Of a DNA stretch of 64,000 nucleotides, positions 1 to 64,000 are shown one piece after another. The first letter of the stretch is position 1. Each line of letters starts with the position of its first letter. Both the position numbers and the translations under genes were made by a program. The notes below the pieces were generated by a model, which was given only the letters and a program-made list of their open reading frames with translations, was not told the DNA's origin and made no database searches. The stretch spans positions 17,914,472 to 17,978,471 of the forward strand of contig NC_088871.1 in NCBI RefSeq assembly GCF_032884065.1. The letters are read 5' to 3'. This DNA is from Artemia franciscana (Eukaryota > Arthropoda > Branchiopoda > Anostraca > Artemiidae).

Positions 1-30
1 AAAAGCAACAAATTTGAATTAGATACATAT

Positions 31-480
31 TATGATAGTTTATGGAGATAATTACTTTGCACAATTTCCTAGGGCAACTTCAATGTTTCATTTTGAAACA
101 ATCACCAGCAAAAATAAACAAAAGTAAAAACTGTAACAGCACTTAAATTATTCTTTTTTATTTTTCATGCCGAGGGTGTAGAAACTTGTTGTATGCTATT
201 CTTGTGGGGGTCTGTGTTCGGTGGTTGATTGGTTGACTCTTTTTCTCTCTCAGATGTTGCTTTTTTAAAGTCGTGCAAAAGTTTAAACTAAACTGGATGA
301 ATAAGTAAAATCTTTATAAAAGTTGAGCCCTCCAAATTGACAGAAAAGTCTCCTAGACTTTCGAAATCCTCGAAATCTTTCGAGGGGGAGGGCGACATCT
401 CTGGGAGACAGAAATATAGTTAAAACAAACAAACAATAGGCGAAATATATGGAAATTACGATATATTATAGGAAAAGGGT
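31..480. other. No feature recognised
   Basis: AT-rich; a short purine/pyrimidine palindrome-like run (TTTCGAAATCCTCGAAATC) near 359 is all that stands out. Confidence 0.5.
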
Positions 481-555
481 AGGAAATTATAAGGCTTCTT
501 GTGTGGTGGGGGTGGCCGGATCGAAAGCCCTCCCTGAAGCTATTTGCTTGAAGTA

Positions 556-690
556 TTGCCGTCTAACTGCTGAATAATAAGGCAAGTCAACAAACTCCGA
601 ATCAATTTCTTTCAAGAAATCACGGAACTGACGATGGTTGAGTGCACGAGATCTAATGAAATTAACCACAGAAACAACAGGTTTACTGAG
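556..690 (-). pseudogene. hAT transposase fragment (GTF2IRD2/EPM2AIP1-like)
   Basis: The minus frame reads VVNFIRSRALNHRQFRDFLK, then EIDSEFVDLPYYSAVR, matching the VNFIR-LNHRQF-YYSEVRWLSRG block of hAT-derived transposases. After YYSAVR the similarity stops; RQYFKQIASGRAFDP and a stop follow at 487. Only about 45 of some 600 residues remain, with no catalytic triad, so it is a dead fragment. The join after AVR could be an old deletion. Confidence 0.6.
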
Positions 691-1359
691 TCAGCAGCTC
701 TTTATCGCAACTCTCAAGCTTAAAATGTTCATAATTTATCACTCTTTAAATGGTTAAGGTTAAGACCGTTATAATTCTAGTTTGTTAAAATAATGTACAA
801 GCAGAGAGAACTTGATGTGTGTCTTTTGTTCAATTTTATATCTCCTTATCACCTAGTTAAGAAATTGCTTGGGCGTAAAGTCCGAAGGCAAGACCCCTTC
901 TCGAAATGCCTTGGGAGGGACTCAGTCCCCAAGAAACTTTGGGGTTTCCCCTGAATATTCTTAGATACCTAAAAATAAACATTATTTTGGGACCATCCCC
1001 CCCCCTTGAAGAAATTGAATCTCTGTGCCTAACGAAACTGACATTTTTCCTACACCCAACTTTTTCCAGTTATGATCTAATATCGATTGCCCCAAGTAAT
1101 ATTAAAAAAAAATAAATACATTATTCTGTAAGTTGTTAAGGTCCCTATCAAACAAGTGTTTTTTACCAATTTAGAAGTCAAATTTCTTATAATAACACCT
1201 TTGCTATTAAAAGAAGTGAATAAGTTCCCCTTTCTGTTCCTATGACAAAGACCCAAAGTGCTAAGTTATCTTCTTGATTTCAAATAAAAGGCTCATTTTC
1301 TAATCATTCTCTTAAGTATCCCTAATATGTCAAATTTCGCGCCTCTCTCTCTCTTCCAA

Positions 1360-1411
1360 CCAATCACAATCGAGGAGTAAAAAAGCCTGCGGCAGTTTTG
1401 AGAATATATAT
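1360..1411 (+). promoter_or_regulatory. Candidate promoter of the CCHamide gene
   Basis: A CCAAT box at 1360-1364 precedes a TATA-like run (AATATATATC) at 1403-1412. The spacing from the TATA run to the ATG at 1473 leaves room for a 5' leader of about 35-40 nt. The spacing and order fit a polymerase II promoter, but no initiator is clear. Confidence 0.35.
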
Positions 1412-1472
1412 CTTGTCAAGAATTAAGAAATGATTCCACTAATACAGGGTAATCTGCAGAGATTACACCATA

Positions 1473-1563
1473 ATGCCTCGAACTTTTTTAATATTCATCT
1501 TGGCTGTAGTTATAGGAACATTTAACGGGATTAGCTGTCAAAGGGATGCTAAAAGGTTTGCAG
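1473..1563 (+). CDS. CCHa1: CCHamide exon 1: signal peptide and first KR site
   Basis: The ATG at 1473 opens MPRTFLIFILAVVIGTFNG, a typical secretory signal, followed by SCQRDAKRFA. The donor is GCAG|GTAATAG and leaves one base (phase 1), which completes an Ala codon with exon 2. This ATG is the only one that gives a signal peptide, and it lies about 60 bp downstream of a TATA-like run. Confidence 0.82.
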
Positions 1564-4500
1564 GTAATAGCTCACGTTTTTCTTTTCCTAAATAGCTTTA
1601 GAAATAGGAAATATTTTCACAGTCCAACCGAACTCAATATCACAATCCCAAGATTCTTTGTATAATTTATCTGCTTTAATAAGAAGTAAAGAACACGGTA
1701 CTAAACTTTACAGGAGTGGCCGTTCTAGGCCTAGGGGGGGGGGCAGCAGCCCTACCCAGTATTTTCCAACATCTTACATTAATTTCTTTTTATTTTATAT
1801 TTTTACACTTCTATGGTTTTCCTTGCCCTCCCACAGATTATGAGGCCTAGAACCGCTACTGCTTTGCAGTCCCTACCGGTGTTGCTGATCTCCGTTTCGT
1901 GGCCGTTCAGCCAAGAATTTAAACGGAGGGTTGAGTGCCAGTCATCCTGTACTTTTTGCACACCCTTCCTGTTTATCTTTCCTGCATTTCTCCAGGTACC
2001 TATTTATTGCTGGGTCGATTCTGGCTGTGTTGGCAGAGTCACGCCAATCTGTATATGCTATAATATGTTTACAATAAATCTGTCACAGGGATGTTAAATG
2101 ATTGTAAGCAATAGTATACTTTTTATTTTCGCTAATATAACTTTTAAAATAGCTATTTTTTCAACATTGTTATGTAGGACTCAAGGACAGAACCCAGTGT
2201 CCCAAACAATCAATTAACAAACCCTATGCACGTATGTTTTGACGCGAAAATCTGGACTAACTCTCTTTTCTCCTTTTATAAGCGAGAAATAAAGGGAGAA
2301 GCCTTTATGAAATTTATTTCTAAAGGAATGTGTTTAGGATTTTTTTGACTGTTTTTAGCAGCCAGTTGTTTATCAAAAGCTCCAATTGAAATTTGTTTTC
2401 TATAAGTGAAAAGAGGAGAAGTCATGCATTATGGGAAATAAGATACTTCGAATTATCTTGTAAACCAAGGAAGGTATGGGGAAATGGATTGGATTAGTTG
2501 ATCGATTGGACTGAGGTTAAAGAACTCTAAAGTGATAGTCTGTACCAAGCTTGTATGCTGTAATAATTAAGTTTTTTGAATTACTGCAACTGGGCTATTC
2601 CAATTGTCAAAACGGTGAAATTTCCTTAGCTACGCTGCATTGTAAATATATTTCAAAGATGATAAACAGCTCAAGTTGCCTAACAAAACGTGACCTTCCT
2701 GGGACAGTGCCAAGTCTGACAAGTCTCTTCGTAATAAACACTGGCTTGAATAATATTAGAACACGGGCATAGGCACATAAAAATAAAACTTAGTCAGGCG
2801 GAGAGTTATCTCCTCTAGGGTAAAAGAAATTTTGATTTCCGAAAAATGGCTATCACAAACCCACACGAGCCAAATTCACTCTTCATCGTCAATAAACCCA
2901 GCAAAAAATGTAAAAAATTATTATGGTAGACAAATATAATATGACTGGTCAGGAAAAGAATCAATATATCAACAAGTTATAAAACTATTAAAATTCGCAT
3001 AATTTTAATGGAATAAACCAAACAAAAATACAAGACAGAATTTAGTAAAGAGAAAATGACTACAAGAAGACAGTTAAAAATTTTCAAGATAAGATTAAAC
3101 AATGGTGAGATAAAAATGGAGTGTGATGCACTTATTTAACAAATCAACTATATACAGAAAAAAGTTCTTCTATATCTGTCCGTGGAAAATTTTATTGTGT
3201 TAGAAAAAATTGGGTCGAAGGGAATGGAAGAGGATCAGATCTGTTGAAAAGGAGTCACGAAGTTTCGAATTCTACATAGCTAACAGATTTTTCTGAGACT
3301 TCCCTGGGTATGAAATATCTTAAAATTGTTGTGTCGAGTGGGGTTGAGTTTCAGCAATTGACATATAAATTCCTTACCTCCTTCGCTGCGAATATGAAGA
3401 TTTTCACTCTCAGGACTTCTAACTAATACTGAGCTCCGATCTGGGTTAATGTTACTTAGATTCCAAAGCAATGGTCGTATGGTACTTATAACAAAGCTTC
3501 GGACTTGTTTAGTCAAGCATACCCTCTCGGACTCCTAGTTCTCCATGGTATTATACAAAAAGATTGAACTAGTTTGCTTTGATATTTTTTTAAGTGTCAA
3601 TGATAATCAAGGATTCTGTCATTTTTCAGCTATGTGCGCTCGGTATGGTCACTCGTGTCTGGGAGCACATGGCAAACGAAGCGGACCGGGGTCAGCTTTG
3701 CCTTATTCTAGCAGTATAGGCTCAACAAGTCCAAACCACGCCAGCCCCCATCAAATCGATGGGTCAAAAGGTGAGATTGTCCGATTTCTTTGAGCAGTTC
3801 TTTTTGCTGAGGCCCAGAGCCATTTCATGACCACAGGAATCAGTTTTTCAACTGTAAGATAATCGCCAATATTACAAGGGCATTTGAAAATAGAAAAAGT
3901 AGAAAATGTCTAGAGAGAATTCCTATTAAATAGGTCTAAAAGCGGATTTTGGTCACTAAAAAAAGAAATAGACAGTATTGCGTTTGAACGCAAATTCAAA
4001 ATAAGCAAGAATAGGCTCTTAAACCTATTCGGGTTTATTCTCTAAAAATAATACCCCAAGTAAACACAAAAAAACGGGGTTTAATGAAGATTAGTGGTGG
4101 ATTTTATTTCATGTAACCAGCGCTGTAATCGCTTAAATTAAACATTTTTATGGTTGAAAGTAAGCCACGGCCCATAGTAACAAAAAGTTTAAGACGTACT
4201 TTGGAAAAAAAACTGATTAGTGAGTAAAAATTTATGTTTGTAGCTGATTCAGGAATCATCTAATCTTAATAGCAATGTAATTGGGGGAGAATTACTGGAT
4301 TTTGAACACAAGCTTGAAAACCATAGAAATGGTGTTAGATTGAAATAAGAAGTGCACCGTTGGAATCCCTCCGGTCGAAAACCCTATAGAGTAGAATTGC
4401 AGACCCTAGTAAATAAGCAAGTATGACGGCACTAGACTCTTAAGGTCCAAACCAGCCGTGCTGATCTCCGTTTTATGGCCCTTCAGCCAGGAAGTCTAAT

Positions 4501-6030
4501 GGGGGCCTGGGTGGCAGCTATCGTTTGATTTCACACACCCTTCTTGCTTACCTCCCTCAGATTTCTCCAGGTACCCATTTAGAGCTGGGTTGACTCTGAT
4601 TGAGCTTACAGAGTCACGTCACTGACCCCCGTCCCAGACAAATAAACAACCGTGAAGGAATCGAACCCGTGCCCCTCGGACAGAGGATCCCCAACCCAGC
4701 GCGTCAACCATCTTGAACAGCAAGGAAAATTGCTCTTCGCATGAAAAGCACTGATTTCTCTTTTTTGTTCTCTGCCACTATTGGGAGACTGGAAAATCAT
4801 GGAGAGCCGTCTAAGGGCTCATTTGAAAGCTAATTTTTATATCTACGTTATTTTATAAATTCTCTTTGTGTCCTTTCGGTTGTTTGAAAGGCTGGAAAGC
4901 CAGAAAGCATGAAAATTGAACCATCATAATCCCCATGGTCAAAACCCTAAACCTGACCTTTACAACCCCTCACATTTTAGAACTCTATCCCTTCCACCTT
5001 AATAAATTTCATATATCTACAGCTGACTAACGGAACTAGGCTAGTTCTAGTGGTTAATATAGTCTATTGGTATCAATTAACAAAAATTTAAGGAGGGGAT
5101 AAAGTGCGTTTTTGATATTTAGGGGAGGAGAGCAAATTTGTGGCTTCTTTTCATTTTTTTTATTAAATGAAAATACTAAAAAGGAGCGTTTTCAATGAAA
5201 ACGATCCAAAAAAGTATTTTCAAAATCTAGGTGTGACGAAAAATCAGGAGGAGGGGGTACTGACACCTCTCCTCTTAATTAATGTCTCTGGAACTACATG
5301 GCAACTACGAAATCGTAGAGATCTTTAAAGGCTCAAATTCAAGGTTCTTGATCAAATCAGTTTCCTATTGCAAATTTATAGTTGAGAAGAATCTGAAAAA
5401 GGTGCATCGAGAGGTGATAAAACTCATCTTATTCTATTGGAATGGAATCCCAAATCCTCTTTGTGTCTTCCAGTTTCCCCCTTATTGCAGGGACAATTTA
5501 TTTTCAAAATGTGTTCTTTTGCAGATAGACACTTCGTTTCTTTCTTAACTAGAAACAGAGATATTACTACTCCCTATAATTCATTTGAGTTACAATCATT
5601 CTATCTTTCCCTCTCTCTCTCTGTGCACTCAAACACTGTCTCTCCCACTCTCTTTCTTTCTTTCCTCCCCTCTCTTTGTCATCCATCTTTAGTCGGATCA
5701 AACGAGTTGGCTCTTACTTTGTGAGCTACTGAAACGACACTTGAAGGAACAAAGATAAAAACAAATCCGGATTTGCTTCATTTATTTACCTAATTATTTT
5801 TTTTTACTGAACTCCTTTTAACTGACCTATGATTCGTATTCCTTACGGTGTGACCTATCTAATGTTTTCTATTCGCTCAAAATTTCAAATTTTATTTATT
5901 TTTGTGCTTTATTTTACTTTTAACTGAAAATTATCCCTTTATTTCAGGATGTCATGCGGGAAAACAAAGGTGTTCAAAACTACTAGAACTGCTGTCAATC
6001 AGAGGGAAATCGCCTTATGAGGTAAATTAA
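1473..6030 (+). CDS. CCHa1: CCHamide-type neuropeptide precursor (three exons)
   Basis: Exons 1473-1563, 3630-3770 and 5948-6030 join with matching phases (1, 1) into a 104-residue secreted precursor. Residues 1-22 form a hydrophobic signal peptide. KR at 27-28 releases FAAMCARYGHSCLGAHG, which is followed by KR at 46-47; the glycine would give a C-terminal amide on His44. Cys33 and Cys40 have the six-residue spacing of CCHamides, and GHSC-x-GAHG-KR matches the CCHamide-1 type. Known family: peptide hormones of gut endocrine cells and neurons acting on bombesin-receptor-like GPCRs. Odd points: Leu41 replaces the Trp seen in Drosophila CCHamide-1, and the mature peptide has an N-terminal FAAM extension. 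The tail (48-104) has no second amidated peptide. The 3' end is the least certain part: exon 3 can end at the TAA at 6028 or splice at 6021. The paralogue assignment is inferred from the GAHG ending. Confidence 0.85.
1686..2047 (-). mobile_element. tRNA-derived SINE, copy 1 (head lost, carries a MITE)
   Basis: It shares the body of the copies at 4421-4715 and 13478-13793: TGCTGATCTCCGTTT, then CACACCCTTCCTGTTTA, then TTTCTCCAGGTACC, then CAGAGTCACGCC. The tRNA-like head is missing on the right. The tail end is split by the 148-bp element at 1714-1861. It lies in CCHamide intron 1, in antisense. Confidence 0.75.
1714..1861. mobile_element. hAT-type MITE with 8-bp target duplication
   Basis: The 148-bp element starts GAGTGGCCGTTCTAGGCC; its right end, read in reverse complement, is CAGTAGCGGTTCTAGGCC. 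It is flanked by CTTTACAG (1706-1713) and CTTTGCAG (1862-1869), an 8-bp duplication with one change, as hAT elements make. The interior is non-coding (G-run near the left end, T-rich middle). Confidence 0.75.
3630..3770 (+). CDS. CCHa1: CCHamide exon 2: mature peptide
   Basis: The acceptor TTTTTCAG|CT and donor AAAAG|GTGAGA are both good consensus sites. The exon encodes the two-cysteine ring (CARYGHSC), the GAHG-KR amidation and cleavage site, and a Ser/Gly/Pro-rich linker of 30 residues. It ends in phase 1. Confidence 0.85.
4421..4715 (-). mobile_element. tRNA-derived SINE, copy 2
   Basis: In minus orientation a tRNA-like head (box B GGGTTCGATTCC at about 4655-4666) is followed by the common body and tail. 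The body includes CAACCCAGCTCTAAATGGG and CTGAAGGGCC. It lies in CCHamide intron 2. The head has decayed more than in copy 3. Confidence 0.75.
5948..6030 (+). CDS. CCHa1: CCHamide exon 3: precursor C-terminus (end uncertain)
   Basis: The acceptor ATTTCAG| follows a T-rich tract, and the frame set by exon 2 stays open: GCHAGKQRCSKLLELLSIRG, then KSPYE. From there two ends are possible. Read-through gives VN and a TAA at 6028-6030, with an ATTAAA hexamer at 6059-6064. Alternatively the GAG|GTAAAT donor at 6021/6022 splices to a distant phase-0 exon such as 26742-26820. Confidence 0.6.
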
Positions 6031-6299
6031 TAATAATGAAAAAAGTTATTCTAATTGAATTAAAGAGCAAAGTTGAAACATAAAGCGAACAAAAATTATT
6101 GCTTCGCAGTTTATACAGAACATATCTACAGAAGTGGTAAAAAAAAAACTTATTTGTGGTATTTTACTATATTTGTAAAATTCTGAATAACCAGCGCTTT
6201 ACTCCAAACTGGGAGTGCTTAAGCCCTTTAGAAACCCAAAACGAAACAAAAATTACAATAGATAACACAGTCAAACTCAAAACTAGCAGAAATTAAAAA

Positions 6300-6620
6300 G
6301 AGTAGGGCTGACAACCCCCATCCCTTCAACCCCAAAAGCCTTATTATATGATACTTGAACTATTTTGAATAAAATGGCTATCTCAATATTTCTATTAGAT
6401 GAATTTCAAGAAAATACAACGTGTGAGGGGGGAGGTAGCTACCCTCTGATCGTTGCCAATTCAAAGTTTTGGTTACCAATTCAATCGATGCTTGAGGAAA
6501 TGATGGGCTTGGGAGGGGGGCATAGTGACCCTCTAATCACTTTCGACTATTACAACGGGCACAAGCCCTCTCAATTTCCAATTGAATGAGCCCTTTTTGA
6601 TGTTTCTACAGTAACTCCTT
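6300..6620 (+). repeat. Dominant repeat family, body fragment
   Basis: AAAATGGCTATCTCAATATT, CCTCTAATCACTTTCGACTA and AATTGAATGAGCCCTTTTTG match the body of the copy at 23874-25512. It is less than 400 bp after CCHamide exon 3. Confidence 0.5.
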
Positions 6621-6680
6621 CTATACGTACCCTGGTCAATTAGACTCCTTCATTTTCTATTTTTCTACACACTCCACAGA

Positions 6681-6790
6681 GGGCGTGTTTTCCGGGGGGG
6701 GGGGGTATTTTCCGGTGGGTATTTTCCACGGGAGAGAGGGGTATTTTCCAGGTTGTATTCTCCACGGGAGTATTATCAGGGTGATTGTTT
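6681..6790 (+). repeat. G-rich minisatellite
   Basis: GGGTATTTTCC recurs four times with spacers such as CACGGGAGAGAG. The runs of G make it a possible quadruplex former. Confidence 0.6.
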
Positions 6791-7677
6791 TCAGGAGGGG
6801 GGGGGTAAGCACTGGCCAATGTTTCCTTTCAGCCCTGTGAAAACCATGTTTTCGTTGCCCATCAACAATATTATTTCAAAGAACTTCTAAATTATATTAG
6901 TCCCACGCTCCGAGAACAGCAAAAAGAAAGACTGATCTTTGATACACATCTGTTGGCATTTAACCCCTCCCCAGTCCCCCATACTTTCATTTGCCTAAGA
7001 ATTATAGCGGTGGAAATATTAGTTTCTAGGCTATTAGGCCGAGACTGCTTCATATCTTTAATGTTTCTCAAAGCGTATCTTTTCAAGAAACTGCATTTTG
7101 AGGAATCTCATACACTAATTTTGAACATGCTGTGACACATCTTGTAACTTCTCTGCTTTGAAAAGAAAGATATTTTTAAAATAGAAACCACAGATATAAT
7201 TGGAAAAGAAATACTGAATCCAATTTTGAACCAAAATAAACCAAACATCATTTTTAAGGAATAAATTTAACACTTTATTCTTTCAAAAGAACACACGTTA
7301 TATATTTATTTATATTTTGGCCAATATTTGGAAGACAAACCTTTGATTTTTTTTTCTGTGCGAGAATTTTATGAGGTTCGAGAAATTCAGAAGTGGAAAT
7401 GGTACCGAAACACCTTGCAGCAGAAGATTTCAAGTTTTACTTATGGATATAGTGAAGAGAATGGCTTAACAGATTAAGATACATTCATTAATTTAGATGA
7501 AAATTTTTAAGAGATTATTTTATTTATTTAGACTAATTTAGAGACTAGCTATTGGTTTACAAACACATTAATTTATTTAAGAGATTAATTTAATAAATGA
7601 TACAGAACTCCGAAATAAAGTTTAATGTTGGTTGTATAAATATCTATGTAAAAGACGAGATAGTGTTAATTTTGCTT

Positions 7678-9997
7678 TGTTAAATTAATCAGTAGGATCG
7701 GTCGCTGTACTTCCTGTCGTATTTCCTATGGAGAATGTGCCATTCCATTTTTCGAAGAACCTTTATATTTCCCGGTATGGTGTACCTTTCGTGTTGCATT
7801 TTCAGGCCCTCTACCCACCCTTGTTTCTTGAATGCGAATATATGTGTGTCTATATATGAATAGATATATATATGTTTCTATATATGAATAGATATATATA
7901 TGTTTCTGAGAGGCAAAGTCTAGACGATATCTGAATTTTAACCTAGTTCTAGTCCAACCTGCATAGCATTCAAACTTCCTACAAACAAAATCACTTGGAA
8001 AATATGTTCTTATCTTTTTGCGTGACGTGTTGTTGTTAGAATTCCAGCAAACGTTATTTACCAGCAATGTTGTATATTCCTACCAGGAATTTTAGTTCCC
8101 CACCATGCCAGTAGGGGAATTTGAGATTCTAGTGTCAATATACTGACAGGAGTTTTACTTCCCAAGCCTGCCGCTAGGGGTTCGAAGCACTATTGTCGTT
8201 ATAGTACCAAGTTTTTTGCTTTCCAGCCCTATCGCTATGGATTGCTGGTGCCAATATCGATATACTGTCAGAAATGTTAATTCACACCCCTACCGCTAGG
8301 GATTTTTGGGGCTAATGTTGTTATGCTAGGTCCTTCGTGGGAGATTTTCTATGTAACACTATGTTCTTTATTTATATGGGAAATGGAATTTTACCTTTCG
8401 CGGTATGAACCCTTTTCGCTTTGCCAAGGCATTTTGGGGTGGGGGGGGGGCTTTATATTTCCGAATATGGTGCAGCTTTCCAATGTGTCTTCCTAAGCGC
8501 TATTTTTTCATGTATCTAAGACAATACGCTAATATTTTCTTCTTTCACAGACAAAATTTTTACGTTCCAGCCCTCTCTAGAATATCTCATAATCCATCAA
8601 ATTTGCGAATTTTACAGATCTCCAGCCGCTAGGAACATTCATAACGCTAGCATCAAATTTTTGCCTTGCTTCTAACCCCCATTGCATAGGATTTTCTAGT
8701 GAAAAACACTACTACTCGCATAGAATTTTCCAGACATATTCTGGACTCTCATCTATACTCTCCTGCATAACATTTTTCTAAGACATTATTTCGGGGTAGG
8801 ATGTATTGTTTATTTAAAAATGTCACTGGAATCCCAGCATAGAATTCTAAGTTCCCACAAACATAATTGCATGGAAAAATATGTTCTAACAATAACACAT
8901 ACCAGATAATTCTAATTTTTGGATTCCAGGAAAGGAATTCGTACTGCTAGTGTTTTCACGTATACAAACATATTTCTTCTAACCTTTAATTTCAGTAGAC
9001 TGAGAGACAAAACACATTTTTCTATACACATCTTTGATTAATTCAGTCCAGTTTGAAAAGGTATGTTGTGTGTTAACATTGATGAACACATTGAATTTGA
9101 AATATCTTTTTATTGCACAGCTATAAAAAGATATTTTTATAGCTTTTATAGCTACCTAAAAAAATTTTCACTTGAACTTTTCCCTTTCATGTATTTAACC
9201 TTTCTTAAGGTCCAGCTTTTTTATTATTACATCTCTCTGTCTTGAATTATACCAAGGTCCGATCTTCGCAGTGGTCTCAACCTTTACCGGGTGCTTTGGG
9301 AGAAAGCGCTCCTGAAAGGTAGCACAAGAAAAGTCGTATTCAGTTTTGGTAAAGGTAGCACTGGAAAAGTCGTATTCAGTTTTTTTGGGGGGAGGGGGGT
9401 ATTTTTGTTCGAAAGAGGAGGTACCAAAGAATCCCGTGTATTTTTGAATGAGAATTTTCCGATATTTAAATTTTGTTGTTAAAGGGCGCTTTACATTTCA
9501 TTTCAAGAGCTCTTTTTACCTTTCGGGAAATTTCCTTAGCAGCCCCACCTCCTTTTAGTAGCTGTCATTATATTCCTGTCATTATATTGATGCTAGCACC
9601 ACAAATTCCCCTAGTGGCAGGGTGGGTAAGTAAAAGTCCTGGTAGGGATAGCAACATTGTTGGTAAATAAGATTTGCTAGAAATCTGAGAATAACGCATC
9701 GTGCAAAATATAAGAACATTTTTTCCATGTGATTTTGTTTGTGGGAAGTTTGAATGCCACGCCGGTGGGCCTAGAACTAGGTTAAAATTCAGATATCGTC
9801 TAGAATTTGCCTCTCAGAAAAATATATATATCTATTCGTATTCGACAAAAAAGGCTAGGTAGCGGGCCTTAAAATGCGACAGGAAAGCTACACCACACCA
9901 TGAAATCTAAAGATCTCTCGAAAAAAGGGAATCGCACGTTCTCCATAGGATATGCGACTAGAAGTACAGCTATCATTCCTACTTTAATCCAACAGGT
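7678..9997. mobile_element. Fold-back element with long inverted arms and inner tandem repeats
   Basis: Outer sequences at about 7678-8160 and 9570-9997 are imperfect inverted copies. For example CCTATGGAGAATGTGCC on the left matches the complement of GCACGTTCTCCATAGG on the right, and CTAGACGATATCTGAATTTT matches the complement of AAAATTCAGATATCGTCTAG. The inner end of each arm carries repeats of about 62 bp. A third, short copy of the arm sits near 8828-8900. The interior encodes nothing recognisable. The plan resembles Foldback/Galileo elements, but no transposase is present to confirm the superfamily. Confidence 0.6.
8083..8335. repeat. Degenerate tandem repeat, about 62-bp unit
   Basis: Four units start near 8083, 8149, 8210 and 8271. 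Each carries a CAGNANTTTTNNTTCC-like start, a CCNGCCGCTAGGG-like middle and a TATACTG-like end. Further decayed units continue to about 8740, and an inverted set lies at about 9580-9650. Confidence 0.6.
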
Positions 9998-10350
9998 CAA
10001 AAGTACAGCTTGCAACGATGGGCTATTGCAAAAAAGGAATGCTTTAAAAAGTAAAATAATGAAATATAGATAAGGTTTCGAGATAATTTTACGGAAATAA
10101 TACTCATGAGCTTCCTATATTTTTAATATTTTTTAGGTCATGCTCGTGTGAAGACAGTTGTGATGGAATTCAATTTTTATCAGAAAAAGTAAACTTATGA
10201 TGACAATAGAAAATATTTCAGTTGTTATATCAGTCGATAATAAAAATTCTTCATTATGTAAATCATCCTGTATAATAATTTTGGCTATTAATTTTTCAAT
10301 TAGTATCAAATTGATAATGCACACGAAGAACCAATGGAAGGTAACTTAAC

Positions 10351-10375
10351 AAAAAAAAAAAAAAAAAAAAAAAAA
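10351..10375 (+). repeat. A25 homopolymer
   Basis: 25 consecutive A. No retroelement 3' end could be identified immediately upstream. Confidence 0.9.
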
Positions 10376-10711
10376 TCTAATGTCAAATTTTAAATTGGCG
10401 ATTGAAACAAAATCAGCATGGGTTACAGTGACTTCATTAAAATAATCGCATGGAAAATTTGCTTTTGGCGTGGGAGATGAACCCAAAATTCCTTGGTGAA
10501 TAGTTGGAGGTTCAATCTTGGACATACAAACGCATATAGTGAAACCGGTTCGGTGTCTACTGTTAGAAGCTTCGGCTAGCCACATTGTAGATTAACTACC
10601 ATGCCAGGATTTATTGTTGTGCAGTTACTCTCAACTTTTAAATTAAAGTTACAGACTCTCTTCCTGTATACAAATAATGTTGACTCGATTATGCTCACCT
10701 AGTATACAGCG

Positions 10712-10815
<104 letters not shown>

Positions 10816-11429
10816 AATTGGGTATTTATATATATTACAGATTTATAACTTGCCAAAAGAGTCCAAAATACAACTTAAGAAAATAATGAATAAAGTGAAA
10901 AAAAAAACACTGAATACAGTTGAACAGGAATATTTTCATCAAAAGTGTTAACTTAATATAGCCATACAAATAAAATATTCATCTCAAGTTTGTCCCTGAA
11001 GAGTTATACAAGAATGACGAAGATTCAGGAACTTTTTATGGAAATAAGCTACTCTGATATGAACTGCCAAAGCGAGGTTTATCGCTCAAAAGCTACTGAC
11101 CAAATACTGGTTTTTGAACCATGGTGGAAGCTGAAGCAAATATTTTGCATATTTAAAGTAAATTGTACGCTGCTGTTCATTCTTTGTGTGCGTAAAACAA
11201 CCTCAAAACTGAGAAAAGTAGAAAGTTTCGGTTGAACAAACGCATTGTACAATTGGGATAGAATATCGCGACTAAATCATGCTTTGCTCGTGAGAAGCTT
11301 TCCGTAAGCATAACGAACTTCACTATGGATATCAAAAATAATATGCGCACGAGTAGCCTTCAGTCACGTACCAATCGGGACTCCTGGGTAAGTAAACGCT
11401 TGGACAGGTTTGATTTCCATATCTTCACA

Positions 11430-12030
11430 CTAAATACCCCGCTCTTCACACTAAAGTTTTTGGGTGCTTTTAAAAAAGCTTCTTATTCTTTTAATTAGAC
11501 GGCCCTTGTGTTTGAAGAGTCGTTCTTAGAGAATCTGGACGAAAAGTCAAATTTTAGCGCAAAGAGCGAGGTATTGTGGAGGGAGCAACACTCCTCTTAT
11601 ACGTAGTAATTTCTGTTCGCTATAAATCTTAATGTCGCTCCTTACTTTCAGTTGAAAAACTTGTTTTTCTTATTTAATTTCTGATCACTTTTTAAGTAAT
11701 GCTGAATAATCTTGCTCCACCTCCTTAGATAGTTTCCTTCCCCAACATAAAATCCCTCCATAAAAATTTTCTCCGACATAAAATATCCCCTCCCACCAGG
11801 AAAATTCACCCCATACAATAACATTATCGCTGAAAATTCCCGCTGGAAAATTTCTTGCGGACGATTCCACCTGAAAAGTTCTCAGTTCGCTTCCATTTTA
11901 AAAAGACTTTAATTTCTAATTGCTTTTCATATTATGCCAGAAATCCCCTCATTGGAGAATTTTTCTCGGAATCCCCCCCTCAGGTGAAAGTTGCTCCCGC
12001 AGAAAGTTTTGTCTTGGCATCATTTTTGCG
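11430..12030 (+). repeat. Dominant repeat family, fold-back part and body fragment
   Basis: GCGCAAAGAGCGAGGTATTG, then a stretch like the right fold-back arm (TCGCTCCTTACTTTCAGTTG), then the AAAATCCCTCC/GGAAAATTCACC-type body. The left arm is reduced to about 25 bp near 11440 (ATACCCCGCTCTTCAC). No terminal stem-loop. Confidence 0.55.
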
Positions 12031-12555
12031 TACTTTTAAATTAAATAGAATCTAAGAAAAAAGATAATGACAAGAAAGTGTCCTTTTAAATTATCGAGCT
12101 AAACTGAGGGTTATAGAGATATTTATTCTGAGAAATTACTTTCTTGTCCTTGCGTGTAAAACTGATTCATATTTTGAGTTTCTAATTTATTTTTTACGCT
12201 ATGACGAACAAAAACGGGAAAAGTGTTTTTTTTTGTTTTGTTTTTGTTTTTTACAATTCAGTTCGGATATTCATTCAGTGAACACCTCTTGTGTTCTGAG
12301 AGAATTATCAGTGGGAAAAATCAGTTTTTGGTTATATTGACTGTGTGTTTGAACTATTTTATTTTGACTGGATTATGGATTTTATTATGAATTTCTGAAT
12401 ACAGTAAATAATTTAACAGGCTGTACAATTCACTAGGCGACCATTCCAATAAAGTGATCGCCACTGCATTCCATGGGCCTACCCACGTTAAGATAAGTTT
12501 CTTTTTGGATCATTTATATATAGGCCTAAATATTTTTTGGATCATTGGTTTAAAA

Positions 12556-12861
12556 ATGGTGGAGTTCAAGAAGGGGGACTTAGCTTTGGTGAATTTCAAA
12601 GGATAGCAACTTCGGCCAGTTCGTATTTTAAATGTTATTAAGTCAAAAGAATATATACTTAAGTTACCCGTTTTTCGCAACGGATCTCATGCTTTTCGTG
12701 TATTGATAGCTGCGAATCTTGTATCTTTTGAAGATATCTATGTCGACGCTTCGAAGCGAATACACAAGGGCGCGAATCACGCCTTTCGAGAAAACGAGAG
12801 CAATCCAGACATTTATTTACCTCGAATTTGTCAGGAAAAGCGATGGAAAAGTCTCGAGTAA
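12556..12861 (+). pseudogene. Small frame upstream of the LINE ORF1
   Basis: A frame of about 100 codons with a single in-frame TAG at 12604. It begins MVEFKKGDLALVNFKG and continues with RPVRILNVIKSKEYILKLPV, a small-barrel-like pattern (basic, alternating beta residues). It ends at TAA 12859-12861, overlapping the next frame (ATG 12843) by 19 bases. I do not recognise the family. Confidence 0.4.
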
Positions 12862-13100
12862 AACAGCTACTATTTCGAGCAATGCCTCAGCTCTCCACTG
12901 TTCCCACACAAGCTGAGTTGGACAAAATTCGTTCTGACATTTTTAAAGTCATTGAAAAAAAAAAGGTTCAAGAAAAAGTTGCTGAATCAGCCGACCTAAA
13001 ACCACAAAATTTTGTTGACACGGAACTGATTGTTTCGCAAATTATGACTCAATTACCCTCGAGTATAGTGGGAAGTTCCAAAAAGTGCAAAATTTTTTAA
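12843..13100 (+). pseudogene. Helical frame, likely N-terminal part of LINE ORF1
   Basis: It has 85 codons, from MEKSRVKQLLFRAMPQLSTV to SSKKCKIF and a stop. It is predicted helical with many Lys and Glu. Its place upstream of the FP-like ORF1 domain suggests the same element. An internal methionine further upstream in the same frame (12828 region) is not needed. Confidence 0.4.
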
Positions 13101-13477
13101 ACAGTTTGAGAAGTCCGATTCAGTGTCTGGAGCGTAGATTTGAGAGTATTTAGCAAAAATTTGATGATTTGTAACAGGAGAAGCTTCTTGATTCGTCGGT
13201 GTTCTTAGGTGTAAAGCAAAATCCCGAGACTAATCTAAGCTCAAAAATACGCAACGTTAAACAACGAATGGGAGTCAGCAGTGTTTCATCTACACATGTG
13301 TTAGCGATGAATCAATTCAGCTCTTAAACGCCAGGTCAAATACGCAGACTCCAAGTACGGTGGCTCTGGTACTGGTGAAATTTGGGAACAAAGATATGGC
13401 TTACACAGTTTATAAAGCAAAATCAAAACTTACAATATCTGGTATTTTCGTTAGTGAATAGGTAAAAAAAAGGTAAA

Positions 13478-13793
13478 GGATACGGCATTAGACTTTACAG
13501 TCCGTACCGGCGGTGCTGATCTCCGTTTCTTGGCCCTTCAGCCAGGAAGTGCAATGGGGGGTTGGGGGCCAGCCATCCTGTGCTTTCGCACACCCTTCCT
13601 GTTTACCTTCCCCAGATTTCTCCAGGTACCCATTTAGAGCTGGGTTGACTCTGGCTAAGCTTACAGAGTCACGCCACTGACCCCCGTCCCAAACTGAAGA
13701 ATTGGGTACACTGGGATTCGAACCCGCGTCCTCTCAGGCAAGGGATCCCGAATCCAGCGCACCAACCCACTCGGCCAGGACGGCTCGGCCAGG
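13478..13793 (-). mobile_element. tRNA-derived SINE, copy 3, inside a LINE ORF1
   Basis: The head reads GTCCTGGCCGAGTGGGTTGG with box B GGGTTCGAATCCC, and the long variable-arm spacing suggests a Leu- or Ser-type tRNA ancestor. The outermost GTCCTGGCCGAG is present twice in a row. The 3' tail ends in a T/A-rich ACCTTTTTTTTAC. It separates two halves of a LINE ORF1 domain, so it inserted after the LINE. Confidence 0.82.
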
Positions 13794-14169
13794 ACCATTC
13801 TAGAGTGAAGAAATCGATACTAGAAAGTGCTAGAGATCGATTTGGTGCTAAGAAAGTTTGGACTGATCGCGGCCGCATTTTCAAACGAGAGCAAAATGAC
13901 TGAAATCCGTGCGAATCAGATCACTTTCGGACACCCTCTAAATCTTACAGTCGGTTTTGTTTGTTAGTTGTGTTTTTTTTCTCTGTTTCTTTTCCTTTTT
14001 CGTTGTGCATTCAGTTTTTTTTCTTTCGCCTTTCATTTGTTATTTATTTTTGAACTTCTTTCATTTTTTACTATGTTGAAAGTCAGTTTTATTTTCCTTT
14101 GTGATGTTGAATGGTGTTCAATCCTTAGCAAGATTTATGAATGGTCCTTTTCGTATTGAGGACCATTTG

Positions 14170-16640
14170 GAAACCAAAGTTGGTCGTAATGATTCACCCA
14201 TTGCAAATTTTAATATTTGCATCGAATCAGTGCTTAGCTCCTATTGTACCTAATAAACACAATTCTGCAGCTTAGACTTGGCTCAATTTTGCTACGGATT
14301 AATATTTGTTTTAGTGTTGATTTAAGACTTACCCCGTGGTTGCTTGTTTTTCAACCGAGTCGGACTTTCGCTTGGAATCCGCCAGTTTTTACACTGAGAT
14401 TAAAATTTCCGATTTAGTTCAAATTTAAGTTATGTACATAACTTAAGTACATAACTCTAAGCCTTGGTACTTTTAAGGATATGCACTAGAAGGCAGCCGG
14501 TTGCCTAACATGCAGAATTTGGGTCCCAAGCATGCTTGTAACTCTCAATGGCATCATTAAAAATTTTGTGGTAGCCACTATTCTCAACATAGTCGAAATA
14601 TCCTGAAAAACTACTTTTGTAGATGAAATGACCCAAGCGGCGGAAGTGGGAATGGTCCAAAATTATGTAAAGTGCACATTATCCGCAGATAAGATTTAAT
14701 AGAAAAAAGGCGGGTATGTTTGTTGTTGGCTGTCTGATACACTTGAAACCTCTTGGTTATTCTTTTTAAACCAAGGGAACCTTAAAGCTTTGTGAAGGAT
14801 GGACATGGTGTTCAATATGCATTTTTGAGCCAAAGGGGCCCAACTATATGAAAAAGTTAGGCTGCGGTCAAGAACCAACCGAAAATTGGACCCACGAATG
14901 GGCCAGAATACTTTTTTATTCCAACAAGATTGAAACTTGCATTCATCCCAAGAATGCATATAAATTATAAAATACTTGGTATACTCAAAAATGGGATCCA
15001 AAATCAGGCCAAAATGCTATACTTTCTAGCAGCCAGATTAATCGTACACAATTTTTTGTGTTTCTTTAAATTCTATTGTGCTTTGAGCAAAATTTCTTCT
15101 TATTGTCTATTAGCGTCGTTTCTTCAAATAGAGTATTGAGTTGCGGAAAATCACATCAATATTAACCTAAGTTTTATAGTATTCCTAACCTAACCTAAGT
15201 TTCATAACATTCTACTAGACTTTAAACTTATATCTATTAGCTTGTTAATATGTGTGATGTAAGGTTTTTTGGTTATCACTTTCAGTAATAAGATAGTCCC
15301 AGTTTTTTTCTTTAACCTCGTTTATTTTATATCTAATTATACCAACATGATCCTAGAAACTATTCGAATTATATTTAATCTTATTTTTGTGAAAGTGTTG
15401 GTTCGTATCCGTCCTTAAAACTGATTATAAAAATTTCCCACCCTTTTTTGATGTTCTGGAAATGAATTAACCTGGATATGACAAAATCTCTGAGGCGAGG
15501 AAAAAGTTGGCTGGAGAATGAGTTACTACGTCACACAGGAGTCATGCAGTTTTGTTTTTTCCAGGCAAGCTATATTCGTAGCTGGACAGGGATTCCAGCT
15601 AAAATTCAGTCTCCGTACAGGGTTTACATTAGTGTGTTGCTCGCAAGGTAATTGTGCTTTATTATTTTGTTACTATCAAATTCTTTTCAAAAACACTTTT
15701 AAAAAAATAGGATTTTGTGAAGGATTCTTTGAACTTCTGAGCCGAGAAATAGGGTTGTGAGGAAACGTTGAGACAAAAGGCTAAATAATTGGAAGTGTGA
15801 AACCTTGTCTAAAATGTTATGTCTATCATTATGTAACATGATATAAAGATATGGTTTTTCATTACGATCAACTGAAGGTACTAGTGAGTAAAATAGGAGG
15901 GAGGGAACGCAAGACAAGTGGAGGAATTTTAGAGCCAAAAAAAAATTCTATAGAATTTTCGTAAATTTGGCATTACCATGGAATAAATATCTTATGAAGA
16001 CAAGTCATACTACAAAACGGCTATATAGACGCTGTATTTGTTATTAGTTATAGAATGATCCAAAATGAAATCTGAAAAGTAATAACTTTTCAAATTTAAG
16101 GACTTTTTATATGGCTAAGATTCTTTTTTTTTGTAAACATAGGCCTAGAGGGTACATTTTCGAAAATATTAGTTTTAGAAAGTAAATACGTTAGTACTAC
16201 AGAGACGAGAGGAAGAGGGATTTAAAAAATATTTTCACATAAAAAGTTTCACTTTTACTCTTTTTAATCTAGCCTCTCTTTGCACACTTAACCTCATTTG
16301 ACCTCATCACCTCATTTGTCACAACTTAAGGCCCTAGATATATAAAATTTAACCAAACACAAGTGGCAATTAATGCTTTATCATATTTTATATTGAGGAT
16401 ACAAGAGACAATGGTATACAGAAGTGCTCTTATTGATGATAAAAGTAAAATCATCATTAAGTAATGTTTAGAGTTAATTTGAAGATCGAACTTAGGAAGG
16501 GTAGCAACCTTCTGGTTAGTAATGACGTTGATAGACTACAAGACGAGAATTTGAGATGAACTTTCCAAAAACAGCAGGATACAAAACTGAAAAGTTTGGA
16601 ACTTGACAATATGGATGATGAATAAAATAATTGTAGGGGA
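14170..16640. other. Gene-free stretch
   Basis: No exon, element end or strong repeat seen. Small local palindrome near 14434 (AAGTTATGTACATAACTTAA). Confidence 0.5.
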
Positions 16641-16653
16641 AAATTTTAACGAG

Positions 16654-18760
16654 CTAGACGAAGAATATCTTAAATAGGAGAACTAGAAATGCAGCCAGGA
16701 ACATTACAGAAAACGCTCTAAGGCTTAAAGAAGGGTTTCCATGAAGTAGCTTCCATGATTGAACATAATAGCTCACCGCAGCACCCATCCACCTGAGACC
16801 AACAAAGCTCCTCCTCCGTACGCTCCTCTTCCATCCTAATCTATTTAAAGCCTCCCCCTTTACACACTCCCAGGAAGTTCCCATTTCTTCAAAATCTTTC
16901 TTTATGACATCCTTCCACATCAACCGCGGACGACCTGCTTTCCGTTTAGTCGTAGTCGGTACGCCAAAAAGGACAATCTTTGGCAATCTATCATCCTTCA
17001 TCCGTAGAACGGGCCCTACCAATCTCAACCTTTCTCTCATTACAGCCTTAGAAAGTGGGATTGAATCACTCTTTTCATACAGTCTACTGTTTGAAGTACG
17101 GTCAGTTAGCCGAATACCTAGAACGATCCGTAGGCAATTTCTCTGGAAAACATCTAGCAAATCTTCATTTGCTTTTCGAAGCGCCCATGCTTCAGAGCTA
17201 TAGTTGACAACTGTCTACACTGTAGTTTCCAGTATTCTAATCTTGGTTTGCACACTTATCTTCCTATTCTTCCGAACTTTTTTTAACTCTGAAAAAATAC
17301 TCTGAGCCTTGGCTATTCTACTTTTAACATCTTCACAGCTCCCACCGTCTTTACTAACAATACTACCAAGGTAAGTGAGGTTGTCCACCTGATCATTCTT
17401 TTCGTTACTAAGCGTCACCTTTTCATCTTCACTTATTCCTTCCTAGCCTTAGCGACTTAGTCTTCTTAACATTAATTTTCGGACCTATTCTAGGACCCTG
17501 AACGCGCAAAACCTCTAAAAGTTCATTCATTTTGCTCTCACTTCCATCTAGGATGGTTAAATCGTCACCATAATCTAAGTCCAGTAGAGTTTTCCTCACA
17601 ATTTGATTCTGTGGTCTATTGCCTTTCCTGTGCTTCTTAAGACGAAATCCCTCAAAATGATCCATACAAAGGGTGATAAAACACAACCTTGCTTATTATC
17701 GCCTGTTGCTTAGTCTCGTATATAGCACTAATCACTTTAATGTATTTGTCTGGTATAACATATAAGGTCAAGACCTTTGCTAAGGTTCTTCTATCAACAG
17801 AATCGAACACTTGATCATAATTTATAAAGCTGAGGACCAAACGTAACTCAGGCACTTATCAATTATTAACCGAAGAGTGATAATTTGGTCGACAAATTCT
17901 CTGCCTTTTCTAAAACCGCACTGTTCTTCTCTTAAAACTGTGTCTACAGTATTTCTCAGTCTAAAAAGTATCATATTACTAAGTAATTTGCTACCTACAG
18001 AGACCAGACTAATGTCTCGATAATTACGATACTCTTTCATATCACTTCTCTCATACAGTGGTTTGATTAAGTTTTCCTAAAGTCGCTAGGTACTTCCCTT
18101 TTTTTAAAATCATATTCATAATCTTCAGTAACTTATTTCTAACCTCAGAGCCGCCATATTTAAGAAACTCAATTACCACACTATCAGAACCTAGAGCCTT
18201 ATTTTTTTTTAATCCTTTTAATAATGTCCCTAATTCTTACTCACAAAACAAATCTTCCTTCAAATCCAAGGTATCACCAACTTTTTATATTCCTCTATAT
18301 ATTTTCCTGCAACTCTGTCACGGTTTAGCACATTCTCAAAATGTTCTACCCATCTCTCTTTAACCCTTTCCTTATCACTAATTGTAGCCCTATTCCTACC
18401 TTTAACTGGGACAAGTCCAGATTGACTACTCCCGCTCAGTTTATTAACATGCCAGTACAATGTTTTACTATTATGCCGTCTAGCTGCATCTTCCAGATCC
18501 TCGGCAATTTTATCCATGGCCTCCACTTCGCATCTCCGTGATTCTTATTTTAAAGCTTTCTTCACTTAATTTAAATTCTGTTTTCATATGAAATATCGCT
18601 CAGATATTTCTTGTACAAGCCCCTTCGCCTCACAATTAAACATAAAGCTTTTTCACTAATATTCCTAGCTGCGGTTCTAACTTTCTTTCCCGAGATACCA
18701 TCAGCAACTTCACAAATTGTTTTCCTAAAGTTGTTCCATCTATCTTCCACTAATACTTAC
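16654..18760 (-). mobile_element. RTE-like LINE, 5'-truncated reverse transcriptase
   Basis: In minus orientation, pieces of one reverse transcriptase lie in order: KKVRTAARNISEKALCLI (about 18690), AARRHNSKTLYWHVNKLSG, EEQCGFRKGREFVDQIITLR (about 17900), NYDQVFDSVDRRTL (motif A), LDYGDDLTIL (motif C, YGDD for the usual YADD), INVKKTKSLRL, LTYLGSIVSKDGG. The C-terminal stretch has RMKDDRLPK and KAGRPRLMWKDVIKKDFEEM. The pieces fall in several frames with stops, so it is a pseudogene. There is no endonuclease domain; the copy stops near 18760. GFRKGR-VDQI and YLGS-DGG are typical of the RTE clade. Confidence 0.82.
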
Positions 18761-19049
18761 TAACAACTTGTGGAGATATAATAGTTGTATGGAAAGCAAA
18801 CAGCAAATGCAAGCTTGAAAAAAAAAAAAAAAAAAATCAGCATAGCCCACCAAGCTAGCTTATCTTTGAAAACAGTTTTAGAACGCAACAAGAGAATTTG
18901 ACATCTGAAAACAGTCACAAAATCCCTGTAAATATACATAGCATAGAAACTAGTCATTAGATTTAGACGAAGACCACACTGCCTTTCCATCACAAACACC
19001 AAAAACAAGAAGAACAATAGGAAATTTTTTAAGACAGTGGGAAACAAAT

Positions 19050-19960
19050 TAGAATGAATATTTCGGCCCTATGTCCAAGGGCCGTCCTCGGCAATACAAA
19101 TAAGAAAAAACAACTTACGAGAGGATTAAATCAATAAAACTAAAATGAACAGTTTTTCAAAACAGTCCCAGCATCCTTACCTGAACGAAGTTCAACCAGG
19201 ACTGAAAAATAAATTGTTATGAAACGAGGCAATTCAATGAAATGAAAGAAAATGATTTAAAAACAGGTTTTTAATGCCAGCCTAGCTTTTTTCGCTGCTG
19301 ATCTTATATGTCTATTTGTGACAGGTTCTGTGTTAATATCTATTGGTTTTTTAAAATATTTTGCAATGTCATTTTTAATTAAATTTGTGTATAAAGCATT
19401 CAGTGAATATTCTCCTAAATCCCTATTTAAGGAAATATTATCATTAATCTTAAGTCTGATTTCAATTGCTTCTCGAACTACTTGCTTTATGCCTAGATCA
19501 TTGCTAATAATGGCGGATTCTTCAAAAAGTATTTTGTGCCTAGAATTTACGAAAACATGGCTACTTAAAGCAGATTCAAAAGAAACAGAAGTAATATTAT
19601 TAGAATTCAGAGCTTTGGTGATATCATCTTTATGTTGTTGTAGGCGTTTCTCGAAATTCTGGTGGGTTCTCCCTACATAGAATTTGCCACAGTCGCATGG
19701 CATTTGATAGATACCTCATTGGCGAGTGACTGGAGTCTTATCTTTACCAGAATTTAGGAGATTTACGATTTTCAAATTATTGGTAAATACAACATACAGA
19801 TTATTTTATGTGCATACTTTTTTAAGATTTCTAGTGATTTTTGGGGTATATGGGAGGTAAATTATGTTTTGGGGCTTATCGGGATTTTCACATGGTAAAT
19901 TATCGTTGATTTTATGGGAGGACCTAAATATTTTCTTCTTTACTTCACCTGATCTTTAGT
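19050..19960 (-). mobile_element. Penelope-like element, 3' part with GIY-YIG endonuclease
   Basis: A 148-codon minus frame (19703-19257) starts MPCDCGKFYVGRTHQNFEKR and continues QQHKDDITKALNS. C-x-CG-x-FYVGRT followed by R-x6-HK is the endonuclease signature of Penelope-like retroelements, which cut target DNA for reverse transcription. Further upstream the same strand shows IIYLPYTPKITRNLKKV, another family block. The 3' flank has the inverted pair GGCCC...GGGCC then GAAATATTC (19068-19100), common at ends of these elements. Most of the reverse transcriptase is missing, and the copy is broken at a few points. Confidence 0.75.
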
Positions 19961-20466
19961 GCTAAAATCATCTATACTGTTGCAAATTAAACAGCTGTTT
20001 TGATTATTACTTATTAAATCTTACCAATTAAAGAGCTTTTGTTATTAGTAGTTCCATATTGCTGCAAATTATAAAACTGTTTTGACTATTATTTCAAATT
20101 GCTGCCAATTAAACAACTATTTTCCCATTGTTGCCAATTAAACAGCTGTTTCAGTTACTATTTTTAAATGGTTGCCAATCAAACAGTTGTGTTAAATCAT
20201 TCATAAGTTATCAATTCATTTAAATAAATTTTAATGATTTTGAAGAAACAATCTAGGTTGATTTTCTAAAATGTAATCATGTTATTTAATGTATATACTG
20301 AAAATCTCAATGCAAATATAACAAGAGCTAAGAGCTCATATGGCACTTGTGACGAGGCGAGAAGAGCTAAGAGCCAAGAGATCATATGGTATGAGCTCTA
20401 ACAAAATTCTATGAATCAATAGATTGATTTAAAACGGAAAATAAGAGGCTTAATGCCGGTCAAGAT

Positions 20467-22930
20467 TTAAAATAAGAGCTCTGAGTCACAAAGTCCTTCT
20501 AAATATCAAAATTCATTAAGATCCGATCACCCACTCGTAAGTTATAAATACCTAATTTTTTCTAATTTTTCCTCTCCCTTTTGCCCCCCAGATGGTCGAA
20601 TCTGGGAAAACGACTTTATCAAGTCAAATTGTGCAGCTCCCTGACACGCCTACCAATTTTCATCGCCCTAGCACGTCCAGAAGCACCAAACTCGCCAAAT
20701 CACTGAACCCCTCCCCCCGACTCCCCCAAAGAGAGCGAATCCAGTACGATTCTGTCAATCACGTATCAAGGACATTTGTTTATTCTATCCACCAAGCTTC
20801 ATCCCGATTCCTACACTCCAAGTGTTTTTCCAAGATTTCCCCCTCCAAATCCCCACAATGTCAAAAGATCTGGTCGGGATTTGAAATAAGAGCTCTGAGA
20901 CATGAATTCCTTCTAAAAATCAAATTTCATTACGATCCGATCATCTATTCGTAAGATATAAATACTCCAATTTTCATATTTTCAAAGAATTCCGGTTCCC
21001 CCCTCCAACTCCCCCGAATATCACAGAATCTGGTCGGAATTTGAAATTAGAACTTCAAAGCACAAGATCCTTCTAAATATCAAATTTCATTAAGATCTGG
21101 TCACCCTTTCGTAAGTTACAAATACCTCTATTTTCAAAATTACCCCCCCCCCCCATTCCACCAAAGAGAGCAGATCCGGTCCAGTTATGTCAGTCACGTA
21201 TCTTAGACAGGTTTCTATTCTTCCCATCTAGTTTTATCCTGATCTTACCGCTTTAAGTATTTTCTAAGATTTCCGGTCCCCCCCAACTGCCCCCCCCCAA
21301 TTACGCATGATCCGGTTGAGATTTAAAATAAGATATCGGAGTTACGAGGTCCTTCTAAATATGAAGTTTCATGAAGATCCGATCACTCCTTCGTAAGTTA
21401 AAAATACGTCATTTTTCTTATTTTTCAGAATTAACCCCCCCCCCCCCGCAATTGACCAGATCCGTTCCAATTATGTAAATCACGTATGCAAGACTTCTGC
21501 TTATTTTTCCAACCAAGTTTCATCCCAATCCCTCCAATCTAAGCGTTTCCCATCATTTTAGGTCTCCCCACCCCAAACTTCCCCCAATGTCACCAGATCC
21601 GGTCAGGATTTAAAATAAGAGCTTTGAGACACGATATCCTTCTAAAAATCAAATTTCATGGAGATTCAATCACCCGTTCGTAAGTTAAAAATACCTCATT
21701 TTTTCTAATTTTTCAGAATTAACCCCCCCCCCCAACTACCCCAAAGAGAGCGGATCCGTTCTGGTTATGTCAATCATGTATCTAGGACTCGTGTTTTTTT
21801 TTCCACCAAGTTTCATCCCGATCCCTCCACTCGTTGGAGGTGTTTTCCAATTTTTAGTTTCTCCCTCCCAACTCCCCCCCCCCCCCAATGTCACCAGATC
21901 CGGTCGGGTTTAAAATAAGAGCTCTGAGCCACGATATCCTTCTAAATATCAAATCTCATTGAGATCCGATCACCCGTTCGTAAGTTAAAAATACCTCTTT
22001 TTTTTCAGAAATACCCCCCCCCCCCCAACTACCCAAAAGAGAGCGGATCCGTTCCGTTTATGTCAATCATCTATCTAGGGCTTGTGTTTATTTCCCCCCC
22101 CATGTTTCATCCCGATCCCTCCACTCTAAGTGTTTTCCAAGTTTTAGGTTTCCCCCTCCCAACTCCCCGCCCCCATCACCAGATCCGGTCGGGATTTAAA
22201 ATAAGAGCTCTAAGACACGATATCCTTCTAAACATCAAATTTCATTAAGATCCGATCACCCGTTCGTAAGTTGAAAATACCTCATTTTTCTAATTTTTAA
22301 GAATCACTCCCCCCCCCCCAACTACCCCAAAGAGAGCAAATCAGTTTCGATTATGTCAATCATGTATCTGGGACTTGCGCTTATTTTTCCCATCAAGTTT
22401 CATCCCGATCCCTCTACTCTAAGCGTTGTCCAAGATTTTAGGTTTCCCCCCTCCAACTCCACCCAATGTCATCAGACCCAGTCGGGATTTAAAATAAGAG
22501 CTCTGAGACACAATATCATTCCAAACATCAAATTTCATTAAGATCCAATCACCCGCTCATAAGTTAAAAATACTTCATTTTTTCTATTTTTTCCGAATTA
22601 ACCGGCCCCTACTCCCCCCCCCAGATGGTCAAATCGGGAAAACAACTATTTCTAATTTAATCTGGTCCGGTCCCTGATACACTTGCCAAATTTCATCGTC
22701 CTAGCTTACCTGGAAGTGCCTAAAGTAGCAAAACCGGGACTTTAGGTTTTCCCCCTCCAACTCCCTCCAATGTCATCAAATCCGGTTGGGATTTAAAATA
22801 AGAGCTCTGAGACACAATATCATTCCAAACATCAAATTTCATCAAGATCCAATCACCTGCTGATAAGTTAAAAATACTTCATTTTTTCTATTTTTTGCGA
22901 ATTAACCGGGCCCCCACTCCCCCCCAGATG
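20467..22930 (+). repeat. Tandem array, about 295-bp unit, nine copies
   Basis: The marker TTTAAAATAAGAGCTCTGAG recurs near 20467, 20879, 21042, 21310, 21607, 21908, 22193, 22487 and 22790. The last five spacings are 285-303 bp. Each unit also has AAATTTCATTAAGATCCGAT, a C-run of variable length, and AAGTTTCATCCCGATCCCT. The first units are truncated or rearranged; the last two are nearly identical, which suggests recent growth at the right side. Confidence 0.85.
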
Positions 22931-23040
22931 GTCAAATCGGGAAAACGACTATTTCTAATTTAATCTGGTCCGGTCCCTGATACGCTTGCCAAATTTCATC
23001 GTCCTAGCTTACCTGGAAGTGCCTAAAGTAGCAAAACCGG

Positions 23041-23086
23041 GACCGACAGACCGACAGACAGACCGACAGACCGACATACCGACAGA
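23041..23086 (+). repeat. (CCGACAGA)n microsatellite
   Basis: About six copies of GACCGACA-like units between the minisatellite core and the terminal hairpin of the element at 20338-23130. Confidence 0.9.
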
Positions 23087-23873
23087 ATTGGCGACTGCTA
23101 TATGTCACTTGGTTAATACCAAGTGCCATAAAAATTCAATAATGAAGAAGTGTAATTCATGATTCTAGTTCTATAGCAATTAATTATAATAGCGACAAAC
23201 ATCGAAACAACTTCACATACGAAACAAAAATGAATAGGTAACTGATTAAAAAAACATGTAGATCGGTATTCACATTTTTAGAAGAAGAGCATCCATACAG
23301 AGCAATGATTGAAATTCATTCCCCCATCTTTAAAGCATTTGAACCAAAATTTAAGCTATCCTTTTCTTATTTGCTTAAGGTCGTCGGCCGATTTTCCAGG
23401 CCAAAACAATTTTTAATTCAGGTCATCATAGAGGCACAAACATTACATTGAGCCGGTATTCGAAAATGCTATTTGTATTAGACTCTGTAGCGTCTGTAAT
23501 TTTTTTTCGAATTGTTTGTAGGCGCTTTTGACTCTTACCAAGAGGCCAAATGATTAATTTTATTGGCTCCTCTTCACAAATTAAGGGACGATCAATATTT
23601 TTTGACGTCTCTCTCAGCTTTTTTTGTGTGTGTGGAAGATATGCCAAATGTCGTAACATCCACAGACTCCACGTTTATTTTACTTTGAGCATCCCTCACG
23701 CATGTCATAGTTTTTTCGAGTTAAATGTGTGGAAGAAAAACAATTTCTCACTGTTGCAAACAAATTGGCTTTTTTCAGTTCTCTTCATTATTGCACTATA
23801 CTTTTACCTAGAGTAGGCACATATTACAACCTTATGGCAATTACTATCATACGAGTATTCCTACTATGTATTT

Positions 23874-25512
23874 ATTAAATGAAAAAAAGTTTTTTTCAAC
23901 TGAAAGTAATGAGCGACATTAAAACTTAAAACGAACAGAAATTACTCCGTATATGAAAGGGACTGTTCCCTCCTAAACGCCCCGCTTTTTACGCTAAAGT
24001 TTGACCCATTCTCACAGCTCTATTTTTTCAAACAATGAAAAAACTTTGGCGTAAAGAGCGGGGCGCTTAGGAGGGAACAGCCCCTTTCATATACGGAGTA
24101 ATTTATGTTCGTTTTAAGTTTTAATGTTGCTCCTTACCTACAGTTGAAAAAACTTATTTTTCTCATTTAATTTCTGAACGTTTTTCAATTAATACATGTT
24201 TTATTTTGGCTCTCCGCGCATGAATAATTAAAACGAAATTTGCATTTTAATTTTTTTGTGGCTAAATGGCTTTCTCATAGCTTTGATCGGACGATTTTAA
24301 GAAAAAAGGCTTGGGGTAGGAGGCCTATTTGCCCTCTAATTTTTCGGCTACTAGAACTTTCAATTTATTTACGAACGTTTTTATTAGTAATAAATAGACG
24401 TAACATACGAATTAACTTAAGTAACGAGCTTCTATCTTCGTATATTTTTATTACGTATATGAGAGGGTTCACCCCCTCATCAATACCTCGCTCTTTACGC
24501 TAAAGCTTAAAATTTATCCCAGTTCTTTAAGAATAACCCCTGAATTACAAAGGTCGTAGAATAAACAGTTGAAATTGCAAAAAGTACTAAAGCGTAAAGA
24601 GCGAAGTATTTAGGAGGAGATGAACCTCCTCATATGCGTAATAATTTCTGCTCGTTTTAAATTTTAATGCTGCTCATTATATCCAGTTGAAAATACTTTT
24701 TCATATTTATTTTTTTCATTTTTTTTTTTAAAAGAATGCTAGAAAATCCTTCACCCCCTTCGTGGAATTTCTCTTCCCTCGTGATAAGTTCTCCATGGGA
24801 AGATCATCCCACGTAACCTCCTCCCCTCAACCAGAAAAATACCCCCCGAAAACGTCTGTAAACCTCCCAAAAACCATTCTACACGTAAACAATGGTCAAA
24901 GTTTTTGACTTCCAGCCCCTCCACCGGGGACTGTGGGGGAGTAAGTCATCCCCAAAGACATAGTTATTAGGTTTTTCGACTATGTGGAACAAAATGGCTA
25001 TCTCAAAGTTTTGATCCGGTGACTTTGGAAAAAAAAGCCAGGGAGGCCCTCTAATTTTTTTTTGTCACTTAAAAAGGGCACTAGAACTTTTAAGTTCCGT
25101 TAGAATGAGCCCTTTTGCGACATTATAGGACTACTGGGACGATCACCCCTGAAAAAAAACGCACCCGTGGTCGGTCTTCTGGCAAAAAATAGAAAATTCC
25201 TCATTTTTGTAGATAGGCGCTTGAAAGTTCTACAGTAGGGTTTTCTGATACGCTGAATGTGATGGTGTGATTTTCGTTCAGATACTATGACGTTTAAGGG
25301 GTGTTTCCCCCTATTTTTCAAAATTAGGCTCATAACTTTTGATGGGCAAGATTAAATTTGATGAAACTTATATATTTAGTTTCATTTAATATTTATATTT
25401 AATATTTTATATTTAATATTTATATTTAAATTTTATATTTATCCCATTTTTTATAGTTTTGGCTACTATTGAGCCGGGTCGCTCCTTACTACAGTTCGTT
25501 ACCACGAACTGT
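23874..25512 (+). mobile_element. Dominant hairpin-ended repeat family, long copy
   Basis: The left part is a fold-back: 23874-24002 and 24041-24170 are inverted copies (about 130 bp each, under ten differences, 38-bp loop). A second, weaker fold-back follows at about 24440-24720. The body includes CTATCTCAAAGTTTTGATC and GATGGTGTGATTTTCGTTCA. The right end has GAGCCGGGTCGCTCCTTACT, then a stem-loop at 25491-25512 (arms ACAGTTCGT and ACGAACTGT, loop TACC). GTAAGGAGC near the left end and GCTCCTTAC near the right form subterminal inverted repeats. No coding capacity. Confidence 0.7.
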
Positions 25513-25519
25513 TTGATAG

Positions 25520-28440
25520 CAACATTAAATAACTTTCGTCAAATACATTTTTAGATACAGCGTCTCCCACACATTCTATATACAACAACCGTTCCGGCTA
25601 CTCTTAAGAACTTCTTATTTTCTCCCAGTCTGATACCAAATTACTGGTGTTTTTCTTTTCTTTAGTATCCTTGCTAGTCTAAAATAATGTTTTAATGAAA
25701 AGCGATATGGTTTGATTTCTCATAACATATCTAGCACGGCTAGGAGATCAAACTAGTTAAAAAACTCTGATATTCACTTCAACTGATGCTGCAAATATCT
25801 GATTATTCTCTTTTTGCTTTAGAGTTGGAACGGAAGGAATACTTTTATCCTGCTTTATTTAGCCGCAGCTTTTACATACATACGAATAAAAACAAAACGA
25901 AATAAAAACGCTTAAAGACTATATATGGCTATATATTATATTATATAGACTACATATTATGAGTCAGGCCACTTTTATAATAAGGCTTAGAGCAAGACGT
26001 GTTTAGTGATTAGATTCAGGACTTCTTCGCTAAGCTTTATTTCCAAAATTATTCCCTAACACTTAATTTAGAAAATGTCTATCAATCATGTTCTCTTAGT
26101 GTCTACACAGGCACTACCACTCAGGCCTACATAGGAAAAATTTATTTACGCTCATCACTCTTGCCTAAATAACCGTACTTGGATCATTAAGCAAGAGAAA
26201 AACCTTCACAAATAATCTTTTGATGAGATTAGAGAAAACCTTTTTGTTCCAGCCCAGTACATAATTCAAAATCACCTCCCCCCCAAAAAAACGAAAGTTT
26301 CGGATCGATCTCCTAACAGGTTAGATTCACCAAGAATGTAACTGCGGAATAGCTTTTTCATAAATAATTGTGCTACTTTATTAAAAATTGACGTCATTTT
26401 GGTGTCATGTCAACATTAATTTTTGATATGTAAATAATAAATAAATTAAAAATCAAGATACAGAGTCCTGTCAATTTTGAAAAATATGTAACTTTAGTTC
26501 CACTAACCATGGAGTTTCCATAAATTCAATGTTCTGGTGTTTTCCTCTTCCCCTGACCCATTTTTCTCATATTTAGATTTTTTGCACATACGACTCTCTT
26601 GCTTAGAAGGGCTGTTGAAAATGGACACTTCTTAATGTTTTATTTAGCTTGGCTTGAATTCAGCTATTTGCATTACCTGTCTTTGTATACACTTTACAAG
26701 CAAAAAGGAATCGAAACTGCAAATTTCCTGTCGCATTTCCAGGTGGAAAAAATGTATATGCGGAGGTTCAATGCGTTGAATGTGCCAAATTGCAAATTAC
26801 GTTTGTACGACGAAAATTAAAAAAGAAGAAAAAACATACAATTTTTCCTTCAATTTAAAACTTTGGAGTTGAAAATAACCAAAAGTCAAAATTTAAGCTG
26901 CTGGCATAAGAAAGTTACAATGGGAGAGTCAAAAGATTATCTTCTTAGAATATTCTACTAACAATTAGGTGACAGGAAATGTAATTTCATTTTTCCAAAT
27001 TTTCTTTTATATTAGCAAATAAGAACCTACTCCCCAGGGAATTTATTAGATATTCAGTTTAGACAGTGACGCTTGGTCTAGACAATCTCTCACCTACGAG
27101 TTTCAAGTAATATGGGTACCTAAGAAAGGGCTCTGAGCTAGGACCAGGCCTAAGGTTGGTGAAACACAGGGTAAAAGTAGTCTTGGACCTGAAAAGTTTT
27201 ATGTAAAGTAGGAAGTAACTAACGCAACCGACTTCATTTTTTTCTTTGGCAGTGGCAGACGCCAGCCACTATGCCTAAGGCAGCTCCCCCCCCCCCAAAT
27301 TGAAGAGCTCTGCCTAGAGAACACTACTTTGCCCTTAGAATAATTGAATTCGGTCAAAATTTTCGTTCTTCGAGAGGAGTAACAGTACAATTTTGACAGA
27401 ACAATTTTGTGCCACATGGTAATAAGAAAAACACACCACTGTGTTATGTAATCACATTAGTACATTATGTATTATTGTATTATTATCACATTATGCATTA
27501 TGTAGTATGTAATCAAAGAAAGCATACAACGAACCAAGGATTATTTGCTTGGCAATATTTAATAGGTGAATCGGGCTTAGACCATAGTTTGATTTCTTTC
27601 CAAGTATTTTCAGAAAAAGTTAAGAAAAACAACAATCAATTGTTAGTGTTGAACAAGGGCGCCGATAGAAAATTTTCCAGGGGGTATGCAGACGCCAAAA
27701 TAGTAGTGGTGGTTGGGTGACAGGGAATATATTTCAGGATATTTTTATGGTAGGAATAACTTTATTTTTAAATACTTATGGGAAAAAACTCTCAAATAAA
27801 AAGATCAATTAAATTGCATGCAAAATCAAACAAAATACAGCAAATTTTAAATCACAAGGATATCTAGCAAAGTAATCAATTTGTTTAATCAGTAATAAAT
27901 TTAATGATTATACATTTAATATTAAAGAAAATCAAACTCAAACCAAAATTAAAAAAAGATGTCTAAATACATAGATGTCTAAATTGCCTAAATACAATTT
28001 CATACGCCTTAGAATAGTTTACAGAAGGAGTAGATGCTCAAAAATCATCCTGCCTGCATATATACCTCGTTTTGATTTTATAACGGCCATGTAAAATGTA
28101 CCTCTTTTAAAACAGAACAATTCTCCCCCTCCAACTTAAATGCCTTATATATTCAGAGACTTAAAAAAAGTAGAATAGCGAAAGAAAAACAAAATTAAAA
28201 CATAACTGTTCAGCTGTCAAATTGACCCTCTTTCTTTTATTGTCCTATTCAACTAAATAAACCGAACAGGTTCAAAAATATTTTCGTCACAAGAGAATCT
28301 TATCAAATAGTTTGTGATAAAAAATGGAAGTAAAAAGTGACTTGGACCAATATTCACTAAAACTAAAAATGGAATTCTCATGACAATTACTACACCGGCA
28401 GCATTGGCTTTAATACTGATCCTGAATATATAAAATTCTT
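25520..28440. other. Gene-free stretch, apart from the doubtful exon at 26742
   Basis: AT-rich, no convincing coding signal. AAGGGCGCCGATAGAAAATT at about 27656, followed by a G-run, resembles the end of a hAT-type MITE, but no partner end or target duplication was found. Confidence 0.45.
26742..26820 (+). CDS. Possible alternative last exon of the CCHamide gene
   Basis: An acceptor (CATTTCCAG|) opens a phase-0 frame of 25 codons ending in TAA: VEKMYMRRFNALNVPNCKL, then RLYDEN. Its phase fits the GAG|GTAAAT donor at 6021. The implied intron is about 20.7 kb and full of repeats, and no canonical AATAAA follows closely. Only splicing phase supports it, so it may be chance. Confidence 0.18.
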
Positions 28441-28449
28441 TCAGTTTAT

Positions 28450-28770
28450 TGTTACACACCAAAACAAAAAATCTGAGAAAATTTGCCTGGTTTTTGAAAA
28501 AAGGGGGAACACCCCCAAAAATGCAAGCATTCTTATTGAAAATCCCTTTATTAGATATACATTATATCAGAGAGCCCTACCGTAGAAGTTTCAAGCTCCA
28601 ATCTTCAAAATCTGGAATTTTGAGGGTCTTTTTTCAGAAGAAACATTGTCGATGCATTTTTATTTGTTTTTTTCCCAGGGGGCGGGATTGTATCAAATCG
28701 AAGGTCCAAGATAATTGAGAGGGAGCTCATTCAAAAGTAAATTTAAAGCTTTTTTTTAAGCGACCATGCA
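28450..28770 (-). repeat. Dominant repeat family, inner fragment, reverse orientation
   Basis: Complementary matches to the 25080-25350 body: CTGAGAAAATTTGCC, then ATATCAGAGAGCCCTACCGT, then AGAAGTTTCAAGCTCCAATC. Both ends are missing. Confidence 0.5.
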
Positions 28771-29739
28771 GACTGGGCCAGGGGAAAGTCTTGTTTTCCA
28801 CCATTTTAGGGCACCTAACTACGACTTTACTCCGAAAAGGACGAATTCACTGTCAATTTAAAATTCTTAGAAGCTAATTGATTTAAAAGTATCAATAACT
28901 ATATTTGAGGCTTCCCGGTTGCAAAAGAAGTAATGCCACACGGTGGCAGTACTGGATTCAACCAAGTTGATTCGCTTTATTTGTAATGAAATTATACTAC
29001 GTTTGGTGATATTTAATTGTGTATCAGCTATAATGGATGTGGGGTAAGTCATTATTCATGTGGGGGTATGGTAGGTTCCTAAAAAGTATAAATTGCTTAC
29101 TCTTCCCGAGGCTTCAAATAAATGTTGAAAGAGTTAGGGGGGGAGTAGGAATTAATTAAAATGTTTCTCTATGCAGCTAAAATGTTAAATTCCCATATCT
29201 ACCAGCAGAGAGGTGGTTAAGGCAAGACAGGTCATCATTAGCCCCGCCAGGAAATTTCTTTGGGGTGTTAAATACTGCTAGGAACTTAGTTTTCAGCAAT
29301 TTTAATGGTAATATTTTTTTTCTATTTATATGAAGCACTTCAATGTGTTTAAACAAATGTATATAATGTATTTATCGACAAGAAAATCCTTTTGTAGAGG
29401 TTATGATGGCTTCAGTTATGTAGAATCAAAAGTCTCGCAGAATTTCCAATCATACAAACAATGATACTCCTTTTAATCCAACCAAAATTCTTTAGTATTA
29501 ATATTGACAAGGACGTTTAGCCAAACTACTATTCATCGCCAATTTTTTAAGAATATTCAAATTTTATCCAAAATTGAAATTGCAAATTTAAACGTAGGAC
29601 GACATTAACCAACGTACAATTATTGATTTACACGTTTTAAAAGCAATTAAACAGGGATTTATGGGACGGGTACCTCACTAATTATGTCTTGGTTAGGCTT
29701 AGGTATGACTTGGAAAACAATCATAAATTAAATAAAAAA

Positions 29740-30540
29740 GAGCTTTTCAATTGAAAGCAAGGAACAGATTTGAAACTTTTGTGAATAAATTATTGTTTAT
29801 ATGAAGGGGGCTGTTTCCTCTTTAGCTCCTTACTCTTTGCTGTGAAGTTTGGCTTTTTCTAAATTTTTAAAGAGAATTTGTATTTGAAAAAAAAAAGATC
29901 TTTCAAAGCACTAAAAAACTCTTGTTTAATGAGCAAGGTGTTGAGAAAGGGACAGTCCCCCTTATCGACCCGGCTCAATAGTAATCGAAATTCTAAAAAA
30001 AACGATAATTTTGATAGCAATAGCTATATAAAAAGAATTGACTTATTGTGTTGATTCCAAATATACAAGTTTCATTAAACTTGTTTCATTAAACAAAATC
30101 TATGAGCCTGAGAAAATGTGTCGGATTTTCCTTAGTCGCACCATCAAATTCAGGATATCAGAGAACCTTACTGTAGAGGTTTCAAGCTCATATCTTTAAA
30201 AGTTCTAGTGCCCTTTATAAGTGCACACAAAAAAACAGAGAGCAACTAGGCCCTCTCCCACGCCACTTTTTCCCAAAACCCTCCGATCAAACTTTGAGAT
30301 AGTTTTCTTTTGTTCAGCATAATTGAAAGGCCCAACGACTATGTCTTTGGTGATGAAATAATCTCCTACAGCCCCTGGGGAAAGGTCATTAAGGTATAAA
30401 ATGTGCACGTTGTTTTATTTGTTATTGGGAAGCATGCATACAATTCGGGCGGGAGGGGAGGACGAATTTTCTGCTGGGAGAATCTTGCACAGGAAGAATT
30501 TTCCATGGAGAGGGAAGTTTCCAGAGGGTGAATTTTTCAG
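29740..30540. repeat. Dominant repeat family, rearranged copy
   Basis: A left end in plus orientation (TTTTCAATTGAAAGCAAGGA) runs to about 29960. There it joins directly to an inverted right end (TCGACCCGGCTCAATAGTAA) followed by the body in reverse. So two copies in opposite orientation were fused, or one was inverted internally. Confidence 0.5.
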
Positions 30541-30572
30541 TTGACGATTTCAGTTGTTCTTGGCCGGTGTGT

Positions 30573-31214
30573 TTCTCCTAATTCGTCTTTTTTATCAATG
30601 AAAGAAGCAGAAATTTATAGCTAGGTTCTGTGTCTCTGGTGAAGCACTCAGTCTATTGCAACATACTTTTTAGGAGCCACAGTCAGCCTTTTACCTTGAG
30701 CGACATCAGTAAAAAAAAAATAGTTTTACTTTCATTCAGTCTCTGATTTTCTTTTCTTTGTTTTGCAAGAAGTATTCCGAAACATGTAATTCAGGAAATG
30801 GAAATTCATTCAAAATTGTACGGAGCTGAAAATATATGCAATTGTTTGGTAAAGTTGATAAGCTAGTGAAAGACGCATATCACCCAGTAGCTTTGTTTTT
30901 TCCTTTAATAAGGAAATGGTTGGACTAAGGCTTCTTTTCAGCATGAATAATTTATTGTTTTATTACTAGCTATAACAAAAAAAAAAAATTTATTTTGTAC
31001 TTGAGCTGAGGAAGTTCCATATCGGGGCGAATACCCGAAGAGGTGACTAAAAAAGACTGACTTAACGTCAGAGGTGACGTTAAGGTACCACCTCTGCTAA
31101 GATATTACTTTTCTCAGTTATTTCCTAGTTACTAAAAAAATTATCCTAGTTGTAAAAAAAGCCACCTAATTCTCCTAATTCGTCTTTTTTATCAATGAAA
31201 GAAGCAGAAATTTA
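30573..31214. repeat. 45-bp perfect direct repeat flanking about 550 bp
   Basis: 30573-30617 and 31170-31214 are identical (starting TTCTCCTAATTCGTC). Between them, at 31061-31084, is a hairpin with arms CTTAACGTC and GACGTTAAG. An overlapping alternative hairpin pairs AGAGGTG with CACCTCT, and a small stem TCGGG/CCCGA lies just before. No coding capacity. Confidence 0.75.
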
Positions 31215-32120
31215 CCACTACTTTACCATACCACTTTCGCAACAACCATAATAAGCATAAACTTCAAAAATCAGCTCCATAAATTCAAATATATCCTGCA
31301 GTCTAGGTAGTTCCGATTTATGCAATAGATACACAGACTGGGCCAGAGGTATAACAGGGTACGCACCTACAACAGACAGCTCTTAGCCCCTAAATACAGC
31401 CATAATTCCACCATGGGGGCTCATGTCTTTTTGGTACAGGGAAAGAGAATAAACCTGAACAGATCTTTTGTACCATTGTAAATGAAATGTAATTTCAAGG
31501 AATTAATTCCAAGTCCGTTGATCCCAAAGACCCCGTACTTCATCAAACCCCAAAAAGAATGCGCACTGGGATAGAGATACTTTGTTTCAACCCTAAACGC
31601 ACGGGTAGTACGACAGGCAGATGTGAGACCAGATGCAGGCAAGGAGGGATAAGAGGCATGGGAGCCAGGATCGAGACACAAACTTGTGTACGTTTATATC
31701 AGACAGTTTCCAACCCTTAGGCATGACATTAATTTTATTTTCAAGAGGGTTTCAACTTGTTCGGAGGGGAGAGTCAAACTCACCTTTTTGCCAATATGCT
31801 GCGAAAAACCAGGATTTAAGTATAGTCAACGCAGAGTTTAATTTATACAATATATATTAGTGTCAAGCTGGTTGTACAATACCTTGGTCAATGCAATCAA
31901 ATTGTTCGGGTGGGGGGTCAAACTCACTTTTTTGCCATTATGCTGCCAAAAACCGTAAAGTACAGTCAACGCATAGTATAATTTACAATACATAAATTAG
32001 TATCAAGCTGACTCTATAATACCTTAGTAAATTTTAAATCCCCGGGGGAGGTTATCCCTTTAATAAAAACCTTAACGTCCTTTCTATATGTATATTTTAT
32101 ATATTCACAATATTTTATAG

Positions 32121-32849
32121 ATGCCAGGACAATTACCTAAACAAGATGAAGCAGGAGAAGAAGAAGCAGGAAGAGCATCGCCCTCCAGTGATCGAAGCTC
32201 CCCCATAGACAACACTGAAAAAATGCAAATGCTCAGAGCAATGAAAGATCAACTCATAGCTAATCGAACGACAATCAGTGAAAAGGATATACAACTAGAT
32301 GAAGCAAAACAACTTGTGGCTCTTGCTAGACAAGAAACTGAAGATATGCGTGTGATTAATGAAAAACTGGTCAATCAAAATAAGCAACTTCAAAATAGAG
32401 TAATTGTTACTCGTGAGATGTCACAGCTTGGCAAACAGATGGCTCAACTGAAAGATTTGGAGGTTAAATCCTTAAAAGTTGAAATACACGGACTGATGGA
32501 AAAAATAAGACTTTTAAATAACAAAGTAGAAAATAAAACTTGTGATGTTCTTGTTGAGAGTGACGCCCATCAAAATCTTCAAATGCAATTGAAGGTTATT
32601 GAAGAAGAATCAAAGAAACAGGCTGCTTTTATCACAAAGCTTGAACAGGACTGCTTATACCCCCTAACTGCAGGAAATCCCCTTTCTGAGAAGCTTTTTG
32701 TGATGAATGGCCTGTTTCTAGAATTGGAAAAAGATGACAATGAGATGTCGTTTCTTGAATTGGTTGGTGAAAGAATTACGTCACTATTAGCGCCAGAAAA
32801 AGAGGAATCCTTAACTGAGAATAATTTCTCATTACATGCATGTTTCAAG
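32121..32849 (+). CDS. Coiled-coil gene, first coding exon
   Basis: It opens with MPGQLPKQDEAGEEEAGRAS and ends TGTTTCAAG|GTGAGT in phase 0 after 243 codons. A splice acceptor-like AG lies immediately before the ATG, so either the true start is here with an untranslated exon upstream, or the methionine is internal. Confidence 0.75.
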
Positions 32850-35800
32850 GTGAGTTTTTCCTAATGATAGAATTTGATAGCTCTCCTGGCTTATAATTAA
32901 ATTGAATGCAAGTCACGACCAATGTGCTCTTCTGAAATATGTGACTGTATATTATAGTTTTAACTTATAATCCATAAAGCCCAAAAGTTTGCTACTGGGT
33001 TTTGATTTGGTGGTAACTTTCAATTCAATTATTTTTATCCTCTTTTAATTACAATTATAAGTTAAAGAAGCGTGATGTAATGTCGAACAGTGCAAACCCC
33101 TTTCCTTTACTTTTCCAGATATTTAAAAAGTGGGTTCTTTTTAAAGAAGTGGACCTAATAATTGGGTTTTGTAAGTTTTTGTATGTCTAGCAGCACACAG
33201 GTTTCAGCGCTTTCGGCATTTTATAAAGACAAAACCTGTTGCAACCTTTTTTGCGATTTTTCTCTGTACAGATGCCACTCAACTTAACAAACAGGCTAAA
33301 GTAAAGTTTTTAATTGTTCTGCTTGCACTTAGAAATATTTATCAACGCAGTGAAAACAAAACTAAAATAATCTGCTATGAAACACAGCCTTCACATCGTA
33401 TCATATATATGCAAATCCTTATATCATTAACACAGCTAAATATTCAGGAACAGGATGATTAGAGAAGTTCCAATAAAGTAATGATTAGTATTCAGCTCTC
33501 TCAAATGGGCAGCAAAAAAATCTTATCTGTATTTATTTTCAGGTTATTCAGGAAACTAAAAACAATCTTGGGTAGCAAAAAATCTATTGGGGGGATGTCT
33601 ACCTAACACCTGCCCGCGACATAAGATCACATCATTGCTTCCCTCCTAATTGGATACATTTCTAATTATATTAATTTTCTGTAATCAAAGAATCTACGTT
33701 TTTCATATTTTCTCATTTCGGGGAGGAATTTTGAGCACCTTTTGCCTGAACCTGCGCCTTCTATCCCTTAACCGCATTATAGTTCACTCTCTTTAGTGTG
33801 TTTTTTTTTGGTGATGATGAAATAACAAGGACAAAAATAACGATAAAATCGGACATATAGAAGTTACATGAGCTATAGTAAAATAAGAAAAAGTTAGAGG
33901 GGCCTCCTGTCCCTATATAGTCGGCTGTTGTCAAAGTTCCATATATCATTATATTGCAAACAAACTTTGCATTTAATCCAATGCATTTTCTCTTCCTTAA
34001 AGACAATCCATGAAGAAGAAGCGTCTCCTGTGGTCTTAAATGCAAGAAATGCCCTCTTGTTCATCAAAGACCTCCTAATCAACAGAAGAAAATTAGAAAG
34101 TGAAGTGCAGTCCCTTAAAGAAGTCAACAACCAACTGAAGCTAACAATGCTAGAACAAGAAAGGGAATTGTCAAGTATCAACATTGAGTTAACGTCTGCA
34201 TGGGGTAAGTTATTCGCGGGCTCGTTGTTCTCTAGCAAAAAGCCCGGTTCACGGCCTGCAGGTGTAAGATGGTGACTAAAATACACTAATAACTATTTCT
34301 AAAAATCAAAGTTAAAAACAGGCTGCATGCAAAAAATTATAATGGGATGAGACGGAACAAAGTGGGAAAACGAGGAAATAGGTAAATTTTATGGAAAATT
34401 AAAAGAAATATCGTAATATATTGATTTTTTTTGGAGGGGGGGGGCTGTATGCCACATTATTGCGTCCAGAATCTATTTCATTACGAATCTATTTCACATC
34501 ACATGCATACGACTACATTAAAAGATATCTACTATAACCGTGTTGCAATTCCAAATATGATTCCATTTGAAACCTTTTGCGCATCTCATCTGCGACGGGA
34601 AGAAAAGATTAGCCTTACTGAAAATTCCTTGAGGATATAAATGATTTGGACTACATCACCATCTATTTGAAAAGTAGAGTTAAAAAAATATGCTAAAACT
34701 ATACAGGCACCCGCATAGAAGAGACCGTTCCACAGTAAAGGCCACTTTTTACTTTGGATTTTGCAAGTTGTTATGAGAAAAACAAACATTATCTTGAAAT
34801 CTAAAATGGCCACGAAACAAGAAAACATCACAGGATTTTGTAAACCCAAGGACCAGGTTCAAACCAAAGAGAATTCTGTTAGGTTTCATATTAGGGGTGA
34901 ATTCTTCACTGGCCTAGTTTTGTCAAAGAAAAACATAAAGTGGTTAATTAAAATCAAAGGTGCCGAAAGTTTGTAGATAAATCTTATAAACGCTGAGAGC
35001 GGGGGGGGGGAGTCAAAATTGATTCCGTGCCTTCTATGGGATCGTTGTATTGCAATAAAATAATAGAGCTTCTTACTGACCTTAAGAAATACCTTTCCCA
35101 GAATATATCTTTAATTACAAGCGATGCTTGAAACAGCTGACTGTGGCAGTTCACGAGGGGCTACGTTACATTTTGCCTACGTGAGATTTATGCTCCACCT
35201 CTTCAGCCAAAGCCGACTGAATCGACTGGCTTAGTACACATTCCTCTATATCCAATGCATCAAAACGTAACAATAAGAATTTATACGGAGAGGGGGGGTC
35301 AGGACGTTTTCCAGGAGAGGCTAAGGTTTAAAAAATAATTGTTTTTGCTAAACTTTTTTTTAACAACAACAAATTTCCAAACAGACAAAAACAAGAAACC
35401 TCTTGTTCTCCACTCCCCCAGCGGGAGCAAGGAGAGTTCAAGGTCCCTTATCCTATATTATATCAATATTTTGTTCTTGAGCAAACCCAATGAAAGACGA
35501 GTCATGAATTCGCTGTCATACAGCTAGGCCTTTGATAGAGGATACCCATCTTTGTTGGCAATTTGCATCATCCTCTACGGATTAAATAGTTTCTTCAACG
35601 TATACCAGTGGCGTCATTTTTTTGGGGGGGGTCAGTTGCCCCCCCCCCATAATTTGGAGAAACAAACATAAATCATTAATTAACTTTATAACTGTTGGTC
35701 GTTCAAATTCGCTATTTACTTTGACCAGAAAATTATTTTATTAATCCCAGATCTTTTAATGTAAAAACGCGAACAACAGGGGCCCATTGCGCTTCCTAAT

Positions 35801-38800
35801 TAGTATTTATACAAATGTACCGCCTTCGAAGTCTTATCATCAAGGAAATAGGTCATCTACCTCTTATACAAGCTCTGCGAAACTCAACCAGGGAGAATTC
35901 TGCTCTTGTTGGCAGGTCTAGTGCTTGAGATACATTATAATGAGAAACAAGTTCGATTGTTTTTAATATCTGAACTATGGTATGTTGATTTTGCGTTTTA
36001 AGCTAGATTAAGCAATTATTTGATACTTGGTCTAGGCTGTCTCATAGGGCAGTGCCGAAAGAGTTCAGACCTACAGAGGTCTAAGAACCTAAAATCCAGA
36101 GTATTGAATGGTATTACGCTTTTGTTGCTATTGAAGCAAGTTCCAGTGGTGCTAATCACGAGGGGGGAGGTATTTGCCCGCTGTATTTCCCCCCATCCCT
36201 TGAGTTCAAAAATAAAGTTTTATTTGCTATTTTTATGGATTAAAGGAAGAAAAAATTGCCTTAGTTACCACATTTTGACTACAGCTGCACTATAGTTCAT
36301 CCTCAACCCCCCCCCTTAGTATGAAAACATATAACTCAAGTTATATGTTTCCCGTGTTTTTTTGCCATGCGTCTCTCTTATTTCAACCCGTGAAATTAAA
36401 TAAAAAAGATATTAAATATCTAAGACATTAAAGTGAAAAAAGTAATCGCCAGTGCAACAGTTGAAACACAAAAACAAATCCACATCATAAGACCAAATAT
36501 AAAAAATAAAAACTATAAAAAATAATAATAATTAATGAATAATGGATAATATAAATAAACAAAAAAATTACCATATAAACAAAAAAGAAAGACAGAGGAG
36601 AAAGGAAGACTGTTTTCCTACTCTAGTAATTAAAATAGATCACTACTTGAACAAGGCCTGAACCCTAGTCATCCATCAAATTACATAGGTCAAACAGCAT
36701 AGCCATACACAATCAACCGCAAAGAATGATCCATGGACAAGCAGTCGTATCGTAAGTAAAGACAATATTAAATGAAGACAAATATTAAATAAAAAAGCAA
36801 GTTTTTTTTTAAACAAAAGCACACGTTGTGGGTGTCATTTGGCACTTTATTATTGCCTTCCCAGCTCAGATTTAGCTAATATTTGTGGTATTGGAGGTCC
36901 CGAATTGTCCGGGTAAGGTAAATTTCTAGTGAAATTAGGTAGGGGTACAGTAATTCCATATGAGACAGCGCAAGAGTTTTTCAAAAATACAGTGTTGTGT
37001 TCTAGCTACAGAGATAGAAAGTAGGCTAGAAGAGAACAGTTTGGAAGTTTTGAACAACTTAAGCGTAATGCTAGGTGCAAACAAAACGAAAAAAAATAGT
37101 GTAAGCTTTGTGTGTGAATACTATAAGCTCGATTATGAACACTGCATGTCTGAGCTACAATGTTTTTACGGAGTAGACAACATAAAAAACAAAAACATTC
37201 TAGAAAGATAATCCGTTAAAAAACGCTTGAAATGTGTGTTTCCTCTGATATTTGATCTATTTAAAATGTAGTTCACTATTCCTATGAATTCTGCGTCATG
37301 CGAATAATCTTTTTCTTGCCTTCGATGGTTGAAGACGTACTGCCGCAACACTACGGGGCAAGAAAAATTATGTTCACCTGTGCGGTTGGCAATCGAAAGA
37401 TAAGTACAAATTGACCTTGATAAACTGATAAAGGAATTTAATATAGAAAAACTGACTACAATTTTTGTACGGTAACAAGTGTATGTAATGCAGAGTCAAA
37501 AGAGATTTTTTTTTATTATTCCAGAATAAAGTGTGCAATGAAGGTTTATTTTATTTGTACATTCGTCTAATTTTGAAATATCATAAGATTCATGTTACAA
37601 TATAATATTAGACTTACAATTATATGTAATAAAGCATGTAACTATTGTGTATTTTCGATTTTGCTTTATGTGAACGCTTATTTCAATGCTATTTATTAAT
37701 ATAAAGCAAAGAACCCACTACCAAATCAATTTGATGAAATGTCATAAATATTATTTCAACGAATCACGCATGGTAAAAGTTTAACACAACAAATTTAATC
37801 TTACAGAATCAAAATCCGTTCAAAACTGCGTATAACTGAATAGCGCAATACACGGGGCTGTTGGAATGGTGCTTTGTACAACTATAAATTTGGGGATCCT
37901 GTGCTGGGATAGCAGGTTGGGGAAGTAGAAGGGGGATAGGCTCTGCAACATTAGCGGGGAAGCCTACTGACAAAAAAGCCGAATGTATATGAAATTCACC
38001 TTAGCCCACACAGAAGCTTTTTTAATATATACAAATGTCGCCTGCATCAATTCATTGATGAAAATTTTAGTATAAGCCTGATCACCAGTACTTAATTTTA
38101 TGCTTATTTTAGGTGCGTTTATTATTTATTATGATTTGTGTAATATTTTTAATTTAACCTAGTAACGTCTTCGGTAACTTGTCTTCAGCAGCGCTCGAAT
38201 AAAATACCCCCCCCCAAATAAAAATGCTGGCCCTACGCCCCTGACGTATACAACGCGTATTCACAATAATATATTGATTGATGGATTATATGAAGATAAA
38301 TTTTGCCTTCAAATAATGGAGGTTAAATTATTGACCGCCCTTATGTAGGGATCACCTCCAGAATTTCAAGCTTGTGTATCGCAGCCTTATCTGGAATTCT
38401 TATTAAGAATGTCTTTGTTCCACTATAACTCAGTGACAGGGCAACTTTATCCCCCCGATATGTGTTTCAAACCAATACCCGAATGCCCATCTATGTCATT
38501 TATCAATATTCGCCTTGCATAATTATTCACATTACCCCTGATGCGCAAAGAAGATACATAACAGAATAGACTTAACTTTTATGCGGAATTGATCTGGATG
38601 ACCTGGCTAAAAATGCAATGGAGTAAACAAAATTCTAAAGCGAAGTATTTCAACCAAAATAAAGTATTTGACAGTCACACCGTTTTTCTTTTGCAAGTTG
38701 TAAGTGATAATTTGAAATTAATGAGCACTTTTTTGTCAGATTAACTGAATTTATTTTCTCTCCTTTGATTGTTTTGTTAGAGAAAGTTTTAAGTTGCCAG

Positions 38801-39335
38801 TGGAAAAAAAAGACAACGAGATTCAGAAAGCATATTTTAGTCTTAGTTTTATAATGAAGATGACGAATACATAAGAAAATATTTGCAACATTCATAAAAT
38901 TGTTCATTGTAAAATTCAGATTTTTCTGAATTTTTCAGATGGGGCGGCAGAGAAGACAATAAATTAGCCTTAAAACCTTATAGTTGATTGAAACTGAAAT
39001 CGATCAATAAAATAGTTTAAAAATATTTAAAAAGAATATAATTTGTTCAATGAAAAAAGGATAAATAACAATGATAATTACAAAATAATAACGAAATAAA
39101 TAACAAAAGTAATCAACATATGTTATATCTTACATATATATATTACATAGTTTAATCTTAGAGCATAGCATATATCGAGGGTTCACCAACTTTCAGAAAT
39201 CCCTTACATCATTTAGCGCGTACAAAGTATGGTGGAACAGTGCCAAGCGTCTTGGAGACTGTGAATAGCGTGGCATAGCTGTGGTGAGAGACATATAGCA
39301 CGAGATGTACACCAGAGGGTGAAAAGAGAGCAACC

Positions 39336-39425
<90 letters not shown>

Positions 39426-42400
39426 ATGTGCGTGTGTGTTTGTACTTTTCACAACTCAAGAAAATATTTACGGGCTTTATTAAATTGACTATTGTAAATA
39501 CAACCAAAACTGAAATCAATTAATGAATCATTCTAATTTGCTAAAATCGTTATAAGAAAATTAAAAGACGAAGAACTAATATCTAAAAAGCTAGCTAGTG
39601 AGGTTGAAGCAAAGGATGACAAAAAAAGCGATAAATGGTCACAGAGAAAGAGAGAGAGAGAGATAAAATGAGAGGAGATTGAGAAACAGGATGTAAAGAA
39701 ATGGAATTTGAAAAACAGAAGAGGACGCTTACAAACAAGGTAATTTAAATCAGATACTGCATAAAAAAGACCAGATTCTACTTTTAACGGAATATTGAAA
39801 AAGAAAAAGAACAATCTTAGGCATTCTTCGAAAACAAACTAAGATGGTCATTTACTATGGTGTTTCCATTTCCCTATAATTCATGGAAAGCAAGTTGAAA
39901 ATAAATGTTCATTACAGCTTACACTTTCCCATTCGACTTAATTTAGTTAAACAGGAATCATATTGAGGATATCATAAAGAAATTTTTGAACAGGAAATCT
40001 GTAAGAATCATTGTTGCAATTGAATAAAAAAAAACTAGTATTTTCAGCTGAAAGTAAGGGGTAACATTAATACCCAAAACGAACAGAAACTATTCCATAT
40101 ATGAAGGAATTGCTCTAATCCTGAATACATTATTTAGCACTTTTAAAAAAGCTTCTTATTCTAACTAAATGGCCATTGTATTTCAGGAGTGTTTCTCAAG
40201 AAATTGGGACAAATAGTCAACTTTAACGCAAAGAGCAAGGTATTGAGAAGGGGAGTAACCCCCTTCATATACGGATTAATTTCTGTTCGTTTTGAGTTTT
40301 GATGTTGCTTCCTACTTTCAGCTGAAAAACTTGTTTTTTTAATTTAATTTATCATCGTTTTTCAAATAATGCGGGGAAATCAGACCCCTGTTTCATGAGA
40401 GGTTTACTCTCCTCACAGGAAACTCCTTGAGATTTCCTCCCACGTAAAATACTCCCTCCTGTAAAATTCCATCTGGACAATTCCATTCTCGATGAAAAAT
40501 ATTATACGCAAAATGGGTAAATTTAGTAACTTGCGGCCCTATCCCCAGGGGCTATGGGGGCCATATTATTACCAGAGGCACGGTTATTGAACCCCTCAAC
40601 TATGTTGAGAAAAATAACCATCTCAAAAATTTGACTAAACGACTTTGAAGAAAAAGGGGTGCTAGAGGGGAATTAGCTACTATCCAGTCTTTTTGGTCAC
40701 TTAAAAAAAGGCACGAGAACTTTTGATTTCCGATCAAACAAGCCCTCTCTTGATCTTCTAGAATTATTGGTTCGATATGATCATCCCTGGGGAAATAATA
40801 CAAAAAAAACAAAAAAACAAATAAACACGCATCCTTGATATTTTTTTCGCAAAATTCCACTTTTTTGTATACAGGAGCTTCTAATCTCTTCGGTATGGCT
40901 CTCTAATATACCGAATCTGGTGATGATATTTTCATTCAGATCACTTGATGTTTTTGAGGGTGTTTCTCCCATTTTTCAAATCTAGCAAATTTTCTCAGAC
41001 TCGTAGCTTCTGATGGCTAACATAAGACTTTGAATTTTAAATATTTTGAATCAGCATCAAATTTCGATTTTTTAAAATGTATCTGTTGTTATCAAGACTG
41101 TGTTTCTTATACTTTCGGTTACAACTGAGCCTCATTGCTCTTTACTTACAGTTTGTTACCACAAACTGTTTGACAACAGATTGCTATCTATTTAACCTTG
41201 AAAAGAAAATCCACTTTTCGGGATTGCAAAGAGAGTAGACGAATCCATTTCAAACCAAAAAAAATAAAAAAAAAACTCAGGAGGTGAACTTTTTAGGGGC
41301 AAGGAGCACAGCTTGATATTAGAATAGTGGGAATTTGATTTAACATTTTAATACCATTATGACCCAGCCGTCTATTAATTGTGCCAGATCATCCAGTTCA
41401 AGTAAAAAGAAAACAAAAGGATAATTTTTATATTGTTAATTTTTATTGAGATACATAAACCATAGCGAAATTATTACCTGTACAATCTAATTATTCCAAC
41501 AATGACACCAGCTATTTAGTAGCATAGCGGTACTAGGAAGACGAAAATCTTGTCGAATATGAATGTGGTATAGAGGTGATGTATTTTACCCACTTATCAC
41601 TAGTTTATTGCTCTATGAGCAAGTGCTGTGGCAAAAATCCCCTTTAAACAGGATCTTCCACTGTATCCCTTCCTCTTTGTATAATTAGAAATACTGTTAC
41701 AAGAGGGGGACATCTATTGTAGGGGCCATTTAACAAGAACTTATTTAATTAATGAATATTTTTAGGCATGATCAACAAAGTTAAGAATCAGCATGGTATA
41801 CTTTACAATGCTCGCGAGGCACACCGACATGACCTTCGAGAAAAACGAAAACTTCTCACTAAGCTTAAAGAGGAACTTGAGTTTTCTCATAAAAAGCTTC
41901 TTTCATTAAGAATTATGAACAAAGAATCTGAAGCCGAATTTCAAAGTATGCGAGATGAAAGAGAAAGCAGGATTTTAGAAGATAATGCTGTTAAGGTCGT
42001 TGAAGCGGTAAAAATTGTCGAAGAGATGGTTCCCGAAAAGCCAGAAGAATTAGATGGCACAGGTACGGTTTCTAAATTCAAACAAGGGAATTTTTTCGTT
42101 TTGAGCAACCTTCTTTTCTGCCCAACATTTTTTTTGAGGAGAGGAAGGTGATAAGAAAATGACTGGAAAATACTACGAAAAATATAAACAGAAACTGGAA
42201 AAAAATAGAGAACTATTCAAGGATTCGCAAAATGTATTTTTTTGGTGTTACAACGGGATCCTGGTCATAGGTGCCTGGTGGTAAATGTCAAACACGAAAT
42301 TCCAGGGCTTTACGAAATTAAGTAGATAGTGGCAAGCTGAGAAACAATTAATGTTGGGGATATGTCTCGTTAAAAAAACTATATTATAACAACTGACTTG

Positions 42401-44987
42401 ATTTTACGGCAGTAAAAATTGAACCATATAGAAACACATATGTCAAATTACTTTTAAGCAAACCCTCTATTTAAGGTGTGGCAAAATTTTGAAAAGCAAG
42501 TGCTTTCCAATTTATTTTATCTAGTAAAAGAGTACAGTTTTTCTAATTCATTGAAGATGAATAGCCAGTTTTAAACATAACGCCTGTTTTACCTATAATC
42601 TATCATTTCTTTTATTGACTCTACGGCTACTACTACAACTAACAAACACACTGCAGCGCCAAGCCACCTGAGTCCACTGCAGTTATGAACGCTCCTCCTC
42701 CATTCCAATCTATTCAAAGCCTCCTTCTTTACACCCCCAAGAAGTTCCTATTTCCCTTAAATCTTTCCTTTCGATCTCCTCCCACGCCATTCGGGGACGA
42801 CCTGCTTTTTGTTCGGCCCTCGATCGTTGACTGACAAAGAAGATTTTTGGCAATCTGTCATCATTCCTCCGCAAAGCGTGTCCTAGCCTCAACCTTTCTC
42901 ATTGTAGCCCCAGGAAGCGGGACTGAGCCACATTTTGATACATCTTACAGTTTGAAATACGGTCAGTCAGAAGGATGCCCAAAATAATCTGTAGACAATT
43001 TTTCTGGAAAACATACAAAAATCATCCTCCGTCTTTCGGAGCACCCAAGCTTCAGAGCGATACTTGACCATTGTCATCACTGCAGATTCCAATGCTTTAA
43101 TCTTTGTTTCCATAGTTATATTCCTATTTTTCCAAACTTTCTTCAACTGTGAAAAAAACACGCTGGGCCTTGGCTGTTTTACCTTTAACGTCTTCACTGC
43201 ATCCACCGTCTTTACTAATAATACTATATAGGTAAGTGACACTGTCCACTCGATCGATCTTCTCGTTACCCAGCGCCTTTTCATCTTCACTTATTCCTAG
43301 CCTTAGCGACTTCTTAACATTAATTTTCAAACCTATTCCTGCACCCTGAACTCTCAAAACCTCCAACAAATTCTGTCATTTTGCTAACATTTTCATCTAG
43401 GATCCTCAAATCATCAGCATAATCTAAGTCTTGGAGAGTTTTACTTGCCCATTTGATTCTGTGCTGCCCATAGTCTTTGCTATACTCCTTTAGAAAGAGT
43501 CCATCAAAATGATCCATATAAATAGGAACTTACTCAGTAAGTAGAAGACAGCAAAACCGTTGCCACATTCTTATTGTTACCCGCATAAGTATATGTAATG
43601 AAACATAATTTATTCTTAGGAGAAAGAAAGTTTCAGCAGAAGGAGGGCTGTTTCCTAGTCGAAAACAACTTACTTAACAAAGCCTTCCAAGAAATCATAC
43701 TAAGTATATTGAAATAAGTTATCATTTTCAGCCGATACGAATGCACTAACTGTAAAGTTCCTCCCCTCCTTTCTTAGCTGTTCTCAGTCTATATGAATTT
43801 TCAGTTTACTAATGCATTTTCTGAGGCATCATAGAAATACATCCCAGTTTTTAGGTTCCTTAATACATCTTTCCAACTTATTAAACCACCTTTTACTTGT
43901 CTAACTTTGAATCCATCCTCAAAGTCGAGATAATTACGTTAGTCAAGAGAATATTTTTTATTTCTTTAGAATTTAAGACAAAAGCGTTTTGGTGGCTTTC
44001 AATTTTTGACCAGTTGTACTAAGCCCTTATCAAAATGCACTTTAGCAAAATCTTAATCATTAAAGACATACCAAAAAAGTTCAAGACATTTTATCAGGGG
44101 CATTAGTTGGGATGGAGGGTAAGTCGGCCCTCCTTCCTCTAGACTTTGAAATATACCTTTTTTTCGCTTCAAAATGCCCACATTTTGACAAACACATTTG
44201 TTTGGATCTTCATTAAAAGAAAAAACCTCGTCCCCTCTTCATCATTTTCGTAAATTGGCACAACTGCGTGTTAACAGTCGAATGCTCGGCGCATTCACAA
44301 CTGTCTTCGTTTTTTGATATAAATCAACAATTATTTTATAGACTCAATCGATTTGGCTCAATCCCCTCCCCCTCCTCTTCTTCCTTCTATTCCTATCCTC
44401 CGTTTCTTCCTATTTTTTCGCCTTTTTTTTATTATCTTAGTTTTTCCCCTTTTCAAATCCATTTTAATGCATATTCTCTTTGATTCACCTATATTTGTCT
44501 CTTATAACTTCTAAAGTTTGTTTTTCATCTATTATAGTTGTAATGATTTTATCAATTTAAGACCCACTTCAATGACTGATACCACTACAACCCTGATTAT
44601 CAGAACTATTTCACAGTGGTTGGAATAATTATATTAGCAAATACTTTTAAATTTTCAGATACACCCATATTCATAGATAGCCCATCGTCGGAAGAATCCC
44701 GCATTGCTTCGCCGACAGAATCGGAGGCATTACCATCCAATGACGAGATTGTTGACACTGAAAGCATAAAGATTTTAGACAAAGAGGAGCGACTGAAACT
44801 TCTTGAGGACCAATGCAAGTTCCTCTACGCAAGGGTGCTTAGAAGCACGCATCGATCTATTTTGCTCGCAGAAAGGCTCTCAGCACTGCATGACCAATAT
44901 GGGAGCAATGAAGAGTCAGCAACATCGAAAGCTTCAACACCTGCACCAGAAACACCGAAAGAGCGAACTCCTCCCAAAAGCGAATAA
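32121..44987 (+). CDS. Coiled-coil protein of unknown function (four exons)
   Basis: Exons 32121-32849, 34003-34204, 41766-42062 and 44659-44987 join in phases 0, 1, 1 to give 518 residues; I do not recognise the family. Residues 1-30 are acidic and Ser-rich. From about 32 to 180 the sequence is heptad-rich coiled coil (KQLQNRVIVTREMSQLGKQM region). A less charged block follows (about 180-240, GNPLSEKLFVMNGLFLELEK). Exon 2 returns to coiled coil (LESEVQSLKEVNNQLKLTML), and exon 3 is strongly charged helix. Exon 4 has a Ser/Glu/Pro stretch, a conserved-looking helix (EERLKLLEDQCKFLYARVL), and a Pro/Thr/Ser tail. There is no signal peptide, membrane segment or enzyme motif, so a scaffold, cytoskeletal or Golgi role is possible but inferred. 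ATG 32121 sits directly after an acceptor-like TATTTTATAG, so a 5' exon probably exists. A convergent Moira gene lies downstream. Confidence 0.75.
34003..34204 (+). CDS. Coiled-coil gene, second exon
   Basis: The acceptor TCTTCCTTAAAG| and donor TGGG|GTAAGT enclose 67 codons plus one base (phase 1). The translation begins TIHEEEASPVVLNARNALLF and continues as coiled coil. The frame follows exactly from the previous exon. Confidence 0.75.
35000..36950. other. Intron of the coiled-coil gene; MITE-like end at 35608
   Basis: CAGTGGCGTCATTTTTTTGG with a G-run then C-run (35608-35650) looks like a hAT-MITE end. A possible opposite end, CTGGCCCTACGCCCCTG, lies at 38228, too far away to be called a pair. 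The rest holds no feature I can support. Confidence 0.4.
36960..37211 (+). pseudogene. Possible hAT transposase fragment (ZMYM1-like)
   Basis: An 83-codon frame: TEIESRLEENSLEVLNNLSV, then FVCEYYKLDYEHCMSELQCF. The pattern R-L-E-E-N-x-x-x-L...YYKLD-x-x-x-x-x-EL is seen in ZMYM1-type hAT proteins before the C-terminal dimer domain. No catalytic residues or inverted repeats are seen nearby. Confidence 0.3.
39338..39440. repeat. (AT)n then (GT)n microsatellite
   Basis: About 73 bp of AT followed by an imperfect GT run. The tyrosine/isoleucine-rich reading frames across it are artefacts of the repeat. Confidence 0.97.
40031..41169 (+). mobile_element. Dominant hairpin-ended repeat family, second copy
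   Basis: It has the same order as the copy at 23874-25512: left fold-back (inverted arms at about 40040-40130 and 40225-40335), body, then a terminal stem-loop at 41148-41169 (arms ACAGTTTGT and ACAAACTGT, loop TACC). It lies in intron 3 of the coiled-coil gene. Confidence 0.7.
41766..42062 (+). CDS. Coiled-coil gene, third exon
   Basis: The acceptor ATTTTTAG| completes a Gly codon (G+GC) and the donor ACAG|GTACGG leaves one base. It encodes a charged helix (REKRKLLTKLKEELEFSHKK) with almost no helix breakers until PEKPEE at its end. The intron before it is 7.6 kb and holds a copy of the dominant hairpin-ended repeat. Confidence 0.75.
42650..43540 (-). mobile_element. RTE-like LINE, short 3' fragment
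   Basis: Related to 16654-18760 but beginning just before motif C: LQDLDYADDLRILDENVSKM (about 43440), GIGLKINVKKSLRLG, VTYLYSIISKDGG, then KAGRPRMAWEEIERKDLREI near 42770. It keeps YADD. Frameshifts break it. It lies in intron 3 of the coiled-coil gene, in antisense. Confidence 0.75.
44659..44987 (+). CDS. Coiled-coil gene, last coding exon
   Basis: The acceptor AAATTTTCAG| completes an Asp codon. It encodes a Ser/Glu-rich segment, then a helix around KLLEDQCKFLYARVLRSTHR, then a Pro/Thr/Lys tail ending PPKSE and TAA. A strong donor (AAT|GTGAGT) follows only three bases after the stop codon begins, so the 3' UTR may itself be spliced. Confidence 0.72.
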
Positions 44988-45235
44988 TGTGAGTATAAAT
45001 TAAAGTGGCAGGATAGGAGGATGTCGTAAGGAAAGATTTAAGGGGAATGGAACTTCTTAAGAGGGTGTAAAAAGGGAGGCTTTGAATGGAGTAGGAGCGT
45101 CCGTAGCTGTGTTGGGCTCATACGGCTTGGTACTGCAGTTAGTTATTAGTAGTGGTATCATATAGTTTGGTTACTAGAAACTTGACGGATTTAAGACCTG
45201 AGAGCTATTTATAGATACTTTTGGTATGCTGTAAC

Positions 45236-45239
<4 letters not shown>

Positions 45240-45320
<81 letters not shown>
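45240..45320. repeat. (AT)n microsatellite
   Basis: About 80 bp of uninterrupted AT, in the presumed 3' UTR of the coiled-coil gene. Confidence 0.97.
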
Positions 45321-45322
<2 letters not shown>

Positions 45323-45349
45323 CTTTTTTTATGTTAATTTACTGTTGAC

Positions 45350-45355
45350 AATAAA
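45350..45355 (+). promoter_or_regulatory. Candidate poly(A) signal of the coiled-coil gene
   Basis: AATAAA lies 363 nt past the stop codon at 44987, just after an (AT)n array. It is the first canonical hexamer on this strand downstream of the last coding exon. Confidence 0.4.
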
Positions 45356-45359
45356 AGCT

Positions 45360-48300
45360 TATAGGCTACAAATACGTATCAGTTTTTCTAAGAGTGCGTC
45401 GACATTTCATTTTTTCCAAAAAATTGGCATGTTCGAAGCGACCTAAACTGGTTTAAACCAAAAGAGATTATGATATGTTTACGTTGCTCCATTTGGTACT
45501 GATAGTAGGAATAGCAAGTAATCAGACAATCTTTCTAAGATTCCAAACTTCCGACAAGCATTATAACACACATTGTTGCGCTGTGCTTTCGAAAGGATAA
45601 CAGTGGGAAAAAAAAGACTCAGCAAACAGTTTTATGGAAACAACGAGACGGAAGTAAAAGGAAAAATACGAAGCAAACCAGAAACACAGAAAACAGGGTT
45701 AAGTAACTGAAACTAAAGATTTTCTTTACTTCCCAATAATATGTCAAATCTGTTATCTCTTGACTTACCAATCCAGAGCGACTGACAATGTCAAATCTGT
45801 GATCTCTTGTCTTACCAATCCAGAGCCACTTCTTCTAGGCTTTACTTTTGCAGCAATCCGTAAAATATTTTTATCTCTAAACAATAAAATATTTTGGAAT
45901 ACCGATATATAATTAAACTTATTAAAATTTTATGTTTAAATGTTACAAACATAAATGTGTGTATTATTAAAGTTATCACTACATTTGGCTTCGGGCCAAA
46001 TTTGCCAATGAAAACACGAAAAACACACAACATGTCTTATATTTTTGAATAATTCGTGCAGGTTTGTGCTTCTGACCTTCGCCTTCTCTAAAAAAAAAAT
46101 CATGTGTACGTGTCTACCGTCCAAGAATATTAAAAATATTAAACAGCCGTTTATTTTCCAGACCCAGCTGAATGGTTTAGAAACTTTCATTGAAGATTTG
46201 ATTCAATCACTGTTTGGCAGAAATGTTTTTTTGCAAAATCCTCTTTTGTAGAGAGCGTTTCTACTGGCCCAAAGTTGCTTGGAATGTTTCCTATAAAGTA
46301 TCAATCCTTCGTACTCTATACGTCTTTTGCCGATTTTTGTATTGACTGAAAAATATAGTTATATATATGTAGAGTTGTTTAGCAGATTAAAACTTGTCAA
46401 GTCCCATACAATTTTCAAGATTACTCAACTTACAAATTTATTTCTTTAAATGGCCTACTTAGAAGTCGAATCAAGCAGTCAGTAAATTCCTGGGATCTTA
46501 GCCTTAAACATTTGAGTGGTTCTTAACTCTATAGTTTCATTAATAATAACATTAAGGAGCTTCCCCCTCTTATGCTGCCGAAAATAACTAGGTTAGGTGT
46601 CCTTTTTAAGAGCCAAAAGTGACCAGCAGGCTACTAGTCCCTTTTATAAAACTGTTTTCGCCCTAGAGTTTATCATGGCCAAACATGGCGCTAAAATCAA
46701 ATTTTCAAGGTCGACTCCCAACTCTGTGCGTTCAATATTACTAATATACTTTCTAACACTATAGATTAGTACCAAAAATGACAATAAAAAAGGAAGCCCA
46801 TCTTGGTCATCAGACATTGAATATTCTTTTAAAAGCCAGTTATAAAAAGTTCCTGTTTTAATATACTAAGTATATAGCAAATTTATCTACTAAGGACGTT
46901 TTAGTAGATCTCAGCCACGTTCCTTAGCGGTCATTGCAATAACAGGGGAATACATTACAAAATGTACCCCAGTTATTGTCCTTTGCACAATAGCACATAA
47001 GCAAATAAGCGTATTGCAAATTTATGAGCTTACGAATAAATAGATTTATACATACATGCTTTGAAACACTTTATACAGAAAATTTAGCAGACGTTTGATC
47101 CCACTTGAAATTCTTATGTTAAATAGAATATAATGGTAAATCTCATGTTATACAAGAGATTATTATAGCGCCCTGTTGCTCAATCAAGCACGATACGATA
47201 AAATGAATTAAACACGTTAGTATAAGCGATTTGGTACAAGAAAACCTGGAAATTCAAGCTCTTAACATTTTCTTGGAGCACCAAAAAACAAATCACAATT
47301 CAACTAAGATCAATTAAGCACTAAGGGGAAACGCCGTTAGGTTCTGTTTGATAGTTTCATCTAGTTACGGCTTTGAAGGCCTTCAAGAAATGAAACAAAA
47401 GACTCGACTTAACTAAGATAATCTCCGTTTTCGGTTCTAATGTCATTCACGTATTAGGACTTCTGGATGCATTACTATCGACTCTTTCAGCAAAATCTGT
47501 ATATAGCCAAGGGCTGTATCCAGGTGTTAGAGAGAGGGAGCTGGGGTGCAGTAGAATTGAAAGCGACCCTGACAATGAAAAAGAGAACTTATTGTGATTT
47601 TTAGCTCAGAGGAGAGGGTGAACCTATGATGAACCTAGAGCACGAATATGGTTCTAGGCTACATAGGACGGCTAGCTGACTGTGTGCTTATTTCTCGTCA
47701 ACAGTTAGTTTATAATAACGAATAAAGCCAATTAAAAAAAACGAAAAAAAAAACGACAAAACTTCCGAATACAGGCTAGGAATATATCGGGCCCATTAAA
47801 AGAGGGGGACTGGGACGCAATTGTGACAATGGTGATTATTATATTTAAAAAGGGCATTGGATGGGGAATGGAATGGTAGATTTCTTTTTTTCCTATTTGA
47901 TTTCTTCCCATAAGTAACCTTGACCATTTGTTTTGCCTCAATTAGCTAAGGATGGTTTCTAATACCCAGCTACACGTTGCGAGAACAATATCCATGCTTC
48001 ACACAGCCACTGAGCTTGGAGAGCTTGAATTCTATGTCAGCGGTAGAATAGAAAAGAGCCTATGCTAAAACCATATAAGATAAAAGGACAGATTTGCATT
48101 TCTATAATTTCTCAAGTATCCGTACTTTCGTTTCCATAGCTCATGGCATTATCTTGAAACTGCCTCAAGAAAAAACCCTGCCATCTACAGAAAAGAAGAA
48201 TAAATTTTCCAGACGGTTGATGCAACAATAAGAGAAACTTATACGCTGTTTATCCTTCTGGGTGAAGATTTGATTCTTTTCTTGAAGAAAAAGAAAAAAA

Positions 48301-48410
48301 TTATTATTTTATAGCTAAAAGTTCATTTACAAAATTAAAGTTATAAAAGCACAAAGAAATATATAGAAATAGGACAAAACTCAGAGATTAGATGACACAG
48401 GCTAGTAAGA
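45360..48410. other. Intergenic region between two convergent genes
   Basis: No coding exon accepted. A 27-codon acceptor-led frame at 46163-46250 was considered and not accepted. Repeated phrase AATATGTCAAATCTGTTATC / AATGTCAAATCTGTGATCTC at about 45738 and 45787 (49-bp spacing, two copies). Confidence 0.5.
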
Positions 48411-48419
48411 ATATTTAAC

Positions 48420-48593
48420 TTATTGTGGAGTCTGTGGGGGAATAGGCTGTGGTAGAACTGGTTGGACATTCAATGGATGATGACTGGCAACTGCTTGTGT
48501 TGGTAGAGGACCCTGTACAGTCGGCTGTGGACCTTGTTGCTGCTGTTGTTGCATCTGCACTGCTTGTCGAGCTCTAGCTTCGGCTGCCTTTAA
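48420..48593 (-). CDS. mor: Moira last exon: Gln/Pro-rich tail
   Basis: The acceptor TTTTTAG| opens [20 protein letters not shown], continuing the family's LKYAE-x-RARQ stretch, then a Gln/Pro/Val-rich tail ending PPQTPQ and TAA (48422-48420). No canonical AATAAA was found in the following 700 bases of this strand. Confidence 0.88.
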   Translation of the reverse strand, partial: LKAAEARARQAVQMQQQQQQGPQPTVQGPLPTQAVASHHPLNVQPVLPQPIPPQTPQ

Positions 48594-51500
48594 CTAAAAA
48601 AGGAAAAAAGGATCAAATAGATACACTAAATATAAAAAGTAATGTTTATTACTTAATTGCTGCATGCCAAGAGAGATGCTTTAACAGTTTGAGTTGCCAC
48701 TCAAAAGCACCAGATAGGTGCGATAAGAAATAATGTTTCAATGTCATTAATTTCAGCAAGGATAAGTTTATGTTAACTTCAAATTTTAGAGCAAGTTCTT
48801 TGCCACACGGACAAGGGAGAAGTATTAGGTTCTGGTTGACTTAAAGATGGCCATGTTATGTCAGGGGGGGGGGTTGAATTTAAAAAACTTAATTGTAATT
48901 TAAAAGAGCAAAAACATTTTAGAGAAGAGGCAATCAAAGATGAAGTCCATTCGGCATACCGGGAAATTCGGCATACCGAGTATGCCGAATACCGAACCGG
49001 GCATACCGGTATGCCGAATACATTCGGCATACCGGAAATGAAAATTCTTTACCGGAAAGGAAATTCTTTAGGAAACCAAGAAAGTCAAAACAAAACAAAA
49101 ACGTTGTTTCCAAATTGGCACGAAAATTCGGAATTTCGAATTTTTAAGGCAGAACTAGATTTTCGTCAGCGCTGCAATTTTAAACCGTGGAAATCAATGA
49201 GCAAAACTAAATAATTAAATCTGATGAGGTTTTTTGTTGCTGATTTTCCACTCACGTTTGTTTTTCTTATATATTTCGCCCATTGTTACCAAAACTGCAC
49301 AACTGCACATAAAAGTCTTCTTCAAAAAAAGAAATGAACTACCCAATTTTATTATTAAATAAACACGGCTGTACAAGTTTTATCCTCACCAATTCAAACG
49401 ATTATATTTTACTTTCACCGTCATTAGTACTTGGATTTTTTTTTTTACATAGTTTATTCACCATTCATTTATGTCTTGTGTACCTTAATTTTTTGCTCTG
49501 TGATGTGTGTTCTTTGCTTTTGTTACCTTCCATCGAATATAATTTCTCATACGAAAAAATAGTATCTTTCTAAAGCTAAAAATTCATTAGCAAAATCAAA
49601 GGGCAATGGCCACAAAGTTTTTTTTTTTAACAAATGTTTAATATTATTAAACGCCATTTACCAGATCATATATACTAATAATATGAAAAAAAACTTCGTT
49701 TTCTTAAAGAGTTAAAGAGGCTGCGTCCCAAAGTCGAACCTTAAAACGTACAGGAATTAGAAGAGGCAGTTGGGGGGCTGCCGCCCCCCAAACCCCCCGC
49801 TCTTAAAGACTCTTTTGTACAGGTTTTTTTAGTGGGGGGACTTCAATGTTACTAATTACTAGTTTCGGCGCAATGGTTCTCCTGTCCTCTTGTGTTTAAC
49901 ATTTTTCGAAGTTATTCCATTATTCATTCATTTCAATTTTTTGTTAATTAAAAGAGGGCCTTTTCGAAGCCAAGAGCGGGGGGTTAGCAAAAAAACAAAA
50001 AACCTGTACAAAAGAGTCTTTAAAAGCGGGAGGTTTGGGGGGCGGCAGCCCCCCAACTGCCTCTTCTAATTCCTGTACGTTTTAAGGTTCGACTTTGGGA
50101 CGCAGCCTCTTTAACTCTTTAAGAAAACGAAGTTTTTTTCATATTATTTCTGTACGTTTTTCTACAATCCATGGTGGATGCAATTTTTAGACTATTAGGA
50201 CTATAAGAAGACTATTAGGAGAGGCAAACCCCCCGCTTTTAAAGACTCTTTTGTACAGGTTTAATTTTTTTTCATATTAATTCTGTACGTTTTTCTACAA
50301 TCCATGGTGGATGTAATTTAATAATTCCTGTACTCCTCGTACAGGAATTAGGAGAGGAAGTTGGGTGGCTGCCACCTCCCCCCCCCCGCTTTTAAATCAT
50401 TGTATAAAATAGAAAAAAAATAGATAGAATGACCGAAATGTTTCTTTTGCTCATAAGAAGCTAATATTCTGTTATCTCTCAAATGATAAGCTGTCCAGGT
50501 GTTATCAAAATTATACACTTTTATTTTGATGCTGTGAAAAAAACGCCCGTAAGGGAATTGAACCCTTGACCCGAGGATTAAAAGTCCCACGCTCTACCGA
50601 CTGAGCTAATCACTTGCATGTGTGTAAATATAACTTCTAAATAACTTTTAAAAATTTCAAATTAACATGGGCTCTTATGGAGAAATGCGTTAATTAAGTA
50701 GCTAATGCGTGGTTTCTGAAAAACAGGGAAGGAGTTATCGGATCGAGCTGAAATTTCGCGGATCAGCTCCTGGGCCGTAGGGGACCTTAACTTGTGAATT
50801 TCAGCCCGATCGGACAACGTTAAAAGGGGGGTGGGGTTGGGGGGTCGAAACTTTCGGGGGGTTAAGATTTTCCTACGAAACTTTCCAGGAAAATTACTCG
50901 GAGAATTCCGCGTCAAATGAGTCTTTGTACACCCAGATCCGATGTCGGCTGTGACCTGTAGGCGTCTAGAAAAAAAAGAAAATGAACATTAAGTGGCTAT
51001 GCGTGGTTTCTGGAAAACAGGGAAGGAGTAATCGGATCGAGCTGAAATTTCGCGGATAAGCTCCTGGGCCCTAGGGGACCTTAACTTGTGAATTTCAGCC
51101 CGATCGGACAACGTTAAAGGGGGGCTGGGGTTGACGGGTCGAAACTTTCGGCCAGATTTTCCCCATGAAGGAAAAGTTGGAGGGGGATGAAATTTGGCAG
51201 GTTTCTTAGTTGGAGCTCGGGCTACGAAATGCATCCCTCCCCATCCCTCTGCGACCACTGGAACCGAAGATCGCTTAACATTGTCGTGGTTCGCCTCTTT
51301 ATAGAGGCACGAGTGTGCCTCCTTGAAATCTATGTTTTCTAAAATATCCCAAGCCAACGGAATTTTAACGCGAGGAAGCAGTTAGTGGTTACTAAATAAC
51401 AGTCTAGATTCCTTTATCTAGGCTATTATTTTGAACAAAACTGACAGAATAATAGTAGTAATAATTTATTTTTTAATGCCACAATCGGTGACACACCGAA

Positions 51501-54500
51501 AACGTCGCTTGCGAGTTTGAGCTACTAACAGCTTTTGTTTCAAGGTAAACCCTACAATTTATTTTAGAAGAAAAAGAAAATCCCAAAAGTCAAAGAATAC
51601 AAGTTATTCAAATGAAGTAAATGAGGAAGTGGATGTTTTTGTACTTAGCTATCCGTACAAACAATGCAGTTTTCCATCAATAGAATACAAGTAATTCAGA
51701 ATTTCCAGCATTGATTTCTAGGTACAATAGAAAAGAGAATTAGAAAAATAAAGCTACCTGTTCAAGATGGAACGCTTGGCGTTCCTGAAGCAGTTGCTGC
51801 CTTTGGTGTTCCAAAGCTTCTCTCTCTCGGTCCATTATTGTTTCAAGTTCTTCGAAATGACGAAGTTTTATTTCCAGTTTCTTCATCTAAAAATACGAAA
51901 TAAACTTGATGTAAGTGCTATTCCGTAAAAAAAAAAAAATACTGTTCAAGACAAATAAATAAATAAAGAAACTCGAACTCTAAATTTTGGAGTAATTTCG
52001 TTTTTATTTTTTTTTGAACAAGAGCTTTAGATTGCAAAACTCACAGCTTTGCCTCATTAATTGGAAAAAAGCGTGTTATAAGTATTGTTATTCTTTAAAG
52101 TTTAACACTTGTTCTTCTTTAAAAGTTTAAAACATAATCTTGATTAAGAATAGTTGAAACAAAAATTGCTAATTTTCTACCGTGTGCTTTTTTGAAGTGA
52201 TGATATTTTTATTTTGAAGGTTTATTTTGGCATTTTTGGGAGTTAGTTAAGAACTAGGATTCTGATAAAACTATTAAGATTGTCCCGTCAATCCGGAAAT
52301 ATGCTTTGCATAAATTTGTGTCTAGTGTTTTCATTTTTGGGTTTATTAAACCTTGTTGTTTGAACAAAAGTTTTTTTTTTTTTTTTACAGTCTTTAAGAC
52401 AGAACAAAGGGATGAAAGAAGGATCAAACGATATTTTAATTAAAAACAGTTTAAGCAAAAATTTGCTCTTTTCTTATCTTCTGCTCTATTTTTTTTAGAT
52501 AAAAAAAAGAAGAAAAAAAGAAGTTATTAAACAAAAACTGGGGTAGGTGATGGAACAAAACTGACTGCACACTTAACTTAAGCATGATAAGTTGCACACA
52601 TGATAATTTCCAAAGAACTTTAAAACCTGACTCCCCATTTTTTTTGGAAATTTATTTAGGCCAATAGAATCTTTAGGCTACAGCCATTTTGTAATTAAAA
52701 ACTTCGAATTGATTTGTTGACACTCAAAGTTTACTTTTCTAATATTTTCCCAGGAAAAAATATTTGAGCATTCCTTAAAGCGGGTAGTAGCTTCGACTGG
52801 TAAAATTCCAATATACAAGACACCAATTTTCGCCCTAAGTACTTCAACTACAAGGAGGAGGAATATATTTGGGGAAAGACGTCTAAATCCTCTTACAAAA
52901 AAAAAAAAATTCATTACAAAAAAAGTTGTACTTTCGACATTCGTAATAAAAAAGAGCTTAATTGCAATAACTTAACATTGGGTCACACTACTGCTCAAAA
53001 GTTTTTGTTTTATGAGTCGACGTTGCTAATCAGGTTTGTAATAAACGCAAGTCCGTTCACATTATCGAACAAGGGCACACGGAAAAACCGTACGATCTAA
53101 TTAGGGATTCTTAGCGATTTACTTTTCTTAGTATACTTGTTTGCAAAGGATGGATAAAATTAGTTTCTCATTTAATTTGATTTCCGTTGCCCTTTCAGCT
53201 GCATAGAATTATTTGCACGCACTTAATACGTGTCAATGGCACAGAAAGATGTGCACTTGAGGTAGAAATTTTTCAAATACCGAAAAAAACCATTTTTGAG
53301 TGAAAACACATCAGTGTTACCAAAAGCACTTCTGCACACAGGAGGAGAGATAACACCCCCCCCCCACCACAAAAAAGAACAAAAAATACTGGCCTGAAAC
53401 TTTTTTTATATTTTCAAGAACACACCTTAGAGTTACCAAGAAGAAACCTACCATCACGTTTCCTTATGATTGGTTTATAACTGGTATATTGGTTTTCTAC
53501 CAAATTTAATACCACGTGGCTCATTAAAGATGAAAAAGGCAAACAATATTTAAAATTACCCATTTTTAGTTTAAATCAGTCTTTCTGAACATTCTTACAT
53601 CTAACTTAGCCATACGATTTTTAAGAAAGCCTACCTGAGTTTCAACAAGAAGAGCAACCAGAGACTTGATTTTCCTTTCCTCAGCAGCAGCCAAGTGCTT
53701 CGCTTTGACAGCAGCAGAAGACAAAGCCGCAGCAGCAGCAGCTTGAATGGCACCCTCTGCAGCAAGCGAGGACTTCTTGATCTTATCAGGAGGTTGACCA
53801 ACAGCTGGAGAGCTTTCTACTTTCTCATCTTCAACGGGTTTTGCCTACCAATGAAAAAGTAATAATAAAGATCATAGCGATTAAATCACTAATCTATCAA
53901 TGAAAATAAAATTGATACTACAATTTATTATACAGCTGCCATACGTTAGGTAATACTTTTTTTCTTAATTTACTAACAAAACAATGAATCAATACTATGC
54001 TAGTAAAGTATACAAATGACAAAGGCAGATGGAAAGACAGGACAGAGTGTAACAAGAAATTTCGCACATTTGGGCATGGTTTAGAGAGGGATCGAACCAG
54101 CTTCAACAGCTAATGGACCTCAAGTAATATCATAAAAGTACATTCTTGCAATATTCAAACAATTCTCGAAGGTTGGGATCGAACGATTAACCAATCTACT
54201 AAAGAATTAGTTTACGTGCAAATATCCTCATAAAGAGGATTTACCCGTATAAGCCATCTTAGATGCTGGTATTGTCGTACCAAAATTATTGTTGTAGTTC
54301 CAAAGAGTTCTTTTAGGGGTATTTGATAAATGAGGAAGGCTAAAGATTTGAAAAATTTTCTTAAAGTCTAGCNNNNNNNNNNNNNNNNNNNNNNNNNNNN
54401 NNNNNNNNNNNNNNNNNNNNNNNNNNNNNNNNNNNNNNNNNNNNNNNNNNNNNNNNNNNNNNNNNNNNNNNNCAATTTCAACGATTGCAGCCAATATAAT

Positions 54501-57500
54501 TTTTTTTTAGAATATTCTGATCGACCAGTTCCATCTTATATAAAAAATTTGAACTTCAAATTTCTGAGTTCAGCAGTTCCCTATTGAAAAATATATTCTA
54601 TCATTTAGATGTTCCTGGGCCTTAATCGATTCCAGAAACTCTTCACTGATGAACTCATTATAATTCATTTTCTTTCTGTACAGCAAAGGATTTATAACGA
54701 AGCTATAATGAGTTGAAATTCAGCAGATTACTTTTAAAGAACGTATTTTGTCATTTAGATACTCCCGGACCCTCATAAGCTCTAAAAACTTTGCCCAATA
54801 CTTGATTGATTTTTATTCTATTTGAAAATGTTGTTTTTTTTCGGCTCCTTCTTAATCTATCAGTTTTTCAACCACGTAGCTAAGGATTGATAATGGAAGA
54901 GTGTGAGTACTTCCAACTTTGCGATACGAACAAAAACTGATTACCATATAGAGTGAATTGTCTGATCCATATGCCAGTTTCAAATAAAAGAAATAACGCC
55001 AAAATTCTTCCTATACTGTATTTTTGTCATACATAGAGGCAGAATAAGTTGTAGAAAAATTTCCGTTTTTAGTTTGGTTGGAAGCAATCTTCAGAATTGT
55101 CAGGTTCATAGGTTGTCTTCAGGTTATCAGAATTGTCAATGCCATAGACTTAACGAACTTCAAATAAACCAAACTTAAGCTATGACTCAATCCACTTTGA
55201 GATACTAGCCAAATCTTGATTGTGAATCCGTTTAAGATTATTTGTTTCGAAAATTAGCACTAACTGAATCACTAACTGTAATACGAATTCCCGTTGCGAA
55301 CAAGCCTTTACCATTAGTGCACGTAAGGTTATAGCAGCGATCATCAAAACGAAGCTTCTAAGCCTTTTGGCTACTAATTTCAATAAAATCTTGCAAGAAA
55401 TCAAGAAAATGAATAAATGTTAACAATAGTAATTGGCTCGATGAAGTTTAAATACATTTCTAGTACAACTCGTGTACATTGATTAGAAAGCCTAACCAAT
55501 TTTTTTTTAGTAACTACCTTTTGGTGTAACGACAAATTACATTTTTCAGGGTGGATTTTTTGGCGTTTAATCCGTAATACTAAAATTTCCTTTTACAAAA
55601 CTGAAAAATCAAGAATAAATTCAATTTAAATTGTGTAATCCAGCAAAACATTTAGCCAAAAAAAGAAAACTTGCTGATGCAATTAAAAATGTATTTCTCT
55701 CCTCTTGAAGCAAGAACATTGATAATACTAAGACAAAATGTGTCTGTGTCCATTTTATACTGAGAAGCTGATTGCAGCAGCTCTAGGCTTGACAAAGAGT
55801 CAGAATAAACTATAATAATTTGTAAATTGGAAATCAAGGGTTGATTATTCATAGGGTGCTCTAATATCATGATTATGGCTCTACAGACATTATAGACACA
55901 TTAACACACATTCTTTCATCCATTATAACATTAAGGTTTGGAAGAAAAGCTCCACTTGCCACCTTCTCATTCATTTTTGGAATCATCAAAACAAATTGGG
56001 AAATTGGTTTTATATGTAACCGTATTAAATACAGTAATTTTTTTCTGGATGAAAGTAATGGGGGAAAGTTCTTTAGTCTACTTTGAGAAATTAATGTTTA
56101 TTATGGGGATTAGGCGGAAAGTAGGTGCAATAGACTTTGCTGACAGTGGGAGTTTCTTCTGGGTATTGGCAAATTCATTCGCAATGCCTCTATACATGGA
56201 AGGGTTTCTTAGCCAGCTATGAAGGGTATGTGAGCTATTAGCTTCAAGTTTTGTCAGATAATGTACTAAAAGAAACCTTCGTCTTTCATATATTGTTGAT
56301 AATCCACTCTCAGTAAGCATAAACTTAATGTTTGTTCGTTTCCTAAGATCAAATGTGAGCCAGATTATATCATTTTGCATTGTTTAAATTTTTTCCAACT
56401 GGGTCTGCAGAAGCACCATAAATAATAAGCACATAATTAATATGGGTCTTATATGTGATTTACAAAATCTGAGTTTAAAATTAAAAGTTTTCTCATTACA
56501 ACTCCAGGGTGCGGGTAGAATTCTTTTTCTTATTCTGATTTTTCTATAGCATTTTTTTTATTGTATTTGTGATGTGAAGGTGGAAATTAAGTTTTATATA
56601 TACAGCAAACGCTATATGGTATTGGTTATCTCGTTCTTCCTATGAAAAAACACTTGACTTTCCTCTCTTACCGATTTCACGGTCTCTGAGGCTTGGACCT
56701 AGGATTCTGCAATGAATTCTTAGCCAATCAGATTAATTTAGCATTAACATTACTTAGCCAGAATATTCCACAACATGGCTATACTCTTGACTAAAAGTGT
56801 GAGTTCAATCACAGACGATAGACATTACTGACAGAGCCTGACAGAGAATTGGACAGAGCCAATAAACATTACTGTTGATCTTTTTGTCAGGCTACCCTCT
56901 CCCCCAAAAAAAAACCACGACAAAAACAACAACAAACAAACCGTGAAGATGACTGGTTTTCCTTTCCGTGTTTACATTCATACAACCTGTCATAATCATT
57001 ATATTTTGTGATACGCACAAATCTGATTTCAAATGTGATATTGTTATAGTTTAAACCCCTCCAGTGCTGGCCATGGTTTTGTTTGAATTACGCAGGTTGC
57101 GGGAGCAGTGGTGTTCCTTCTTTTCATGTTTAAATTCAAACTTTCACAAGGGTTTTCAAGTTCAAGTTCTTTTAATTTTCACTACTTCACAAAGTAGTGC
57201 CACAACTATAATACAAGATACAAACGGAAAAGAAAAATATTTACAAAGGGGATCTATAAAGTAAGTTATACTCGAAAACTGAAACCCTTAGGAAAATAAT
57301 ACAAATAGAATAAAAGTAATAAAGAAAGAAAAAAATATCAAAAATACTCAAGATAAAAAGAAAATGAGACACCTTGTTCAAATCCCAACTCGTATTCCGA
57401 ATCCAATATTAACCATAATGCAGAAAAACCTCAGAAACGGTGTCCATGACTTCACTCTAATTATTAATTATCAAATAAATATAATTTTATTTGTTTTTAG

Positions 57501-59419
57501 GAAGCAAAATAGAAGAGCGCGAATCCACATATGAATTTCGTAAATGTTAAAAAACCTTATTATTGAGTTTTTTGGGGATAACCCAGATCGTTCAATATGA
57601 ATTCAATAGCAAGGCAAAATTGCCAAATGTCTTCCTAAACTACATCTATTCAATTTGTTGAAGTCAGGAAAATACACAATGGACTGGAAAAACAAGATTA
57701 ACTGGCAATATTTTAAGAATATGAAAAAAGACGCTTAGTCTTTAAACAACAGAATTAGAAAGCAATGCGTTTCACCCTTAAAGAGACATGCACAGTGACG
57801 TCGTTCTGCCGCTTTTTCCGTTGACTATCTTACAGTCAGTATTTACCAACGAAAAGAATAGAAAATTAGAGCCACTGCCTTGAAAAATCACAGGTTTAAC
57901 AGATCATTCACACGGTAATTTACTAGTGCGTAGGATTGTAAAATACAACAACATTTATTTCGTGATTAAATGTAAGAAAAACAAGTTTTTTCAACTGAAA
58001 GTAAGGAGCAACATTAAACCTTAAAACGAATAGAAATTATGATGCATTTGATGGGGTAGCCCCCTTTTTGTTACCTCACTCTTTACCCCAACAGAAAATC
58101 CATCCCCTTCCAAAAAAAATCTTTGTACTTCCCAATAGCCAATACTATATATAAGCAATGGGCAAAGTTCATAACTTGCAGCCTTTCCCCGGGGGCTGTA
58201 GGGGGTCAAGTCATGCTCAAAGACATAGTTATTAGATCTTTCGACCATGCTGAAGAAAATAGCTATCTCAAGATGCTAATCAACTCTGGGAAAAAAACAA
58301 AACAAAAACAAATAAACAAATAAACACGTATCCGTGATCTTGCTCCTGGCAAAAAATTCAAAATTCCACATTTTTGTATACAGGGTCATGAAACCTGTAT
58401 AGTAGGGTTCTCTGTTATTCTGAATCTGATGGTGTGATTTTCATTATGATCACTTTATTTCTTAGGGATGCTTCCCCTTTTTCAAATGTTAGGAACAATT
58501 TTTCAGGCTCGTAACTTTTGATGGGTAACATTAAACTTCATGAATTTTTTATATCTTGAATAGGCATCAAGATTCGATTCTCTTGATATATCTATTATAA
58601 TCAAGACTCTGTTTCTTACAGTTTAGGTTATTATTGAGCCGCATTGCTCCTTACTTACAGTTCGTTACTACAAACTGTTTAATTTTCATCATAGACTACA
58701 ACACTATTTTGAAATAACTGATAACGATAGTTTGAGATACGGTTTAGTCAGTGCATCTGAAAGCGCCATCAAAACAGTGCTATAAGTTTGTTCCAAGAGG
58801 AGACTGTTCTTAATATTTAGAATTTAAAAGTAAAATATGCTCTTCTGTATATTTCTGATAGGGAATAATTTTACAAACTGAAAATATCTTCTAGATTACT
58901 AAATGCTTATACTAGTTTTGATTCTGCGAAGCACATACGTTATTCAAAAGCGTACAGAAATAAGTCAAAAGAGATTTACGTAAATGGCTGTATTTTTTAA
59001 AAACAGAATTCCATCAAATTTTTGAATAAAAATCGTTTTTTTTCACAACTATTGCATTTTTCTATTCGTAGCTCATTGAAAATAAAGCAAAAAAACATTT
59101 AGGTTTTTTTTTTCTAAACATTCTAAAACATTAGAATTTTACGTCAAAAAGCGAAGGTAAGACAAGTACACAAAACCTACTTGTGCCAGAGCAGCATTAG
59201 GGTCAGTGTCACCTTTGGCCAGTAAGGCTTCAACATTTTTCATGTGTGCTTCCATCAGTATTGACGGCACCTCATCCTAAAAATAAATACGAAATTTTGT
59301 CTATTTGCTCTAAAAAAAGAAGGAAGAAATAGAAAGAAATTTAAAATCACGAGCTCCATAGTTTTTTTCGCTCTTACATACAAACTGAAACAAGGTTTAG
59401 ACTTTTTTTTTTCAACTAA

Positions 59420-59489
<70 letters not shown>

Positions 59490-60886
59490 ATAATTGATAA
59501 CTAGCTAAATAAATCATAAGTGATAACTATTGATAGCTAGATAAAAATTTTATTTCTCAAAAACAATCTGAAACAAAGTTAAACATTTCTTTTATTTAAA
59601 CTTAAATTAGCTATCAGTTTGAACATCGAAAAAATATACTTAATGAAATATACACTGATAACTACTTCAAAGATCACACTTAACCAAAAGAAATATGGCA
59701 TGACGGAAGTATGATATATAAACTCGTTTATCAAACAAATAAACATTTATCAGATATTTCATATAGTAAATAAGTTCTTAACAAAAAAACCTACATTTCT
59801 AATTTTTCTATGAGCCACCCAAAAGGAGATTAACTAAATCATAAGCTTGCTCCACACGGACTACAAGACAACCTGGAGTTTTTCTAAAAAAAAAGGGCTG
59901 AACAGTTGCACGTACGAGAGTGACAAATTTACCCTTTTTTTTTCAACCAACTAAGAACAAAAAAATAAATAGCCATGTAGACCAAAAGACAGAAAAGCAC
60001 CAATTACAAAAAATATATAAATTCAAGACGTGGAACGATGGCTGTTTTTTTGCTGTTATCAGAAAGCTTTCTGCTTAGCACAGTAACTTTATTAAAAATA
60101 TCACTTATCTCGGATTTCAATATTATCTTCTGCGGTACCATGGAGGAAGAAAAAAAAGTCACAGTACCAGAAATTTTGAATACATAAAGAAGAAATGCCT
60201 TTGTTCGTAAGAGAGGATAAAACCCAGAAAGGTATGGGACTCAGAGATAGCAAAAGCTAAAAAAAAGTTGTTTAAAGCTTTGCGATTATATGTTTTGTTC
60301 CCTACATTTCTCGAGTAACCAGCGTGGATCTACATTCTGAAATCAGCCGAGAACGAAACGATTGGAAATTCTTATGAGAAACCAGCTGAGGACATAACGA
60401 CCGTAAATTGTTGGTAATATTCATATCCAATCACTTAAATGACGTAACAGAGGATAAAGCAATTTAAACGCTTGAGGCAAGGAAATAACGCTAGAACTAA
60501 AGGCAAAATGTTCCAGTGAACATAAGCAAAATCCAAAGTGAACTCCCTCTTTGGTGTAGGTTTCTTTACGTTAATTATAAATCCTCTCCTCCATGTTTTT
60601 TTTTGTATTAAATTAAACAAAAATCAATCATTTTCTGCTGGTTTTTCCCACTGCTTCAATTATCTTTTTGGTTGTTATCCAAGATAGATAGTTTCAGATA
60701 ATTACATAGATATTACAGTTAAACTTACCTTGATTTTAGCAAACTCTTCCATAGCAGCTTTGGCAGCAGCAGAAGCAACCCTTGGATCTACGACAGAGGC
60801 TAGGAAGGCGACAGTTGACATTATCGGATTTCCGCTTTGACTAAAAGGAATTGGCTGAAGACCAAGTGGACCACTGATCCCTCCAC
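48420..60886 (-). CDS. mor: SWI/SNF core subunit SMARCC/Moira, C-terminal exons (partial)
   Basis: Five exons on the minus strand (60886-60729, 59276-59181, 53844-53635, 51886-51758, 48593-48420) give about 254 C-terminal residues. The blocks match the SMARCC family in order: [12 protein letters not shown] and [18 protein letters not shown]; a DEVPS...HMKNVE segment; an Ala-rich helix with [20 protein letters not shown]; then [16 protein letters not shown] and a Gln/Pro-rich tail. The family forms the dimeric scaffold of the BAP/BAF chromatin remodelling complex; the helical part corresponds to its leucine-zipper/coiled-coil dimer region. All internal junctions are phase 0. The SWIRM and SANT domains are not seen and should lie past the right edge. 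The final tail is only 57 residues, much shorter than in mammalian SMARCC1. The acidic linker before the Ala-rich helix is also short, and the 100-N gap lies in that intron, so an exon could be missing. Confidence 0.92.
48949..49036. repeat. Cluster of inverted CGGCATACCG motifs
   Basis: TTCGGCATACC and its complement occur six times in 88 bp with alternating orientation. Examples: TTCGGCATA/TATGCCGAA around CCGAG at about 48967, and GCATACC/GGTATGC near 49000. It can fold in several ways. Confidence 0.8.
49677..50148. mobile_element. Young fold-back element (153-bp arms)
   Basis: 49677-49830 and 49996-50148 are inverted copies differing at about three places (one A indel, two C/T changes), with a 165-bp loop. 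The arms include GAGGCTGCGTCCCAAAGTCG and GGGGGGCTGCCGCCCCCC, itself a small palindrome. No coding capacity. It lies in the last Moira intron. Confidence 0.85.
50149..50400. repeat. Partial copies of the neighbouring fold-back family
   Basis: TTCTACAATCCATGGTGGAT occurs twice (about 50160 and 50292). Between and after them are fragments of the arm: AAAGACTCTTTTGTACAGGT and CGTACAGGAATTAGGAGAGG. This looks like an older, rearranged copy next to the young one. Confidence 0.6.
50544..50615 (-). pseudogene. tRNA-Lys(TTT)-like sequence
   Basis: In minus orientation: D arm GCTCAGTCGGTAGAGC, anticodon loop CTTTTAA (anticodon TTT), a T arm with AAGGG/CCCTT around TTCAATT, then ACGGGCG and seven T as a pol III terminator. 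The first seven bases (AAGTGAT) do not pair with the 3' acceptor strand ACGGGCG, and the anticodon stem has one mispair and one wobble. So it is most likely a pseudogene or a SINE head rather than a working tRNA. Confidence 0.7.
50705..51150. repeat. Direct repeat, two 152-bp copies 294 bp apart
   Basis: 50705-50856 and 50999-51150 share ATGCGTGGTTTCTG, GATCGAGCTGAAATTTCGCG and CAGCCCGATCGGACAACGTT with only a few differences. A hairpin follows at 51304-51321 (GAGGCAC and GTGCCTC around GAGT). It is GC-richer than the flanks. Likely part of a further tandem-repeat element with a terminal hairpin. Confidence 0.7.
51758..51886 (-). CDS. mor: Moira exon: leucine-rich coiled coil
   Basis: It has 43 codons: [20 protein letters not shown], then [20 protein letters not shown] and LEQ. 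This is the SMARCC dimerisation helix and follows in phase 0 from the ETQ of the previous exon, as in the family. Confidence 0.94.
51890..53630. other. Moira intron without recognised elements
   Basis: AT-rich with T runs; nothing supportable. Confidence 0.5.
53635..53844 (-). CDS. mor: Moira exon: Ala-rich helix
   Basis: It has 70 codons. A short acidic lead ([12 protein letters not shown]) is followed by an Ala-rich helix ([20 protein letters not shown]) and [16 protein letters not shown], close to identical with vertebrate SMARCC in the last part. The acceptor is TTGGTAG| and the donor ACTCAG|GTAGGC. Confidence 0.93.
54373..54472. other. Assembly gap (100 N)
   Basis: Exactly 100 N, the usual placeholder for a gap of unknown size. 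It lies inside a Moira intron, between the exons at 53844 and 59181. Confidence 0.99.
55150..55404 (-). mobile_element. Possible LINE reverse transcriptase scrap
   Basis: [20 protein letters not shown] resembles the L-x-x-DL-x-x-I-x-x-W segment that follows the YADD motif of LINE reverse transcriptases, and [12 protein letters not shown] in another frame fits the next block. No catalytic motif remains. It is downstream of the RNase H remnant in the same orientation, so it is a separate piece. Confidence 0.3.
55652..56380 (-). mobile_element. LINE fragment with RNase H domain (I/Jockey type)
   Basis: In minus orientation 56380-56078 encodes [20 protein letters not shown] and SSHTLHSWL, as found between reverse transcriptase and RNase H in I-like LINEs. 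Next come FDDSKNE and [13 protein letters not shown] in two frames (RNase H start), then [20 protein letters not shown] (55800 region, the DSLSSL motif). Frameshifts and stops break it; the catalytic Asp of DGS is read as FDDS. It lies in a Moira intron. Confidence 0.55.
56400..57960. other. Moira intron without recognised elements
   Basis: A-rich; no exon, element end or repeat seen. Confidence 0.5.
57969..58678 (+). mobile_element. Dominant hairpin-ended repeat family, shortened copy
   Basis: It starts with CAAGTTTTTTCAACTGAAAG and GTAAGGAGCAACATTAAACC but lacks the right fold-back arm. It ends with TATTGAGCCGCATTGCTCC and a stem-loop at 58657-58678 (arms ACAGTTCGT and ACAAACTGT, one mispair). 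It lies in a Moira intron, in antisense to the gene. Confidence 0.65.
59181..59276 (-). CDS. mor: Moira exon after the VVDPRV block
   Basis: It has 32 codons, begins [20 protein letters not shown] and ends TDPNAALAQ. The acceptor is TTTTTAG| and the donor CAA|GTAGGT, phase 0 at both ends. It matches the EEVP...EAHVKKV stretch that follows directly in SMARCC. Confidence 0.85.
59424..59488. repeat. (AT)n microsatellite
   Basis: About 65 bp of AT, 150 bp into the Moira intron upstream of the exon at 59276. Confidence 0.97.
60729..60886 (-). CDS. mor: Moira exon with [12 protein letters not shown] motif
   Basis: The donor is ATCAAG|GTAAGT and the acceptor a T-rich TTTTTTCTACGAG|. It encodes [20 protein letters not shown], then [20 protein letters not shown] and [10 protein letters not shown]. 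This is one of the most conserved stretches of SMARCC proteins, lying just C-terminal to the SANT domain. An alternative AG six bases downstream keeps the same phase. Confidence 0.92.
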
Positions 60887-60951
60887 CTCGTAGAAAAAAG
60901 AATACATATTTATATACTATAAAATTAATGTGCGTAAACATGTCGCTTCAT

Positions 60952-61337
60952 CCGTACGACGTGGGCATCGAAGTGGAAAAAAATGTCCACATTTTAAAAT
61001 GGAAACTGCAAAATTATAGATTAGCTTTTCAATAGTTATATACCAAATTGGTATTCCAGAACTTAGGTACGGCCAAATTTTGCCCCAATCAAAATTATCG
61101 TTTTGTAGAACAAAGAAATGAAAATTGAGAATTTACTAGAGTATAGTTTGTTTTGCTACTTTAAAATGACACTAGATCTTTCGACTTTCGTTCGTGTGAA
61201 CTCTTCCGATATTTTAAGACCACAAGTAAATTTACCGTGCGACGTGGGCATCGAAGTGGAATAAAATGTCCACATTTTAAAATGGAAACTGCAAAATTAT
61301 AGATTAGCTTTTCAACAGTTATAAACCAAATTGGTAT
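60952..61337. repeat. Direct repeat, two 103-bp copies 283 bp apart
   Basis: 60952-61054 and 61235-61337 differ at four positions. They share GACGTGGGCATCGAAGTGGA and AAATGGAAACTGCAAAATTA. They start 65 bp upstream of a Moira exon. The spacer contains ACACTAGATCTTTCGACTTT, which resembles the dominant repeat family. Confidence 0.8.
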
Positions 61338-61339
61338 AT

Positions 61340-62640
61340 AACTGTTGCTTTTTTTAACTGTGCTTTTTTAGCCTGGGGCTTGAGATCTCTGCTCAATATT
61401 TTGAGACATATTGAATTTGACAGTATAGTTTCCATCCAAGTCGTACCCCGTCTTTGGGGCACTTCTTCTCTCGTTCTCAAAGTATACAAATTTACTGCTA
61501 TGAGCGCATGGACAACTAAAAATAACTGAACCGTTATTATACAAAATAAATTTTTTAGTTATTTATTCCCTAACATGTCTTTAGCCTAAAGAAAAAGAAA
61601 CGAACCAGCATGTCTTTTATTTTTATAGAAGAGGTTTGACACCGGAATCGATCACTTACGGGTCATACCATGATTTGATCTTAATTATTTTTTGTCTGTT
61701 TTCTTCTCGTATTTTGTTGTGAACTTACACAACCGGAACAGTCACACTCTACGTTTTAACCAGTTATTAACTCTTTAAGGTGGACACAGGCAGTATTACC
61801 CTTCCGTCACTCTGTCACCATACCGCTGGAGCGTCCTGCGAGGAATAGAAGTTGAGAAAATCAGTCATATTTCTGTCTCTTGTGCGATCACAAAGAAGGT
61901 AGATAGACAATCGGATAAAAATCGATAAATCAATGTAAATTAAAGACGTTCCACAAGCTCCACAGACGACAGAAAACCCACTGATTCAGTTTACCGAGAA
62001 TTAGGCAAAAGACTGTGTCAACCGACTTTGGGGCTTTAGACACCTCTTTTCTCTAAGAAAAGACCCAATGACTTTCCCATAATAGTGGGAGCAAGCCTAT
62101 TTAATTCTTCATATTCGCTAGTGTTACTGTATAAGTAATCCATAATATCTAACCCTTTTGCATGGTTGCATACTATTTTAGGGAAAAATGTTCCATCACG
62201 CGGTAGAATAACTTCTGAAACTGGGTGATCATAAAAACAAGACTTCCATTGATTCTAAAACGTTTCCCTATCATAAAAATTGCTTGATGTCATTGCTGAC
62301 GTAAATGAGCTAAAATTATTATTTGGAGCACAAAATGGAAGCAGACAGCACTATTTTGGCGTGATTTGCGGGATGTTACTTCAAAGACAAACTAGATCTT
62401 GAAATTTCCGTTCAAATAAGTTCTCTTTCAATATTCTGCGATCACTAATTTAGGTTTATAGCTCCGCTCTAGGATTCTCGAAACTACTGGATTTGATGCT
62501 GTAACTTTTTCATCAAGATTCGAGTGGTTCAAAACTACCGAAAACGGAAACTTTGGAGCCAAACCTTCGAGAATTTTCAAAGGGCATTATTTTTTATAGG
62601 TCTTAAGAGGAAGGGGGAATAGGCGAGAGGGATTTCTATC
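61340..62640. other. Upstream Moira intron without recognised exon
   Basis: I looked on the minus strand for the SANT-domain exon and its RTQDEC/HFLRLPIEDPYLE block and did not find it. Confidence 0.5.
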
Positions 62641-63990
62641 CCCCAATCATAGGCAGCGCAATTGCGCTGGCTAAGTAAAGAACGATGTTGGCACAATGTT
62701 TTTTTTAAGACAAAGGTACTTCGTACAGAAGGATTTGTCATAAATACTTCAAAGGGTTCATTCGATTAAAGATTGCAAGTTCTAGTACCCTTTTTAATAG
62801 TGGAAAATGATTGGAGGTCAATCAGCCTCCCCCCCCGCTGATCATTTCACCAAATACATTCAGACCAAATCTTTAGATAGCCATTTTGTTTAGCGTAGTT
62901 GATAAACCCAGTAATTAAGTCTATGAAGATTACACCCTCCCACAAACACAGCCTTAGGGCAAGGTTTGTAACTATACCCTGGGGCATACAAGATTTTATA
63001 GAAAGGAGGGTCCTATAAACTTCGGCGGGGGTTCAAGAGTCAAAGTGATCAGAGGGCAGTTACTCCCACCAGGTCGCACTGTCCCGAAATATATCCAAAG
63101 AAATTTTGAGATATCCATTTTATTCAAAATAGTCCAAAGATCATATAACAAAACTTTTGGGGTAGAAACAAACCCCCAGAGCCTGGGGGCGAAGGCTTTA
63201 AGTTATGCTCCGGAACATTTAAGGTTTCTATGGAAGGAATGACTGTAAAAACCTAACAATAGGCTCATTTGGTTGAAAATTGAAAGTTCTAATTCCCTTT
63301 TAACAGTCAGAAGGAAAGGATGACGACTAGTCTACAATCCCCCCGACTAACCCTCTTTTCATCAAATGCATCTGAATGAGATTGTGAGATAGCCATTATG
63401 TTAAAAATCGTCCGAAGAACATGTAACAATGCCTACAGGGTTGACGCAACCCTGTATAGCCCTAAGGCAAGGGTTGCAAGTAATGCCCTGGGGGTATCTA
63501 AGGCTTTTGTGAAATAGATGGTCGCTTAAAGTTCGGATGGGACTCATTCAATTTAAAATTAGAAGTTACAATGCCCTCTTTAAGAGTTAAAAGTAATTGG
63601 AGAGCAACAAGCCCCCCCCCCCCCAGCCCATCATTTCCCCATATAAATCCAATCAAAATGTTTAGATAGCTATTTTGTTCAGCATAATTGAAGGGTCCAG
63701 GAATTATGCCTTTGAGGATGACAATACCCTGGGGGTAAATAGGGTTTCTATAGAAATGGTGATCGTATATACAACCACATGGGGCTCATTGGACTAAGAG
63801 TCAAAGTGATAAGAGAACAGCTATCCCCCTCCCCACACATACACAAGTGGTGTTTTCCCGAAACACATCCAAAAGAAATTTTGAGACAGCCATTTTGCTC
63901 AAAATAGTCTAAAATCATATTACAAAGCTTTTGGGATAGATAAACAGATACTACGAACAGATACTACTGTTTCTACGCCTACAACTACTA
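62640..63990. repeat. Degenerate tandem array, about 250-280-bp unit
   Basis: Related units start near 62758, 63022, 63263, 63541 and 63782. A-type units carry GGCTCATT, a GAAAGTTCTAATTCCCTTTT-like line and a C-run; B-type units (63022, 63782) carry CAAGAGTCAAAGTGAT or near it. Shared inner words are TTTTGAGATAGCCATTTTG and CCCTGGGG. It resembles the body of the dominant hairpin-ended family and continues past the window end. Confidence 0.65.
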
Positions 63991-64000
63991 CTACTATTAT

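Follow-up and report, generated by a model that had tools for sequence, protein, structure and literature searches.

The genome of Artemia franciscana carries a three-exon CCHamide gene, with the characteristic peptide motif, at a locus that is single at the sensitivity of the searches described below, and the same genome encodes a bombesin-like receptor. We consider it highly probable that this gene yields a processed, amidated peptide that acts on a bombesin-type GPCR with a gut-brain role. The gene belongs to the known CCHamide family as an ordinary representative, with a peptide resembling those of the decapod Leu type, and the branchiopod sequence is new. No report of an Artemia CCHamide was found in a search of mostly open-access papers on CCHamide with Artemia, Daphnia or Branchiopoda. 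The finding adds a branchiopod sequence to the record of CCHamide evolution and leaves knowledge of the family otherwise unchanged; it also supplies a ligand together with its likely receptor, a pair open to joint testing in a laboratory crustacean.

A three-exon gene and its predicted precursor

The stretch of DNA analyzed, called the window here, comprises 64000 bases (17914472-17978471 of scaffold C9) with a GC content of 35.4%, and coordinates are positions within it. Three exons on the forward strand (1473-1563, 3630-3770 and 5948-6030) are separated by GT..AG introns with compatible phases, and when joined they encode a complete precursor of 104 amino acids. Every coordinate of the three phase-compatible exons in the original prediction holds, and the two Cys residues, GHSC, GAHG and both Lys-Arg sites are encoded as it claimed. 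The precursor consists of a signal peptide, QRDAKR, the peptide FAAMCARYGHSCLGAH, Gly-Lys-Arg and a tail.

The coding part of exon 1 (1473-1563) encodes the signal peptide MPRTFLIFILAVVIGTFNGISC, QRDA, KR and FA, and ends in a phase-1 donor, CAG/GTAATA (a slash marks the splice boundary). Residues 1-22 form a predicted basic-hydrophobic signal peptide, with a putative cleavage site at its end. The Lys-Arg before the peptide (1551-1556) is a putative cleavage site of uncertain use, comparable to sites in Carausius and in the long form of Drosophila CCHamide-2. Exon 2 (3630-3770) runs from the acceptor TTTTTCAG/CT to a strong donor, AAG/GTGAGA, and is supported by matches within the genome itself. 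Its translation gives the core from Cys to His, CARYGHSCLGAH (3635-3670), the amidation Gly with its dibasic site, Gly-Lys-Arg (3671-3679), and the start of the tail. Exon 3 (5948-6030), placed solely by phase and splice signals, supplies the tail GCHAGKQRCSKLLELLSIRGKSPYEVN and the stop codon TAA (6028-6030), its first two bases completing a Gly codon of the tail.

Splice sites were scored with generic matrices and ranked among all GTs or AGs of the window. The first donor falls in the top 2.7% and the second in the top 0.14% of GTs, while the two acceptors are moderate, ranking among the best 7.2% and 8.1% of AGs. A scan of window positions 1-3629 for rival first exons, defined by an ATG frame whose product begins with hydrophobic residues and by a phase-1 donor that exceeds the cut-off, returned exon 1473-1563 alone. 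Motif scanning also found, on the forward strand, a possible TATA box, TATATAT (1405-1411), about 65 bases 5' of the start codon, and a possible polyadenylation signal, AATAAA (6368-6373); the two motifs are consistent with a short transcript.

Exon 3 is the weakest piece of the gene model, the one with the least support. It has no homology behind it, and it contains a potential extra donor, GAG/GTAAAT (6019-6027), in the top 1.8% of window GTs; unspliced, intron 2 would extend exon 2 by seven codons (GEIVRFL) to a stop at 3791-3793. A different tail is thus conceivable, with exon 3 wrong or followed by a fourth exon and the C-terminus changed accordingly. The modelled stop is clean, however, and the length of 104 residues is near the 116 of Homarus prepro-CCHamide I (PMC4696782), which from its order and length we infer to be the Leu-type precursor, and we regard the alternative tail as rather unlikely. 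Because the peptide is independent of exon 3, neither the choice of that exon nor retention of intron 2 alters the mature product.

Several features identify the modelled gene as a CCHamide gene. The sequence MCARYGHSCLGAH fits the two-Cys portion of the published motif XCXXW/Y/FGXXCXGXHamide (PMC7212414), an amidation Gly and a dibasic site lie 3' of the His codon, and a single copy of the peptide stands near the hydrophobic N-terminus that forms the putative signal peptide. A scan of all six window frames finds the pattern C..[YFW]GH.C.G[AG]HG[KR][KR] a single time, and 200 simulated sequences of 64000 bases (first-order Markov) do not contain it. The precursor has no match in Pfam-A at E values up to 10, and the sequences of solved structures (PDB) return three chance matches to antibody chains, the best at E 1. 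Such null results are expected of a neuropeptide precursor, but neither database lends independent support. Ten ORFs of the window, which contains 237 of at least 60 residues, were also compared with Pfam, and GIY-YIG alone scored above the cut-off.

By this reading, the signal peptide would direct the precursor to the secretory path, a prohormone convertase would cleave at the KR after GAHG, and a carboxypeptidase would strip the KR, leaving a Gly that would become the C-terminal amide of the preceding His. The two Cys would close a disulfide ring in the mature peptide. The predicted product is FAAMCARYGHSCLGAH-amide, or, if the first KR is left uncut, a longer form beginning QRDAKRFAAM.

Resemblance to CCHamides of decapods and insects

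The Artemia peptide was aligned with eight published CCHamides (nine sequences in all), and its placement in a subgroup comes from this peptide alignment, a core of twelve residues being too short for a tree. Decapod peptides of the Leu type include GGCLNYGHSCLGAHamide, CCH-2 of Cherax (PMC5141488), VPKGGCLNYGHSCLGAHamide of Lysmata (PMC7212414) and HRVLKGGCLNYGHSCLGAHamide of Homarus (PMC4696782). In all three, Leu follows the second Cys; the latter two are N-terminally extended, by HRVLKGG in Homarus. The Artemia core, first Cys through His, is identical to these at 10 of 12 residues, with the same CxxYGHSCLGAH-amide core, and it has both the YGHSC sequence and the Leu after the second Cys that mark the subgroup. 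This match, the compatible exon phases and the absence of the motif from random windows together support the original assignment to CCHamide.

The differences lie around the first Cys. Where the decapod peptides have Gly-Gly before it and LN between it and the Tyr, Artemia has Ala-Met and AR. Of the nine aligned sequences, Artemia alone has Ala-Met in front of this Cys and Ala-Arg behind it, and Met in the position before that Cys is found in none of the eight published peptides. The Lysmata and Homarus extensions, as printed, lack a dibasic site, whereas Artemia has an upstream KR. Portunus is reported to have two CCHamide precursors, with the motif XCXXY/FGHSCXGAHamide (PMC8449533).

Among insect peptides, Drosophila CCHamide-1, SCLEYGHSCWGAH-amide, shares with Artemia the GHSC, the GAH-amide end and a single copy near the signal peptide, but has Trp where Artemia has Leu; in CCHamide-1 of Polyneoptera the peptide follows directly behind the signal peptide, unlike in Artemia (PMC7179676). 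Insect CCHamide-2, in Drosophila GCQAYGHVCYGGH-amide with the long form AQQSQAKKGCQAYGHVCYGGH-amide, has natural N-terminally extended forms with an uncut dibasic site, as the Artemia peptide may have, and differs in its GGH end and in V and Y inside the core. The excitatory peptides of trochozoans (EP, GGNG), described as orthologous to CCHamide, likewise have two Cys, an amidated end and one copy after the signal peptide; they differ in the core between the Cys, a comparison drawn from published description.

The mature peptide had been called unusual, a view that the published sequences largely do not bear out. Replacement of Trp by Leu is real with respect to insect CCHamide-1 of Drosophila, but the residue after the second Cys varies among published CCHamides (W, F, Y or L), and its occurrence in Cherax, Lysmata and Homarus means that the Artemia Leu is not unusual for crustaceans. 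A separate Leu-specific subfamily for Artemia was considered and rejected, decapod peptides carrying Leu as well. The additional FAAM is encoded between the two KR sites as described, yet extensions of this kind already exist in Homarus, Lysmata and Drosophila CCHamide-2. What remains slightly unusual is the Ala-Met before the first Cys together with an uncertain N-terminus.

Search for a second gene

Four protein queries were run against the whole assembly (1,270,528,402 bases in 6468 contigs), and all matched the window locus alone. The full precursor gave three matches, its own three exons, and its core gave one. Queries built from two decapod peptides and from two insect peptides each gave a single match at the window locus, with E values of 0.053 and 0.045; these lie near the limit of the search (E about 0.05), where a second, diverged gene might escape detection. 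The check for a second gene that the original prediction called for has thus turned up none, with two of the four queries near their limit, and a second CCHamide gene in Artemia seems unlikely from these searches. CCHamide paralogs are reported for decapods (PMC4888303), and a single CCHamide transcript was detected in Lysmata (PMC7212414).

These searches also bear on whether the locus could be a pseudogene or a silent copy, its exons intact by chance or only recently dead, with function residing in another CCHamide gene. The genome is large, the published assembly of a female Artemia franciscana having 1,270,721,445 bases in 6486 scaffolds with 34.71% GC and 67% repeats (PMC11492255), and the acceptor sites of the gene are not strong. 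Against this, the gene is intact in its reading frames, its splice dinucleotides and its processing sites, and the four queries revealed no other locus to take over the function, which makes a dead copy very improbable.

Candidate receptor and selectivity

A search of the genome for 7tm_1 domains returned 145 matches. We ranked 73 loci, made up of 30 7tm_1 loci, 40 further stretches that mostly cover TM3 and three loci matched by the precursor, by likeness to a bombesin-type TM3 motif; about 74 of the 145 matches fall outside this ranking. The top score, 71, was achieved by L013 on scaffold C19, an intronless GPCR ORF of 395 amino acids (1270-2457 of L013, minus strand), and the runner-up scored 54. 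Compared with solved structures, the C19 receptor (394 residues, without the first Met) has neuromedin-B, gastrin-releasing-peptide (GRP) and BRS-3 receptors as its best eight matches (E 1.3e-47 to 9.1e-41), followed by galanin receptors at 1.1e-32, among the best 60 of 487 matches. Searched against the whole genome, it finds 37 matches, the next by score being 31% identical.

A gene on scaffold C18 shows 45% identity over residues 20-87 (TM1-2) of the C19 receptor. It was rejected as a second bombesin-like receptor: its presumed TM3 exon, 32 kb on and assumed to be part of the same gene, best matches cholecystokinin A and NPFF receptors and reaches the GRP receptor at 1.1e-6 only. Among the loci examined, no bombesin-like receptor was found besides the C19 gene. 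Its sequence makes the C19 protein the likely receptor of the CCHamide encoded in the window. The peptide would serve as a hormone or transmitter on this bombesin-type GPCR and, by analogy to other arthropods, may take part in gut-brain control of feeding or metabolism.

The original prediction further proposed that the Leu and the extension could alter receptor selectivity, and published work on CCHamide-2 bears on the extension. In Carausius CCHamide-2 the N-terminal KR is left uncut (PMC7179676). Drosophila CCHamide-2 was purified in three natural N-terminal lengths, the longer two of which may be processing intermediates, a point on which the authors are undecided; at its cognate receptor, CG14593, the long form has an EC50 of 1.49e-10 M compared with 4.80e-11 M for the short form, and at the non-cognate CG30106 the values are 6.45e-8 and 4.86e-9 M, the long form being about 13-fold weaker (PMC3533232). 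Sub-nanomolar potency at CG14593 means that an extension can be of little consequence where the receptor is the cognate one, and the weaker response of CG30106 means that it can reduce activity at a non-cognate one. By this analogy, some influence of the Artemia extension on selectivity is possible.

A stronger version takes the gene as modelled and holds that the Ala-Met, the extension and the Leu that follows the second Cys together confer a receptor selectivity of their own. The Met absent from all eight published peptides favors it, as does Drosophila, where two CCHamides have preferred receptors and long CCHamide-2 is weaker than the short form at the non-cognate one. The Leu nevertheless recurs in Cherax, Lysmata and Homarus, the long form of Drosophila CCHamide-2 retains high potency at CG14593, and a single bombesin-like receptor among the loci examined gives no sign of a second receptor between which the peptide could select. 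We consider a selectivity of this kind improbable, and prefer an ordinary CCHamide of the decapod Leu type acting on the C19 receptor.

One Leu-type CCHamide gene together with one bombesin-like receptor might mean that Artemia retains a state before duplication or has lost one of two pairs, a reading that we offer only tentatively. Homarus and most winged insects have two CCHamides and two receptors, compared with the one pair that this reading gives Artemia.

Retroelement-like sequences and a tRNA-like match

A GIY-YIG nuclease domain was found by Pfam (E 1.5e-5) on the minus strand at 19260-19715, and we take a Penelope-like retroelement to be its likely source. Two further minus-strand open frames, at 16657-17214 and 42970-43290, were picked out by eye for what we take to be a likeness to the C-terminal part of non-LTR retrotransposon reverse transcriptases. 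The Pfam search returned no match for the former and a weak match to DUF6451, under the cut-off, for the latter. The Rfam search of the window placed a tRNA match (47.6 bits) at 50550-50609 on the minus strand, where ARAGORN called no tRNA; this region is perhaps a tRNA-derived SINE.

Coiled-coil-like frames, minisatellite and gap

Open frames resembling coiled-coil proteins were recognized by eye on the plus strand at 32121-32861, 33898-34272, 41756-42148 and 44580-44984; they may all belong, as exons, to a single long gene for a coiled-coil protein. The Pfam search of these frames found no families over the cut-off. The interval 20839-23043 is a large minisatellite whose repeat units measure roughly 160 and 293-304 bases, and a scaffold gap, a run of exactly 100 N, lies at 54373-54472.

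Receptor tail repeats

Beyond the stop codon of the bombesin-like receptor ORF on another scaffold, the stretch G000:C19:31540300-31542900 holds several open frames similar to the receptor C-terminal tail (RQRRETASLIRKSLAASS), which gives the impression of a tail repeated in tandem downstream of the ORF. When the receptor protein was searched against the whole genome, one of these tail-like copies was 59% identical.
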